Shown here: positions 1 to 64,000 of the stretch, one piece after another | How positions within the stretch are numbered: the first letter of the stretch is position 1 | Layout of the letters: every line of letters begins with the position of its first letter | DNA from: Thraustochytrium sp. TN22 | Taxonomy: Eukaryota > Sar > Bigyra > Thraustochytrida > Thraustochytriidae | Length of the DNA: 64,000 nt | Assembly (NCBI GenBank): GCA_013306675.1 | Contig: JABLUY010000030.1 | Location: forward strand, 42,557 to 106,556 | Direction: 5' to 3' | Translations under genes and position numbers: made by a program | The notes under the pieces: model-generated | Database searches by the model: none | Seen by the model: only the letters and a program-made list of their open reading frames with translations | Told to the model about the DNA's origin: nothing

Positions 1-86
1 TGCACATGGACGAGGGCACCGACATCGTTGGGGGCGGCGGCTCGGGCTCGTCGGGGGGCTCGGGCTCTGGTGCGCCGTCCTCTTGA
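1..86 (+). CDS. C-terminal end of an unidentified protein (partial)
   Basis: The third forward frame is open from the window edge to a TGA at 84-86 and encodes an acidic, then Gly/Ser-rich tail (HMDEGTDIVGGG followed by GSGS repeats ending APSS). Low-complexity Gly/Ser tails are typical of C-termini in this genome. The rest of the gene lies outside the window, so no function can be given. It could also be chance, since stop codons are rare at this GC content. Confidence 0.4.
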   Translation, partial: HMDEGTDIVGGGGSGSSGGSGSGAPSS

Positions 87-515
87 GCCTCTGTTGTATA
101 CGCGGCGGCATGGCACAGCACGATTCGGCTCGACGCGGCACGGCACGCTCTCTCGCATCTCGAGATCCGCGCAAAAAAGGGCAAGCTCGGACATGACATT
201 GCACACACATAATCAAACTTGGAGTCGGGCGAAGAGAAGAAGAGGGCATGGCCAGCGGTCCTGGATGATTTCAAACGCTGCACATGCATGGCCGGGGGTC
301 GCCTCGGTCTTGAAGATGGTCTCTGAAAGAGGGCATGGCCGGCCGCGCTTGGGTCTCAAAGAAGGACTCGGCATGGTCCTTGGGCCCGACTCACAGCAGG
401 CTACTGGTCTCGTCTCCTACTAGCTAGGCTCTTGACATGAATGACACTTGGGGTCTCGAGAAGGGCTTTGCCAAAAAAAAAAAGGGCGCGTAGGCCTCTT
501 GCTCACTCACTATGA
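87..515. other. Intergenic, no gene seen
   Basis: Probable shared 3' flank of the partial gene on the left and the minus-strand phosphatase-like gene on the right. It holds a CTAGCTAG palindrome at 420-427 and an A-rich run near 474-485. The open frame here has no recognisable composition or domain. Confidence 0.5.
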
Positions 516-1820
516 TTACTTGCATTCGCTAATATGCCAGACGCTCTTCTTGGTGACCGGGTTGAAAAAGTACTCGCGATTCTCACGCTTGCTGAACGCC
601 CGCTGCCAGGGCGCGGGCACGGCAGGCTCGCTCGCCGCCGCGGGCTTGGGCTTGGGCTTGCTGGGCAGGGCCGGCATCGGAAAGGCTCCACCGCCACCTG
701 AAGTCAAACCCGAAGAAGCCGACGGAGCAGGCGCAGGAGCAGTGAGCGCCGGCATGGTCACCGGCTGCTCTGGCGCAGCCTTGAGCAAGACCGAGACGGC
801 GTCCCAGGCCGGCGCCGCCGGCGCATGAATGGCGACCGCAGAGCCGTACCGTCGCTGGAGCGCCTGCAGACACAGCGTGCTATAGACGCCTGGTGGGCGG
901 CACTTGGCGAAACGAGCCAGCGCGATTCGCAAGTCCAGCTTGAGGACCTCCACCAGGTAGGCGACGATGAGGACGCCGGCGCGGTTGCACCCAAGCGTCG
1001 AGACCACCAGGACCCTGGCGTCGCGCTCCTCGTGCGTCTTGGCCGCCACGCTTCGGATAAAGTCCGCCACCTGCGGCCGGCTTGGCGGCACGAACCTGTA
1101 CATGGGCGGTATGAGCGCCGGGCCGACCTGGGAGGCCTCAATGGGCACCGCCAGACGCTCCATGTCCCACTCCTCGTAGATCTCGTTGCGGTCGTACAGG
1201 TACGAAGTCTGGTCCGCCACCGCGTCCACGACGAGCGGAACAAAGGTTCCGTTCTTGTTGAGGCCTTCCACGAGGGCGTCGATGGAGAAGACCTCGCTCG
1301 CGTCGGCCTTGCTCGCTCCACTGGCGGCGATCTCGGACTCATAGATACTCGAGAGCGGCGTCTTGGCGGCCAGCAGCGGCGTGCCCTCGATCGCCGTCAC
1401 GCCCTTGCAGGCAGCCCAGCCCGCGAAGAGCTCCTTCGGCCAAACGAGCTGCTCGCTGCGGTCGGCGGCCTCGGCTTGGCCGCCGCCGTTGCCCGCGGGC
1501 CCGGCCTTGCCCTTGCCTGCGGCCTCGGCGCGGGCGGCGGCTGGCGCTAGCGTCTGCTGCGTGGCCTCCTCGCGTTGCCGTTTGGCGCGAGCCGCCGCCA
1601 GCTTGCGTGCCACCTCTTTCTTGAGCGCCTCGGCGCGCATCACCTCCTCCACGGACTTGGTGGCTACCTGCTGCTTGCGCGGCTTGGCCATGGACGAGGA
1701 CGAGGAGGACGACGACGAGGACGAGGACGACGACGAGGAGGAGGCGGCGGCGCCCGAACCGCTGCCGCCGCCGCCGCCCGCCCGCACCTTGGGCCGCTTC
1801 GGCGCGCGACCGTCCTCCAT
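516..1820 (-). CDS. Dual-specificity-phosphatase-like (RNA triphosphatase-like) pseudoenzyme with C-terminal WW domain
   Basis: 434 residues from an ATG in good context (ACCATGG); an in-frame ATG 26 codons upstream is less likely. Order: a basic stretch and a run of about 20 serines (residues ~20-45), a charged helical region to ~115, a phosphatase fold at ~165-335, a Pro/Ala-rich linker, and a WW domain at the extreme C-terminus (~402-434, conserved Trp, Tyr-Phe and second Trp). The P-loop reads STLGCNRAG, resembling the HCTHGxNRTG signature of mRNA-capping RNA triphosphatases/DUSP11, but the catalytic Cys is Ser274; Arg280 is kept. By family knowledge this should abolish cysteine-based phosphatase chemistry, so I infer a phosphate- or RNA-end-binding scaffold whose WW domain recruits proline-rich partners. 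The fold is clear by motif; the RNA link is inference. Confidence 0.72.
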   Translation of the reverse strand: MEDGRAPKRPKVRAGGGGGSGSGAAASSSSSSSSSSSSSSSSSMAKPRKQQVATKSVEEVMRAEALKKEVARKLAAARAKRQREEATQQTLAPAAARAEAAGKGKAGPAGNGGGQAEAADRSEQLVWPKELFAGWAACKGVTAIEGTPLLAAKTPLSSIYESEIAASGASKADASEVFSIDALVEGLNKNGTFVPLVVDAVADQTSYLYDRNEIYEEWDMERLAVPIEASQVGPALIPPMYRFVPPSRPQVADFIRSVAAKTHEERDARVLVVSTLGCNRAGVLIVAYLVEVLKLDLRIALARFAKCRPPGVYSTLCLQALQRRYGSAVAIHAPAAPAWDAVSVLLKAAPEQPVTMPALTAPAPAPSASSGLTSGGGGAFPMPALPSKPKPKPAAASEPAVPAPWQRAFSKRENREYFFNPVTKKSVWHISECK

Positions 1821-2025
1821 GGTACGGCGGCAGCTCCGGGCTGCAACAAGGTTTGCTTGCCTGCCTTTGTTTTCATCTTTTTGTCCAAGCAAGCACAAGA
1901 AGGGCAGCGTCTCGCCAGCAGGCAGGCCAAACGTAAAAAAGGTTCTGGCATCTGTGTCTCAGTGTCTCTGTCTCTGTGTGTGTTCGTGTTTGTGCGGAGG
2001 AGCTTCCTGTGTGTTGCCACCTAAC

Positions 2026-3423
2026 TTAGGAGACCGTGCAGGACCTCTTCGCATCGCCAAACTCACTCTGAAAGCCCAGAGCCATGGACACGTAGGCGCC
2101 CGCAAAGATGCGCGAGACATGCACGCGCGTGTGGCTCGAGAGCGCCGTGGACGGGACCAGCATGGGCTTGGACACGTAGAGCGCGGAGGAGTTGATGCCG
2201 AGACGGCCCTGCTCGTTGTGGCCCCATGCAAAGAGGACGCCCCGCTCCGTGAGCGCCAAGGAGTGGTAGGCGCCGCCGGAGACAGCCACGACATCGTCCG
2301 GGAGGCCCTCCACCATGAGCGGGAACTGGCGCGGCTCCTGGTCGCCATGCCCCAGTCGTCCGAACTCGCCGCGGCCCCACGAGAAGACCTCGCCGCGGTC
2401 CGAAACGGCGAGGGTGTGCTTGCCGCCGCAACTAATGTGCTTAATCCGGGGCGCGGGCGAGAGGTCAGACTCGACGTTCTTGGTGCCGCGGCGCCGCCAG
2501 CGCATGACCTTGATCGGGTTGCTCATGAAGGCAATGTCGTCTTCCTCCGTGGCTGACCGCAAGATGGGCAGCACCTCCTCGCTGCTCGCCGTGACGCCGA
2601 GCCCCATGCCACCCAGCTGGTAGCTGCGGCCACAGCCCCAGGTGTACACATTGCCTTGGCGCTTGGTGAGGACGGCGCTGTGATCCCAGCCGCAGGCGAT
2701 GAGCTGCACCTTGATGCGCTGCTCGGCGAGCGAGCGCACGCGCTTGGGCTCGAGCTGCGTCACCTGGTCGCCGTGGCCCAGGCGGCCCAGCTTGCCGAGC
2801 CCCCACGTGTACACGTAGCCACGGTCGTCCAGCGCTAGGCTGTGCGAGTGGCCGCAGGCGACCGCGACGAGGTGCGTTGGCCCATGGTCTGGCCGCTGCG
2901 CGTGGTCCGCGTCGTCTGGATGCGCCAGCACGCCGCGATGGTCCCGCTTAATGTCGTCGAGATCCCGCTCCACGCGGAACCACTCGATGAGGCGCGGCAT
3001 GTTGCAGTCCTCTTGGGACCCGTGGCCCAGCTTGCCGTAGCTGCCCTTGCCCCACGAGAAGACCTCGCCGGTGGCCAGCATGGCCATGGCGTGGTCGCGG
3101 CCCGCCGCGACCGCCGACACGTTGCGACGCTGCGCGAAGAACTTAATCTTGCGCGGCGTGCCCTGCACGCCCTTGACGGGTGCGCCCAGCTGGTGCTCAT
3201 GGTTGTTGCCCCAGGAGAAGATGTCGCCGCGCGTCGTGACCGCAAGGTTGAAGTCGAACCCGCACGCCACCTCGCGCACCGTCTGCCCCTGCAGCAGCAC
3301 GCGGTCGATCGGCCTCATCGTGGACAGCACCGTCTCCGTGCTCAACCCGTGGCCCAACTCGCCCTTGCTGCCGGCGCCCCAGCTGTACAGCTCGTCGCCG
3401 AGCTGCTGCCTCGCCGCCGGCAT
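2026..3423 (-). CDS. RCC1-repeat beta-propeller protein with C-terminal CaaX box (RPGR-like)
   Basis: 465 residues. Seven RCC1 blades are visible, each with an SWG/TWG core followed by GxLGHG: starts near residues 12, 69, 122, 205, 258, 345 and 397. This matches the seven-bladed propeller of RCC1 and RPGR. The protein ends in KRSCTVS, a basic patch plus a C-a-a-X box (Cys-Thr-Val-Ser) that predicts farnesylation and membrane attachment. Nuclear RCC1 lacks such an end, whereas ciliary RPGR carries a prenylated CaaX, so an RPGR-like role at cilia or endomembranes is a reasonable inference. The only other regions are short linkers, with no second domain. It lies 205 bp upstream of the WW-phosphatase-like gene on the same strand and head-to-head with the bHLH gene. 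Confidence 0.88.
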   Translation of the reverse strand: MPAARQQLGDELYSWGAGSKGELGHGLSTETVLSTMRPIDRVLLQGQTVREVACGFDFNLAVTTRGDIFSWGNNHEHQLGAPVKGVQGTPRKIKFFAQRRNVSAVAAGRDHAMAMLATGEVFSWGKGSYGKLGHGSQEDCNMPRLIEWFRVERDLDDIKRDHRGVLAHPDDADHAQRPDHGPTHLVAVACGHSHSLALDDRGYVYTWGLGKLGRLGHGDQVTQLEPKRVRSLAEQRIKVQLIACGWDHSAVLTKRQGNVYTWGCGRSYQLGGMGLGVTASSEEVLPILRSATEEDDIAFMSNPIKVMRWRRRGTKNVESDLSPAPRIKHISCGGKHTLAVSDRGEVFSWGRGEFGRLGHGDQEPRQFPLMVEGLPDDVVAVSGGAYHSLALTERGVLFAWGHNEQGRLGINSSALYVSKPMLVPSTALSSHTRVHVSRIFAGAYVSMALGFQSEFGDAKRSCTVS

Positions 3424-3903
3424 GCTGCCGCCTTCTCCAGTGCGTCAGCGCCTTGCGAGCGCGTCTCAGCGCCGCGACGGCCTGCGCCCCGCCGCGCAGC
3501 CGCCGCGCAGCCGCCGCGAACGGGCGACGAGCCCAGCAAGTCTTGACGGGACGGGGGCAAGCAAGTTGGCAAGCGGAAGCGGGCCAGGCCAGCCAGCAAC
3601 AAGCGAGCCTGATGCGGGCTCGGAGCCGTTACAAGGGAGGGGACACCTGCCATGGGGCTCTGCGCACAAGCAGTAAAGGGCGGCTTCTTGTCACACTCCT
3701 TCGCTCTCACTGCCCGCCCGCCTGGTTGCAGAGAGGCATCATGCATGCATGCGTTGCAGTGACGGGCGTGCATGGACACCCGTTCTTCGCGGCCGCGCGG
3801 CCGACTCCCGGGCGCAGTTGTGGTCCAGTCCTGCGGTCGTGCGGTCGCCGGTCCCGAACTCTAGCCTCGCTCTGACAGGCAGGCTGTAAGCAGCCCGCTC
3901 GCT

Positions 3904-3958
3904 CTCGCGCTCCCGCTCGCTCGCTCGCTCGCTCGCTCGCCCGCCCGCTCGCTCACAG
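3904..3958. repeat. (GCTC)n promoter-proximal microsatellite
   Basis: Imperfect tetranucleotide repeat of GCTC units, about 600 bp before the bHLH start. Similar tracts occur near 14240, 15957, 31550, 34331 and 58270, each in a gene-flanking position. Confidence 0.8.
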
Positions 3959-4236
3959 GCAGGACTTGCCATCGCCGTCCGTCCCCGGCGCCCTCGTGGC
4001 TGCCGTCAGCGTCCACTTCACAGTAGTCCATGGCCGGGCGCGCGTCCTCAGCGTCCACTCCCGCCGTCACGCCCTCGCGTTGCCGCCAGCCTCCCAGCCC
4101 GAGGTCCCGCGCATCGAAGCGCGTCCCTCTCTGCTCTGCATCGTCCCAGGCCGCTCCCGCTCGCCGCCCAGACCCTCGTCGTGCGCCGCAGAATTCCTCT
4201 GCCGCCGGCGCCTGCGCTCTCGGCTCCATACCATCG

Positions 4237-4345
4237 CCACTCTCCACCTCTCCACCTCTCCACCTCTCCATCTCTCCATCTCTCCGTCTCCAGCTCCAGC
4301 TCCATCTCCATCTCCAGCTCCAGCTCCACCTCCACCTCGGCGGCG
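4237..4345. repeat. CT-rich tandem repeat (CTCCAC/CTCCAT/CTCCAG)
   Basis: Hexamer-like pyrimidine-rich repeats, first CTCCAC then CTCCAT then CTCCAG, in the presumed 5' UTR or promoter of the bHLH gene. Confidence 0.8.
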
Positions 4346-4523
4346 CGGAGGGACCGGGAGCGGCGGTCCCGGCGCGCGGCGGCCGAGCAAGCAGGCGAGC
4401 AAGTCGAAGCGAGCAAGCAAAGTGGATTCCGTCGCGCGGCGGCGTGCTCGGGCGTGCTCGGCGCGCGAAACGGGCGCGGGGCGGGCGCGGGGCGGGCGGC
4501 GGGGCGGGCGGCGGCGCGGCCGC

Positions 4524-5162
4524 ATGCTGCCCGGCGCGCGGCTGCCAGTGCCGTACGCGGCCGGCGGCTTCGGGGGCGGGGCCATGGCGCCGGCTCTTGC
4601 GCACGGCCAGGGCGGCGCGCGGCCGGCGGCGCACAAGAAGCGCGACCCCAAGCGCCGCGAGCGCAAGTACGAGCGGGAGAAGCGCAGGCGCGACGTCGTG
4701 TCGCGCCAGTTTGATGAGATTTGCGCCATGCTCAGCATCGAGGTCGGCGCCGTGGACCGCACGGCTGTGCTCGAGGAGCTGCTCAAGGCGCTGCGCAAGA
4801 AGAACGAGGCACAGCGCCGCGCGCGCGAGGGCATGCCGCCCGGCACGCCCTCGCCGCAGCAGCAGCAGCAGCGCCGCCTCAAGTCCGAGGCCGCCACCAG
4901 CAGCCCGACCTCGCCGGCCTCCTCCTTCTCCCCGGCCCCGAGCTCGGGCGGCCGCAGGAGAAGCTCCAGTCTCGGCGCCATCGCCGCGTCCTCTTGCAAC
5001 ACGGTCGCCGGCCTCGGCCCGCGTGGGAGCGCCGGCGCCGCGCCGCCGCCGCCGCCCTCGGGCATCTCCGGCGGCGACGGTCTCTACTCCTCGGCTCTCG
5101 ACGACCTCGAGTCTGAGCTCACGCTCAGTGGGACGGGTCAGCTCTTCGACGATCTCGAGTAA
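4524..5162 (+). CDS. Basic helix-loop-helix transcription factor
   Basis: 212 residues from the ATG at 4524; the frame is open further upstream but that part is low complexity. A bHLH domain lies at about residues 33-95: a Lys/Arg-rich basic region (KRRERKYEREKRRRD) runs into helix 1 (QFDEICAML), a short loop with AVDR, and helix 2 (TAVLEELLKALRKKNE). Glu in the basic region (RERKYEREKR) fits E-box contact residues of the family. The C-terminal half is Ser/Pro-rich and ends in an acidic segment (DDLESELTLSG, then FDDLE), a plausible activation tail. Presumably nuclear; target genes cannot be deduced. It ends 300 bp before the convergent MsrB gene, with a CTAGCTAG motif 26 bp after the stop. 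Confidence 0.82.
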   Translation: MLPGARLPVPYAAGGFGGGAMAPALAHGQGGARPAAHKKRDPKRRERKYEREKRRRDVVSRQFDEICAMLSIEVGAVDRTAVLEELLKALRKKNEAQRRAREGMPPGTPSPQQQQQRRLKSEAATSSPTSPASSFSPAPSSGGRRRSSSLGAIAASSCNTVAGLGPRGSAGAAPPPPPSGISGGDGLYSSALDDLESELTLSGTGQLFDDLE

Positions 5163-5356
5163 ACCATGTGTGAACCAGCCATGTCACCCTAGCTAGCAAA
5201 TCATACCGTAGCGTAGTAGAATAACGCAAGAAGGCAAAGAAAGATTGTACCCCTGCTCAGCGCCGCCCTATTCTTTTCTTTTTTTTTTTCGTTCTTGGCA
5301 AGCCGTCGCGCGCGATCTCGTGTCGGCGACGATTGAGGCTTGGGTCGTCATCTTCA

Positions 5357-5413
5357 CAGGTCTCTCGCATTGCTCACAACCTTTTTCTGTCGACGCGGAG
5401 AGCGAGAGACCTG
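5357..5413 (-). promoter_or_regulatory. Stem-loop in MsrB 3' UTR, candidate SECIS element
   Basis: Perfect 12-bp inverted repeat (arms 5357-5368 and 5402-5413, 33-base loop with an A5 run) about 50 bases after the final MsrB stop. On the transcript, TGA lies just 5' of the helix and TGA directly 3' of it, and a short outer helix (TTGGTC with GACCCAA, one bulge) can form. This resembles the helix-internal loop-helix layout of eukaryotic SECIS elements. However, the 5' quartet is not a textbook ATGA directly abutting the helix, and the conserved A residues lie on the 3' side of the loop. Candidate only. Confidence 0.3.
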
Positions 5414-5462
5414 CATGGTCAGACCAAAACGGGACGGCGAGTCGAGTCGAGTGGGTCTCAAA

Positions 5463-6089
5463 TCACTGGCTCGCTGTTGCTGCCACCTCCGCCGTCGCCG
5501 CGACAAAGCGCAGCGACAGCGAGAGGACTCAGTGGCGCCAACGTGCGTCTGGATGCGCATCCCCCATCGTGCGCGCGTCCTCAAAGGCGTGGCCCAGAAA
5601 CAGCTCGCAGCCGCCGCAGTACACCTCAAACACCTCGCACGTGTAGCCATTGTAGCCAGCGGCGTTGACGCGGAGCAAGGCGCCCTCCTCCGCCTCGGAG
5701 CGAAACGAGGGCCACCGGCAAGGCCCGCGGAACTTGTCCCGCGACGTGTACAGCAGCCGGTCACACCGTGCGCACAGGTAGCTGCCCGTGCGCCAGTGGT
5801 CGCGCAGGTCCTCGTGCGTGACCACGTCCGAGACAAGTTCAAGGTCGTCCTCGATCCTCTTGGTCAGCGGGCGCGCGCTGATGCGGAAGAAGTTCTCGCG
5901 GTCCTCCAGCGTCACCTCCTCGTACCGCGCGTACCTGCGCGCCTTGGGCTCCAGCAGCGCCAGGCTCGCCGGCTCCGCCGGCTCCGAGTTGGCGCCCTGG
6001 CAGCTGCCGGCGCGTCGCGGCCGCTTCGTGGGCCGCCCCGGCCCACCGCCGGCCGCCTCCGCCGCGTCGCGGGCGCTGCCTCGCGCCAT
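5463..6089 (-). CDS. msrB: Methionine-R-sulfoxide reductase B, probable selenoprotein (in-frame TGA as Sec)
   Basis: MsrB/SelR domain with both zinc CxxC pairs (CARC and CGGC), the WPSF motif and GHAFED. A conventional reading stops at the TGA 5531-5529, exactly where MsrB enzymes carry the catalytic Cys or Sec: the frame reads WRH-TGA-VLSLSLRF, matching the family pattern R-[Cys/Sec]-x-x-S-x-SLxF, and stays open for 21 codons to a second TGA at 5465-5463. I therefore read the first TGA as selenocysteine (residue 187 of 208), as in animal MsrB1. The enzyme reduces methionine-R-sulfoxide in proteins with thioredoxin-type reductants. The start is uncertain: ATG at 6089 is used; an in-frame ATG at 6161 would add 24 residues. 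Divergent from the TTL gene with only ~114 bp between starts, so the two probably share a promoter. Confidence 0.82.
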
Positions 6090-6203
6090 GGGGCGTGCGA
6101 GCGAGCAGTGGGACTCGGTCTGCAGGCCGCGCAGGTCGCGCGCGCCCGTGCTGGCGTGCATGCCAGAACCCCATCTCTCACCTCAGCCGCGCGCCGCGCC
6201 ACC

Positions 6204-7406
6204 ATGCGGCCGCGCAGCGGGCTGGCAGCGGCGGCGGCGGCCGCCCGCCAGCGCCAGCAGGACCGCGCCGCGCGCTCCGGCGCGCCCACGGCGGCCTCGA
6301 GCGGCGTCGGCTCCGCGGTCCAGGTCGCCAACCACCACCACGACGCCAAGAACAAGGACGCCGACGAGGACAAGAAGCCCTCCAAGACGTCCGCGTCGTC
6401 CGGCGAGGCCAGCAACAGCGACAGCGACAGCGACAGCAGCAGCGGCAGCAGTGGCAGCAGCAGCAGCAGCAGCAGCAGTGGCGAGGAGGAGTCCTCCGAC
6501 GAGGACCTGGAGAGCGCCAACGCGACGAGCACCGGGCTCGCCAGGCGACGCCCGCACGCCGGCCAGGGCCAGAGCAAGCCGGGCAGGCCACGCGACCCGC
6601 TGCACGGCAAAAAGAAGAAGCGAACCGCGAGGCCATGGCCCAGAGACCTTGCCGACCTGCGCAGGATGCTGCTGCGCACGAGCAGCCGCAGACGCCTGGG
6701 GTTGGCGGCCGCGGCCGTGGCCGTCGTGCTCCTGGGCCTCGTGCAGCTCGTGGTCTTCTCCGACCTCCTCGCCGGCGGCTCGTACGAGGCGGACGCCGGC
6801 GCGCTCTCGGACGAGCAACGCCTGCTGAAGCGCCTCGACGTGAATCGGGGTCCGGCGAGCTGGGCGCTGCGGCCAGACCGCGAGCGACGCGCCATGTCGG
6901 CGTCCGCGCTTACGACGGCTCGCGAGCGCTTCGGCGGGGCGTCCAAGTTGCACATCGCGCGGCAGATCACCAACCCCGAGATCAACGCCAAGGCCAACAA
7001 GCGCACCTTTGGGTGCCTGCGCGACGAGTGCCGCGGGCTGGCGCTCGAGGACCTGACGAACCGCAAGTGGAAGATGATGTACAAGAACGCCAAGACGCAG
7101 TCGGCGACGAACGCCACGGTCTTTCGCGACAATCTCAACGTGCGGCTGACCTGGCTCGAGTCCGACACCACGGAGCTCACCAAGCTCAAGAAGGAACGCC
7201 CCGAGACCTTTGAGCAGGCCTACACGCAGCAAATCGGCAAGACGTACCTGAGCGTGCTGGACGGCGCCGACGCCATCGGCGGCAACAAGGGCCAGCAGCT
7301 GCGCGGCAAGCAGGCCTTTGTGCGGCGACGCAGCCTGGTGCGCGACGTGCCGAGCCTCGTGGGCGACGCTCTGGCCGGCCTGCCTGCCGCTGAGGACGGC
7401 GCCGAG

Positions 7407-7438
<32 letters not shown>

Positions 7439-9989
7439 TGGCGGCGGCGTGCAGCACCGCAAGCGTCGTCGCCGCAAGCGGAAGGCAGCCGCGCCGATCC
7501 ACATCGAGGGCCTGCCCACGCACGAGTGCTCGTACAACGACCTCGGGCTGCAGCCGGCGCAGTACCGGCTGTACTTTAAGGAGGAGTGTGAGGCTTTCTT
7601 GCGCAACGAGGGCAACGGCAAGTCCTTTCTGCTCAAGCCGGAGACCGGCTCCCAGGGCAAGGGCATCACCTTCCACGCCGGTGTGCAGTCCGTCATGAAG
7701 AAGGCGTCCAGTTTCTTCCCCTGCAAGCACAACCCATCCATGTCGGCGCTGGAGCGCATGCTCGTGCAGGAGTACATTGCCAAGCCGCTGCTGCTGGAAA
7801 AGTGCAAGTTTGACCTGCGCGTGTACATGCTCATCGCCAGCTCGGACCCGTGGATGGTCTTTTACCACGAGGGCTACCTGCGGAGGTCGCTCTTCGAGTA
7901 CAGCCCGTCGTCGCGCAACCGCGCCGTGTACCTGACGAACACGCACTACCAAAGCATGAAGCCCGGCTTCAAGCTGAGCGAGCACATTTGGACCTTTGAG
8001 CGCCTGCAGTCGTACCTGACGTCCAACGCGCGCGCCGGCGGCCACTACGTGGACAGCGTGCTGGACCCGTACATTAAGCGCGCGGCGAACTTTGTCTTTC
8101 AGAGCGCGCGCCAGAAGCTGCAGCGCCGCAAGGGCTCCTTTCACATCTTCGGCCTCGACTTTATGATCGACGACAACTTCAAGGTGCACTTCATCGAGGC
8201 CAACGGGTACCCGGGCTACACCTGGAGTCTGAACTTTGATACGCGCGGCTTCGTGGCGGAGCAGTTTAACCTCGTCATGGAGCTGCACGAGCACCCGACG
8301 GCCTTTGAGAAGATGCGCGCTGGCGACCGCTTCGGCCAGTTCGAGCTCATCTTTAGCGAGCTCGAGGAGGCCGAGAGCGGCCGCCTCTACGACCCGTGCT
8401 ACGAGTTCTTCAACAACGAGCGCTCCTTCCAGACGCTGCGTCCCGCCATGCAGCGCTTCTCGCGCTACACGGGCTTCGCCGCGAGCAAGGCGCTGCTCAC
8501 GGGCGCCGCCGGCGACGCCTCGTGCCAGTCGAAGAAGTGCAAGGCACGCCGCAAGGAGGCGCGCAAGGAGGCCGCCAAGGCGCGCCACGCCGCGGAGCGT
8601 CTCTTCCAGGGCTACATGGACGACATCGTCGGCGCCGAGCTCATCGGTGGCTTCAAGACAGACCAGATCTCCACGCTCGCGCGCTACGCGCGCCTCAGCG
8701 GCTGTTCGCTCAACAAGATGTTCCTCATGCCCGCCACCTACCGCATGTACATGGACGACGAGTGTTCCAACGTCGTCAAGTACCGCACCGCGTCGGCCTG
8801 GCTCGCCAAGCCCATGGACGGCGCGCACGCGGGCGGCTTTGAGTACTTTGCCAACCAGGCGGCGCTCGAGGCGCGCTTCCAGGGCTGCACCGGCGGCCTG
8901 CCCAAGGACAAGCTCTCCTACAAGGACCCCAACGACGCGCGCAACCATCAGCGCGCCGTCATGAATGCGCCGCAGCCGCTGCAGTACGTCGTGCAAAAGT
9001 ACGTTGGCAACCGCCTGCCCGTGCACGACCGCGCCTGGGACCTTCGCGCCTACATGCTCATCGCCTGCACGGAGCCCTACTTTGTCTTTTACCACGACGG
9101 GTTCGCGCGCACCACGGAGCTGCGCGGCGCCGGCGGCGACGACGACGATGACGGCGGCGCCGGCCGCGGCGGCGCGTACCTGGCGCTCAGCAAGACGGAG
9201 CTCACCTTTGCGGACTTTCAGATCCTGCTCTCGCAAGAGGCCAAGGGCGGCGACTCCTTCATGAGCGCCGCCTTCGAGACGTACGCGAAACAGGTCATGC
9301 GCCTGCTCTTTCACGCCGTCAAGCCCTCGCTGCAGCGCCGCGCCAAGGCCTACCAGCTCCTCGAGCTCACCTTTGCGCTCGACGACACGTACACCTTTTG
9401 GTACCTGGGCGCCAACAACTCGCCCCAGTTCTCCCGCGCCGTCAAGGTTCGCGAGCAGGTCATTGAGCCCATGCAAGACGAGCTCAAGTCCGTGGTCTTG
9501 GAGACCTCGGACTCCCCCGAGGCCCTCGCCGGCATGCGCTTCGGCGACCGCTACGGCGACTGGCGCCTCGTGTACAGCGAGTACGAGGACTACGTGCGTA
9601 ACACCACCTACAACCCATGCCAGGCCTTTCACGGCAAGTGGTCCCTCGCCAAGTCTGCCGTCGTCGCAACCGCCAAGCTCCACGACTACAAAACGCGCGT
9701 TGACTCCGCGAACCAGCGCGAGCTCGCCAAGTACACGCGCGCCGCATGGCAAAAGTGCCGCCTCAAGGGCAAGGTGGAGACGTGCATGCAGTCCGACTAC
9801 GTCCGCAAGACGCTCCGCGAGCGCTATGAGGAGTACCTCGACAAGTCCTCCGTCGTCATGTCCTCCAGCGAGGAAGACGAGGAGGAGAACGCGCGGCAGC
9901 GCGAGGAGCTCATCTCCACCTACATTGAAGACCGCATCGCTGCCTTTGCAGGCCCCGGAGCAGGCGCGACTGCAGACGGAGCAAACTAA
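6204..9989 (+). CDS. Membrane-anchored protein with two tubulin-tyrosine-ligase-like domains
   Basis: 1,261 residues from ATG 6204 (ACCATGC). Order: a disordered Ser/Asp/Glu-rich N-terminus with poly-Ser (~1-150), a basic patch (KKKKR, RR), one transmembrane helix (~163-186), a coiled spacer with an Asp run near 402-412, TTL domain 1 (~430-760) and TTL domain 2 (~830-1150), then an acidic tail. Domain 1 keeps ATP-grasp hallmarks: KPETGSQGKGI, YIAKPLL, FDLRVYMLI and FIEANGYPG. Domain 2 keeps WDLRAYMLI but has WYLGANNSP where the metal-binding Glu should be, so it is probably inactive. TTL family enzymes ligate amino acids to protein chains, classically tubulin. Positive charges before the helix predict a type II topology that would put the TTL domains in the lumen, which is unexpected. 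Confidence 0.85.
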
Positions 9990-10092
9990 GTTACTGACAG
10001 TGAGATCTCATTTGCATTTACAGCTAGCTAGCACAGTGATGGGGCACCTCTCCTGTGGCAGCTTGGACACACCCAGATCGTGCGCTGCACAG

Positions 10093-11007
10093 TCACATGA
10101 GCCTGAAAACGAGCATCAGCACGCTGAGGGCGATGATGATGGCCTTGTCCAAGTCAAGACGAGTGCTGTTCGAGAGGCAGTTCTCGAGCTCGCACACCGG
10201 GAACGCTTTCCCTGAGCAGTCCCAATCATCCCATTGCGTCCTATCCCAGCTGGCGAAGGTCGTGCATGTCATGGACCAGTACAGGTGGTCCGGCTGTCCG
10301 GCTACGTACAAGGAGAAGTCCACCTCGGCGCCATTGAGCCACCTCCACTCGCTCCTGCGATTGTAGGTAGCCCCGCTAAAGGGGGCCATACCCAGCCAGC
10401 ATCGCTTGTCAGAACAGAAGTTTTCCACGATGAAATCGTTGGTCACCTGGTTGTGCACGGTTGCAAGACTTCCGCCTTTGCTCTTGCAAAAGGAAATCGC
10501 TTCGACGAAGGTCATCGCCGGCGCGCCGAAAATCAATCCAGAGATGCTTATTTGACGGCTCTCGGCACGGGGAGGCAGGCGTTGCACGGCGCTGGGGGAG
10601 GCCGTCTCATGGCGGAGAGATGTATAGCAATCGCCGACTTGGCAGAGCGGGTAAGCCTTGTCCGTGCAAACCCAGTCCACCCAATCGCGTCCTTCGAGGC
10701 GTGTGCACGTCATGTCTTCTTTTTCGTTGCGAGCTTTGTTGTTTGGCTCGCCGCTTCTAAACCCGTTGTAATCATCGAGCGACGACCCGTCCAACCACAG
10801 CCATTTATCCTGATGCTTGTATGTCTCAGCAGAGAACGGGACCACCCCTAGCCAGCACTCCACGTCGGAGCAGAGCTCTTTTGCGACCCGGTCGTTCTGC
10901 TCCTTCGAGTGGATCGCAGCAAGCGTCCCTCCTTTGCTGTAGCAGTAAGATAGCGCGTCTACAAAGGTCAAGGGCTCCAAGCCGCGGAGAAGTTTTGAGC
11001 TTGGCAT
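10093..11007 (-). CDS. Protein with two C-type lectin-like domains (EPN and QPD types)
   Basis: 304 residues. Two CTLD repeats start at about residues 12 and 155, each with a TFVxAxSxCxSKGG helix, a CSDxxCWLG segment and a WxDWxC end. CTLD1 carries Glu87-Pro88-Asn89 (EPN, mannose-type in animal lectins) with WVD; CTLD2 carries Gln238-Pro239-Asp240 (QPD, galactose-type) with WDD. Calcium-dependent binding of two different sugar classes is inferred. The C-terminus ends in a hydrophobic helix (AIIIALSVLMLVF) that could be a tail anchor or GPI signal. No signal peptide is present, and an in-frame TAG lies 14 codons before the ATG, so a 5' exon may be missing or the gene may be truncated. It converges on the TTL gene, 103 bp between stops. 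Confidence 0.75.
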   Translation of the reverse strand: MPSSKLLRGLEPLTFVDALSYCYSKGGTLAAIHSKEQNDRVAKELCSDVECWLGVVPFSAETYKHQDKWLWLDGSSLDDYNGFRSGEPNNKARNEKEDMTCTRLEGRDWVDWVCTDKAYPLCQVGDCYTSLRHETASPSAVQRLPPRAESRQISISGLIFGAPAMTFVEAISFCKSKGGSLATVHNQVTNDFIVENFCSDKRCWLGMAPFSGATYNRRSEWRWLNGAEVDFSLYVAGQPDHLYWSMTCTTFASWDRTQWDDWDCSGKAFPVCELENCLSNSTRLDLDKAIIIALSVLMLVFRLM

Positions 11008-11064
11008 GATGATAAAGACGTGCCTTCGTGCACGCTGCTCCTCAGCTGGCTACAATGCGGCGGC

Positions 11065-11217
11065 CGCGTGCGTCCTACGTTTGCTTGCGTGTGGCGGGGT
11101 GCGCCGCAATTCTGATCTGCTGCTACAGCAGCTCGAGTCGCGTGCGTCCTACGTTTGCTTGCGTGTGGCGGGGTGCGCCGCAATTCTGATTTGCTGCTAC
11201 AGCAGCTCGAGTCGCGT
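11065..11217. repeat. 74-bp tandem duplication upstream of the CTLD gene
   Basis: Two nearly perfect 74-bp copies in tandem, starting at about 11065 and 11139; one C/T difference was seen. They lie immediately 5' of the CTLD start on its minus strand and so may affect its promoter or have displaced a first exon. Confidence 0.85.
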
Positions 11218-13245
11218 AACTTAGTTGACAAGACTGATCACAGCGTTCAAGTTCACACACCACATTTTCCTGATCAACTGCAAACGAGCGGAACGACTGG
11301 TTGTAAACGAGCGGGACCAGGTGTGCGCAGTGCACGTGACCCGGGGCGCCTCAGGGCGCCTCAGGCTTGACACGTGCAACCCTATCTCTAGCTGTAGCTA
11401 TGCCGTTGGTGCACAATGCACATGGCCGCTGCCGGCCCGTTCCGATCAAGCCTTTGTCATCATTGCGAACGGAGATCGGCAGCGACGAGGCGTGGTGCCG
11501 TGCCAAGCAAACAGAGTCCTGTCGTGCTTGTTTGGACCAGCCAACTTGCCAAAACCTGGCGTGTGGACACCGCGCCGCTTGCTCGCCGAACACGACTCGG
11601 ACAGGCCACCGCAAAGTCGACGAACGCGAGCTTCGCCGGGGACCCTCCTCCAGTCAGCTGTGCTTGGCAGGCCCGATGCCGCCGCGCGCGCCGCCGCGGC
11701 AGGCGCTCTCCGCCCCTGCCAGGCTGCCACCAGCACTGCAAGTCGACGCAGCCTGAGTCGACGCGTCTGCAGTGCTTGGAAGCTGCGTGCGCTTCGACCG
11801 ACTTGCCTTTGAAAATGCGGCCCTGGCAGCGGCCGAGTCTGCGCACACGAGGCGATACACGGCGACAGCGGCGGGCCAATCATCGGCCCACGCAGCCTCA
11901 GGCTGGACTCAGACGTTCGCCAGAACTTCGCCTGTTTCACGCATCGGCACGCATCGCGACCTCGGAGATCGGACGTTCATCTTCGCGTGTAGACGGCGTC
12001 ACGCACTTGCCCGGGCCGTGCAGGCGGCTGCAGGTGTAGGATGTTCCGGCCTAACTGTAACCTTAAGATACACCCGGGCCTGCAAGCGAGCTAGCCTGGC
12101 GGTAACTGTAAGGGCGTCATAGGCCGCTCGCCCCAGCACCACTGCACCCACTGGCAGACGGAGGGAAGCTTGTGGCCGCGAAGGCGAAGCCTGGCGGCCC
12201 TGGCTTCGCCTTCGTGGCCGGCCGCCAGGCTTCGCCTTCGCGGCCCTGCTACGCATCGCCACGCCTCGAGATGGGATGTTCTACATCGAGTGTGGACGGC
12301 GTCACGCCGTGCAGGCGTAGAATGCTCCCGTCTCGGATGCACCTAGGCTAGCGTCGTCCACTATTCGAGCAGCTCGTCTCGGTACCACCTGGACGAAGAG
12401 AATCTTGCAACCGCAATGACGAAGCTGACTCGGACGGCCAGAACCGCGAAGTTGGCGTTAGCGACCGCGAAGTTGGCGGTCGCAACCCAAATTGGGACAC
12501 GCACCCGAACATCGGGATGCTTTCTCCCAACCTGCGGCGGGGCTGGGCCTGCCGCTAGGTTCTGGGCTATCTGACCTGAAGTCATCACCTACTGAGCCAG
12601 AGGCTCATCCGAGTCCGAGTCCGAGTCCGAGTCCGACAGCCCGGCTGCTGGGCACGGCCTGCTTCAGCCGGGGCGCTCCAAGATCCCTCACATTGAAGCT
12701 ACGGTGCCTAGCCTGTACGCCTGGGTTCTAGCTCGCAAGCATTGCAGGCTCGCACCTTCTCAAGTCATGTAAGTGTCAACTACAGCGAGCGATGCGGGCG
12801 CAGTCTGCGAGCCCAAAGTTGAGGAAAGCTTGGTGTTGCCCTGGTTATCTTTGTGCGAGTCATTGAACCCGATGAAAATGAGAGAATTGCGGGCTTTCGT
12901 CATGATGCATGCACTGGCAGACGCCAACTCGCACGTAGAGTTATGCAGCCGCCATGTCCTGCAGCCGGGCTTGAACACGCGAAGCGCTGCGACGCCAAGT
13001 AGGAGCAGCTTCTGAAGGAGGTGGTGGCACCATTGAAAAAGAAACAAGTCACGAGCCCTTTTTTTTTGCAAGGTCGAGTCCGCGTCACTACGGACTCGTC
13101 AGGTGGGTTTTCTACGTTGTTCGTCTGTGGTGGCAAAGGGGGACACACGCACACTGCACATCGAGGATAGAATTGTACAACAAGGGGTTCGCTTGACTTG
13201 GGTTGGCTTGGGTGGGCTGGATCCGAGCTGCGCAGCGAGGGTGGC
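11218..13245. other. 2-kb gene-poor region
   Basis: No open frame has protein-like composition or recognisable motifs. Base composition is more mixed than in the genes around it. It holds a strong hairpin at 12174-12245 and a short TCCGAG tandem run near 12608-12638. A 103-codon minus-strand frame at 12760-13071 is not convincing. Confidence 0.5.
12174..12245. repeat. Perfect 26-bp inverted repeat (hairpin)
   Basis: Arms at 12174-12199 and 12220-12245 are exact reverse complements, with a 20-bp loop that itself repeats part of the arm (CTGGCTTCGCCTTCG). It could be a foldback element remnant or a structured RNA; nothing nearby identifies it. Confidence 0.85.
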
Positions 13246-14169
13246 TCAGATGGTGATGGTGTTGCGCAGCGAGGCCCGGAGACGCGCCCAAGCGGAGTCG
13301 CGGGGCGTGTGCGGGGCGTCGAGGGAGCCGAGGATCTGGCGCTCCTTGGTGGTGAGGAGCGCGTTGTCGCCGATCATGTGCAGGGACTTGGGGCAGCGTG
13401 CCTTGCGCATGTCGGAGGTGACGACCTGGCGCGACATGGCCTCGAGGCGGTCATCGCCGAAGAAGCGCAGTGCCTTGTCCGGGACGGCGCGGTCCGCGAC
13501 GGGCTCGGGCAGCTCGAGCTGCCCGGCGCTGGGGCGCGCGCGCAGGAGGTCGGCGAGGCGGCGGCGCGCCTCGGCCGCGCGGTGCTTGGCCTCGGCCAGG
13601 TCCTGCACGAGCTGCGCACGGCGCTGCTTGAGGTCCATTTCGGAGCCGCAGCGGCTGAGCGCCTTGAGGCCGGCCAGGGCGGGTTCGCCCAGCAGCTGCA
13701 CGACCTTGGGGTGGCCCTTGGCGCAGCGGCGCTCGTCGCCCGTCAGCACGCGGCGCGAGGCGTCGGCGAGCTCCTCGTCGCCCAGCATGCGCAGCGCCTT
13801 GTCGCTCACGCGCTGGTCCGGGCGGGGCAGCGCGCGCTGCTCGGCCGTGGGCCGCATACGCGTCACCTCCTCCAGCTTGCGCCGCTGCTCGCGCTCCTGG
13901 CGCCGCTCCGTGGCGCGCATGGCCTTGGCCAGCGCGGGCGAGGGCGCCTGCTCCTCGTCCAGGCCCAGCACGCGCCGCGCCTTGTCCGCGACCTCGTTCT
14001 GCCGCTGCCGCCGCTGCCGCTTGGCCGCCACCACGGCCGCCTCCGCGGTCGCCCTTTCGGTTTTGGCTTCAAGCAGCGCCTGGTGCCCCTCCTTGTCCTC
14101 CGCGGGCTCCGCGACGGCCAGCTGCACCTTGTCCTCGCCCAGGCCGTCGTCCTGGGGCATTTCGCTCAT
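13246..14169 (-). CDS. Unrecognised protein with a duplicated DKALRxxGD motif
   Basis: 307 residues from ATG 14169 (MSEMPQDDG); an in-frame ATG at 14238 adds 23 low-complexity residues. I do not recognise the family. Two ~46-residue repeats share the pattern DKALRxxGDxxLxxxSRxV-T-D-R...C...GxxAL: one begins DKALRMLGDEELADASRR, the other DKALRFFGDDRLEAMSRQ. A degenerate third copy (DKARRVLGLDEEQ) lies earlier. Between them are Arg/Gln/Glu-rich helices likely to form coiled coils. There is no signal peptide or membrane segment. Codon use matches its neighbours, which supports a real gene. Confidence 0.65.
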   Translation of the reverse strand: MSEMPQDDGLGEDKVQLAVAEPAEDKEGHQALLEAKTERATAEAAVVAAKRQRRQRQNEVADKARRVLGLDEEQAPSPALAKAMRATERRQEREQRRKLEEVTRMRPTAEQRALPRPDQRVSDKALRMLGDEELADASRRVLTGDERRCAKGHPKVVQLLGEPALAGLKALSRCGSEMDLKQRRAQLVQDLAEAKHRAAEARRRLADLLRARPSAGQLELPEPVADRAVPDKALRFFGDDRLEAMSRQVVTSDMRKARCPKSLHMIGDNALLTTKERQILGSLDAPHTPRDSAWARLRASLRNTITI

Positions 14170-16506
14170 GCTGCCGTACCGGACCGGAGCGCCGAGCGGA
14201 GTGGCGCGACCTCGCTCGCGACCCTCTCCCTCCCTCACTCCCTCGCTCGCTCGCTCGTGCGCCTGCGCGCGCGCCGCTCAAGCTCTCCCTCGCGCGTGGC
14301 GCGTGCGTCGAGTTCCGCCTTGCCGTGAGAGAGAGAGAAAGAGAGCGAGAAAAAGCTTGCTCGCGATGCTCGATGCCGGCCCGTTCAAACCCGCGCCAGC
14401 GACTCGCGCCGCGCTCTGCCGCTCGCGCCCGGGCGCCGCGCCGGCCGCGGGCTCGCGCTCTGCCGCCGCTCGCGCCGCCGCCGCGCCTCGCCGCGCCGCG
14501 CCGCGCAGGTCGCGGTTCTGCTGCCGGGCGCGGCGCCGCGGACCCGGCGCGCTAGGCCGCGCCTACCGCAAACGCTAGGTCCAGGCGCCGCGTGCAGGCC
14601 CTCGCCCCAAACCTCGCCGCCGCCGGCCTGCCGCCGCGCTGCGCTGCCCTGGCTCGCGTCGCGCCGCGCGGCAGGCGCCGCGTGCAGTGCGGCGCGGCGT
14701 CTGCGCTGAGCGTCGCGAGCCTGGCCTGCCAGCGCCGCTCGACGGCCTCGGTTTGAATTTTGGCCTGCGGCGGCGGCTTGGGGACTTGGACCAGGCTGCA
14801 CTCCGTCAGCGCGCTCGCGGCCGTCTCCCCGCCGGCCAGACCGTGCTGCGGCCAGCGCCGCGCCGCGCCGCGCCGCGCCGCGCCGCCGCGGGCTTGGGGA
14901 CGAGCACGCGCGCGCGGCCGCCGCTGGCCTTTTGCCGCGCGCAGGGCGCGTGCGGGGTCAGCTTTTGCCGCTACGAGTCGCGGGTCAGGTCGGGTCGCTG
15001 CGCTACGCCCGCGGCGTCGCGCTCGCAGCCTGAGCTGCGCGTCGCCGCAGGGACTCCACCGCGGCGTCGGCGGCGGCGTCGGCGGCGTCGCGCGGCGTCG
15101 CGTCCTCCGCGCCGCGCACGGCGTCCAGGTCCTGCTCCGCGTCCACCTCGCGCCCGTCCTTGGCTTGCAAATTCTACGCTACGCCCGCGTCGCGCTCGCA
15201 GCTGCGCGTCGAAACTTGGTCGCGTCGTTTTTGTCGTCGTCGTTTTGTCGTCGTCTTCGTTGTCGTCGCGCGGCGCCGTATCCTCCGCGCCGCGCACGGC
15301 GCCCAGGTCCTGCTCCGCGTCCACCTCGCGCCCGTCCTTGGCTTGCAAATTCTACGCTACGCCCGCGTCGCGCTCGCAGCTGCGCGTCGAAACTTGGTCG
15401 CGTCGTTTTTGTCGTCGTCGTTTTGTCGTCGTCTTCGTTGTCGTCGCGCGGCGCCGTATCCTCCGCGCCGCGCACGGCGTCCAGGTCCTGCTCCGCGTCC
15501 ACCTCGCGCCCGTCCTTGGCTTGCAAATTCTACGCTACGCCCGCGTCGCGCTCGCAGCTGCGCGCCGAAACTTCGTCGCTTCTTTGTCGTCTTTGTCGTC
15601 TTTGTCGTCGCGCGGCGCCGTATCCCCCGCGCCGCGCACGGCGTCCAGGTCCTGCGCCGCGTCCAGCAGCTCCAGCTCGCGCCCGTCCTTGGCTCGCAAA
15701 CGCTGCGACGATGCCCCGTTCCGCCGCCACTGGCGGTTCCCCGAGCGCGGCTGCGGGCGGTCCCCCGGCGCGGCCCCCCTCGGCGGAACCCTGCCCGGAA
15801 CCCCCGAGGCGGGTCAGGCGGCGCGCGCGGGGGGCAGCTGTGTGGGGGGCGGGCCCAGTGGCCGCGGGGGGCAGCGCGCAGGTCCGCCGCCCCGTTCAAA
15901 TTTGCAAGCGCGGAAAGCAGCCAAGCCCTCGCCGCGCGGCGCCGCGCAGAGGCGCTCGCTCGCTCGCCCGGGCCCGCGCGCGGCCCGCCGCCGGACGCGA
16001 CCCGCGGCCGCGCACGCCGCCGCCGCCGCGCGTGGCTCGCGCGGGTCCTGCCGAGTCGAGTCATTTCATTTCAATCGTTCATTTCATCAACTCAAGAGGC
16101 CGGGCCGGAGCGCGCCGCGGAGCGCCGCGTGCGCGCGCGCGCGCGGCCCGCGACCAGCCAGCCCGCGAGCGAGCGGACGCCGCCCGAGCGACGGACGCGC
16201 CGGGGCGAGCGGGGACGGGCTCTGCGCGTTGGAGCGCGGCCGCGGGCGCTGCCGGCGGGCCGCCGGCGCGCGGGCCAGGGCGCAGGCGCTGCGACCCGGA
16301 CCTGGGCGGCTGGCACGCGCCGACGTCCGTCGCGTTCCATCCATCCATCCATCCCTCTATCCTCGATCCATCCGTCCAGGAGAGGAGCTGCTCCGCCGGC
16401 CGCCGGCGCTGCGGCTGCTGGCCTGCGTGCGCGAGCGCCGGAGGTCTCGCCGCCCGGCCGCGCGCCCGGCCGCGCGCGGCCCCCGGCCGCCCGCCCCGCG
16501 GCCGCC
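14170..16506. other. 2.3-kb divergent intergenic region, very GC-rich
   Basis: It lies between the minus-strand DKALR-repeat gene and the plus-strand 945-residue gene. It has long open frames only because of extreme GC content. It contains a GAGA/GCTC tract (14220-14350), the ~178-bp tandem array at 15005-15715 and CG-rich low-complexity stretches up to the start at 16507, plus an ATCC run near 16338-16354. No gene supported. Confidence 0.55.
15005..15715. repeat. Tandem repeat, ~178-bp unit, about four copies
   Basis: Unit landmarks (ACGCCCGCGTCGCGCTCGCA) recur at 15181, 15359 and 15537, exactly 178 bp apart, with a diverged copy at about 15005. Copies differ by GTCGTC expansions and small deletions. 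The array ends about 790 bp before the next start codon. Confidence 0.88.
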
Positions 16507-19344
16507 ATGGACAGCGTGGAGCAGGGCGGGCTGCAGCTGCAGTGGACGCAGCTGGGCAGGTACAGCAGCAAGTACCAGCGCAACAACAAGCGGACAGGGC
16601 TCAAGAACCTGCGGTGCTTCCCGTACTGCTCGGACCCGCACAAGGATAAGGGCTTCTGCGGGACGGCTGTGCGGCTCACGGTGACGCGCGGGCCGGGCGC
16701 GCCGCAGGGCCCGCTCTTCGCGTGGGCCGAGTTCCGCCGCATCGATGAGGTTGTGGACCTGCGCGCGGGCGACCTGGTCAGCGCCGGCAAGATGCGCGCC
16801 GGCGAGCGCCACAAGGGCGAGCCGCGCCTGCCGTACTACGTGGGCGAGCTCTGCGAGTCGAGCGCCGACGTGGCGCCGCCCGAGGACGATGACGACGAGG
16901 ACGACGAGGAGGAGCAGAAGATGACGGCCGGCGCCGACAAGACCCCGGCGACGACGTCGACGCTTTCCGGCTCCCTGCAGGAGCGCTCCAACGACGTCTT
17001 GCACTTTGCCTTCAATCGCAAGCGCCGCGGCTGGAACTACTCGTGGGCGGCCAACAAGCACACGGGCGACGCGCAGCACGCGCTCTTCGTCTACGTCATG
17101 ACGCCTTCTTCTGAGACGGACTTTCGCTGCGTCGCGGTCGTGGCCGGGCCGGCCTTTGTGGTATGTTGCCGCAAGCGGCCCTCCGAAGATGAGCGTGAGG
17201 TCGACAGCATCTTGCAGGGCATCCGCCTGGCCGACGACCTCACCGTCAAGGTCAAGCCGGCCAAGGGCCGCGCCGCCGCAGCACGTTCGCCGCGGCCCGT
17301 GGCGGTGGCGGCCACCACGGCGGCCGCGGCCGTCGCCGGCCTGCCCGTCTCGCCGGCCTCCTCCTCGGCCACCACGCCCTTGCCGCCGTCGCCACACGGC
17401 CCACCCTTGCTGGGCCACGGCGGCGGGCCCCTCCCAGACCTCCCGGTGGCACACATTTTCGTGGACGATGATGCTCTCTTGCCCCATCAGCAGCAACCGC
17501 AGCATCATCAGCAGTTGCCGCCGCCCTCTTCGCCTCAGCAGGACGCCCTCTTGGACTTTTCGCTCGAGTTCCCGCTTCCGGACGAAGACCCACATCAGCA
17601 GCAGCAGGAGGAGGAGCAGCAGCAGCAGAAGCGTGCCGAGGCGGCCGGGGCGGTCACGACCGCCTCCTCATCCAGCTCCTCGTCCTCCTCATCAGCGACG
17701 CCCAGCGCCACCTTCCCCGGCATGACGGCGGACGAGGAGGCGGAGGAGTTTCGGCGCTTCTTTCTGGACGCCTTTTGGGCGGACGATGACGTCAAGATCA
17801 ACGAGTTCTCGGCGCCGCGTAAGCGCGAACGCCCCACCCCCCCTCCGCTGCCTCCATCCACGCTCATGCCACTCGAGAATTTCTCGGGCGGCAAGCTCGA
17901 GGGCACGGGGTTCGGTCCCGAGGAGGTGGTGCCGCAGGCGCCGCCGTCGCCGCCGCCGCTTCGCGCCTTTGTCAAGAAGGAGGACGCGCCGCGCGAGAAC
18001 GACCCGCCACCGCCGCCGCGCGAGGTCACCTCGCTCTTCGGCCAGTCGCTCGACACCGAGGAGGACATCATCAACGGCAAGGTCTGGCGCCTCGTGCTCG
18101 TGCTGGCGCTCGTCGAGGCGCACTGGTGCTCGATGGGCGTCAACAAGCGCGGCATGCCCGGGCACGCCGGCACCGCCTACGGGCCCTCGGCCACCTCCAC
18201 GGCCGGCGTCGGCGGCTCCGTGCCGGAGCCCGTGCCGTGCCACGCCACCGACATGTTCTCACGCATCCTGCAAAACGACGCGCTTCCCGACGACGTCCCG
18301 CCCTCGGTCAAGGCCGAGCACGAGAACCTGCTTGCGCTGCAGCGCGAGCAGCGCCGCCAGGAAGCCGAGCGCGCCGCCGCGGACGCGCCCGCTGACCGCT
18401 ACCTGCTGCACATGTCCGACGGCAACCGTCAGATCGTGCGCCAGCTCGCCACCTTTCTCGTCGAGGAGCAGGCGTTCACGCACGCCATCGAGGAGACGCT
18501 CAACGGCCTGCCGCCCGGCGCCTCCATGAAGATGCTCAAGACCGCCTTTGTGCGCGTCGCGCACGAGCAGCTCCGCGCCTTTTGCGACCTCTACGGGCTC
18601 ACGCTTGAGCAGTTCGACCGCCTCTTCGACGACCGCCCAACGCTCTCCTTCCTCAAGCAGGCCGCCGTGCGCCTGCGCATGCTCAACGAGACCATGGCCC
18701 AGTACAAGGACCTTGGCCGCGAGGACGGCGGCGCCGGCGCTGCCGATCCCAACGACCCACACGATCCGGCGCGCAAGCGCGGCCGCCACAATCTCTCGCT
18801 CCCCGCCTCCATTCGCGACCAGCACGTCAACGTCAGCGGCGAGTACGAGATGGACGACAACCTCTCCGAGGCGCACGCATTCTTTCGCGCGCTGCGCGGC
18901 ATGCCCTGGACGCTGCGCACCATGATTGGCTACATTGAGAAGACCGTCTGCATCGACCAGGTCTGCTACGAGCGCATCCACATGCAGGGTCAGCGCAAGC
19001 TGCTGTCCAACGGCGGCAACCTCTACATCACCGACGGCCGCCTTCGCAAGTTCACCCTCCTCAGTCCCGTGCCCTGGAGTCGGCCCCTCGCAGAGTACTA
19101 CCGCGCCTGGTTCGCCGAGCCCTACTTTTACCTTGTACACTACTACTCCGAGACCGAACGTCAGACGCGCATCATCCACTACCAGCCCTATCGCCTCCAC
19201 TTTCGCATCTCCGCCGAGTCGCTTGACCTCTCCACCAACGAGTGGCGCACCAAGGCCACGCGCGAGGGCTTTGCCAACCTCGTGCGCCCCTTCCCAGCCT
19301 TCAACGCCGACAAGTGGACTGCCTTTCCTCTCTACGAGACATGA
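16507..19344 (+). CDS. Large unrecognised Q/S-rich protein, possible transcriptional regulator
   Basis: 945 residues from ATG 16507 (CCGCCATGG), an excellent start context; upstream frame is repeat DNA. I do not recognise a family. Two ordered blocks are separated by low complexity. The N-terminal block (~1-240) is beta-rich with an acidic insert (~120-140) and a segment (FAFNRKRRGWNYSW, then PAFVVCCRKRPS) reminiscent of immunoglobulin-like p53/Rel/Runt-type DNA-binding folds; this is a weak impression only. Residues ~250-400 are Ala/Pro/His/Gln/Ser-rich. The C-terminal block (~500-945) is ordered, with helices (AFTHAIEETLNGLP, YGLTLEQFDRLFD) and a conserved-looking aromatic end (AEPYFYLVHYYSETER). 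A nuclear, regulatory role is inferred from composition. Confidence 0.7.
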   Translation: MDSVEQGGLQLQWTQLGRYSSKYQRNNKRTGLKNLRCFPYCSDPHKDKGFCGTAVRLTVTRGPGAPQGPLFAWAEFRRIDEVVDLRAGDLVSAGKMRAGERHKGEPRLPYYVGELCESSADVAPPEDDDDEDDEEEQKMTAGADKTPATTSTLSGSLQERSNDVLHFAFNRKRRGWNYSWAANKHTGDAQHALFVYVMTPSSETDFRCVAVVAGPAFVVCCRKRPSEDEREVDSILQGIRLADDLTVKVKPAKGRAAAARSPRPVAVAATTAAAAVAGLPVSPASSSATTPLPPSPHGPPLLGHGGGPLPDLPVAHIFVDDDALLPHQQQPQHHQQLPPPSSPQQDALLDFSLEFPLPDEDPHQQQQEEEQQQQKRAEAAGAVTTASSSSSSSSSSATPSATFPGMTADEEAEEFRRFFLDAFWADDDVKINEFSAPRKRERPTPPPLPPSTLMPLENFSGGKLEGTGFGPEEVVPQAPPSPPPLRAFVKKEDAPRENDPPPPPREVTSLFGQSLDTEEDIINGKVWRLVLVLALVEAHWCSMGVNKRGMPGHAGTAYGPSATSTAGVGGSVPEPVPCHATDMFSRILQNDALPDDVPPSVKAEHENLLALQREQRRQEAERAAADAPADRYLLHMSDGNRQIVRQLATFLVEEQAFTHAIEETLNGLPPGASMKMLKTAFVRVAHEQLRAFCDLYGLTLEQFDRLFDDRPTLSFLKQAAVRLRMLNETMAQYKDLGREDGGAGAADPNDPHDPARKRGRHNLSLPASIRDQHVNVSGEYEMDDNLSEAHAFFRALRGMPWTLRTMIGYIEKTVCIDQVCYERIHMQGQRKLLSNGGNLYITDGRLRKFTLLSPVPWSRPLAEYYRAWFAEPYFYLVHYYSETERQTRIIHYQPYRLHFRISAESLDLSTNEWRTKATREGFANLVRPFPAFNADKWTAFPLYET

Positions 19345-19556
19345 CCCGCGGCACTGTGTTGTGAGAACCCCCTGATCCGATCGATGGTGGCATCATGACC
19401 CTGTTTTGTAAAGCAATGATTGCCCGCACGTTTTTCAGCATTCGCCTCATCCGTGGCTGCATCGTCGCAGGCGCACTTGCGCATTCTTCCTTGCGCGCGC
19501 TTCGTTTCGTGTTGACGATTCGCTTCGACAAAACGATTCATTTCGATGGGAAACCT

Positions 19557-19660
19557 CGTTGCGAGATGACTCTTTGTTGCGAGATGACCTTTCGTTGCGA
19601 GATGACCTTTCGTTGCGAGATGACCTTTCGTTGCGAGATGACCTTTCGATGCGAGAGGAC
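19557..19660. repeat. 18-bp minisatellite, left of the element island
   Basis: About six tandem units of CTTTCGTTGCGAGATGAC with minor variants. The unit is related to the 20-bp minisatellite on the other side of the element cluster (both share CTTTCG, then TTG-GAG). Confidence 0.88.
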
Positions 19661-19719
19661 ACTCCATTTTGAGACAGGTCTTCACATTTCGAGACCACAC
19701 GTCACTTCGCATTTCGCAT

Positions 19720-22015
19720 ATCCCAATCACACCTCTATGCTTACTCGTATCCGCCTACCACGCGGGGGTCCCTCGGTGACGCCCGGCACAGGGGGCACTA
19801 AAGCGTATTAAGAGGGTACTTTACTCCCGATTTGCTCCAAAAAAGTGGCCTAGAGTCTGGCGAAGTTAGTTCCGCATTCGATCAAAAACGCAGCGATGGG
19901 GCCGAGCTTGAAGAGGCCCACTCGAAGCGACCCAAGGCTCCTGCCCCCTATTCATTTTGGCCGAAGGCGTGGTGGTTAGGATGAGATGAGCTCGGCAGTT
20001 CGCCCAGAGCGGCTTTGGGGGGAGCTCGCGCGCGACTTCGTCGCGGAGCGCGCTGGAGCCGCAGGCGCTGCGGCGCGCGGCTGCAGGCGGCCCTGGCGGG
20101 TGCCTTGTGCCTGCTCTCAGCTCGCACGCCCCTGCCGCAGCGCTTGGACGTGGAGTCGGGCCCGCACTGCGACATCATGGCATCGGCGAGGCCTAACCAC
20201 CGCGTGGAGGACGACAGCGACAGCGACAGCGACAGCGAGTTCGTGCCCCTGGACAAGCGGGACACAGGGGACGAAGACGAAGAAGGAGAGGAGCTTGGCG
20301 ACGAGGATGCTCGTGCTGAGGCCGCTGCGCAGCAAGACTTCGAAGACATACTTGCGTTGGTCGACGAACCGACGCGTGGTGCGAGTGCATGTTCGAGGTC
20401 GGCCTCATTCAGCACAAGACCGTTCCGGGGCTCGCAGTCTCGCCGGATGGAGTCGCTCGCGTCCGGCTTCCAGGCGCGGAGTGCGACGCATCGTCAGTAC
20501 TATGCAGCGTCGAGATCAAGACGCGCGTCGCGCCTGGAGGCGCGGTAGACGCACGTATCGTGAGCACCCAGATGAACACGTGGGGGACGAGACTTGGTGG
20601 AAGGCCATACCTGCCGAGCACCGCGCGCAAGTCTTGCACCAAGCTGTGGTCCTCCAAATCGATCACGTGCTCTACGTTGCTGCCAGCACGAGTTCGTGTT
20701 TGTACGCCTGCCTCGTTGAAGTGCCTCCGGACGCCCGGCTCGCCATGGAGCGCGCTCTGAAACCGTGGGCGGACAAGCTCACGACATGGGCGCACCAGAG
20801 CATCGACAGCGGGTGCGCCGCCCAAGCCACCTGCCATCTTCGGCGAGGAGGAGGGGGCGGTGCTGAGCTCGCACTTCCGGCTGTGGCGCGCCATGCGCAA
20901 GCTTGTCGCTCTGAAGGGGCCCATGCGGCCCGTGCATGTCATCAAGTGCTTACCGCAGGAGCTATACAACGTCGCAAAGGGCGGCGTCGACGGAAGCACA
21001 CAGTACGTGGAGCAGATCACCAACACGCAGTGCATGAATCTGAGCTGCGACCAGAACATCGCGTTGCGCACGTACAAGCAGCTCGTTGTCAACGCCATCG
21101 TGGTCTACCGCTACTTACAGGCTGCGAGGAAGAGCAACCTCGAAGACAGCGACGGGCTAAAGGCCCTCCGCGACAAGGTGAACCGCTCTGAAGCGCTCAG
21201 CACTGTCTCGTTCCGCCTCACTGTCGACATGGTCCGTCACGTCTACAGGAGCAGGCAGCTCGATACGGCGCAGGTGGAGTTCAACATGCAGCCAAGCATG
21301 CCCAAGCCCACTGGGCTCACCAGGGAAGCGGCGAGGGACCTCGTGACCGCCGGTAAGCGCAAGCGAACCCCCGAGTTGCAGAAGTTCTTCAACCACGGCC
21401 AAGCCCGCGACATCCGCCTCGATGCCGCACTGCAACATGACTCAGAGGCAGCGGGAAAGGCATCCTTCAACGCCAACAACAAGAGGATTCCCGCCAAGCG
21501 GCTCTGCGTCATCTGCGGCAAGCAAACGCACCGTCGTTGCACCATCTGCGGTGTGCCTCTGCACGTGTTCATGAGAAAGAATGAACGCACAACCTGCTTT
21601 TCCAAGTGGCACACGCGCGTGCGCGTCGAGCCTCACGAAGGCTTCAAGAAGCGCAAGACAAACGTCAACGGAACACCTTCGCCCATTTGCCTCGATCATG
21701 TCGATTCGAGCAGCGCCAGTGCCTCGTCCGGTACCCCTACAGCGCAGAGCAGGAACGACCACGTAGCCCAAGCCAGCTACACCGACACCCCATCAAGCCA
21801 TAGTTCAAGATCCTCTCGCAGCAGCCTCAGCACGAGTCCATCGTGCCCTTGATGCAGCCCAAGTTGGCCTCAGCATCCGCACAGGCCAGTCGGAAGTGAC
21901 CAACACTTTACGCTTCCATACAAACCCAGTAGTTGAAAGTTCCAAAAATGATTAGAATCATGATAGCAACAGGTCAGTCGAGCGCAAGCAGGAGAGCCGA
22001 TTTACTAGGGATAAT
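19720..22015 (+). mobile_element. YqaJ-piggyBac element, copy 1
   Basis: 2,296 bp. The same unit occurs twice more in inverse orientation, and the boundaries were set by where the three copies start and stop matching. The left end begins ATCCCAATCAC and the right end finishes ACTAGGGATAAT; read inward from each end, both show an AT-rich start followed by CCC, a very short imperfect terminal inverted repeat. The left flank is unique minisatellite DNA; the right flank is the 45-bp linker. Internally it carries a broken coding region with an acidic N-terminus, a YqaJ-like nuclease and a piggyBac-type C-terminus with zinc ribbon. Confidence 0.85.
20177..21852 (+). pseudogene. Broken transposase-like gene: YqaJ-type nuclease plus piggyBac C-terminus (copy 1)
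   Basis: Coding signal moves between frames. (1) 20177 to ~20370: an acidic leader (MASARPNHRVEDDSDSDS) ending EDILALVDEPTRG, like piggyBac N-termini. (2) ~20371 to ~20570, next frame: FEVGLIQHK, LAVSPDG and CSVEIKTR, the D...ExK core of YqaJ/lambda-exonuclease-type PD-(D/E)XK nucleases. (3) ~20570 to ~20830, third frame: IPAEHRAQVLHQA and DHVLYVAAS, the second half of that fold. (4) ~20830 to 21852: YNVAKGGVDGSTQ, matching the piggyBac block that carries the third catalytic Asp, then NAIVVYRYL, and a zinc ribbon CVICG...CTICGVPLH...CFSKWH. The blocks holding the first two piggyBac catalytic aspartates were not found. The shifts fit single-base indels; no GT-AG intron repairs them that I could see. 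Confidence 0.7.
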
Positions 22016-22060
22016 ATCCCAATCCCATCGCCCTAGACGGAGTTTAATCAGGATAGCCAT
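22016..22060. repeat. 45-bp linker S (first copy, at the palindrome centre)
   Basis: Identical 45-bp segment found at every element junction to the right of copy 1. It starts ATCCCAATCCC and ends GGATAGCCAT, so its first nine bases match the element's left end. It contains a TTAA (22044-22047) and CCCTAGA. Here it forms the loop between inverted copies 1 and 2. Confidence 0.9.
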
Positions 22061-24356
22061 ATTATCCCTAGTAAATCGGCTCTCCTGCTTGCGCTCGACT
22101 GACCTGTTGCTATCATGATTCTAATCATTTTTGGAACTTTCAACTACTGGGTTTGTATGGAAGCGTAAAGTGTTGGTCACTTCCGACTGGCCTGTGCGGA
22201 TGCTGAGGCCAACTTGGGCTGCATCAAGGGCACGATGGACTCGTGCTGAGGCTGCTGCGAGAGGATCTTGAACTATGGCTTGATGGGGTGTCGGTGTAGC
22301 TGGCTTGGGCTACGTGGTCGTTCCTGCTCTGCGCTGTAGGGGTACCGGACGAGGCACTGGCGCTGCTCGAATCGACATGATCGAGGCAAATGGGCGAAGG
22401 TGTTCCGTTGACGTTTGTCTTGCGCTTCTTGAAGCCTTCGTGAGGCTCGACGCGCACGCGCGTGTGCCACTTGGAAAAGCAGGTTGTGCGTTCATTCTTT
22501 CTCATGAACACGTGCAGAGGCACACCGCAGATGGTGCAACGACGGTGCGTTTGCTTGCCGCAGATGACGCAGAGCCGCTTGGCGGGAATCCTCTTGTTGT
22601 TGGCGTTGAAGGATGCCTTTCCCGCTGCCTCTGAGTCATGTTGCAGTGCGGCATCGAGGCGGATGTCGCGGGCTTGGCCGTGGTTGAAGAACTTCTGCAA
22701 CTCGGGGGTTCGCTTGCGCTTACCGGCGGTCACGAGGTCCCTCGCCGCTTCCCTGGTGAGCCCAGTGGGCTTGGGCATGCTTGGCTGCATGTTGAACTCC
22801 ACCTGCGCCGTATCGAGCTGCCTGCTCCTGTAGACGTGACGGACCATGTCGACAGTGAGGCGGAACGAGACAGTGCTGAGCGCTTCAGAGCGGTTCACCT
22901 TGTCGCGGAGGGCCTTTAGCCCGTCGCTGTCTTCGAGGTTGCTCTTCCTCGCAGCCTGTAAGTAGCGGTAGACCACGATGGCGTTGACAACGAGCTGCTT
23001 GTACGTGCGCAACGCGATGTTCTGGTCGCAGCTCAGATTCATGCACTGCGTGTTGGTGATCTGCTCCACGTACTGTGTGCTTCCGTCGACGCCGCCCTTT
23101 GCGACGTTGTATAGCTCCTGCGGTAAGCACTTGATGACATGCACGGGCCGCATGGGCCCCTTCAGAGCGACAAGCTTGCGCATGGCGCGCCACAGCCGGA
23201 AGTGCGAGCTCAGCACCGCCCCCTCCTCCTCGCCGAAGATGGCAGGTGGCTTGGGCGGCGCACCCGCTGTCGATGCTCTGGTGCGCCCATGTCGTGAGCT
23301 TGTCCGCCCACGGTTTCAGAGCGCGCTCCATGGCGAGCCGGGCGTCCGGAGGCACTTCAACGAGGCAGGCGTACAAACACGAACTCGTGCTGGCAGCAAC
23401 GTAGAGCACGTGATCGATTTGGAGGACCACAGCTTGGTGCAAGACTTGCGCGCGGTGCTCGGCAGGTATGGCCTTCCACCAAGTCTCGTCCCCCACGTGT
23501 TCATCTGGGTGCTCACGATACGTGCGTCTACCGCGCCTCCAGGCGCGACGCGCGTCTTGATCTCGACGCTGCATAGTACTGACGATGCGTCGCACTCCGC
23601 GCCTGGAAGCCGGACGCGAGCGACTCCATCCGGCGAGACTGCGAGCCCCGGAACGGTCTTGTGCTGAATGAGGCCGACCTCGAACATGCACTCGCACCAC
23701 GCGTCGGTTCGTCGACCAACGCAAGTATGTCTTCGAAGTCTTGCTGCGCAGCGGCCTCAGCACGAGCATCCTCGTCGCCAAGCTCCTCTCCTTCTTCGTC
23801 TTCGTCCCCTGTGTCCCGCTTGTCCAGGGGCACGAACTCGCTGTCGCTGTCGCTGTCGCTGTCGTCCTCCACGCGGTGGTTAGGCCTCGCCGATGCCATG
23901 ATGTCGCAGTGCGGGCCCGACTCCACGTCCAAGCGCTGCGGCAGGGTCGTACGAGCTGAGAGCAGGCACAAGGCACCCGCCAGGGCCGCCTGCAGCCGCG
24001 CGCCGCAGCGCCTGCGGCTCCAGCGCGCTCCGCGACGAAGTCGCGCGCGAGCTCCCCCCAAAGCCGCTCTGGGCGAACTGCCGAGCTCATCTCATCCTAA
24101 CCACCACGCCTTCGGCCAAAATGAATAGGGGGCAGGAGCCTTGGGTCGCTTCGAGTGGGCCTCTTCAAGCTCGGCCCCATCGCTGCGTTTTTGATCGAAT
24201 GCGGAACTAACTTCGCCAGACTCTAGGCCACTTTTTTGGAGCAAATCGGGAGTAAAGTACCCTCTTAATACGCTTTAGTGCCCCCTGTGCCGGGCGTCAC
24301 CGAGGGACCCCCGCGTGGTAGGCGGATACGAGTAAGCATAGAGGTGTGATTGGGAT
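22061..24356 (-). mobile_element. YqaJ-piggyBac element, copy 2 (inverted)
   Basis: 2,296 bp, the reverse complement of copy 1 over its whole length. By eye I found only two base differences from copy 1 (both near 23946-23951). Together with copy 1 and linker S it forms a near-perfect palindrome with 2.3-kb arms. Confidence 0.85.
22224..23899 (-). pseudogene. Broken YqaJ-piggyBac transposase-like gene (copy 2)
   Basis: The same coding segments and the same frame breaks as copy 1, at mirrored positions. The intact C-terminal frame, with the piggyBac GVD block and zinc ribbon, is 22224-23216. The nuclease halves lie between about 23240 and 23705. The shared breaks mean the damage predates amplification. 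Confidence 0.7.
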
Positions 24357-24401
24357 ATCCCAATCCCATCGCCCTAGACGGAGTTTAATCAGGATAGCCA
24401 T
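24357..24401. repeat. 45-bp linker S (second copy)
   Basis: Identical to the linker at 22016-22060 and in the same orientation on the plus strand, lying between copies 2 and 3. Its TTAA is at 24385-24388. Confidence 0.9.
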
Positions 24402-26697
24402 ATTATCCCTAGTAAATCGGCTCTCCTGCTTGCGCTCGACTGACCTGTTGCTATCATGATTCTAATCATTTTTGGAACTTTCAACTACTGGGTTTGTATG
24501 GAAGCGTAAAGTGTTGGTCACTTCCGACTGGCCTGTGCGGATGCTGAGGCCAACTTGGGCTGCATCAAGGGCACGATGGACTCGTGCTGAGGCTGCTGCG
24601 AGAGGATCTTGAACTATGGCTTGATGGGGTGTCGGTGTAGCTGGCTTGGGCTACGTGGTCGTTCCTGCTCTGCGCTGTAGGGGTACCGGACGAGGCACTG
24701 GCGCTGCTCGAATCGACATGATCGAGGCAAATGGGCGAAGGTGTTCCGTTGACGTTTGTCTTGCGCTTCTTGAAGCCTTCGTGAGGCTCGACGCGCACGC
24801 GCGTGTGCCACTTGGAAAAGCAGGTTGTGCGTTCATTCTTTCTCATGAACACGTGCAGAGGCACACCGCAGATGGTGCAACGACGGTGCGTTTGCTTGCC
24901 GCAGATGACGCAGAGCCGCTTGGCGGGAATCCTCTTGTTGTTGGCGTTGAAGGATGCCTTTCCCGCTGCCTCTGAGTCATGTTGCAGTGCGGCATCGAGG
25001 CGGATGTCGCGGGCTTGGCCGTGGTTGAAGAACTTCTGCAACTCGGGGGTTCGCTTGCGCTTACCGGCGGTCACGAGGTCCCTCGCCGCTTCCCTGGTGA
25101 GCCCAGTGGGCTTGGGCATGCTTGGCTGCATGTTGAACTCCACCTGCGCCGTATCGAGCTGCCTGCTCCTGTAGACGTGACGGACCATGTCGACAGTGAG
25201 GCGGAACGAGACAGTGCTGAGCGCTTCAGAGCGGTTCACCTTGTCGCGGAGGGCCTTTAGCCCGTCGCTGTCTTCGAGGTTGCTCTTCCTCGCAGCCTGT
25301 AAGTAGCGGTAGACCACGATGGCGTTGACAACGAGCTGCTTGTACGTGCGCAACGCGATGTTCTGGTCGCAGCTCAGATTCATGCACTGCGTGTTGGTGA
25401 TCTGCTCCACGTACTGTGTGCTTCCGTCGACGCCGCCCTTTGCGACGTTGTATAGCTCCTGCGGTAAGCACTTGATGACATGCACGGGCCGCATGGGCCC
25501 CTTCAGAGCGACAAGCTTGCGCATGGCGCGCCACAGCCGGAAGTGCGAGCTCAGCACCGCCCCCTCCTCCTCGCCGAAGATGGCAGGTGGCTTGGGCGGC
25601 GCACCCGCTGTCGATGCTCTGGTGCGCCCATGTCGTGAGCTTGTCCGCCCACGGTTTCAGAGCGCGCTCCATGGCGAGCCGGGCGTCCGGAGGCACTTCA
25701 ACGAGGCAGGCGTACAAACACGAACTCGTGCTGGCAGCAACGTAGAGCACGTGATCGATTTGGAGGACCACAGCTTGGTGCAAGACTTGCGCGCGGTGCT
25801 CGGCAGGTATGGCCTTCCACCAAGTCTCGTCCCCCACGTGTTCATCTGGGTGCTCACGATACGTGCGTCTACCGCGCCTCCAGGCGCGACGCGCGTCTTG
25901 ATCTCGACGCTGCATAGTACTGACGATGCGTCGCACTCCGCGCCTGGAAGCCGGACGCGAGCGACTCCATCCGGCGAGACTGCGAGCCCCGGAACGGTCT
26001 TGTGCTGAATGAGGCCGACCTCGAACATGCACTCGCACCACGCGTCGGTTCGTCGACCAACGCAAGTATGACTTCGAAGTCTTGCTGCGCAGCGGCCTCA
26101 GCACGAGCATCCTCGTCGCCAAGCTCCTCTCCTTCTTCGTCTTCGTCCCCTGTGTCCCGCTTGTCCAGGGGCACGAACTCGCTGTCGCTGTCGCTGTCGC
26201 TGTCGTCCTCCACGCGGTGGTTAGGCCTCGCCGATGCCATGATGTCGCAGTGCGGGCCCGACTCCACGTCCAAGCGCTGCGGCAGGGGCGTGCGAGCTGA
26301 GAGCAGGCACAAGGCACCCGCCAGGGCCGCCTGCAGCCGCGCGCCGCAGCGCCTGCGGCTCCAGCGCGCTCCGCGACGAAGTCGCGCGCGAGCTCCCCCC
26401 AAAGCCGCTCTGGGCGAACTGCCGAGCTCATCTCATCCTAACCACCACGCCTTCGGCCAAAATGAATAGGGGGCAGGAGCCTTGGGTCGCTTCGAGTGGG
26501 CCTCTTCAAGCTCGGCCCCATCGCTGCGTTTTTGATCGAATGCGGAACTAACTTCGCCAGACTCTAGGCCACTTTTTTGGAGCAAATCGGGAGTAAAGTA
26601 CCCTCTTAATACGCTTTAGTGCCCCCTGTGCCGGGCGTCACCGAGGGACCCCCGCGTGGTAGGCGGATACGAGTAAGCATAGAGGTGTGATTGGGAT
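24402..26697 (-). mobile_element. YqaJ-piggyBac element, copy 3
   Basis: 2,296 bp, direct repeat of copy 2. One base difference was noticed (A for T near 26070, changing Thr to Ser in one frame). With the linkers on both sides it sits between two TTAA sites (24385-24388, 26711-26714) and shows a perfect 15-bp inverted repeat TCAGGATAGCCATAT next to them. This is the only copy for which a classical piggyBac reading (TTAA plus inverted repeat) works. Confidence 0.85.
24565..26240 (-). pseudogene. Broken YqaJ-piggyBac transposase-like gene (copy 3)
   Basis: Mirrors copy 1, with the same three frame changes. The intact C-terminal frame with the piggyBac block and zinc ribbon is 24565-25557. The acidic leader begins at 26240. 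Confidence 0.7.
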
Positions 26698-26742
26698 ATG
26701 GCTATCCTGATTAAACTCCGTCTAGGGCGATGGGATTGGGAT
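26698..26742. repeat. 45-bp linker S (third copy, inverted)
   Basis: Exact reverse complement of the linker at 22016-22060. It closes the element cluster on the right; beyond it lies minisatellite DNA. The linker is therefore present in both orientations. Confidence 0.9.
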
Positions 26743-26762
26743 ATTTCAAGACACACACGCCC

Positions 26763-26945
26763 TTTCGCTTTTGAGGCGCTACTTTCAAAAGACATACACG
26801 CCCTTTCGCTTGTGAGGCGCTACTTTCGCTTGTGAGGCGCTTCTTTCGCTTGTGAGGCGCTTCTTTCGCTTGTGAGGCGCTACTTTCGCTTGTGAGGCGC
26901 TACTTTCGCTTGTGAGGCGCTACTTTCGCTTGTGATGCGCTTCTT
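26763..26945. repeat. 20-bp minisatellite, right of the element island
   Basis: Seven near-perfect tandem units of CTTTCGCTTGTGAGGCGCTA at 26803-26942, plus an earlier copy at 26763 as part of a larger ~40-bp duplication. It lies in the presumed 3' UTR of the transferase gene, 20 bp past its stop. Confidence 0.9.
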
Positions 26946-26964
26946 CTTGGTGGAAAGCACTGTA

Positions 26965-28131
26965 TCAATCATCCGCCTCCTCCGCTCCATCGCCGGTGGC
27001 TGCTCTTGGTGGCGCCTTTTTGCTATCGGCACGCGCGCGCTTCATCTCAAGACGACGCGCCATCCGCGCCCGCTTTTTGGCCTGCGACTTGGACATGGAC
27101 GAGCCAGCACCGCCCGTTTCTGAGCTCCCACTCGCGGCAGGACTCGACGCGCTACTGCTGCCCATGTCGCCTGGTGCTCTTGGTGGTGCCATTGGCATGG
27201 CTGCTGCAGCAGCGGCTGTCGACGCCGGAGCTCCCGCGCGCGCGGCGCTTGCCTTCTCCTCGTCTTGGCGCTGCTTGACGTAGGGCTCAATGAGTTCGTT
27301 CGCCGGCGTGCGTGCCAACGAGAGGTAGTCTATGCGGTGGCCGGTGGCCGCGCGGAGCCGTGCGAGGAAGGCAGGCCGCCGCACGGAGCGCGCGCCCAGG
27401 CGCTCCTTGTAGGGGAGGATCATGCCGAGGTCCCAAAGAGTGATGCCTTTGGAGTAGAGAAACGCTCCGGTGGCGAGCATCTGCACGGACCCTGCGCTGT
27501 CGACGCGTGAGAAGCCCGATAGCGCCGTGTAACAGGCGCCCACGACGTAGCCCACCTCGCCCGCCACGAGTTGGTCGCCCTGCCACAGCTCGAACGAATG
27601 CACAAAGGCGCGGCCCTGGTCGCTGCCCTGCGCACCACGCGCCTGCATTTCACGAAAGGCCACCACGATCGGCGGGTAGAACCAAGACTCGCCATGCTGC
27701 CGGATGATGCCCTCGCACACCGCGTCGAACGCCTGGTCCATGCTCAGCTCAAACCGCCGCGCCTTCTTTCGCGCGGACTTGGGCACGTGCATGTCGCGCA
27801 GCTCCAGCAGGCACCGCGTGCGGTGCAGCTTCGGCAGCAGCGCGTGCTGTCCACCCCCGAGCGACTGGCACATGGGCAGATACCCCTGCCGCATGAGCGC
27901 GCCCACAAAGTCCGGGTCAAACGAGAGCGCCCAGTTGAAATCGCTCCCGTTCCGCTCCGCCACCAGCCTCGTCGTCTCCTCCAGGTCCATGAACGGGTGC
28001 AGGAACGGCAGCCGCGCGAGCCACGAGTTCCTGAGCGCCACCGCCTTCGCCGCGCGCATGTGGGCCGCCATCGCGTCGCGCGTCCCTGCCTCGCCGCGGC
28101 CGCCCGCGCTCGTGCTTGCGCTCGCGCTCAT
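26965..28131 (-). CDS. Leucyl/phenylalanyl-tRNA-protein transferase family protein
   Basis: 388 residues from ATG 28131 (GAGATGA). The open frame upstream is only antisense to the TPR-TTL gene. Central residues ~125-265 match the Aat fold: WFYPPIVVAF, SFELWQGDQLVAGEVGY, YTALSGF, AGSVQMLATG, and WDLGM with YKERLGAR. Bacterial Aat moves Leu or Phe from tRNA to N-terminal Lys/Arg, making an N-degron for ClpS/ClpP. A eukaryotic copy could act in the cytosol or an organelle. There is no clear transit peptide; the C-terminal ~100 residues are Ala/Ser/Pro-rich and end in a basic stretch (KKRARMARRLEMKRAR) resembling a nuclear-localisation or RNA-binding tail. Head-to-head with the TPR-TTL gene. Confidence 0.85.
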   Translation of the reverse strand: MSASASTSAGGRGEAGTRDAMAAHMRAAKAVALRNSWLARLPFLHPFMDLEETTRLVAERNGSDFNWALSFDPDFVGALMRQGYLPMCQSLGGGQHALLPKLHRTRCLLELRDMHVPKSARKKARRFELSMDQAFDAVCEGIIRQHGESWFYPPIVVAFREMQARGAQGSDQGRAFVHSFELWQGDQLVAGEVGYVVGACYTALSGFSRVDSAGSVQMLATGAFLYSKGITLWDLGMILPYKERLGARSVRRPAFLARLRAATGHRIDYLSLARTPANELIEPYVKQRQDEEKASAARAGAPASTAAAAAAMPMAPPRAPGDMGSSSASSPAASGSSETGGAGSSMSKSQAKKRARMARRLEMKRARADSKKAPPRAATGDGAEEADD

Positions 28132-28806
28132 CTCGGCCCGCGAGGGCCGCCGCGCCGCCGCCGCTGCCGCCGAGCCCTGCGCTGCGCCGCGCCGCGCCGC
28201 GCCGCCCGCGCGCGCGCCTCCGCCCCGCGCCTGCCCTCGCCCCCGCACCGCGCCGCGCCGCGCCCCGCGCGCGGCTTCGGTTTTGCCGCGCCGCGCGCAG
28301 CTCGCCGTCGCCGGACTCGGACCAGCGCGACCTCGGGCTCCAGCTCGGCCTCGGCTCGCGCCTGCCGCGGCGCTCCTGCCCGGCTGCTGCGCGTCGGGCG
28401 CGCCTCGGAGTCCGCGTCGCAAGTCTTCACGGCGAGTGCTTGCATGCCGTCGTCCTGCTCGAGCGTCTCGTCTCGGGCGAGGCGCTGCGAGACGCTGGTG
28501 GACTGCCCTGTGCGCTCCTCCCTGTGCGCCTGCGCGTGGTGGCTCGCGCTCGTCGTGCTCGTCGCGCTCGTCGCGCTCTGCACGCTCTGCACGCTCGTCG
28601 CACTCTGCACGCCCGTCGCGCTCTGCACGCCCGCCGCGCTCTGCAGGTTCGTGGCGCTCTGCAGGTTCGTGGCGCTCTGCACGCGCGGCGTGGAGTGTGG
28701 AGTGGCCGCGGGACGAGGACGAGGCGACCACGGCGCCACCAACCAGCTCCAGAAGCTGGGGCTGCAGCACCATTCCCCATTCCGGCAACGCCGCGGCGCG
28801 AGGAGC
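28132..28806. promoter_or_regulatory. Divergent intergenic region with 18-bp tandem repeat
   Basis: 675 bp between the transferase (-) and TPR-TTL (+) starts. At 28543-28690 there is a degenerate tandem repeat with period 18 (GCTCTGCACGC / GCTCTGCAGGTTCGTG variants). No gene supported. Confidence 0.6.
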
Positions 28807-30576
28807 ATGAGCGCGCAGGCGGAGGCGGCGGACGCGCTGAGCGAGCGCGGCGACTGGGCCGGCGCGGCGCGGCTGTACGAGGCGAGCCTGGCGAGCGCGC
28901 CGGACCTGCTGCATGCGCTCGCCAACTACGCCGTGCTGCTGACGGAGATCGCGGACAGCGGCGGCGCCGATGCGGTCGGCGGCGTGAGCGCGCTGCGCGC
29001 CAAGGCGACCGACCTGTACGCGCGGGCGCTGCGCGCCAAGCCGGACTGGTTCGACGGGCACTACAACCTGGCCAACCTGCTCGCGGAGAGCGGCCCCGAG
29101 GGCGAGGCCGCGGCCATCGAGCACTACCGCGAGGCGCTCAAGCTGGAGCCGGAGGACGCCGACGCGCACAACAACCTGTCCATCTGCCTGCTGCGCGCGG
29201 GCCAGCTCGAGACGGCGCTCTTGCACGCCAAGGCGGCGGTGCGCATCGACAAGGCGCGGCCCGCGTTTCTGGCCAACATCGCGGAGCTCTACAACGCCAC
29301 GGGCGACGCCAAAAAGGCCATCTTCTTCGCGCGCAGGAGCGCCGACCCGCAGGCGCTCCTGCTGCTCGCCTCGCTGCACGCGCAGCAAGGCGACCTGGAC
29401 GGGGCGCGCGCTGCGCTGCAGCAGCTCGTGGACGCCGACGCGCACGCCGACAACCTGCCCGCGCGCCTGCGGCTCTTCTCGCTGCTCGCCGCCAGGCCGG
29501 CCTGGCGCCAGGACGCGCTTGACCTCGCGGCGCGCACCGCCGACCTCTACGCGGCGCGCTGCCCGGCGGACACGGTCGGCGCCGCGGCGCTGCGGGCGCT
29601 CAGCGGCGCGCCGCACGAGGCGACCGACGCCCACGACGAGGCGCCGCTCTCGCACGCCGCCGAGATGTGCGTGCTGCACCTCAAGCTCGACGACGCCAGC
29701 GCGCTCGCGCACAAGTGCCTCGTGCACGAGCGGCTCGTGGCGGCCGGCTCCACGGACATCGCGCCGCGCACGAGCATCTGCGCCACGGACGAGGAGCTCG
29801 CCGCCGCGCTGGCCAAGGTGCCTGAGGGCACGCTCATGTACGTCAAGGACCCGGCCGTGCAGCGCGGCCAGGGCATCCGCATCGTGCGCACGCCCGTGCC
29901 CGCCGGCGAGGTGCGCGACTGGGTGCCTGCCGGCCGCCGCGTGTGCCTGCAGGAGGCCGTCACGCCCGCGCTCCTGGACGGCCGCAAGTTCGGCGTGCGC
30001 ATGCACGTCGCCGTCGTGGCGGACCCGGCCTCCGCCGCCGCCGCTCGCGTCTTTGTCAGCCGCGACGGCATCCTCACCAAGTGCGGCAAGCCGTACGCGC
30101 ACGACGACACGGGCGCGCTCGCGCAGATCACCTGCACCAGCGTGCAGCGCGCCGAGGCCGGCTTCGACCGCGAGGCCGTCAAGGGCCCGGCCGCGCAGCT
30201 CTGGGACGCCTTCGACGACGCGCTGCCGCTCATCGACGACGCCGTCCTGCGCTCCGTGCGCGCCGTTGCCGCCGAGCTCTATGTTCCGCCTGCCGCCGCC
30301 GACGGCGCCGGCGATGCCGCCGCCGCCGCGCGGCCGCCGCGCGCGCAGTTCTTCGGCTACGACTTTTGCTTTGACGAGGCTGGCCGCCCCGTCTTCATCG
30401 AGGCCAACATCTCGCCGCAGTTCCAGGACGCCAAGAGCCTCGCGTCGCTCCGCTCCCGTCTCGCGCCGGACCTCATCAACTCCGTGCCGCTGCTGCTGGC
30501 GCCCGACGCGGCCGAGGCCTTCGCCGAGCCTGCGCGCGGCTGGAAGTTCGTCGGCACCACCGCCAATGCAATGTAA
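28807..30576 (+). CDS. TPR protein with C-terminal TTL-like ATP-grasp domain
   Basis: 589 residues from ATG 28807. Residues ~1-190 are TPR repeats (motifs such as HYNLANLLAESG, AHNNLSICLLRAGQLETA, LANIAELYNATGDAKKA). Residues ~320-565 form a TTL-like ATP-grasp domain: MYVKDPAVQRGQGIRIV supplies the ATP-contacting Lys/Gly loop, KFGVRMHVAV the central strand, and GYDFCFDE and FIEANISPQF the metal-binding Glu and Asn. The catalytic set looks complete. TTL-type enzymes ligate amino acids (Tyr, Glu or Gly) to protein tails, usually tubulin; the TPR part probably binds substrate or partner proteins. Substrate is unknown. Its stop lies 16 bp from the convergent SPT4 stop. Confidence 0.83.
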   Translation: MSAQAEAADALSERGDWAGAARLYEASLASAPDLLHALANYAVLLTEIADSGGADAVGGVSALRAKATDLYARALRAKPDWFDGHYNLANLLAESGPEGEAAAIEHYREALKLEPEDADAHNNLSICLLRAGQLETALLHAKAAVRIDKARPAFLANIAELYNATGDAKKAIFFARRSADPQALLLLASLHAQQGDLDGARAALQQLVDADAHADNLPARLRLFSLLAARPAWRQDALDLAARTADLYAARCPADTVGAAALRALSGAPHEATDAHDEAPLSHAAEMCVLHLKLDDASALAHKCLVHERLVAAGSTDIAPRTSICATDEELAAALAKVPEGTLMYVKDPAVQRGQGIRIVRTPVPAGEVRDWVPAGRRVCLQEAVTPALLDGRKFGVRMHVAVVADPASAAAARVFVSRDGILTKCGKPYAHDDTGALAQITCTSVQRAEAGFDREAVKGPAAQLWDAFDDALPLIDDAVLRSVRAVAAELYVPPAAADGAGDAAAAARPPRAQFFGYDFCFDEAGRPVFIEANISPQFQDAKSLASLRSRLAPDLINSVPLLLAPDAAEAFAEPARGWKFVGTTANAM

Positions 30577-30592
30577 CATCACTACGTAGTCC

Positions 30593-31134
30593 TCATGCGT
30601 TTTCATCCATGCTAACCTTCGCCAGAACCTTGCGGTTCGAGTCGCGGCAGATCTCCTGCACCTCGTCGATCGGCTCCTCGTTCACCTTGATGGCATACGT
30701 GCCCGGCGTGAAGTTTGCTGCGCATCAACATCACCCGTCAGTCTTTAATCGAGCAAGCACGCAAGCAAGACACGTAAGCCACAGCAGGGCGACGCGTGAA
30801 CGTACAGATGCGCTGCCACTTGGCCACCCAGCTTGTCTTGGGCTGCATCATGGCCACGAGTCCCTCGTAGTTCTTGGTCGTCGCGCCATCCACGATCCTC
30901 CTCTCGCCCCAGTCCAAGTGCGGGCAGTTCGGGCACCCATCATCGATAAACTGTGTCACGCGGTCAGTCAGCCCTCGCCCCGCCGCGCCCGCACTTATCC
31001 TCCTCGCGTGCGCAACCTACCTGCGCGTACGTCTTGACGAGCATGCAGACCATGCAGGCGCGGAGGCCCTTCATCTCGTCCGGCACGCTGTACTTGCCCA
31101 CCTGCTCGCCGCCGCCCATCTCATCGTCCGACAT
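30593..31134 (-). CDS. SPT4: Transcription elongation factor SPT4 (three exons)
   Basis: Spliced gene, exons 31134-31021, 30950-30806 and 30717-30593, giving 127 residues. Intron 1 (70 bp) starts GTAGGT and ends CACAG; intron 2 (88 bp) starts GTACGT, has a CTGAC branch-like site and ends GCAG. Exon 1 gives LRACMVCMLVKTYAQ with the first zinc CxxC; exon 2 gives GCPNCPHLD (second CxxC), ATTKNYEGLVAMMQP and SWVAKWQRI; exon 3 continues NFTPGTYAIKV. These are diagnostic of SPT4, the small zinc subunit that pairs with SPT5 (DSIF) to control RNA polymerase II pausing and elongation. Size is close to human SPT4 (117). It is the only gene here whose introns I can show. Confidence 0.93.
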
Positions 31135-31702
31135 CCTGCCGCCGCCGCGCGCCGCGCCGCGCCGCGCCGCCGCCGCCGCCGCCGCCGCCGGCCGGCCGCT
31201 CCCGATCAATCGACTTTGATTGTTTCTTTTGTTTGATCGATCGTTTGAACGCGACGCCTCGGGCAAAGGGGCCGAATTTCAAATAAACCGGCCCAGATTC
31301 AAACTCAACCCGGCCGCATTCGACTTTCAAACACGCTCCGCGACGCCGGCTCGGGTTGCCAGCCGCCGATCAATCAAAGCGCCTGGCCCTCGGCGCGTCC
31401 CGCCCGCGCCCGCGCGCCGCGCGCCCGCCGGCCGCCTGGCCAGCGGCCAATCTGCAGGAAGATGCCGCGCCGTTGCGGGAATGCGTGCGCGATCGCGGCA
31501 CTTGGCCAGGCAAGGGAGACAGGGCCAGACTGACACAAGTTCGAGCGCGCTCGCTCGCTCGCTCGCTGGCGGCGGCAGTCCGCCTACGTCCCCGCGCGGG
31601 CCAGAGCTGCTCAGTCGCTGGCTCGGTCGCAGGCTCGGTCGCAGGCTCGGTCGCTGGCTCGGTCGCTGGCGGCAGTGGTCAACGCTCCGTCGTCTCGCGA
31701 GC
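31135..31702. promoter_or_regulatory. Divergent intergenic region SPT4/methyltransferase
   Basis: 568 bp. A (GCC)n tract at about 31137-31190 flanks the SPT4 start. A GATCGATCG palindrome lies near 31229, a (GCTC)n run at 31550-31567, and a short tandem of GGCTCGGTCGCAGGCTCGGT type at 31618-31670 precedes the methyltransferase. No gene supported. Confidence 0.5.
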
Positions 31703-33046
31703 ATGTCTGAAGTCGGGCGGTGGGTCGAGGCGGCGCTGGGCGCCGTGGCGGGTCGGGCTCATGCGATGGTGGTCACGGTCTCGCGCGCCGACGTGGGCAA
31801 CGCCGGCGCGAAGTCGCAGCAGTGGCTGTACAGCGCGCTGGGCATGACGACGCTGGCCTTTTGGTTCGGCATGTCGACCGGCGCCGTGCTCATGGGCGCC
31901 AAGGTGCGCTTTAAGCAGCGCAAGAGCGCCGTGGAGGCTGCTGCCGAGGACGCCGCCGCCGTCGTGCGTGCCGCGAGCAAGGCCAAGGCCGACGACTACC
32001 TGTACGCCCTCTTCGGCAAGATGCTCACGTCGGCAGCGTTGCACGTTGGCGACCAGCTCGGGCTCTACAAGGAGCTCCAGCTGGTCGGCCCCATCACGTG
32101 CGCAAAGTTCGCCGAGCGCACCGGCCTGCACGAGCGCTGGCTGCTCGAGTGGCTGCGCCAGCAGGCCAGCGCGGGCCTACTCACGTACGAGCCTGGCGCG
32201 CGCACCTTTGCGCTCGCGCCGGGCTTCGCGGAGTCGCTGGTGGACGACGGGATCATGGGCATGTTCCAGATGGGGCCCGGCCTGCACGCGCGCATCGCCG
32301 GGCTCACCACCGTGATGCAGGACCCGGAGGGCCGCGGCGAGCCGTACGACGGCTCCTTCAAGGACGACATCGCGCGCGGCATCGAGCGCCTGCACAAGCA
32401 CGCCTACACGTCGGCCATCCCGGACGGCCTCTTCGCCGCGCCCGAGGTCATGGACGGCCGCCTGCCCGACCTCCTTGGCAAGGGCGGCGTTCGCGTCGCG
32501 GAGATCGGCTGCGGCTCCGGCGGCGGCCTCGTCGAGCTTGGACGCCGCTACCCGAACGGCGACTTCCACGGCTTTGAGCTCTCGCAAGAGGCCATCACCC
32601 AGGCGCGCAACCGCATCGCCTCGGCGCGCCTCAAGAACGTCACCATCCACGATGTGCGCGATTCGCCCATTCAGCCAGACTCCTTCGACTTCATTTACTG
32701 CCACGACGTCATCCATGACTGCGCGCACCCGATGCCACTGCTGCGCGACGCCTACAAGGGCCTTCGCCCCGGCAGCGTCTTCGTTGCCGTCGATATTAGC
32801 ACGCACGAGGAGGAGTCCGATCTAATCGCCGACCCCGCCTCCCACGTGCGCTTTGGCTTCTCGTGCGGCCTTTGCCTTCACTCGGGCTCCAGCGAGCCGG
32901 ACGGCGCGCGCATCGGCACCCTCGGCCTGAGCCCCTCCATGCTAGGCAAGATGCTCGCTGAGATCGGCTTCGAGGACTACAAGCACTTTGACGTCCCCGT
33001 CCTGGCTGGCAACTTTTGCTACGTTGCGCGCAAGCCTGCCAAGTAA
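31703..33046 (+). CDS. Class I SAM-dependent methyltransferase with N-terminal membrane segment
   Basis: 447 residues from ATG 31703. A hydrophobic stretch at ~42-65 (TTLAFWFGMSTGAVLMGA) suggests membrane anchoring. Residues ~95-190 look like a winged-helix domain (ALHVGDQLGLYKEL, TGLHERWLLEWL) as in O-methyltransferase-type or Rv2258c-type enzymes. The Rossmann methyltransferase follows, with motif I AEIGCGSGGG (~266) and acidic FHGFELS, then FDFIYCHDVIHD and LRPGSVFVAVD. It transfers a methyl group from SAM; the substrate is not deducible. Cys-rich FSCGLCLHSGS near the C-terminus is a possible substrate or metal site. Convergent with the coiled-coil gene (130 bp between stops). Confidence 0.83.
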   Translation: MSEVGRWVEAALGAVAGRAHAMVVTVSRADVGNAGAKSQQWLYSALGMTTLAFWFGMSTGAVLMGAKVRFKQRKSAVEAAAEDAAAVVRAASKAKADDYLYALFGKMLTSAALHVGDQLGLYKELQLVGPITCAKFAERTGLHERWLLEWLRQQASAGLLTYEPGARTFALAPGFAESLVDDGIMGMFQMGPGLHARIAGLTTVMQDPEGRGEPYDGSFKDDIARGIERLHKHAYTSAIPDGLFAAPEVMDGRLPDLLGKGGVRVAEIGCGSGGGLVELGRRYPNGDFHGFELSQEAITQARNRIASARLKNVTIHDVRDSPIQPDSFDFIYCHDVIHDCAHPMPLLRDAYKGLRPGSVFVAVDISTHEEESDLIADPASHVRFGFSCGLCLHSGSSEPDGARIGTLGLSPSMLGKMLAEIGFEDYKHFDVPVLAGNFCYVARKPAK

Positions 33047-33176
33047 AGATGTTGCTCTTGATCTCACTGTCAATACATACTACACGCGCCTGCTCCGACC
33101 TGATCGTACATCGCACGGAGTGCCGCCAGGCAGGGCTCCCCAGCCCGTGCCTGCCGCGGCCTCGGTTCTCGCATCA

Positions 33177-34052
33177 TCACGCAGAAGAGGAGGGCTCGCT
33201 GAGAGCACCGTCGTCGCCATCGTGGCCACCGCGCTTCGAAGACTTGCCCGTCGAGGCGAGGTCCGCGTTGCCGAGGCCGTGGCTGTTCTCGGCGGCAGAC
33301 GGCGTGGCGCGGTTGCCGAAGCGCCGCAGCGTCGTGGTGAGCGACCTGGCGCCGAGGTCGCCGAGCGAGTCCTCGTCCAGAATCTCCAGCTCCAGCTCGC
33401 GCTCGCGCGTCAGCTGGTCCACCTTGGCCGACGTCGCCTGCAGCTGCTGCAGCAGCTGCTCAATTGTGCGCTGCTGCTGCGCGAGCCGGCCCTCCAAGAC
33501 GCCCGGCGGCGACGGCAGCCCCGCGTCCACGGGCGCCTCCTCGAACGCGGGGGCGGACGCGGCCGAGGGCCGCGGCCTACTATATGGCGAGCCCGCGCTC
33601 GCGCTCGCGCCGCTCGTCCTCCTCGCGCCCGGCGAGCCGTAGGCGCTGCCGGTGTTGCTAGAGTACTTGCCCTCGCCGCTCTCGGCGGCGCCGCCGCGCT
33701 GGTCGAGCAGCTGGTCCACCTTGGCGGCGAGGTCCGCGAGCTGCTGTGCCCACATCGCGGCTGGCGGCGCCGCTGCGGCTGGCGAGGCGGCCGCAGCGGC
33801 GCCGGCAGCGGCGGCGCCCGCGGGCGGCGCGAGCCCCTGCGACGCCTCGGCCAGCAGCGCGGCGCCGTGCTCGCGGATGTGCTTGACGAAGAGGCGCATG
33901 CGCGCGGGCACCTCGGGCTCAACGGCCGAGCCCAGGCCGCCGCCGCGCGCGCCGGGCCCGCCGCCGCCGCTGCGCTCGGACCCGCTCGCGGACCCCGCGT
34001 CGGACCCGCTCGACCTGCTCGCCTCGCTCTCTGAGCCCGAGTCGTCGCTCAT
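33177..34052 (-). CDS. Unrecognised low-complexity coiled-coil protein
   Basis: 291 residues from ATG 34052 (GCCGCCATGA); an upstream in-frame ATG at 34244 adds 64 residues without domain character. The N-terminus is Ser/Asp/Gly-rich, followed by a short ordered segment (MRLFVKHIREHGAALLAEAS), Ala/Pro linkers, two predicted helices (QQLADLAAKVDQLLDQ and QQQRTIEQLLQQLQATSA) that could form coiled coils, and an acidic DEDSLGDLG segment. No enzyme motif. Composition is typical of a scaffold or disordered adaptor. Not recognised. Confidence 0.6.
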   Translation of the reverse strand: MSDDSGSESEASRSSGSDAGSASGSERSGGGGPGARGGGLGSAVEPEVPARMRLFVKHIREHGAALLAEASQGLAPPAGAAAAGAAAAASPAAAAPPAAMWAQQLADLAAKVDQLLDQRGGAAESGEGKYSSNTGSAYGSPGARRTSGASASAGSPYSRPRPSAASAPAFEEAPVDAGLPSPPGVLEGRLAQQQRTIEQLLQQLQATSAKVDQLTRERELELEILDEDSLGDLGARSLTTTLRRFGNRATPSAAENSHGLGNADLASTGKSSKRGGHDGDDGALSEPSSSA

Positions 34053-34445
34053 GGCGGCAGGGGCGTTGGCGCTTTGCTCGTCATCGATGGTTGGGACTCT
34101 TGCTGGAGTAAGTGAAGCGACACCGCCGACACGACTCGGACCGACCGCGACCGACCACGACCTCCTGAACGAGCCCAAGCGCCAAAGCTGCCAAGCTGCC
34201 ATGGTCTTTTCCAGCTCCCAGGTCTTTTCAGCCCACATCGTCATGTGCTAAGTCCACCAGCGATTTTGCATTTGATTATCAATGTCATGGCAGGCCGCAT
34301 GAGGCGGCAGGTTGGGAGCACTGCCCCGGAGCTCGCTCGCTCGCTCGCTCGCACGCTTGACAAGGGTCGTCATTTCATCTCATCTCATCTCGTCTCATCG
34401 TCGCGTCGCGTCGTGTTGCGTCGCATCGCGTTTTGCGTGCCAACT
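34053..34445. other. Intergenic, no gene seen
   Basis: Holds the promoter of the coiled-coil gene and the 3' flank of the DUF1244-Mog gene, both on the minus strand. Contains a (GCTC)n run at 34331-34351 and a short TCATCTCATCTCATC repeat near 34373-34395. Confidence 0.5.
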
Positions 34446-35082
34446 CTACTGTTGGGTCTCGGCCGGGCGCGGCGTGGACTGGAGCTGCGAGAGGGCGTGC
34501 GGGACGACGGGCAGGAGCACCGCAAGACCCTCGCGCACAGCCTTGGGTCGGCCAGGCAGATTGACGACAAGCGTACTGTCGTTCATGATGCCGGCGACGG
34601 CGCGAGAGAGCATGGCCAGCGGCTCGACCCGCGCGGTCTCGCGACGGATGGTCTCCGGGATGCCGCGCACCTCGCGCTGCACGACGCGGAGCGTCGCCTC
34701 GGGCGTCACATCGCGCGGCGCCAGGCCAGTGCCGCCCGTGGTGAGAATGAGGTTGCACGTGGCCGCCAACTCGACGAGCGCGCGCGAGATGTCGCTCTCC
34801 TCGTCGGGCACAACCTTGGTCTCCGGCTCGGCGGCCAGCGCCAGCGCCGCGCCATCCTGCTTGCATAGCGAGCGGACAATGGAGCTGATTTCCGGACCCG
34901 AGATGTCCTTGTAGATGCCATGGAAGACGCGGTCGCTAACTGTCAGCACGCCGAGACGCACTTCGACCGGCTTGCCGGTCAAGGCCGGCGTCTGCTGCGC
35001 CGCTTGCGCTGCCACGCTGGCACCATCCAGCGCGCATGGATCCTCGCAGCACACGTCTGACATGACGGGTCCGGTCGATGCC

Positions 35083-35116
<34 letters not shown>

Positions 35117-35495
35117 TGGCAGCCGCCTTTCGCGGCTTCTTGTCGGCGCTCGTCGAGAGGTCCAGGTCCGGGTGCTGCGCGTGGATGTCCTTGCTGGCCT
35201 CGAGCGCGTCCAGCTGTTCCTGCGAAGCCTTACCCTGGAACTGCTTCTTCCAGTCCGCGTACGGCATGCCATACACCTCCTGCAGCGCGTCCTCATAGTC
35301 CGCGTCCACGCCGTGCTCTCGCGCGGCGCGCAGCAGCCACTTGCTCAGACAGTTCCTGCAGAACCCAGACACCGTCATCATGTCGATGTTCTGCACGCCC
35401 GTGTTCTTGCGCAGGTGTTGCACCAGGCTCTCGAACGCGCTCGCCTCCAGCTCGCGCCGCGTCGCCGCGTCCACGTCCATGCCCACGGCCGCCAT
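34446..35495 (-). CDS. DUF1244 domain fused to Mog/MoaB-type molybdopterin-binding domain
   Basis: 349 residues from ATG 35495 (GCCATGG). Residues ~15-105 match DUF1244: SLVQHLRKNTGVQNIDMM, then SGFCRNCLSKW and VYGMPYADWKKQFQ. An Ala/Pro linker follows, with two CC/CxxxxC clusters (VCCEDPC). Residues ~165-345 form the Mog/MoaB fold: LGVLTVSDRVFHGIYKDISG, ILTTGGTGLAPRDVTPEAT and LVVNLPGRPKAV, with the family's molybdopterin-binding loop intact. MogA-type proteins adenylylate molybdopterin in molybdenum-cofactor synthesis; MoaB-type paralogues have lost or altered that activity, and I cannot separate them by eye. The Cys-rich DUF1244 part suggests metal binding (inferred). Adjacent genes give no clue. 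Confidence 0.85.
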
Positions 35496-36967
35496 GGCGC
35501 CAGCGAGGCGAGACGCTTCGCCTCGCTGCGTCGGGCTGGGCGTGCTTGCGCTCTCCGCGGAGCTGCGCCCGCTGATCTCGCGCCGCCCGGCCTCCGCTTT
35601 CTCCGCGCGCACGAGCGACGGCCGCGACCTCCGAGGTCTGCCGAGGTCTGCCGAGCCTCCAGAATCTCTCTGTTGTAGTAGCACCGCAACAGTGCCCAGG
35701 GTCTCTGCGACGGCCGTGCCGGCGGCCCCGTCGCGCGGCGCGAGGCGGCGGAGGCCTTGGTGTCCTCGTCGCACAGTGTGCCGCGCTGCAAGACGCTTTG
35801 TTTAGCTCTGAGACTCGAGCTCGCGCGGGGAGTTGAGCTCGCGAAAGCCTCGGACGTCCTGTGGTGACGGCACAAGCACAAGCACTGCTGGACCGACCGC
35901 GAACTCTATTCAAGTTGTGCGAGGCGCGCAGCGGCGCGCACTGCAGACACTGACAACTTGATGGAAGGCACTGCAGCTTCGACGGAACACAACCACTAGC
36001 GCTGGCGGAGGCCTCTTGGTCGGCAGCACTGCAGCGGTGAATCCCACACGTGCATTTGTCGCGGGTCCACTGGCAAAGCAATATGCCAGCCTCGCGCCGC
36101 TTGCAGTAACCCAACCCCTCGCCCTGAGCCGGCCTTCTTGTGCCTTGGACCTTCTGCAAGCCCGTCACCAGCCATGCAGGCGTCCTGCATCCTTGCAACA
36201 CGCCACATTGAGTTGATGACATCCTGCCGGGCCCTGTTCAATCAATAGCTCGCCTTGACTTTGTCGAGCCCGCCTTTTGCAACGATGAGCAGCGACCTCA
36301 GCATCTTCATCGGGGATGGTCTTCGGCATCGCTTCTCGTGCGGCTGAGAGCTCGTCCGTGGCAAGCAGGTCGAAGATGCCGTGTTCGCGCCACGCCACTC
36401 GCTACCAGTATCGCTTCAACGCCACGTTCGCCTCTCCCTGAGCCGAGTCTCCCGCCGCCACCTCAAGCCACCCCATCGGTCCCCTATTCGCCCGCACGCC
36501 TGCCATGCCCATTGACGGTGAGCTCGCAGCGCATCCCAGTCCCCATCTCATTGAGCTCGCCGCTCCGCACGCGCCGCACCTCATCACGAGTCCATCCGCC
36601 TAAAACTCCCGCCTCGCCGCAGTTCTAGGCCGAAATCAGCCACCTGCAGCAGCAGGACGTCGTGCAGCAGCCGTGCGGCCTCGCCCCGCCCTCGTGCCGG
36701 CGCCCGCGGCCAGTTCTCGCGGTCCCTGACGGCCCTGGCCGAGCTCGGGTCGCCGCCGAGCACGACGAAAGACCGCCTTGTCGAGCCCAAGTTGGAGCCC
36801 GCCCGGCGGCGAGCAAACCCGAGACCCAGAGCTCCGCGCGCCTCGCTCGCCTCGGCAGGCGGCGCGGCGCGGCAGGCGGCGGCGCGCGAGCGCAGGACCG
36901 GCCGCGCGGCCCCGGCCGCGCGCGGTGGAGCCGCGCGCAGCGGCGGCGCGGTCTCGGCGGCGGCGGG
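35496..36967. promoter_or_regulatory. Divergent intergenic region Mog/kinesin
   Basis: 1.47 kb. No frame has convincing protein character. The left two-thirds has lower GC than the genes. The last ~300 bp before the kinesin start is extremely GC-rich. No repeats of note. Confidence 0.5.
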
Positions 36968-39900
36968 ATGGCGGGCACGGCGCAGCATAACCGCCGCGGC
37001 GCGTGGGCGCCCGCGACGCCCGCGCGCGCGGGCGGCGGCGCGGGCGGCGCGGGCGAGGCGGCGGGGAACGGGTCGCACGTGCGCGTGTTCGTGCGGATCC
37101 GGCCGGGGGAGGTGGTGTCGGGCAGCAGCGATGCGGCGCGCAAGAACGCGCCGGCGGCGGTGGCCAAGGTGAGCGAGACCATCCTGGGCGCGGACGCGAG
37201 CGCGCTGCCGGGCGCGGAGGAGAGGCACTTCGTGTACGATGGCGTCTTCGACGGCGCCGCCACGCAGGAGCAGGTGTACGCGGCGTGCGGCGAGCCGCTC
37301 GTGTCGGAGGTGGTCAAGGGGTTCAACTGCACGGTGCTGGCGTACGGCCAGACCGGGTCCGGCAAGACGCACACCATCTTCGGGCCGGAGGGCGCGTTGG
37401 AGGACGAGGCCGCGCAGGAGGGCGACCTGCGCGGCGTGCTGCCGCGGCTGCTGGAGGACCTCTTCGCGCGCTTCAAGACGGAGGCGCGCGAGCACGCCAA
37501 CGTGGAGTTCCTGTGCAAGGGCGGCCTGGTGGAGATCTACAACGAGCGCGTGCACGACCTGCTGGACGGCGCCTCGGACAGCAACCTGCAGCTGCGCGAG
37601 TCCATGCACCGCGGCGTGTACGTGGAAGGCCAGACCGAGGTGGTCTTCGACACGGCGCAGGAGGCGCTCGACACGGTGCGGCGTGGCGCGGAGGGCCGGC
37701 GCGTGGGCGCGACGGCCATGAACCGCGAGAGCAGCCGGTCGCACACCGTCTTCACGCTGACGCTGGAGAGCCGCGCGCCGGACGCGGACGGCGTGCTGGT
37801 CTCGCGCAAGTCTCGCGTTAACATCGTGGACCTGGCCGGCAGCGAGCGCCAAAAGCTCACCAAGGCCACGGACGAGCGCCTGGTGGAGGCCAACTACATC
37901 AACAAGTCGCTGCTCTGCCTCGGCACGGTCATCAGCTCGCTCGCGGCGCTGGCCGACGCGACCGGGCCCAACCTGCGCCCGCACATCAAGTACCGCGACT
38001 CCAAGCTGACCTTTCTGCTGCGCGACTCCCTGGGCGGCAACTCCAAGACGCACATGATCGCCAACGTGAACCCGTCCATGCACTACGTGGCCGAGACGCT
38101 CTCGACGCTCAAGTTTGCGCAGCGCGCCAAGCGCATCCGCAACAAGGCCAAGGTCAACGAGGACCTGGCCAGCGCCAGCCTCGCCTCGCTGCGCGCGCAG
38201 GTGGCGCGACTCAAGGCGGATCTCGAGGCCGCGCAGGCCGCCGCGCCCGTGCCGCGCCCGCTCGGCGAGGCGTCCGGCGACGCTGGTGGCGAGGACGCCT
38301 TCGCGCTGGAGCGCGTCGAGCAGCTGCTGGCGCACGCGCTGGCCTCGGCCGAGGCGGCGCGCCAGCGCGCCGAGGACCTCACTGGGCTCGTCAAGTCGCA
38401 GGAGCAGGCGCGCGACAAGCTCGCCAAGGCCCTGGCCGGCCAGAAGTCGCTCTTCAAGCTCAAGACCAGCCAGGTCGCGCAGCTTGTCAAGGACCGCTCG
38501 GCCGTCGACACCGCCGCGCTGGAGCGCTGGCAGACGCACGAGGCCGGCCTCAGCCGCGCCCTGCTCGAGGTCAACCCGGACGCCGTGGAGTGGCGCTCCA
38601 AGTTCGAGGAGCTGCGCACCTCGACTCGCATTGACGAGGCGCGCCGCGAGGCGCTCGACGAGACCGAGGCCATGAACCGCCAGCTTTCCAAGGAGGTCAA
38701 GGCGCTCCTCGACAGCAAGCGCGCGCTCCAGGACATGCTCGCCGCGCGCCCCGCCCCGAGCCAAAAGGTGGAAGAAGAAGAGGAGGCGGGTTCGGCCGAG
38801 GCTGGGGTGGGTGCAGAAGCGGAGGGCGACCAGGCCGGCGAGGAGGACGACCACCAGGCTGAGGACTCCCGGACCTCGTCCTTCTCCGGCGGGGATGGCA
38901 CCGCCAGCGCCTCGAGCAGCTTCAAGAAGCTGGCCTTTGAGACGCCGCTCAAGGGCAACCTCAAGGACGGCTTCTTGCGGCCGCCGCGCACGGGGCGCGC
39001 GGGCGCAAGCGCGAGCGCGAGCGCGGCGCGCGCCTCGCTGACGCCGGCGCGCATCATGGCGACCCGGCGGCGCGAGTCGAACGGGTCTAACGGGTCGGTG
39101 TGCCCAACGCCCTCGCCCGCCGACATGGAGCGCGCCGAGCTCTCGATGCTGCAGGACCAGAAACGCAAGATCATGTCGAGCATCGACGAGCAGCAGCGCA
39201 GCGCCGAGCTGGAGAAGCTGCGCGCCGAGGCCGGCTCGTTGCGCGAGGAGCGCGACGGCCTGCAGGACCGTGTCTCGCAGGCCGAGCGCGCCGTCGAAGA
39301 GGCGCGCGCCGCCAACGAGCAGCTGCGCGCCGCCGAGGCCGCCGCCAACAAGGAGGTCATGGCGCTGGAGAAGCGCATCTCCGAGGCCATGGAGCAGCAG
39401 ATCGAGCTCGACAAGGTGCGCGAGGACCTGGAGAACTTGCAGGCGCAGCACCTCGTGACGGAGCGCGCGCTTACGGACCTGCAAAAGACCTCGCGCGAGG
39501 ACCGCGACCGCCTCGAGGCCGAGCTCCTCGACGCGCGCGCCGCCGTCGAGTCGCTCATGCAGTCGCACACCGAGCGCGAGGCCGCCGCCGAGGAGCAGGA
39601 GCAGCAGCAGCAGGTGCTGCAGGAGGAGGTTGAGCAGCTCACGCAGCTGCGCGAGGCCCAGCAGACCACGGACCGCCTGCGCATTGCCAAGCTCAAGGCT
39701 GACATCGCCGACGCCGAGACGCGCGAGCGCGCCACCTCCGCCAAGGCCGGCGAGCTCGAGCACGCCGTGGCGCAGTTCCGCGACAGCCTGCGCAAGGAGC
39801 GCGCCCGCGCCGAGGAGGCTGAGGCCGACCGCGAGCGCCTCGCTGCCGACAAGGCCGACCTCGAGACGGCTGTCGACGCCTCGGCCGCCCAGGCCGAGGT

Positions 39901-40780
39901 GCTGCGCACCAGTCTGGATGAGGCCACCGCCGAGCTCGCGCGCCTCGAAGAGGCGCAGCGCGCGCGCGAGCGCCACCTCATCGCCGAGCTTGCCAGCCAG
40001 CATGCGCGCCTCAAGCTGGGCGACGTGGACGGCACGGCCGCCGAGGCCGAGACCGCCGCGACAAGCGGCGACGACGGCGACAGCGCCCTGGTCGACGAGG
40101 ACGCCCTCAAGGCCGCTGAGGCGGACGAGCACCAGCTGCGCCTCGAGGCCGAGGCGCGCGTCGTGGAGCTCCAGCTCAAGGTTGAGGAGCTCTCGGCCGC
40201 CAACGCCAAGCTCGCTGGCAACGCCAACGCCAAGCAGCGCATCCGCTACGTGCAGGGCCTCCGCGACGAGATTTTGAGCCTGCGCGACACCGAGGAGCGC
40301 CTGCGCCGCCGTCTGCGTGCCCTCGAAACCCGGCCCGCTGCGGCCGGCTCCGCCGAGCACCGGCCGTCCTCGCCCGCCGAGCACCATGACCGCCCCGAGA
40401 AGCCCAGCGAGGACGTGCAGATAAACTACGTGCGCGATCTAGAGGCGCAGATCGCCGACCTACAGGCCGTGCGCGACCGTGAGGCGGAGCGCGCCGAAAA
40501 GCTCGAGGCCGACCTCGAGCAGCGCAACGCGGCCTTCTCCTCGCTCACTGAAAAGTCCCTGCACCTGAAGAACCTCATCATGCAGATCAAGGAGCGCCGC
40601 CCCGAGGCGCTCGAGCTCGGCCATGCGCCGCTCCCGGAAGACATGGAGGACCTGCTGCGCGAGCACAACAGCTTGCTCGAGGAGAGGGACGCCTGGCTCG
40701 TCGAGCGCAAGGCTCTGCGCGCTGCCCTCGCGCACCTGCACGGTGGCGCCAACGAAAACAGCGTGGATGCTGCCAACTAA
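36968..40780 (+). CDS. N-terminal motor kinesin with long coiled coil (kinesin-12-like)
   Basis: 1,270 residues from ATG 36968. Motor at ~38-385: VRVFVRIRPGE, AYGQTGSGKT (P-loop ~127), NRESSRSHTVF (switch I), VDLAGSERQKLTK (switch II), YINKSLLCLGTVISSLA and YRDSKLTFLLRDSLGGNSKT. The LAGSERQ-K wording and the RDSLGGNSKT end resemble KIF15/kinesin-12 proteins; assignment to that subfamily is tentative. Discontinuous coiled coils span ~400-600 and ~690-1255, split by an acidic, then Ser/Lys-rich linker (~600-700) that may be phosphorylated. It is a plus-end type N-kinesin by layout: ATP-driven transport or spindle/phragmoplast work on microtubules. A CTAGCTAG motif lies 18 bp after the stop. Confidence 0.92.
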   Translation: MAGTAQHNRRGAWAPATPARAGGGAGGAGEAAGNGSHVRVFVRIRPGEVVSGSSDAARKNAPAAVAKVSETILGADASALPGAEERHFVYDGVFDGAATQEQVYAACGEPLVSEVVKGFNCTVLAYGQTGSGKTHTIFGPEGALEDEAAQEGDLRGVLPRLLEDLFARFKTEAREHANVEFLCKGGLVEIYNERVHDLLDGASDSNLQLRESMHRGVYVEGQTEVVFDTAQEALDTVRRGAEGRRVGATAMNRESSRSHTVFTLTLESRAPDADGVLVSRKSRVNIVDLAGSERQKLTKATDERLVEANYINKSLLCLGTVISSLAALADATGPNLRPHIKYRDSKLTFLLRDSLGGNSKTHMIANVNPSMHYVAETLSTLKFAQRAKRIRNKAKVNEDLASASLASLRAQVARLKADLEAAQAAAPVPRPLGEASGDAGGEDAFALERVEQLLAHALASAEAARQRAEDLTGLVKSQEQARDKLAKALAGQKSLFKLKTSQVAQLVKDRSAVDTAALERWQTHEAGLSRALLEVNPDAVEWRSKFEELRTSTRIDEARREALDETEAMNRQLSKEVKALLDSKRALQDMLAARPAPSQKVEEEEEAGSAEAGVGAEAEGDQAGEEDDHQAEDSRTSSFSGGDGTASASSSFKKLAFETPLKGNLKDGFLRPPRTGRAGASASASAARASLTPARIMATRRRESNGSNGSVCPTPSPADMERAELSMLQDQKRKIMSSIDEQQRSAELEKLRAEAGSLREERDGLQDRVSQAERAVEEARAANEQLRAAEAAANKEVMALEKRISEAMEQQIELDKVREDLENLQAQHLVTERALTDLQKTSREDRDRLEAELLDARAAVESLMQSHTEREAAAEEQEQQQQVLQEEVEQLTQLREAQQTTDRLRIAKLKADIADAETRERATSAKAGELEHAVAQFRDSLRKERARAEEAEADRERLAADKADLETAVDASAAQAEVLRTSLDEATAELARLEEAQRARERHLIAELASQHARLKLGDVDGTAAEAETAATSGDDGDSALVDEDALKAAEADEHQLRLEAEARVVELQLKVEELSAANAKLAGNANAKQRIRYVQGLRDEILSLRDTEERLRRRLRALETRPAAAGSAEHRPSSPAEHHDRPEKPSEDVQINYVRDLEAQIADLQAVRDREAERAEKLEADLEQRNAAFSSLTEKSLHLKNLIMQIKERRPEALELGHAPLPEDMEDLLREHNSLLEERDAWLVERKALRAALAHLHGGANENSVDAAN

Positions 40781-41300
<520 letters not shown>

Positions 41301-44300
41301 TCATCCCACGCTGCCACGACGGCTCCCGCCACCGCGGCCCGAGCCGGAGCGCCGAAAGAGAAGATCGTTGGACTTGGCCTCCTCCGCCTCGAAACAGTCG
41401 ATGCACCGGCATTTGCTCTCCACGTCGCATGAGAGCAGCGAGCTGTGCGGCCGGTGCGCCGTGCACTTGCGACAGTACACCAGGTGGCAGCCGCCGCACG
41501 TATGGCGATTGTGGGCCTTGACTTTGACGCTGCACCGCGCGCACTGCCGGATGCTCGCTTCGATGGAGGAGCTGCCAGCGCCCTCGAGCATCATCTGCCG
41601 GCGCACCGAGGAAGGCGGCGGCGAGGCCGAGGGCGCCCGCGCGCCGGCACCGCTGTCGCGGCCCGAGGTGGAGGAACCCACCTTCTCCAGAGACTGGGCC
41701 AGCTTGCGCCCGCCCTTGCGCAGGCTTGTGCCGATCCACCGCTTATACCGCTGACGCGGGGAAGCACCGGCATCAGCGGACGGGTTGCTCGCCTCGCTGA
41801 GAGAGGACGAGACCTCGGAGCCGAGCGGCGCGGAGAAGGCGTTGATGACGCGCTGCAGCACCACGTGCCGCTTCACCACCTCCCACTTGGACTCGGACGT
41901 GGGCGAGAGCGGGATCGGGATGTGGCGCGCCGAGCCCTCGGTCGGGCAGCTGCGCGACGAGGAGGAGGCCGTCAGCCCGGAGAACTGCAGGCCGCGGTTC
42001 GACGCGAAACCGGACCCGGATGCCTGCGCCTGCGGCGGCATGGCCGTGCCGGCCCCGCCGCCACGCGGCCGCACGCTGCCAGAGCCGACCGTGGGGAAGG
42101 TGGCGCGCACGGCGCGGTCGATGATGGCGTGGTGCGGCGAACGCGGCGACGAGGAGCTCTCCATCATGCCGCTGTCCGTGCGCTCGCTGTCGTCGCCGGA
42201 GCCCAGGCCGCGCCTACTGCTGGCCTTGCGCTCCAAGTACCGAATGCCCATGTTGAGCAGGCGATCCACGCCAAAGGCCGTGCCACAGTACGTCTCAAAG
42301 AGCAGCACGAAGCGGTCGCGCACGGACCGCAGCAGGCGCGCCTTCTCGCGCGTCGGGATGTTGCGGAACATAGTGAAGGCGCCCACGGCCGAGACCACAG
42401 CCATGATGCGGTAGTAGTTGTCGATGATGGCCAGGCTGAGGTAGAAAGGCGCAAACACCAGGTTTGTTGCGATCCGCCACGCCAGGCTCGACACCGTCAC
42501 GCACGAGTCCGAATTAGCGCGCACGGGCTGCGACTCGCCCGGCGGCGAAACGCCCATGAGGTTCCATGCCTCGACACGGTATACAAAGTCGACGCTGGTC
42601 TTGAGGCCCGTGTCAAAGGCCGTCGTCGAGAGCCCGCTGTACACTGTGGTCCACGCGTCCGTCTCCTTGGCAGGCCGCCGCAGCAGCCGATACTTGTGGA
42701 TGGGCAGCTCGTCGCTGCGCGAGATGGAATGCGAGACCTTGGCCCAGTGCAGGCGCACCGACCCGCATGCGTCGCCCGGCGTCGCCTCCAGGTAAAAGTG
42801 CTCCGTGGGCGGCGTGCCGAGGCCCATGAAGAGCACCGCAATGGCGCGCGTCAGCAGGTGCTGATGGTGAGGGTCAGTCACGCCGAGGTCCTCGAGGCGC
42901 TCCTCGCCGTCCTCGCCGATGAGCTGCGCCAGCTCATAGCCCGTGATGCCGCGCTTGCGGAAGTTGTCCGCATACTGCGGCAGCTCCACGCCGTGCGCGA
43001 CCCAGTCGGCGGTCTTGGACGCGGTCATGAGCCGCTGCATACCCTTCCAGCGCAGCTCGAACTCATTTTGAAGGATCACCTTGTCCTCATCGTCGTCCAT
43101 GGCGGTCATGCCGGCCTTGACGCCCTTCTCCTCGATGAACCGCCGCAGCTCCGACTCGCGCCGCGAGTCGTTCCCGGGTTTGCGCTTGATGGCGTCGCTC
43201 AGCTCGCTCGCGTAGTGCGCCAGCTCTGGCCCGTCGATGTCACCGTCGCCGTCTAGGTCGGCGTTCGAGAACACGGATTTCATCGCCACGCCCGCCTCGC
43301 CCTGCTGCGGCGCCCTGCTGGTATTCTTCTTCTTCACATTCTTGCTGCTCATGCGCTGCTTGTCTCCCTGAGACGCTGCGCGGGGGTCCAGCGGCGCAGC
43401 CGACTCGCTCGAGAACGGCGAGGATGGCAGCGACTTCGGGATGCCCTCGGGCTCTTCTTTCTCCGGTGTCTTGGACTTGGACTTGGCTGTCTCCGCCTTG
43501 CCCTTGGCAGCCTCTTGAGGGCACTCCGCGTAGCTGTAAGGACTGCGCCCCACGACGCTCCAGGCCTCCACGCGGATCTCAACGGGGCCGTCGCCCGCTG
43601 GTGACAGGTTTGTGACGGCGAGACTGCGCGCGCTCACGTCGTCGATGTCGCCAATGGGCTCCCAGTCGGCCGCGGCGGCCGCGCGCACAAAGGCGCGGAG
43701 GCGGTGCACGGGCGGCCGGCGGCTCGGCGTGGCGCACTCGCCGCCGCCGCCGCCGCCGCCGCCGGCGGCAGCCTCGTCGCTGGCCAGCTCCCAGCGTAGC
43801 ACCACGCCACTGCCGTCCGTGCGTTCGCAGGCGACGCGCGGCGCGAGCGGCGGCTCGGCCAGGCCCAGCAGGCGCACCGAGATGGACCGTAGCAGCTGGC
43901 GCTCGTGGAAGCGCGATGACACGCCCAGCTCGCGCAGGTACGCCGGCTCCTCCAGGAACATGGGCAGGTCGAAGCCCTTGACGCTGTTCTCGCGGAAGGC
44001 GTCCGCATACTGCGGCAGCAGCACGGCGTGCTCGACCCAGTCTGCCACCTCCTCTGGCGTGGCGAGCGAGGTCAGCCTGCGCCAGTGGCTGGACAGCTCG
44101 TTCGCCTGAATCCCCGACGTATCGTCCAGGTTCACGCGCTCCACGGCGTCCAGCACGCCCTGCTCCACGTCGCCCACCAGGTCACCTGCGCCGAACCTGC
44201 GCGCCACCTTGAGCAGCTCCTGCCCGGACAGCTCGCCGTCCGCGTCCAGGTCTGCGCCCCTGAAGAACCCCGACGCCTCCAGCTCTGCGTCTGACAGCTC

Positions 44301-44477
44301 TCCGTCGCCGTCCTGGTCCAGCGTCGCGCCGCCCGCGCGCGTCAGGTACGCGGCCGCGGCCAGCGTCATCACCATGAACACGCCCACCCTGGCGCCCATG
44401 CCGCCCAGCAGCCGCCGCCGCCGCCGGGGCCGCGGCGGCGGCGCCTCGCCTCGCCGCGCCTCGCCTCGCCGCGCCAT
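41301..44477 (-). CDS. STIM-like membrane protein: (EF-hand, SAM, FN3) x2, transmembrane, FYVE-type zinc finger
   Basis: 1,058 residues from ATG 44477; ATG 44399 (MGARVGVFMVMTLAAAAY) would give a tidier signal peptide. Order: signal (~27-48); EF-hand loops DQDGDGELSDAE (54-65) and DLDADGELSGQE (76-87); SAM domain (138-207); fibronectin-III-like (213-320); a disordered basic linker; EF loop DLDGDGDIDGPE (407-418) and a weaker one (460-471); SAM domain (487-555); FN3 (562-655); a hydrophobic segment (~668-705, one or two helices); a Ser-rich region; and a C-terminal Cys-rich finger (CARC, CGGC, CRKC, CxC) of FYVE/RING type. The second SAM region (HGVELPQYADNFRK) closely recalls the animal STIM1 EF-SAM module. 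Inference: an ER- or vesicle-lumen Ca2+ sensor with a cytosolic lipid- or protein-binding end. Confidence 0.8.
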   Translation of the reverse strand: MARRGEARRGEAPPPRPRRRRRLLGGMGARVGVFMVMTLAAAAYLTRAGGATLDQDGDGELSDAELEASGFFRGADLDADGELSGQELLKVARRFGAGDLVGDVEQGVLDAVERVNLDDTSGIQANELSSHWRRLTSLATPEEVADWVEHAVLLPQYADAFRENSVKGFDLPMFLEEPAYLRELGVSSRFHERQLLRSISVRLLGLAEPPLAPRVACERTDGSGVVLRWELASDEAAAGGGGGGGGECATPSRRPPVHRLRAFVRAAAAADWEPIGDIDDVSARSLAVTNLSPAGDGPVEIRVEAWSVVGRSPYSYAECPQEAAKGKAETAKSKSKTPEKEEPEGIPKSLPSSPFSSESAAPLDPRAASQGDKQRMSSKNVKKKNTSRAPQQGEAGVAMKSVFSNADLDGDGDIDGPELAHYASELSDAIKRKPGNDSRRESELRRFIEEKGVKAGMTAMDDDEDKVILQNEFELRWKGMQRLMTASKTADWVAHGVELPQYADNFRKRGITGYELAQLIGEDGEERLEDLGVTDPHHQHLLTRAIAVLFMGLGTPPTEHFYLEATPGDACGSVRLHWAKVSHSISRSDELPIHKYRLLRRPAKETDAWTTVYSGLSTTAFDTGLKTSVDFVYRVEAWNLMGVSPPGESQPVRANSDSCVTVSSLAWRIATNLVFAPFYLSLAIIDNYYRIMAVVSAVGAFTMFRNIPTREKARLLRSVRDRFVLLFETYCGTAFGVDRLLNMGIRYLERKASSRRGLGSGDDSERTDSGMMESSSSPRSPHHAIIDRAVRATFPTVGSGSVRPRGGGAGTAMPPQAQASGSGFASNRGLQFSGLTASSSSRSCPTEGSARHIPIPLSPTSESKWEVVKRHVVLQRVINAFSAPLGSEVSSSLSEASNPSADAGASPRQRYKRWIGTSLRKGGRKLAQSLEKVGSSTSGRDSGAGARAPSASPPPSSVRRQMMLEGAGSSSIEASIRQCARCSVKVKAHNRHTCGGCHLVYCRKCTAHRPHSSLLSCDVESKCRCIDCFEAEEAKSNDLLFRRSGSGRGGGSRRGSVG

Positions 44478-47400
44478 GCCGCCCGCCCTCGCGCGCGCCG
44501 CGCCCTCTTCGGAGCGGAGAGATCGGGTTTTGCGGGGTCCAGAACGAACGTCGGGCATGATGAGGCGCACCGGGCGGACGCCGCGCGGAAGGCGCGCGCG
44601 CGGCGGCGCCTCTGCGGCGCCCTGCGCGGCCAAACTCGCCCGCGGGGGGCTCTCCGGGCGGCCCCGGTCTTGCTGCTCGCGGCCCGCGCCTCGGGTCCGC
44701 TCGCTCCTGCGTGCTCCGCCCAGAAATCGCGCGCGAGGGGCCTGGGACTGCGCAACTGGCCGTTCGAGGCCACCGTGGCGCCGGACAGCCTCCTGGACAA
44801 GCCAAACCAAACCAACCCGAGTCCGAGACCTTGCAGCTGCTCCTCGAGGTCTGCCAGTGCCGGCTCGGCGCGCGCGAGAGGGAGGCCACGCGCGCCGGGG
44901 CGCGCCGGCGAGCGGCGAGCGGAGACCGGGCGCGCAGGATTAGGGTACAACTTGAAGGCTGCTGGCGTGGATAATGATGACGCAAATGGTGCAAGCTGCA
45001 AGAGCGACGGGCTGGGCTGGGCGCGTGTACCTGCCTGTGCGCGCGTACGTCTCGGTGGTGTCCATGCCTCTCTGGCAGGCAGCGCCGCGACGCGATGATC
45101 GATCGATAGACGGCGGGCCGCGATGAGATGGGAGCGCTAGCCCGGACTCTGCTTGGAGGAATGAGCCTCCACGAAGAGCGGAGATGGAAAGGAGACCGCG
45201 CCGGGCTGCTGAGCGAGCGCGTCCGTGCTTCCGTGACCGTCTTCGAGCCAATGGGTGTGCATGGGGTGTGCGTGCTGGGCGCGCTGGCCATGGTCGCCGC
45301 AGCCATCGCCACATGGCATTGATTCGCCAATGCAGTGTGCGAACGTTTGTCAAAAGTCTGGTGCCAGTGCCGCTGAGCACGCCGAGTCGCAGTTATCGCG
45401 CCGTGGCGGCCACCTCGCCATTTTTAATTTTTTGTTAGCGGAGCGTGAGCGGTGGACGACACACATACTCATGGTGTCTGTGGCTGCATGCAGCTGCGCC
45501 GCGACACACGTTGTCATGATCGATGATGTGACGCGGACGCGATCTCCCCCCAACCACCTCCAAACAAAAAAAAAGAAAGAAACAGGCAGGCCAACAAGAA
45601 GCAACGAGCGGCGAGGCTCATTTGGTGGACGCATGCGTGAATGATCTGCTCCCGGCAACTTGAAGCGAGCGTTTTACTTGACGACGTCTCGTGCGGCTCA
45701 CGTCTCGTACGATCCAGGCCTTGTGCGGTCGGCTGGATTAAGTTACAGGCACTTACAACTAGCGCTTGATCTCTCGTTCGGTAGATGCCTCGTGTGGATC
45801 GCATTTGTGCGCTTGGCGCCCCATGCGATTGGCGTGCCGTGCGGTGGACATCTCTTGCGGCTAGCGTTTCGCGCAGTTGACGTTGAGCCTCGCGCAGATG
45901 AAGACGCCCTCCTCGTGCGGACGACAACGCCGGCCCCGTGCGGTACGTTACTTGCTTGACGTTGCTGCTCTGCCTCGCATGCTCAATGTTCATCGCGCAC
46001 TTTGAATAATCCGGCCAATTCGATCGACGCACGACCCGGAAGGCTGATTGTTGCACAATGTGGGACTTCGGCCGTCGACAGAGATTCGCACCTTTTGCAG
46101 CAACGGAACCACGATTTGAACCCCTCGCTTCATGTCACGGCCCAGCTCCCTTCCATGTTTCCTGTTGCGCTGTGGTCTGGCATGCCATCTTATTTCGCAC
46201 CCGCACTGCAAAACTGAAGTCCGCAGGACTTTCAAGTAGGTCCCGGGACGGTGGTCCGTCTCGATGCACTTCCTTTGACCGCCTCCGGGAGACACCCAGC
46301 ACGTGGTGCAAAATTGCAAATAGCTTCTGTGCCTCTTGCTCCTAGCTAGCGAGAGTACCAACGGACCACTGCTGCGGACCACTGCAGCAGCCAAGGGGTG
46401 GGCCCGCGAGGACACCGACATGGCTCGGTTGTTGCGCCGAGCCTGCCAGTGAGGCTCAAGCAGGCGGGAGTGGGTCCGCGGCTTCTTCCATTGGCAGTCC
46501 GGGCACTTGGGCCATGGCGGTCGGAGCGGGTCCGGGCCGGGCGGGCGAGCCCCGCGGGGCTGCGTACAAGAGCGAGCCCATTGGGCGCGTCGTCGTCGTG
46601 AGCCGTGCCCTGGGGATTCGTGTCGGGACCTCGCCCGCCGGCCGCCGGGACAGACACGAATCCTCAGGGCCCGGCTCACGACGACGACGCGCCCAGACAA
46701 TCCTGCGGGTCGGCCATCGGACCTCGCCTGCCGGCTGCCGGGACAGGGCGAGCTCTGACTATCCTGCGGGTCGGCCATCGCATCCAAGTCAGCACCCCGG
46801 GCCTGCCATGGCCGGCCGGCTCGTGTTCCGCGGCCTACTTCCGCGCAGACCCCACTGCGCAGCGCGACTGCGTTGTCCTCGCAGTTTTCGGCGGCGAGCT
46901 TCACCGGAGAGACTCTGCGTCGGCCAACGCTCTTGCCAACGCCTGTGCTGCTGTACAGTACTTACTAGCTAGAGCTTAGTAGCAAGCTAGCTAGAGAGGC
47001 TGACCTGTCCACCAGCGACAGCTTCCTTCCTTCGCCGCCATCTTGGATTTACTTCCGCTTACTTGCCCTCACTGCCACTGGCGGTTCGTTGGCGGGCTAC
47101 TTGACTGGTTGGTGGAAATAAGGCCCGGTCCTGTCAACTGCTCCTCAAAACAGGAGCCTCACGCACGAGCCACGTCCGCCACGCCCGCGTGGCAACGCTT
47201 ACTATGCATTTACGACGTTCAGCCGAGTCAAGGCAGCCGCGCAGCCGGAGCGCGCGGCTCCGGGGCCGCGGTTCATCGCCCCTGGGCGGCTGACCTTTTT
47301 CCTTCGCTCAATGCATGACTCCCGGATGTCCGAGGAGTCACAAGATGGAGTTTGATCGAGTCCCGCTCGCTCGCATCCGTGGCGCTCGCGCCTCCGCCGT

Positions 47401-48062
47401 TTGTCGCCCTGGCACGCGAGACGTTGCTTCTTTCCCAGTTGCAGCGGCAGCTGGTAGCCTGCGGCAGCTACGCGCCTTCTCCCGGCCGCTCGCCTGGTCG
47501 CCGTAGGAAGTTGATTCACAGGGACGGCTGCCTCCTGGCCGCCGTCAGCGTCCAAGGCGAGTCGGTCCACGCGTGCCTGCCTGCAAGTGGATCAATCAAA
47601 GTCCGCTCAAGTGCTGCGCAGCGCGCCAAAGTGGGCATCGGCCGCGGCACAGTGGCGCAAGTCACGCGCGCAAGTGGGCCTCATTGCCAATCAAGCAGCG
47701 TGGCGCCACGCCGCGCGCGCCACAAGAGACAGCAGCAGCGGAGCGAGCGAGTCAGGAGGCCGACCCGGTCGGGGCGGCAAACCCAGCAGGCCAGCTCGAG
47801 GTCTGGCCCGAGGCGACCCCGCGCCGCCCGCACGCCCTCTCGCTCGCTGAGGCGGCCCCGCGCTGCGCTGCGCGGCGCTGCGCGGTCTCCGCGCTGAGGG
47901 CCTGGTGAGGCTGGCGCGTGCAAGTTGAGCCCCGAGGCGCACGGCGGGCGAGCTGCAGTTGCAGCAAGCCAGCCAGCCAGCCGAGCCGATCCCCCATTGG
48001 CCGGCCAAGCAGTCGCGCGACGCAGGACCGCGCCGGCAGCTGCGGCCAGGCCGCGGGAGAGG
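44478..48062. other. 3.6-kb gene-poor divergent region
   Basis: No open frame has convincing protein character. Contents: a GATCGATCGAT palindrome near 45096, a degenerate repeat-like stretch rich in TCGTGCGG/TTGCGGCT words at 45680-45950, a strong inverted repeat at 46583-46694 followed by a direct repeat (ATCCTGCGGGTCGGCCATCG at 46700 and 46760), and CTAGCTAG motifs at 46344-46351 and 46991-46997. The promoter of the sulfatase should lie at the right end. Confidence 0.5.
46583..46694. repeat. 42-bp inverted repeat
   Basis: Arms 46583-46624 and 46653-46694 are reverse complements with two mismatches and a 28-bp loop. Arms begin GGGCGCGTCGTCGTCGTGAG. Possibly a foldback element or a structured transcript. 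Confidence 0.85.
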
Positions 48063-49832
48063 ATGATGCGCTTGGCCACAAGGCTCCTGGTGCTCGTGGC
48101 GGCCTTCGCGCTTGGCCAGAGCCTGAGCGCCAAGAACGTCCTTCTCATCATCGCGGACGACCTGCGCGCTGAGCTGGGCGCCTATGGCTCCACCGACGTG
48201 AACACGCCCAACCTGGACGCGCTGGCCGCGGACAGCGTGCTGTTCGAGGGCGCGTACGCACAGATTCCCAAGTGTGGGCCGGAGCGCGCGTCAATGCTCA
48301 CGGGTCGCAACCCAACGACCACCAACTACTACTACCACACGAGCCAGAACGCGGAGCTCGCCACCGTGCGGACCGGCGTCAGCATGCCTGAGTACTTTGC
48401 GTCCAAGGGCTACACCACGGTGGGCTCCAGCAAGGTCTTCCACTTTAAAAAGGCCAACCAGGCGCTCTTTAGTCGCTACAAATGGCAGCCTGTCATCATC
48501 AACCGCTCCTGCAAGTCCTCCTCCGCCGTCTTTTGCTCGGTATCCAAGGAGTCCACGTGCCCCGACAAGCGCTCTGTGGACTACGCCATGCGCCAGATGC
48601 AGTATCTGAGCAAGCGCAAGTCCAAGCAGCCCTGGTTCATGGCTGTCGGCGTCCGCCGCCCCCACCTCAAGTGGGAGGTGCCCTCCTCGGTCTGCCCCGC
48701 AAGCGAGATCGACTCGCGCGAGGTCAGCGAGCCGGACCACAACTCGCTGCCCACGGACATTCCGGACGTTGCGCAGCGCAAGGTATGCGAGCCGCTGCAG
48801 GTTGCCAAGGAGCTCCAATCCATCAAGAGCAGCTACACTGCGTCGCTCACGATCACGGACGAAGTCACGCGGCAGCTTCGCCAGCGGTACTTTTGCGCGG
48901 TTGACTGGATTGATGTGCTCGTTGGCAAACTGCTCGATAAGGTCAAGGCGCTCGGCATTGAGGACGAGACCATTATCGCCTTCACGTCGGATCACGGCTT
49001 CAACCTCGGCGAGAACCAACAGTGGTGCAAGATGAGCCTCTTCGAGCCGGCCGTGCACGTGCCACTTATCGTGCGCGACCCGTCCACCAAATCGCAGCAC
49101 GGCACACAGCGCACGCAGCCTGTTCAGCTCGTTGACCTCATGCCCACCCTCGCCGAACTGGCCGGCGTGCCCATGACCGCCAGCGAGATTGTTTCCGGCA
49201 ACATGGACGCGCGGAGCTTTGCACATGTTGTGCGCGGCGACAGCTCGCCCAGCTCCGAGGCGCTGCAGGTACTCGCACAGGCGCCCGGTGTCGCCGGCTT
49301 TAACTTCTCCTACCCCATCGACGAGGTCTCCTTCTCGCTCGTGCAGCGCTGCGCGATCCCTGCCTGTGAGGGCGTGCCCATGTCCAAGTTCCAGGCCATG
49401 GGCTACTCTGTGCGCACCCATCGCTACCGCTACACGGAGTGGCGCAACTGGAACAAGGCCGGCTCGCAGGGTGACTTTTCGGACAGCGGCCTCATTGGCG
49501 CTGAGCTGTACGACTATGACGGCGAGGGCGAGGGCACCAACCTGTACGAGAGCACCAATGGCGAGCACGCTCAGGTTGCCGTGCTTGCGCCGTACCTGCG
49601 TGCTCACTTCGTGCCGTGCGAGACCACTACGAGCGGGAACACCATCACAAGCGTCTCGGCCTGCAGTGCTCGCGGCTCGCACTGCGTCTTTGCTGATGGC
49701 GCCTGCCTGTCGCGCGCCGACTGTGCCACGCTCGGCGCTGCCGACATTTCTGTTTGCGCTCTCTACGACCATTGCACCTGGACCGACGCCGGTACTTGCG
49801 CGGTCGACACGGCGAAGCTTCTCTTCGCCTGA
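48063..49832 (+). CDS. Secreted sulfatase, iduronate-2-sulfatase-like
   Basis: 589 residues from ATG 48063 (second Met at 48066); the upstream frame lacks character. A signal peptide occupies ~1-23 (RLATRLLVLVAAFALG). Alkaline-phosphatase-fold sulfatase: metal aspartates in IIADDLRAELG (D32-D33), active-site signature CGPERASMLTG (C71 to become formylglycine, R75, matching CxPxRxxxxTG), TSDHGFNLGE with the second metal pair, and HVPLIVRD. Asn-Tyr and KVFHFK segments resemble the iduronate-2-sulfatase branch, which removes 2-O-sulfate from glycosaminoglycan-like sugars. In an alga or osmotroph the natural substrate may be a sulfated polysaccharide (inferred). The last ~75 residues form a Cys-rich tail (eight Cys) not usual in the family. 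Confidence 0.88.
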   Translation: MMRLATRLLVLVAAFALGQSLSAKNVLLIIADDLRAELGAYGSTDVNTPNLDALAADSVLFEGAYAQIPKCGPERASMLTGRNPTTTNYYYHTSQNAELATVRTGVSMPEYFASKGYTTVGSSKVFHFKKANQALFSRYKWQPVIINRSCKSSSAVFCSVSKESTCPDKRSVDYAMRQMQYLSKRKSKQPWFMAVGVRRPHLKWEVPSSVCPASEIDSREVSEPDHNSLPTDIPDVAQRKVCEPLQVAKELQSIKSSYTASLTITDEVTRQLRQRYFCAVDWIDVLVGKLLDKVKALGIEDETIIAFTSDHGFNLGENQQWCKMSLFEPAVHVPLIVRDPSTKSQHGTQRTQPVQLVDLMPTLAELAGVPMTASEIVSGNMDARSFAHVVRGDSSPSSEALQVLAQAPGVAGFNFSYPIDEVSFSLVQRCAIPACEGVPMSKFQAMGYSVRTHRYRYTEWRNWNKAGSQGDFSDSGLIGAELYDYDGEGEGTNLYESTNGEHAQVAVLAPYLRAHFVPCETTTSGNTITSVSACSARGSHCVFADGACLSRADCATLGAADISVCALYDHCTWTDAGTCAVDTAKLLFA

Positions 49833-50766
49833 TCGATCGATCGCATCTGATTTCATTCAGGGTAAAGACGCCAGCCTAGCGGCTCGCCCTCACCCGCCTG
49901 CCTCCCTGTTTCTCTGCAGACAGGACCTCTATTCGCCCAAAAGATGCTGACTTGCGCGCGCCACGCGCGCAAGAACACCAGCTGCTCTAGCCAGTTGCCA
50001 TGGACGGGGCCTCGTCGGCCCCACTGTAGTAAAAACAAGCATCTGCCGTGCGAACGCAGTATTGTTCACTTCCACTTGAGGCCCCGCCAGCGCAGACGCC
50101 TGCACCCATTTCGCTTGTCCAGCGCCTGCCGTTGCCTCGCACTCTCCTCATCCTCGCCGCCCCATGTGTCCATGCACTGCACGTGTCCACCTCCTGACCT
50201 GCCTCCGGGTCAACCTTGGATGCTTGTCACTGCCGTCACAGCAATGGTCCAGGGAAATCCGGGCACCTTTGGCCTGCAGTGCAGGTCCAGTGCAGTGAAT
50301 GTGCTTGCCCACGACAGCCATCCTGGCCATGACCAAGCTTTATCACTTCGCACACGACGGGTCCTCGCCGCCGGATCATCTCAGGCTCTGCTAGCCGACC
50401 CGTCTGCAGAGACTCCGGCTCTCGGAGTCCAAGTCCGCCGCTGGCTTCGCTCTGGCTGCGCTCGCCTTAGAGAGCAGCAGAACCCGATCGCGGCACGCTC
50501 GCCGGCGCGCCGGAGAGCTGCGTCGCGCCGTCGTCCGTCGCGGCGAGCTCGTGCTGACGCGGCGGGCAGCAAGCCTGGCGCGTCCATCGACTCGGGTCAG
50601 GTCGCGAGCTTTCCCACGCTCGAGCTCCAGCTAGTCCATCCAGCTAGCGAGGCTCGACTCAAGCTCGCGACGGTCGGTCGCGGCGCGGCTCGAGCTCGCT
50701 GGAAGCAGTCGAACAATCGTGCTGGCGGGCTAGCTAGCTAGCTTGCTTGCCTGCTTGCTTGCCAGG
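49833..50766. other. Intergenic, no gene seen
   Basis: 934 bp between sulfatase and BAR-like genes, both on the plus strand. A GATCGATCGATCG palindrome directly follows the sulfatase stop (~49832-49844). A GCTAGCTAGCTAGC run with CTTGC repeats lies immediately before the next start (50728-50760). Confidence 0.55.
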
Positions 50767-52371
50767 ATGACGAGTAACCTAAAGCTGCTGCGGCAAAAGT
50801 ACCTCGCCGGCAGCAACAGCGTGCCGGAAAGCGTGCGCGCGAAGCGTGACGGACTGGTGGAAATGCGCAAGGAGCTGGACCAGCTCACGGGCGCGCTGCA
50901 GCGCTGGGAACGTGCCATCGAGTTGCTCTCCGACACGAACACGCGCTTCCACGTGGCGCTGCGGGACCCAGACTTTGCCTTCGCGGACCGCAGAGACGGG
51001 CTACATGGGCCCGACACGACGGACGGCGAGTGCACAGCAAAGCTGCGCGAGGCGTGCGCGTCGCTGCAGCAAAAGTCGGCTCTCATGGCCGCGCTGGAAA
51101 AGCGTGTGTCGGAGCTGGAGACGCTCTCGCAAGCGCGGCAGCGCGCCGAACGCAAGCACACCGACGCGTGCAAGAAGGACCCAAGCTCCGACAAGGCCAT
51201 CAAGCTCAAGGACGCCGCGGACGAGGCCTCCTGGCGCTACTTGGATGCGCTCGCCGAGGTGGAGGGCTCCATGGAATTCTTCATCGAGCAGGCGCAGGGC
51301 AGCGGCGCGCTGGGCATCGCGCGGAACGAGCTTGCCACGCTCAAGCAAATGCAGATCCTGATGTTTGAGACCTGCCTCACCTATTCGCGCAAGGGGTTTG
51401 TGAAGCAGCCAGACGATTGGAAGGTCGGCATGCGCGAGAACGAGCTGACCGCCTTTTGCAGCGACAAGGATGCCAGCGTCGCGCAGTTCCGCGAGGAGTT
51501 CCTCGATCGCGCGCTCAAGGCCGCCAACCTCGCGTCCATGGAACACCTCACTTCTCGCTTCGGCAGCGTGACCTCGTCGGACTCGAGCATGCGCTCGGCG
51601 ATGCGCCGCCTCTCGCGCCACGGCACGGCCTCCTCCTCAGTGGACGGCCTGCCTTCGCCGACCTCAAGTGTCGGCCGCCAGCGATCCATATCCTCGGCCA
51701 ACAGCAACGCGTCGCTCTCGCCGCCCAGCTCGCCGAGCCCTTACGCGCGTAAGACCTCCGAGGCTTCGGTCGCCGGCCTCGGGCCGCGGCCCACGTCGAC
51801 TTCGGACGCGCCGCCGCCGCCACCTCCACCGCCGCCGCCGCCTCCTCGGATGGACCTTGACCAGGGCTCCGAGGCGCCTGCGGGCCCTCCTCCCCCGCCG
51901 CCGCCCCCGCCGCCGCCCCCTCTGCCGATCATCAACCCGAAGCACTCCGTCGAGACCCCGCCGACGCAGAATTTCCCGCCGCCGCCGCCCCTGCCGCTGA
52001 GCACGTCGTCCGTCTCGACGTCTGAGATCACGCCGCCGCGCTCGCCGGCACCCAGTCCGAAGGCTGCCCACGGCCACGAGCAAGTCGGCGTGGACGGCGA
52101 CGACGACGACGAGGTCGCCCCGCCGCTTCCGCCTCGAACAGACTCTCGGCGCAGGCATTCCGAGGCGCTCGTCGGCGACAGCAGCACGGGCGCTGCAGAG
52201 CCGACTGCGCAGCAGGAGCCTGACGCCAAGATCCGCGCACGCATCAGCGGGTCCTTTCTCATCGGCGACCTCAATGCGCTCTGGAAGGAGTACGTGGACC
52301 GCGAGACCGGCGACTCCTTCTGGGTCAACAGCTCCATGACCGAGATCACTTCCGAGCGGCCCCCAGAATAA
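50767..52371 (+). CDS. BAR-like coiled-coil protein with polyproline tracts and C-terminal WW-like domain
   Basis: 534 residues from ATG 50767. Residues ~1-240 are helical and charged (GLVEMRKELDQLTGALQRWE, MAALEKRVSELETLSQ, ADEASWRYLDALAEVEGSM), with the length and pattern of a BAR/IMD-type membrane-curving dimer; this is by pattern only. A Ser-rich hinge follows, then polyproline runs (~350-420) with 12 consecutive prolines twice, typical profilin/SH3 ligands. The C-terminus (ALWKEYVDRETGDSFWVN, then ERPPE) fits a WW domain with both tryptophans and the final proline. A role linking membrane shape to actin is inferred. Tandem with the RRM-CID gene 154 bp downstream. Confidence 0.72.
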   Translation: MTSNLKLLRQKYLAGSNSVPESVRAKRDGLVEMRKELDQLTGALQRWERAIELLSDTNTRFHVALRDPDFAFADRRDGLHGPDTTDGECTAKLREACASLQQKSALMAALEKRVSELETLSQARQRAERKHTDACKKDPSSDKAIKLKDAADEASWRYLDALAEVEGSMEFFIEQAQGSGALGIARNELATLKQMQILMFETCLTYSRKGFVKQPDDWKVGMRENELTAFCSDKDASVAQFREEFLDRALKAANLASMEHLTSRFGSVTSSDSSMRSAMRRLSRHGTASSSVDGLPSPTSSVGRQRSISSANSNASLSPPSSPSPYARKTSEASVAGLGPRPTSTSDAPPPPPPPPPPPPRMDLDQGSEAPAGPPPPPPPPPPPPLPIINPKHSVETPPTQNFPPPPPLPLSTSSVSTSEITPPRSPAPSPKAAHGHEQVGVDGDDDDEVAPPLPPRTDSRRRHSEALVGDSSTGAAEPTAQQEPDAKIRARISGSFLIGDLNALWKEYVDRETGDSFWVNSSMTEITSERPPE

Positions 52372-52525
52372 TCCAGTGTGCAAAGTCGTTCGATGGGTGC
52401 CCGTTTTGCTTGATGGTTGACGCTTCCTTGCTGATTGACGACGATGCTTTGGTGCTTGGCCGGTGTTTCCTCGTCGCGGTCCTGGGCGGGTCGTTGAAGT
52501 AAGAAAGCACGTGCAGAACGCCATC

Positions 52526-53908
52526 ATGAGCAGTGCCGCCGCCGCCGAGGACGACGACCCATTCGCGGCGTCGAGTGAGGAAGAGGAGGAACGGCCGCGC
52601 GTCCGTGCCCCCTTCCGTGGCGGCGGCGCTGGGCGGCGGCGGCCGCGGGCGGCGGCCGGCGGCGGCGAGGATGATGGCGCCGCCGCGAGCGCCGGCGGCG
52701 TCCGCCTGCGGCTGCAGAGCCTGCGCGCGGCAGACGAGGCGCAGCGCGAGCGGGTGGCTCGCCGCGTGCGCAAGGAGAACCAGCACAAGTCGGCCAACGT
52801 GCTCGTGCGCGGCCTGAGGCCCGAGGTGCGCCTGCACGAGCTGGAGGCGCTCCTGAGCGCGCACGGCACAGTCGCCGCCATCGTGCTCGAGACGGACGAG
52901 GACGCGCTCGCGTGGTCCATGCAGGCGCGGGTCCTCTTTGGTTGCGTGGAGGACGCCGAGCGCGCTTTCATCGCCGTGGTTGGGCGCGAGTTTCACGGTC
53001 GCGCCCTCGAGCTCGACTGGGCGCCCCCCGTGCGCGACGTGGAGGAGGCCCGTCGCGCGTACGCGGAGCGCAGGCGGCGCGAGGCGGCCGCCTCCGAGGA
53101 TGACGGAGCTGGTCCCGGATCCGAGGCGTCCGTGGACGAGGGCGGCACCGGCGCGGCGCGCGAGCGCGCCAGGGACGACGCCTTCAGCGCACTCCTGCGC
53201 CGCGAGCGTGATGAGTTGGACTCCTGGCTCGAGGCGCTGGATGACTCGCGCCGCAGTGTGGCCGCTGTCATGATGTTCTGTATCGACCACGCGGACGCCG
53301 CGGCAGACTGCGTGGCCATGGTCGTCCGCGAGCTGGATCGCGCCGACGCGCCGCTCCCCTCCCCCGAGCGTGCCTACAGGCTGCTCTACGTGCTGTCGGA
53401 CCTGGTCTACAACTCCAATGCGTCCGTGCCCAAGGCTGCGCGATATCGGCCACTCATTGAAGCGCGCCTGCCGCTCGTCATGCACATGATGCATCGTGTG
53501 CTCGCCTCCCTAGCTGGCTTCCAGGCGGAGCTCTTCGCAGCGCGTGTGAACGCCGTTCTGCAGGGCTGGGAGCGCCGGCTCACATTTTCCGCACACTTTC
53601 TGGGCGGCCTGCGTCTTGGGTTCCAGGTGAATGTTCTCGACAAAGTCCATGCCTCGTACGCGCCCGCGGCCGGGGACAACCGCCTGGCCTCCTTGGAGGA
53701 GGTCAAGGCGGCCCTGCTCCGTTTCGGCCTTCCATGCGCGCCAGAGGACGACCGCGACGCCGCCCTGGGCCGCCTCTCCTTCGCACAGGACCGCATCGCG
53801 AAGGCGGCACAGGATTGGGAGGCGCCTTCTTACCCGTCGTCCATGGATGGGGAGTCTTTGACCGCCGACGACCTTGTGGCGCTCTCGGCGCCAGAAACGC
53901 TCACATGA
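52526..53908 (+). CDS. RRM and CID protein, U2SURP (SR140)-like
   Basis: 460 residues from ATG 52526. An acidic/Gly-Arg-rich N-terminus (~1-60), a helix with RRVRKENQHKS, an RRM at ~88-170 (VLVRGLRPEVRLHELEALL, ARVLFGCVEDAERAF, then GRALELDW), a charged linker, and a CID at ~215-355 (LRRERDELDSWLEALDDSRR, FCIDHADAAADC, RLLYVLSDLVYNSN, VNAVLQGWERRLTF). This RRM plus CID arrangement is that of the U2-snRNP-associated SR140 protein, which acts in splicing; CIDs of the family bind phosphorylated polymerase II tails. The SURP motif that normally sits between the two was not found, and the RS-type tail is absent, so the protein is about half the human length. Confidence 0.78.
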   Translation: MSSAAAAEDDDPFAASSEEEEERPRVRAPFRGGGAGRRRPRAAAGGGEDDGAAASAGGVRLRLQSLRAADEAQRERVARRVRKENQHKSANVLVRGLRPEVRLHELEALLSAHGTVAAIVLETDEDALAWSMQARVLFGCVEDAERAFIAVVGREFHGRALELDWAPPVRDVEEARRAYAERRRREAAASEDDGAGPGSEASVDEGGTGAARERARDDAFSALLRRERDELDSWLEALDDSRRSVAAVMMFCIDHADAAADCVAMVVRELDRADAPLPSPERAYRLLYVLSDLVYNSNASVPKAARYRPLIEARLPLVMHMMHRVLASLAGFQAELFAARVNAVLQGWERRLTFSAHFLGGLRLGFQVNVLDKVHASYAPAAGDNRLASLEEVKAALLRFGLPCAPEDDRDAALGRLSFAQDRIAKAAQDWEAPSYPSSMDGESLTADDLVALSAPETLT

Positions 53909-54166
53909 GCGCGTACAATGACATCGTGAAGACTTGCAAATCTACAACACAACTGCGTGGTAGCCCCAGAACATGAGAACGACCGGACCAAAAATTGCTG
54001 CTTTGGACGCTTGGCGTTGACCTTCTCTTCGTGTGCTGTGCTGTGCTGTGCTTGCGTCGCGCATCTGGGTCGAAACAGAATCTACCTCTGACGAAGACCT
54101 AAGGTGACGGCATCGAGCTTCCTCTCTTGCTACAAACAACTACGGAGCGCCGCGGACTGTGTCAAT

Positions 54167-55951
54167 TTAAGTGGATTTGGGGTGGGCGTCATCTGACGCT
54201 GCTTTGGACTTGGCGGCAGCGACCTTCTTCTCAAGCTCCTCAGCGTGCTTGAGAGCCTTCTTGCCCTCGCGTTCGAGCGTTTCCACGCGAGAGGAGGCCC
54301 CGCGCAGCTTCTGCTGCAGGTCCGCGGCCCTGTCCCGCTCCTGCTTCGCCTTGGCCTCTGACGCCTTGTCGTAGCTGCGCAAGCCGCTGGCAACGGCCTC
54401 CTGCTGAAAGACCATCTTCTTGTACTGCTCGTGCACCTTCTTGGCCTTCTCCAGCTCATCGAAACGGAGATTGACGTCCTTCCAGACCTTTTCCATCTCG
54501 CGGCGAGTGGGCAGCGGCCCGACCTGGCCGTCGTGCTTGTTGTCATCCGCCGCGAAGCGCACGCGGCGCTCGGCACCGGGCGCGCCGTCCGCTGGCGCGA
54601 CGCCGCTGGCGCCGTCCACATCCAGGTCCTCGTCCTCGGGCGCGGCGCCGACGCCAGCGCCCACGACGGGCGCGGCGCTCGCGGCCGAGCCCCTCGAGCG
54701 AGGCGAGATCCAGTACCTGTTGACGTGGTAATCGACCGGGGCGGGTCCACCCAGGGGGCGCAAGCCGGCGTGGCGCGACTTGGCGTCCATGCCGGCGCTC
54801 TCGCTCACGAGAAGCGCGAAGAGCGCGATGACGCTGGTCACGTTGGGCTGGCCCAACAGGTCGGGGCGGTCTGCGACGAGCAAGGCGCCGGCAGCGAGCG
54901 CCGCGGCGATGGATGCTGACGCAATGCCCTTGACAAAGTGCAGGCGGCCGCCAATGATGCCGCGCAAAATGGTGACGATGCCAAAGAAGGTACAAAAGGC
55001 GCCCGGCAGCGAGGCCTCAAAGCGCGCGCCGCACGCGGGCAGGCACGACACGTCGAAAAGCTCCGGCCAGGACAGCGAATGGTCCAGCACGGCGGCCAGG
55101 CGCGCGAAGCGTGGGTCGTCAAGGCCGAGGTTCAGCGCAGACACGGATGCCTCGGCGAAGCGCAGCACGACGAGCAGGTTGAAGAGCACGACGGCCGACT
55201 TGGACGCCAGAGCGAGCGCCTCGATGACGCCGGCGCGCACCAGCGCGTCGTGCGCGAGCAGGAGCCCGAAGCCGCCCCAGAGCGCGACGGGCGCCAAATC
55301 CCGCACCAAAATGGCCTGATGGATGGTCCCGTCCGCGATGATGGCGGCCGCCAGCACCGCGGCCATGACGTTCAGGTACCGCAGGTGCCGCGAGTACACG
55401 GAGAGCGCCAGCACGCCCACCGGCACAACGATGCGCGTTGGGTACTCGTCCATGAGCTCGGACTGCGCAACGCACACGAAGGCCAGCACGTAGCCGACGG
55501 CGCCCAGCACCGGGCTGCGCTTTGACACCAGGTGGCCGAGCACGGCGGCGGTCAGCACGACCGCCGCGCCGCTGGCGCGCATCGCCGCGTCCGTGGGGCC
55601 CGTGGGCCCGGCCCCCGTCACTCGCGCCAGGGGCCCGCGCAGGTCCAGGTCAAAGCCCACGCCCGGCAGCACGTGGCCGACCCTGGCCACGCTCGCCATG
55701 GCGCCGTCCGCGTTCGTCGCCAGCACCGCGCCGACGAGGCCCACGACGAAGGCCATGAGGAAGGCGTCGCACGCGCGCGAGATCCACGCCAGCACGATGA
55801 AGATCCACACGGCCCTCATCGCCATCACCTGCTCGAGCTCGGGCGCGCCGTACACCATGGCGCCCCTGCTGCTCAGCAGTCCCTGCGCCACGGCCTCCGC
55901 GACGGCCGCCGCGGCGCTGACGCTCGCCCCGTCGCGCAAGCCGGCCGTCAT
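54167..55951 (-). CDS. Polytopic membrane protein with cytosolic C-terminal coiled coil, unrecognised
   Basis: 594 residues from ATG 55951; the open frame upstream is alanine/arginine repeat. About nine to ten hydrophobic helices lie between ~45 and ~430 (e.g. VWIFIVLAWISRACDAFLMA, AAVVLTAAVLGHLV, AVGYVLAFVCVA, AFCTFFGIVTILRGIIGG, VTSVIALFALLVSE). A linker with NRYWISPRSRGS and an acidic patch leads to a ~110-residue coiled coil (KVWKDVNLRFDELEKAKKVH, then ADLQQKLRGASSRVETLERE). No transporter signature identified. The layout suggests a membrane-tethered scaffold, but nothing proves it. Confidence 0.7.
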   Translation of the reverse strand: MTAGLRDGASVSAAAAVAEAVAQGLLSSRGAMVYGAPELEQVMAMRAVWIFIVLAWISRACDAFLMAFVVGLVGAVLATNADGAMASVARVGHVLPGVGFDLDLRGPLARVTGAGPTGPTDAAMRASGAAVVLTAAVLGHLVSKRSPVLGAVGYVLAFVCVAQSELMDEYPTRIVVPVGVLALSVYSRHLRYLNVMAAVLAAAIIADGTIHQAILVRDLAPVALWGGFGLLLAHDALVRAGVIEALALASKSAVVLFNLLVVLRFAEASVSALNLGLDDPRFARLAAVLDHSLSWPELFDVSCLPACGARFEASLPGAFCTFFGIVTILRGIIGGRLHFVKGIASASIAAALAAGALLVADRPDLLGQPNVTSVIALFALLVSESAGMDAKSRHAGLRPLGGPAPVDYHVNRYWISPRSRGSAASAAPVVGAGVGAAPEDEDLDVDGASGVAPADGAPGAERRVRFAADDNKHDGQVGPLPTRREMEKVWKDVNLRFDELEKAKKVHEQYKKMVFQQEAVASGLRSYDKASEAKAKQERDRAADLQQKLRGASSRVETLEREGKKALKHAEELEKKVAAAKSKAASDDAHPKST

Positions 55952-56831
55952 GCCGCCGCCGGCCGCCGCGCCGCCGCCGCTCGCGCGAGCCGCTGCCGCT
56001 GCGTCTGCCGCCGCGCGCGCCGCCGCCGCCGCCGCCGCCGCGCGCCGGGCCGCGCTCGAGCGCTCAGCGCGGAGTCTTGGCTTGGGGTTCTGGCCGCCAG
56101 AACGGCGGCCAAGCGCGGCGATGACGACGCCTCTCCGCCTCGCCGCCGACCTACCTCGCGCAGCGGCCGCCGGCCGGCCTCGAGGCTCGGCGAGGCTCGG
56201 CGGGGCGCTTCTCGACCTCGGACGCCTGCTCGGCTGCGTCCTTTTGCGGATGCTTGCTTGATCCTGGCCTGCAGCGATGACGACGATGATGCACTGCATG
56301 CAGTCCGGCAATGCAGTGCAGTGCAGGCAAGCAGCAGAAGATGATCTGATGATGCAGACCAGCTTCAAGTCGTAAAGCACGCGGGCAGCGCCGTTTGCGT
56401 GGCGCAGGCCGGGCCACTACCCACCGTGGCGTCCGTGATCATGATGAGCGTGACCGTGACAGCGGGTTCGGGACGAAAAGAGGATAAGATGGGTCTGATG
56501 GGCGACGTCTCGCCAGTGGCGTGGACGGGCCCTGAGGAACACAGCTACTACGTAGAAAGACAGAGAGGAGGCGAGCAGGTCGTGGCGAGAGAGGCGAAGG
56601 CGATCCGGGCGAGTCGACCTGATCATCAGGGAGTGTGCAAGGGGGGGCCGGGCCGGGCCCGGGTCGACCTCGAGCTGGCTGGGCGAGTCCGGGTCGATCT
56701 TGTCGATCAAGTCGACTGTGAGCAGGTCGAGGTCGTCGTCGACCTACTGCCAGCCAAGCTCAGGCTCTGAGCTCGGCGAAGCGCTCGGCGAAGCGCTCCG
56801 CGAAGCGCTTGACAAGGCCCGCGAGCCGCGC
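55952..56831. other. Intergenic, no gene seen
   Basis: 880 bp between two minus-strand genes. Next to the left gene is a (GCC)n alanine-coding-like tract (55955-56060). A GCGAAGCGCTCG tandem run lies at ~56775-56810, just past the RGS gene stop. No gene supported. Confidence 0.5.
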
Positions 56832-58223
56832 TCAGGAAGCAGGCGCGGAAGAAGGCGTCTGGCCGTGCTCGTAGTTGTAGGCGCCGATCTTGGCGAGCAG
56901 GGCGGCGAACTCGGGCGCCTCGCGGAAGCGGGAGAAGGTGTCGGAGGCGACGAGGTCGAAGACCTCGTTCTTGGCAGCCTCGAACATGTCGATGGAATAG
57001 TCGGCAGCGCCGATGCGGTGCTTGAGGTCGTCGACAACGTCCGAGCTGAGGTTGATCTGCGAGTCGGACTTGGCGTTGATGTAGCGGTAAAAGATGAGGT
57101 CGGCCTCCTGGCTGAGGAGGTCGGTCTTGCGCGCTGAGATATCCTCCGGGTTGTGGCCGATGGCGAGCGCCACGGACTTGCGGATGCGCGTGTCGATGGA
57201 CTCGAAGCGCTGCACGGCCTGCCAGAACTCGAGGTTCTCGGCGGCGAACTCCTTGGCCGAGAACTTGGTCAGGTACTTGCGACCGATCTCAATGTTGAGC
57301 ACGTCCTCGAGCGAGGCGTTGGCGCCGAGCACGCGCAGCGAGATCTCTGCGAGCACGGCCGGCTCGCCGGCGAGCAGCCTCCGGAAGTCATCGCGCGAGC
57401 ACTCGAGCGTGTGCACGTCGCCCGCCTCCGACACCACGACGGTCGCGGAGTGCGGCTGCGACGTCACGAGCGAGACCTCGCCAAAGAACTCGCCCGCGCC
57501 GATGGTGCGCACCTTCTTGCGGCCCACGAAGACGTCCACGGTGCCGGCCGCCACGATGAAAAAGTGCCGCGGCTTGGTCTCGCCGCGCTCCAAAATCACC
57601 TCCAGCTTGCGGTGCTGGCTCGGCCGCAAGATCTCCAGCAGCAGGTGCTGCTTCTGCTTGCTCATCTGCTTGAACATGGGAATCATGGCGACGGACGACC
57701 GCGCCGTCAGCATCTCGTGGGCCATCGTCTCGAATACCTTGTACACGTTGGGCGCCACCTTGCGCATGGCCATGGCGTCCACGCGGTTGAACGAGAAGAT
57801 GACGGTCTCCTTGGTCGTGGCCGTCGTCGTTGTGTGAACGTGCGACTTCTCCACGAGAATCACCTCGTTCAGGACCGCGCCGGCGCCGAGCAGACTCAGC
57901 TCCATCGGCAGGCGCCACTGATTCCTCGCCGTCACCACCACCTCGCCCTCGATCACAATGTGCACGTGGCTCGCCGGCGTCTCCTCGCGCCCAATGATGG
58001 TCCGCGGCGGGTGCAGAACCGCCTGCACCAGCTCAGCCGCCTTGCGCAGCTCATTGTCGCCGATGCGCGACAAGAACGAGAGTGAGCGCAGCCCTCGCGC
58101 CTTGCGCGCGATCACCTTCTCGTGCGCCGGGTCCTGCGACTTGAAGCCGCCCACGGCCGACGTCACGCGCATCTCCGCCGCCAGCAGCTCTTCAGACTCC
58201 TTGGATTGCACGCATCCGCCCAT
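56832..58223 (-). CDS. RGS protein with two cyclic-nucleotide-binding-like domains and N-terminal lipid-anchor motif
   Basis: 463 residues from ATG 58223, chosen because it gives MGGCVQSK, a Gly2 myristoylation and Cys4 palmitoylation motif; ATG 58244 would bury it. Two CAP_ED/cNMP-binding folds lie at ~60-165 (HIVIEGEVVVTARN) and ~185-290 (FIVAAGTVDVFVGRKKV, GEFFGEVSLV). In the second, the phosphate-binding cassette keeps FGE but has His in QPHSATV where PKA and HCN have Arg; the first lacks both residues. The RGS domain (~300-440: YLTKFSAKEFAAENLEFWQA, INLSSDVVDDLKHRI, FEAAKNEVFDLVASDTFSRF) accelerates GTP hydrolysis on G-alpha. Inference: a plasma-membrane RGS whose activity may be tuned by a nucleotide or another small ligand. 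Confidence 0.88.
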   Translation of the reverse strand: MGGCVQSKESEELLAAEMRVTSAVGGFKSQDPAHEKVIARKARGLRSLSFLSRIGDNELRKAAELVQAVLHPPRTIIGREETPASHVHIVIEGEVVVTARNQWRLPMELSLLGAGAVLNEVILVEKSHVHTTTTATTKETVIFSFNRVDAMAMRKVAPNVYKVFETMAHEMLTARSSVAMIPMFKQMSKQKQHLLLEILRPSQHRKLEVILERGETKPRHFFIVAAGTVDVFVGRKKVRTIGAGEFFGEVSLVTSQPHSATVVVSEAGDVHTLECSRDDFRRLLAGEPAVLAEISLRVLGANASLEDVLNIEIGRKYLTKFSAKEFAAENLEFWQAVQRFESIDTRIRKSVALAIGHNPEDISARKTDLLSQEADLIFYRYINAKSDSQINLSSDVVDDLKHRIGAADYSIDMFEAAKNEVFDLVASDTFSRFREAPEFAALLAKIGAYNYEHGQTPSSAPAS

Positions 58224-59493
58224 CTCGCCGGCGCCTGTGAGCACTCACTCGCTCGCTTGCCTCCTGGTTTGGTTGCTTGCTCGCTCGCTCGCACCCACGA
58301 GTCACGAGCACGCCGATGCCGTCGTCCGTGCCTCGCAGCCAGCACTTGCGGTTCTGCACCTGCTCGCGGGTCGCGTCGCGTCCGTGCACCGCACCTAGCT
58401 CGCTCCTCGCCGCCTTCCTCGAATCGGAAATCGCTCTGCGCTGGTCCCCGGCAGCGATCCCCTTCACAGTCACGCCAAGGGAAGTCAGGCGCCTCTGTTT
58501 TGCTCTTGCCCTGGACGTGCAGCGCGACCTCCCCTCGCTCGGCCGCCGCAGCCGCTCCTCGCTCGCCGCAGGCGCCCGCCCTGGCAGCGGCCCCGATGGC
58601 CGCTCTGGCGGCTCTGCGGCTTCCGGCGACTCCACGACCAAGCCCCGCGCCTCGATGGCGATTTGATGTGAGTTTTGCGAATTCGTGGCGCCGGAGAAGG
58701 TCCCCATCTGCACGCGCCACACGAAGCGAATCTTCGAGGGCACCGCCCCGCGCGGGATCTCCCGCCCGGGCTGCCGGAGCCAAGCAGGGCCGGCCGCGCG
58801 TTACGGCGGGAGTTCCCGGCCGACCCTCGCTAGCTGTCCCGCTGCGCAACGCGAGACGAGACGCCGCGCCAGACGATCATGCCATGGTGGAGACGGCGCT
58901 CGGGATGACCTGGGGGAGGAAGGAGACGCTGCTCTTGTGAGGATGAGGCTGCTCGTTGCGGAGTTGCGGGCGAGTTGCGGAGCTTGGAGATGAGCGCGGA
59001 CTGCAGGGTGCGATCTTGCTCAGCGGCATGTCCTGGGAGAACGGTACCGCCGAGCTGGGCTGCGTGATGATAGAACTCAGTGACGAGGTCTGCTCTCTTG
59101 TCATCGTCATGAGCTCTCTTAACTCGCATTCGCCCTTTTTGCGTTCAAGGCCGTCTCTCTACACACGCTGGGATCGTGTGCTCCCGGAACGCACAAACGC
59201 ATGTGTTGATTAAAACACAACGCCCCGATAGTGGCTCTGACTCGCCAACGAACTCGAAGACTTCCGGGATTCTCCAGGTGCAAGTTGCCGTCCTTCAGGT
59301 GCAAGTCGCCGTCCTTCAAGTTGGCGTTTGGTCGTCACCGGGATCGTCCTTGACATTCCCTCGTCACTTGAGCGCAAATCCAGGCGAGATCGCTGCCCGG
59401 CCTCGGCGCTCGGGGCCGAGCTGCGCGGCGCGGCGCGGCGCGGCGCGGGCACGCGCGCCGCCACGCAGCTCGAGCTGTGCGGCGTCAAGGTCG
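58224..59493. promoter_or_regulatory. Divergent intergenic region RGS/glycosyltransferase-like
   Basis: 1.27 kb. Contains (GCTC)n/(GCTT) runs at 58248-58292 near the RGS start and an 18-bp tandem repeat (AGGTGCAAGTCGCCGTCCTT variants) at ~59275-59325. No gene supported. Confidence 0.5.
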
Positions 59494-61521
59494 ATGCCAG
59501 ATGGCGCAGGCTTGACATGGCCCTCCACCGCTCCGACGTCCGCCGCCAAGGCTCGGCGAAGGCGGGCTACGGCGATCGCTTGCGCTATGGCGGCAGCGCT
59601 GCTGACACTGCTGCTTCTCAGCACCCCTGGCAGCGAGGTCGCGACGCAGACGGCCGTCCGCAACGCGACGACGACGCTGGATCCGACCATTAAGCACGCC
59701 ACGAACGTGCCTGAGTACCTGCGGCACGCCAAGCCGCTCATGGTGCGCAAGAAGGGGCGGGCCCTGGTCGTGCTGGCCGTGAGCGTGGTGCACCTGCAGC
59801 CGTCGCTTGCAGAGCTGGTGGCAAGCGTCCGCAACCTGCTGCTGGGCCGCGTGGTGGACGAGGTGCACTACCACGACTTCTCGTGCAGGGGCAGCAGCGA
59901 GGCACGGAGCTTCCTGTTGACGTACCTGAACCGGAACGACACCCTGCCAAGCGAGATCCTGGTGGACCAAGACCCAAAGCTGACACCGAATGGGAGGTCT
60001 TGGCCGCGGTTTTGCAGCCCCCACGTCGCGTCGAGCCTGTATGAGGCCGTGGCGGCGGAGGACGACGTGGTGCTGTGGACGTCCAGCGCGATTCTGGAGC
60101 TGCCGCCAGCGGAGAAGATCCTGCAGCTCGTGCACGCCGCGCGCACGCACCCGGGTACGCCGGTGTGGTCGGCCAACATCGTTAACAACGCGGTGACGTC
60201 CTTCATCCAGCAGGAGCGAGGCGTCCTGCCCAAGGACGTGGCGAACCTGCGGCTGCCGCCGCATGATGGCATGTACAGCCCGCTGGACACCAGCGCCGAG
60301 CTGGCCTGGGCCGTCTGCAGGCACTACGCGCGCAATCGTGCAGCATATTACGGCATGGAGGGCCATGCCGCGGTGCCCATGGGCACCGGCATGCGGCTCG
60401 ACTTTGCGGCCATCCTCGGCGGGCGCTTCCGCGACATAGCGCGCTTCACGGCGATTGGTCACCCTCCTGACGTGGCGTTGACGCGCCACTTGTCCCTGGA
60501 CTTTAACACGCCGGTCCGCGTGCACCTTGAGGTGGTCGCCGTCCAGGGGGCGCGCACCTCGCAGCAGTCCGTGGCGCGGGATCTGCACAACGTGGCACGC
60601 CTCGCCGGTCACGCGTTTGTGAGAACGAAGCCCGCATCCTTGGGGCTGCCGCTGTCGGTTCTAATCGACCCCATGCGCACCTCGCGTCGCGTATTTTGGT
60701 CCGTCTTCGCCGGCCGCGAGGATCGCCTGGAGCTCCAGCGCAGATACTGGCTCGAGGCGCTTGACAAGGGATACGTGGACGAGATTCACCTTTGGGACTT
60801 TACGTGCTTTCCGGACCGAGAGGGCAACGCCACGGCTGACGCCGCGTACATGCGCACGCTGTCCCGGAGAGACCCGCGCATCTTCGTCATTGGTTCCACG
60901 TGCGAAGGATGGTGGCTCTACTACGCCTACTACGCCGTCTGGCTTCTCGAGGAAGACGTGCTGCTCAAGGGCGACGACGATATTATCTATGCGCGCACAG
61001 GCGCCATCCCGGGCTACGTGCAGGCGGTGCGTGAGCACCCAGAGCTGGATGTGCTGTCCGCCAACGTCATCAACAATGGTGTGTGCGCCTACTTTCACCA
61101 GCACCACGCCGGTTGCAACTCAATCGAGGACGTCGGGTACTTGGAGTACCCGTACGGCCCTCTGCATCCGGGCTTTGGCGGCACGGTGTGGCAGTTTCCG
61201 GAGCGGGCGGTGATTTTGCACGAGCACTTCGTGCGGCGACCAGACTGCTACCTGGGCATGGAGGGCATCCAGCTGTACTCGGAGCGCATCTCCATCAACT
61301 TCATCGCCTTTTCGGGCGCCAAGGCGCGGCGTCTCGCCCGCGTCGTGGTGCCCTACCGCAACGACGAGACCTCGCTGACGCACGTGCTCAATACGGAATT
61401 TGACGGTCTGCAGGGGATTTACAACCCGTTCGTCGTGTCGCACCTGTCCTTTGGTACGCAGAAACGCATCGTCAAGCGTGTCAAGGAGCTGTACCAGAAT
61501 GTGAGCCTGCCCACCGATTGA
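59494..61521 (+). CDS. Type II membrane protein with two glycosyltransferase-like domains
   Basis: 675 residues from ATG 59494, which gives a short cytosolic N-terminus with KARRRR followed by a signal anchor (~28-50, AMAAALLTLLLL), as in Golgi glycosyltransferases; ATG 59587 is a shorter alternative. Two ~270-residue repeats share a start (ALVVLAVSVVHLQPSL / VFWSVFAGREDRLELQRRYW), VDEVHYHDFSC / VDEIHLWDFTC, VDQD/DPR segments, then VVLWTSS / LLKGDDDIIYA, and SANIVNNAVTSF / SANVINNGVCAYF. The second has an Asp-rich GDDDI (~492) fitting a GT-A metal site; the first lacks it, so it may be regulatory. Sugar donor and acceptor are unknown. Convergent with the nucleotidase-kinase gene, 23 bp between stops. 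Confidence 0.72.
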   Translation: MPDGAGLTWPSTAPTSAAKARRRRATAIACAMAAALLTLLLLSTPGSEVATQTAVRNATTTLDPTIKHATNVPEYLRHAKPLMVRKKGRALVVLAVSVVHLQPSLAELVASVRNLLLGRVVDEVHYHDFSCRGSSEARSFLLTYLNRNDTLPSEILVDQDPKLTPNGRSWPRFCSPHVASSLYEAVAAEDDVVLWTSSAILELPPAEKILQLVHAARTHPGTPVWSANIVNNAVTSFIQQERGVLPKDVANLRLPPHDGMYSPLDTSAELAWAVCRHYARNRAAYYGMEGHAAVPMGTGMRLDFAAILGGRFRDIARFTAIGHPPDVALTRHLSLDFNTPVRVHLEVVAVQGARTSQQSVARDLHNVARLAGHAFVRTKPASLGLPLSVLIDPMRTSRRVFWSVFAGREDRLELQRRYWLEALDKGYVDEIHLWDFTCFPDREGNATADAAYMRTLSRRDPRIFVIGSTCEGWWLYYAYYAVWLLEEDVLLKGDDDIIYARTGAIPGYVQAVREHPELDVLSANVINNGVCAYFHQHHAGCNSIEDVGYLEYPYGPLHPGFGGTVWQFPERAVILHEHFVRRPDCYLGMEGIQLYSERISINFIAFSGAKARRLARVVVPYRNDETSLTHVLNTEFDGLQGIYNPFVVSHLSFGTQKRIVKRVKELYQNVSLPTD

Positions 61522-61544
61522 CTTTCTTCTGATAATGTATTGTA

Positions 61545-63836
61545 TTACACGCCAAGCTGCATCAAGTAGGCGTGCGTGCGAAGCGCAAACGCGCGCGCGA
61601 TGGCGTTGGACTTGTTGTACGCGTTGTAGGAGAAGGCACCCTCGCGGCGCGCCAGGACTTGGGGTGTGACGGTCTTCCAGTGGTCGGCCACGACGACACG
61701 CGCGAGGTCCACCCAGGCCCAGGCCACGTCGTCCTTGAGCGCGTCAAGCGAGGGCGCGGCGGCAGGGTCCTCGAGCGCGGCGCGCAGCGCCTCGTGATAT
61801 ACGGCCAGCAGCGCGTCCGTCTCGTCAAAGGTGGACAGGTCGCCGCCGGCCGCCAGGCAGTAGGCCACGTCGGACGCGACGCGGCCCAGGCCCGCCCACT
61901 GAAAGTCAATGACGCCAACGTCGGGCGAGTCGCTGCGGAAGAAGAAGTTGGGCGGCTTCGGATCGCCGTGAAGCACGGTCTGCGGAGAAAAGTCCACGCG
62001 CTCGCCCTGCGCGTTGACGCCGTGCGTGCGCACCGCGGCGCGGTCTGCGGCGGCGGCGAGCTTGGCGCCCAGGTCGGCAAGGTCCTCGCCGAAGCCGAAG
62101 TCCACGCAGAGGCGGGTCCAGTTCGGCTCGAGCGCGGCGAGCTGGCCCTTAGGCTGCTGGCCCGGGTGCACATAGCCGGCCGTCTCCCAGAGCTGGGGCG
62201 CCAGCGCGGCGCCCGGCGAGCCCGGCGCGCCGAGCCAGAAGAAGGCGTGGTAGCGCGCCAGGGCCTCGAGCGTGGCGCGCATGTGCGCGCCGTCCAGCAG
62301 CGCGAGCTGCGCCCAGCCGCGGTCCGCCGAGAGGTCCGGCAAGAAGAGCGCGAAGCGGGAGTCCAGCGGCACGTCAAACCGCGGCGCGGCCTCGGCGCGC
62401 AACGGCAGCGCCAGGTGCAGATGGCCGGCCGCGGCGGCAGCGAGCTGGCGCGTCTCCGGCGCGCTCAGAAAGGCGGCCTCCACGCCGCAGCTGCGCACGT
62501 CGCGCGTGAGCTTAAAGGGCGCCGTGCGGCTCTTGAGGATCGCGTTCGGCATCTCGCGCAGCACGATGCGCTTGTAGAAGACCGAGCCGGCGCTCTCGGG
62601 CCGGCAGCGGATGCGGCACGCGGCGCTCTGCTTGTAGCGCACAGCCTCACGGTCGTGCGCCAAGAAGCCCTCGACGCTATCGTCGCCCAAAATCTCCCGC
62701 AGGTCCTCCACGCGCAGCGGGTGTCCGCGCATGTCCCGCGCCACGTCCAGCGCCTGCGGCTCGTCCGCGGCCTCGATGCCATAGAGCGCCGCAACGGCCG
62801 GCAGCGCCCGCACCGCCGTCGTGACCTGCTCGTGCGTGCGCCCGGCGCGCGCTGCAAAGCATGGCCCAGTCGCTAGCACGCCCAGGCGATTCGCGAGCGT
62901 TGGCACGCTGCCCGAGTGCTCCAGCGGGTGGCCGGCCAGCGCCGTGAGTGTCGCGTCGCGGCTCTGTGCACCCAAGAGCGCCTCGGGTGCGCACGAGTCC
63001 CACAGCGAGCTCGCTAGGTTGTACAGCGCCGCATCCGCCTGGCCTGTCAGCAGCCGCAGCACCTTGTTCCCGCACCCGCCCGCCGTGAGCCGCTCCGTGG
63101 CGCCCACCGCCTCGGCAGCGCCCTTGAGCGCAGCCTCCTCCACCTTGGCCGAGGCCGCGAGCACGACCGCAGCGTTGTCCGCGGACCGTACAAAGTCGCC
63201 CTCGGCACCCTCTTCCAGCCCGTGCAGGCAGCCGCCCACCACGCCGTACAGCACGTGGCCCGCGGCGCTCGACGCCGGGCTCGCGGCGCGGCCCACCTTG
63301 CCGTCGTGGAAGGGCAGGCCCATGACGCCGGCCACGGCGCGCCCGCGCCACGCCACGCCGATAAGCGTCTGGCACGAGAGCAGCCGGCCCTCCACAAACT
63401 CGCGCGTCCCATCCACAGGGTCCACAAAGACGCAGATCTCCTCCAGCGACGCCGGCACGAGGTCCAGGTCGGTCGACATCGGCACCTCCAGCTCGCGGTT
63501 TTGCTGTTGTTGTTGCTGCTGCTGCTGCTGCTGCGGAGGCACAGGCGGCGGCTGCGACGCAGCCGCCTCCTCCGTGCCATCCTCCTCCTCGCCAATGATC
63601 TCCAGCGCAGCCCCGAAGGTCTGCCGCAGCCCACGCACGATGATGTCCTGCGCCAGCTGATCGGCCTCCGTCAGGTACGTGCGCGGATCCTGCGGGTCCT
63701 TGAGGCTGGCAGCGAGCTCCTGCCCGCCCTCGCGCGCCGCCTGCACGCCCCGGATCGCCGCGCCGGCCTCCTGCGCCAGCTCCACGCAGCGCAGCACGAC
63801 TTCGGCCACCGCCTCGCGCCCGCCCTCGCGCGCCAT
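61545..63836 (-). CDS. Fusion of 3'(2'),5'-bisphosphate nucleotidase-like and aminoglycoside/ecdysteroid-kinase-like domains
   Basis: 763 residues from ATG 63836. Residues ~1-320 are an inositol-monophosphatase-fold enzyme of the BPNT1/CysQ type: TEADQLAQDIIV, IIGEEED, VDPVDGTREFVEG and WDSCAPEALLGA keep the metal ligands. A polyglutamine run (~100-111) interrupts the first half. Residues ~380-763 are a phosphotransferase of the APH/EcKinase group: VFYKRIVL in the N-lobe, LHGDPKPPNFFF (~621, catalytic HGDxxxxN) and VIDFQWAG. BPNT enzymes hydrolyse PAP, the by-product of sulfate transfer; the kinase would phosphorylate a small molecule. Whether both act on one pathway is unknown. The 164 bp from its start to the window end is GC-rich promoter with no gene seen. 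Confidence 0.87.
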   Translation of the reverse strand: MAREGGREAVAEVVLRCVELAQEAGAAIRGVQAAREGGQELAASLKDPQDPRTYLTEADQLAQDIIVRGLRQTFGAALEIIGEEEDGTEEAAASQPPPVPPQQQQQQQQQQQNRELEVPMSTDLDLVPASLEEICVFVDPVDGTREFVEGRLLSCQTLIGVAWRGRAVAGVMGLPFHDGKVGRAASPASSAAGHVLYGVVGGCLHGLEEGAEGDFVRSADNAAVVLAASAKVEEAALKGAAEAVGATERLTAGGCGNKVLRLLTGQADAALYNLASSLWDSCAPEALLGAQSRDATLTALAGHPLEHSGSVPTLANRLGVLATGPCFAARAGRTHEQVTTAVRALPAVAALYGIEAADEPQALDVARDMRGHPLRVEDLREILGDDSVEGFLAHDREAVRYKQSAACRIRCRPESAGSVFYKRIVLREMPNAILKSRTAPFKLTRDVRSCGVEAAFLSAPETRQLAAAAAGHLHLALPLRAEAAPRFDVPLDSRFALFLPDLSADRGWAQLALLDGAHMRATLEALARYHAFFWLGAPGSPGAALAPQLWETAGYVHPGQQPKGQLAALEPNWTRLCVDFGFGEDLADLGAKLAAAADRAAVRTHGVNAQGERVDFSPQTVLHGDPKPPNFFFRSDSPDVGVIDFQWAGLGRVASDVAYCLAAGGDLSTFDETDALLAVYHEALRAALEDPAAAPSLDALKDDVAWAWVDLARVVVADHWKTVTPQVLARREGAFSYNAYNKSNAIARAFALRTHAYLMQLGV

Positions 63837-64000
63837 CCCGCCTCCCCCTTCCGCTCGGCGCGTCCTCTGCAGCCGCGCGGTCGCCGCGGGCGCGCGGTGC
63901 TCCTGCGCCGCCGCTCGCCGCGCGCGCCGACGGCGCCGCGCGCAGGCTCTGCCTGGCGCGGTTGCTTGGCGTCTGCCGCCGCGCCGCCAGCGAGGCGAGG

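Follow-up and report, generated by a model that had tools for sequence, protein, structure and literature searches.

The transposon copies in the window (the whole 64,000-nucleotide stretch of DNA that was analysed) are short relatives of a longer element in the same genome, in which an exonuclease-like domain lies between the second and third catalytic aspartates of a DDD transposase (hereafter D1, D2, and D3). Our best explanation has three parts, which we consider quite probable when taken jointly: The window element was amplified recently as a non-autonomous internal-deletion derivative of a DDD cut-and-paste transposon; the long form of this transposon has the order acidic leader, Cys/His knuckle, D1, D2, RecE/YqaJ-type PD-(D/E)XK exonuclease, D3, and Cys/His ribbon; and the short copies, probably together with the frame-broken long copies, would depend on an intact relative for their movement in trans.

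Three nested short copies in the window

Self-comparison of the window revealed three copies within 19717-26700, of which the first is on the + strand and the other two are on the - strand, and the nested array that they form spans 19718-26744. Its features are listed here by position.

19718..19721, no strand: left-hand ATAT target-site duplication of copy 1, paired with 26741-26744
19722..22017, + strand: copy 1, element positions 1-2296, left end CCCAATCACACC...
20177..20371, + strand: acidic leader MASARPNHRVEDDSDSDSDSE..., ATG at 20177, ending at the 1773-bp deletion junction
20372..20373, + strand: 2-bp filler at the deletion junction; missing relative to locus L034: 3192-4964
20374..20579, + strand: SPDG- and EIKT-containing nuclease block, read in the frame of 20320; family matches come from the longer copy
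20580..20810, + strand: remainder of the nuclease block, containing HRAQVLHQ and read in the frame of 19980; ends at about the frame change common to four longer copies
20811..21852, + strand: piggyBac-like C-terminal block, frame of 20761; D3 in KGGVDGSTQ
21505..21612, + strand: Cys/His ribbon CxxC..CxxC..CFxxxH, a motif without Pfam match above cut-off
22018..24354, - strand: copy 2, complete 2337-bp short form, inside the ATAT of copy 1
24359..26695, - strand: copy 3, complete 2337-bp short form
26700..26740, + strand: right end of copy 1 (...GATGGGATTGGG), element positions 2297-2337, separated from the rest by the nested insertions
26741..26744, no strand: right-hand ATAT target-site duplication of copy 1

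The last 41 bp of copy 1 lie at 26700-26740 because copies 2 and 3 hit its internal ATAT near the right end. An earlier, sequence-only reading of the locus had given 20177..21852 as the extent of a transposon gene; this interval is the coding part of copy 1, whereas the short-form unit as a whole measures 2337 bp. All of the coding blocks that this reading had listed (acidic leader, SPDG...EIKT, HRAQVLHQ, KGGVDGSTQ, and CxxC..CxxC..CFxxxH) are present in copy 1, spread over three frames, with the D3 codon being GAC at 20989-20991. Its description of a gene that joins a YqaJ exonuclease to a piggyBac C-terminus holds as far as the joining goes, given that the nuclease sits in one gene with D3 and the ribbon, but membership in piggyBac is not established.

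A longer relative encodes D1 and D2 upstream of the nuclease

At locus L034, we found a 4127-bp long relative (2542-6668) that adjoins another copy. Its positions 2542-3191 align to short-form positions 1-650, after which 1773 extra bp follow, and its positions 4965-6668 align to short-form 653-2337 at 98.2% identity with 19 further bases. According to the alignment, the short form thus corresponds to the long form lacking 1773 bp (replaced by 2 bp of filler) and a further 19 bp. The larger loss, at 20372..20373 in copy 1, comprises the knuckle, D1, D2, and the first nuclease acid (L034 3192-4964), while the smaller one, near 20579/20580, closes the SPDG/EIKT block; the frame jumps between leader and nuclease and in mid-nuclease result from these two losses.

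Positions 2805-5801 of L034 constitute a single 998-aa open frame that contains, in order, the acidic leader, a CxCGSxxHxRxxxxxCP knuckle, D1 (residue 328, within TLVIDDELVGSR, VIDDELVGSR), D2 (residue 406, within LVAADRGYSKK), and the nuclease, with GSMNE at 642, SPDG at 679, EIKT at 703, and QVLHQ at 748. D3 (KGGVDGSTQ) and the CxxC..CxxC..CFxxxH ribbon follow beyond a frame change. The nuclease of the long form is thus located between D2 and D3.

The 1773-bp piece occurs at 99-100% identity in four places, namely, C81 (which is L034), C109, C394, and C33, the first three of which are ~100% identical within it. Beyond the full-length matches, 20 of the 61 left ends listed were examined further, and two of these hit a contig end after ~47 bases. 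All four long copies have in common a third frame change upstream of D3, as read completely in L034 and from 121-base reads in C109, C394, and C33, and the codon-position base composition changes frame at about the same place. The C33 copy contains an additional TAG, and an intact full open reading frame of the window's own family was not seen among these four copies.

Divergent families with open frames

Using the D1-D2 part of L034 as a query against the genome, we found divergent relatives in C239 (42% identity, 1213-aa open frame), C232 (32%, 1248 aa), C151 (28-33%, 1227 aa), and C48 (74%, a 625-aa frame with the first part only), as well as weaker matches in C189, C73, and C11. When the query was extended by 54 residues past D2, through GSMNE to SPDG, the matches in C239, C232, and C151 ran to at most 2 residues from its end, and their scores rose from 397 to 470 bits (+73), from 214 to 248 (+34), and from 34 to 62 (+27 as listed), respectively. 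The C11 match reached position 616 of 620 and rose from 25 to 39 bits, in a 3580-aa frame that is matched only after D2, and the C48 match did not extend into the nuclease under the extended query.

A whole-genome search with the RecE-like exonuclease profile phrog_434 named two places, the gene on C78 and C239:14502-14951 (E 1.3e-4), the latter directly after the DDE part and within the same 1213-aa frame; the window family, C232, and C151 were not named in this search. Further along in that frame, the 200 bases at C239:15110-15309 read VRPVHVFRCGAQHLYKEIKGGVDGNTQFVESI (KGGVDGNTQ), and 35 of 66 residues in the D3 region are identical to L034. These 200 bases are the part of C239 that was read as sequence, with D1, D2, and the nuclease placed by match positions, and C232 and C151 are known from match positions alone. 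On this basis, the data suggest that C239 has D1, D2, nuclease, and D3 in a single unbroken frame; the D2-nuclease junction is present in several families, and the order D2-nuclease-D3 in two. A collection of viral contigs yielded no relatives of the C-terminal part or of Trichoplusia ni piggyBac, and none of 104 pattern matches to the N-part in that collection was confirmed.

Identity of the nuclease

The nuclease piece of L034 matched phrog_434 at E 4.3e-5 (E 0.0012 with the whole N-part of L034) and the exonuclease profile phrog_149 at E 0.011. In Pfam, whose YqaJ model the sequence-only reading had named as a check, the four window pieces matched no family above cut-off (only zf-RING_16 was listed, E 0.33), and the nuclease of the longer copy reached E 0.0081 with PF09588 (YqaJ) at 16.9 bits, below the cut-off of 22. 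In the PDB, the sole match of the nuclease piece at E<=10 was the LHK exonuclease 3syy (E 0.24), over EVGLIQHKTVPGLAVSPDG, a stretch that covers the active-site strand; a search with the whole 814-aa N-part at E<=1 returned three unrelated chains and no nuclease. BLASTP of the nuclease block against the genome's own YqaJ gene (C78) was not significant (E 0.20).

L034 carries GSMNE, SPDG, EIKT, and QVLHQ, i.e., the active-site pattern E, D, ExK, Q, whose residues we take to be the catalytic ones; the first E is assigned by inspecting the motifs, and MAFFT, in a pairwise alignment, puts the first acid elsewhere. The window copies lack GSMNE and hence the first nuclease acid. With the RecE/YqaJ/lambda-exonuclease nucleases (phrog_434, PF09588, and LHK-Exo 3syy), the longer copy shares GxxxE, SPDG, EIK, and Q..Q, but differs from them in that its nuclease is embedded in a transposase. 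The spacing between SPDG and EIKT is 20 residues in the element, compared to 8 in the genome's own YqaJ gene.

These data bear on two different accounts of the nuclease block. The sequence-only reading had reported that D1 and D2 are absent, which is true of the window copies but is caused by the 1773-bp deletion, and had placed the nuclease where these residues would be, which is contradicted by L034 with both of them upstream of the nuclease. Its proposal that a nuclease had replaced or joined the DDE core survives in its second half: The idea of replacement arose because an internally deleted copy was read, and because the longer relatives encode all three catalytic residues plus the nuclease, the latter joined the transposase. 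A complete DDE triad without nuclease, the counterexample that this reading had named, was not found; a triad with the nuclease was found instead. We therefore give practically no credence to the account in which the nuclease took over from the D1/D2 half and the gene in the window encodes a functional chimeric protein. It could draw on the position of the nuclease blocks directly after the leader in the window copies and on the greater abundance of the short form (120 left ends versus 4 copies with the missing piece), but the frame of the short form changes three times and its first nuclease acid is missing, the divergent open frames retain D1/D2 together with the nuclease, and the presence of the 1773-bp piece, with D1 and D2, in L034 and three more copies rules out a replacement of the DDE core. 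Alternatively, the block might resemble a nuclease by chance, as the PF09588 score under cut-off, the lack of a PDB nuclease for the whole N-part at E<=1, and the BLASTP result against the YqaJ gene would allow. We judge this very improbable in view of the phrog_434 and phrog_149 matches to L034, the independent whole-genome search that named C239 as one of only two places, and the fact that the only PDB match of the piece is a lambda-exonuclease relative, aligned at the active-site strand.

Ends, target sites, and copy number

The two ends of the element, CCCAATCACACC... and ...GATGGGATTGGG, both begin CCCAATC. For copies whose ends are exact, 35 distinct flank pairs were compared, 32 of which displayed an identical 4-bp target-site duplication (ATAT in 27, ATAG in 2, and ATAA, CTAT, and TTAT in 1 each), and the other three were mismatched (ATAT/CTAT twice and ATAT/ATAA once). 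Every flank side of the 35 pairs reads NTAN, and no TTAA target duplication occurred among them. Outside the elements, the window comprises 56,973 bases, among which the tetranucleotide ATAT is present 10 times.

The left end is found about 120 times genome-wide (<=3 mismatches), with 0 mismatches among the 100 matches listed. Scoring of 40 of the 122 candidates in the 37.9-Mb assembly gave at least 40 full-length matches at 100% identity (rounded), and a 1676-base core was exactly identical in all 20 of the best-scoring loci. The near-identity of these copies implies recent movement.

Relation to piggyBac and to other nuclease-bearing transposons

The element resembles the piggyBac superfamily (T. 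ni piggyBac 6x67, piggyBat 9c0f, and ciliate PiggyMac) in its DDD order, in the neighbourhood of D1 (DDELVGSRAG...K.GKDGIK versus DEQLLGFRGR...KPSKYGIK), in YN..KGGVD at D3, in its Cys/His-rich C-terminus and 5'-CC ends, and in a 4-bp target-site duplication with a central TA, which is TTAA for piggyBac itself. PiggyMac cuts are described as 4-base and centred on TA (PMC3408717), and piggyBac terminal repeats as beginning CCYT (PMC10175614); in the CCCA of the element, CCC fits CCY and the fourth base differs. The element is unlike the superfamily in its ATAT/NTAN target, in having an entire nuclease domain between D2 and D3, and in lacking a match to PF13843 (DDE_Tnp_1_7). The latter model, against which the sequence-only reading had proposed to search the blocks, matched none of the window pieces, the L034 pieces, or a nuclease-free joined core, although it matched three other loci in the same genome.

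With a two-sequence piggyBac/piggyBat profile, the joined core scored 6.6 bits, a value that 0 of 1000 shuffles attained, and its best domain, at a low 4.2 bits, aligned D1 on D1. The N-part reached 5.0 bits (0/1000 shuffles), the D3 piece 4.2 bits (reached by 2/1000), the whole C-terminal part a weak 2.4 bits with GGVD on D3 (11/1000), and the D3 fragment of C239 -1.7 bits; D2 was unaligned in the matches shown. PDB searches returned no match for the joined core and, for the window C-terminal part, retroviral nucleocapsid knuckles and a TnsB at E 0.7-2.4 with no piggyBac chain. Pfam, NCBIfam, and PHROGs gave nothing above cut-off for the DDE part, where PF01609 was the only DDE model touched (E 0.009-0.03, below its cut-off). 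With neither a match to the piggyBac model of Pfam nor a TTAA target, formal membership in piggyBac is not established, and the core is best described as piggyBac-like in anatomy (motif order, termini, and stagger) and probably also in chemistry.

Some further matches stand apart from this comparison. A profile of unknown function, phrog_1321, matched 28 residues of the C-terminal block at E 4.3e-5. Matches to SgrT (E 0.0003-0.006), Sclerostin, DUF6902, and zf-RING_16 fell below curated cut-offs and were judged to be due to chance, and tblastx hits of the element to L021-L024 with the low-complexity filter off (E down to 2e-10, in all frames) were judged to be driven by composition.

Exonucleases accompany several other DDE transposons. 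Dada of Laccaria and Ectocarpus is described as having an exonuclease after the second catalytic D (PMC3706591), i.e., after D2 inside a DDE transposase as in our element, but this is a DEDDy (DnaQ-like) enzyme that precedes a DxxH motif, whereas the nuclease described here is RecE-like, of PD-(D/E)XK type, and no [CD]xxH was found between D2 and D3 of L034. KolobokE is reported to carry a lambda-exonuclease-like nuclease downstream of its transposase, in a superfamily with 5'-RR ends, TTAA targets, and a C/DxxH signature (PMC9587614); our element has CCC ends, an NTAN target, and the nuclease between D2 and D3. ISL2EU (PHIS) likewise is a DDE transposon that encodes a YqaJ-type exonuclease, which is described as a separate second ORF (PMC4482050, PMC9179366) next to a THAP/HTH transposase, with a 2-bp AT duplication and usually GG ends (PMC4482050), in contrast to the 4-bp NTAN duplication, the CCC ends, and the nuclease in the same frame as D1/D2 that we observed. 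On the features tested, the element does not fit Kolobok, Dada, or ISL2EU.

Two alternatives concern the kind of transposase and its source. It is unlikely, though a serious consideration, that the transposase comes from another DDE superfamily (Kolobok, Dada, ISL2EU/PHIS, or IS4-like), in which exonuclease partners are known. This would account for the silence of PF13843 in a genome where it finds three other genes, for PF01609 as the only DDE model touched, for PDB searches that name no piggyBac chain, and for a target other than TTAA, and the nuclease of KolobokE would provide a precedent. Against it stand the lack of C/DxxH between D2 and D3, 5'-CCC ends as opposed to the RR of Kolobok or the usual GG of ISL2EU, a duplication of 4 rather than 2 bp, a nuclease that is neither downstream of the transposase nor a separate ORF, and the piggyBac/piggyBat profile, which sets D1 on D1 at a score that no shuffle attained and, in the weak C-terminal match, GGVD on D3. 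Distinctly unlikely, in our view, is that the long element is still autonomous, with the family supplying its own transposase by bridging the frame change upstream of D3 through programmed frameshifting or a small intron. The occurrence of this frame change in all four long copies, the coding-type base composition that switches frames at that place, and the ~100% identity of the 1773-bp piece in C81, C109, and C394 speak for it, and in-frame GT-AG intron options of 34 and 55 nt were seen by eye across the frame change. Yet C239 needs no such bridging because its one 1213-aa open frame includes D3, the long host open reading frames in the window suggest few introns, and L034 differs from the window at 8 sites of the C-terminal frame, of which 5 change the amino acid and 3 are silent.

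Mobilisation and a proposed role for the nuclease

Movement in trans by an intact relative is the most economical reading of these data because the short copies lack D1 and D2, the long copies are frame-broken, and movement was recent. The 5:3 ratio of amino-acid-changing to silent differences is as expected of passengers; constraint does not appear visible in the window family at this small number of differences. The cuts of the transposase would be centred on TA and staggered by 4 nt, as with piggyBac.

RecE-type enzymes digest 5' strands from duplex ends, and the likeliest job of the nuclease is therefore at DNA ends made during excision. In the scheme that we prefer, 5'-end resection of the donor-site break would steer its repair to homologous copying, which would restore the element at the donor site and raise its copy number. 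Provided that the nuclease is active, we hold this role to be possible, at somewhat less than an even chance; the main alternative is that the nuclease trims mismatched NTAN overhangs.

In the literature searched, which includes few subscription papers and no Repbase entries, we met no piggyBac-like transposase that carries a RecE/YqaJ nuclease between D2 and D3; a prior description is therefore possible. We put at close to, but slightly under, even the prospect that these elements represent a still-mobile, undescribed piggyBac-like clade with a RecE-type exonuclease in its core between D2 and D3, conserved within a single eukaryotic genome in three or more divergent families with open frames, where one polypeptide both excises the element and resects the break at the donor site, thereby allowing the element to be copied back. 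DDE transposons have recruited exonucleases several times (Dada, KolobokE, KolobokD, and ISL2EU), and the roles given for those of Dada and KolobokD, in the parts of the sources available, are proposals rather than results. In our case, the catalytic region that houses the nuclease is that of a piggyBac-like enzyme, and enzymes of this group are described as leaving no footprint upon excision (PMC3408717). The NTAN target with its central TA bears on TTAA specificity versus the TA-centred cuts of ciliate PiggyMac, and the open-frame relatives make the role of the nuclease accessible to active-site mutation.

Genomic setting of the transposon cluster

Two long, convergent ORFs enclose the nested transposon cluster together with its flanking repeats. 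On either side of the cluster are short tandem repeats with units of 18 bp and 20/41 bp, and the cluster lies just past the 3′ end of a host ORF that matched PF03588 (E = 3e-24, residues 905-1075), the family of a bacterial enzyme, leucyl/phenylalanyl-tRNA protein transferase. Elsewhere in the window, we observed a tandem array in the first part of a long open frame ending at 19344, and a GCA run just past the 3′ end of a minus-strand ORF (41301-44810).

Features of the window
15086-15665: tandem array, 178-bp unit, 3.3 copies
19556-19660: short tandem repeats, one side of the cluster
26748-26945: short tandem repeats, other side of the cluster
26968-30606 (-): host ORF, 1213 aa, leucyl/phenylalanyl-tRNA protein transferase domain
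41111-41288: perfect GCA run, 59 units

Repeated nesting and relatives within the assembly

At other loci of the assembly (L027, L028, L029, L032, L034, and L044), the element was found nested repeatedly at its own right-end ATAT, yielding 45-bp end fragments as well as tandem or head-to-head element arrays.

The Pfam piggyBac model gave above-cut-off matches in three further genes of the same assembly (G000), which may be separate, domesticated piggyBac genes.

Further genes matching the piggyBac model
L021, contig C398: long open frame, 850 aa
L022, contig C16: long open frame, 946 aa
L023, contig C76: long open frame, 1016 aa

A stand-alone YqaJ gene was also observed (L024, contig C78; 713-aa frame, PF09588 E = 1e-21). 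At C11:136458-137114, the sequence weakly resembles (24%, 38.8 bits) the transposase stretch from after D2, the second catalytic aspartate, to the nuclease motif SPDG; this match lies within a 3580-aa open frame that may represent a host gene or else a larger element.
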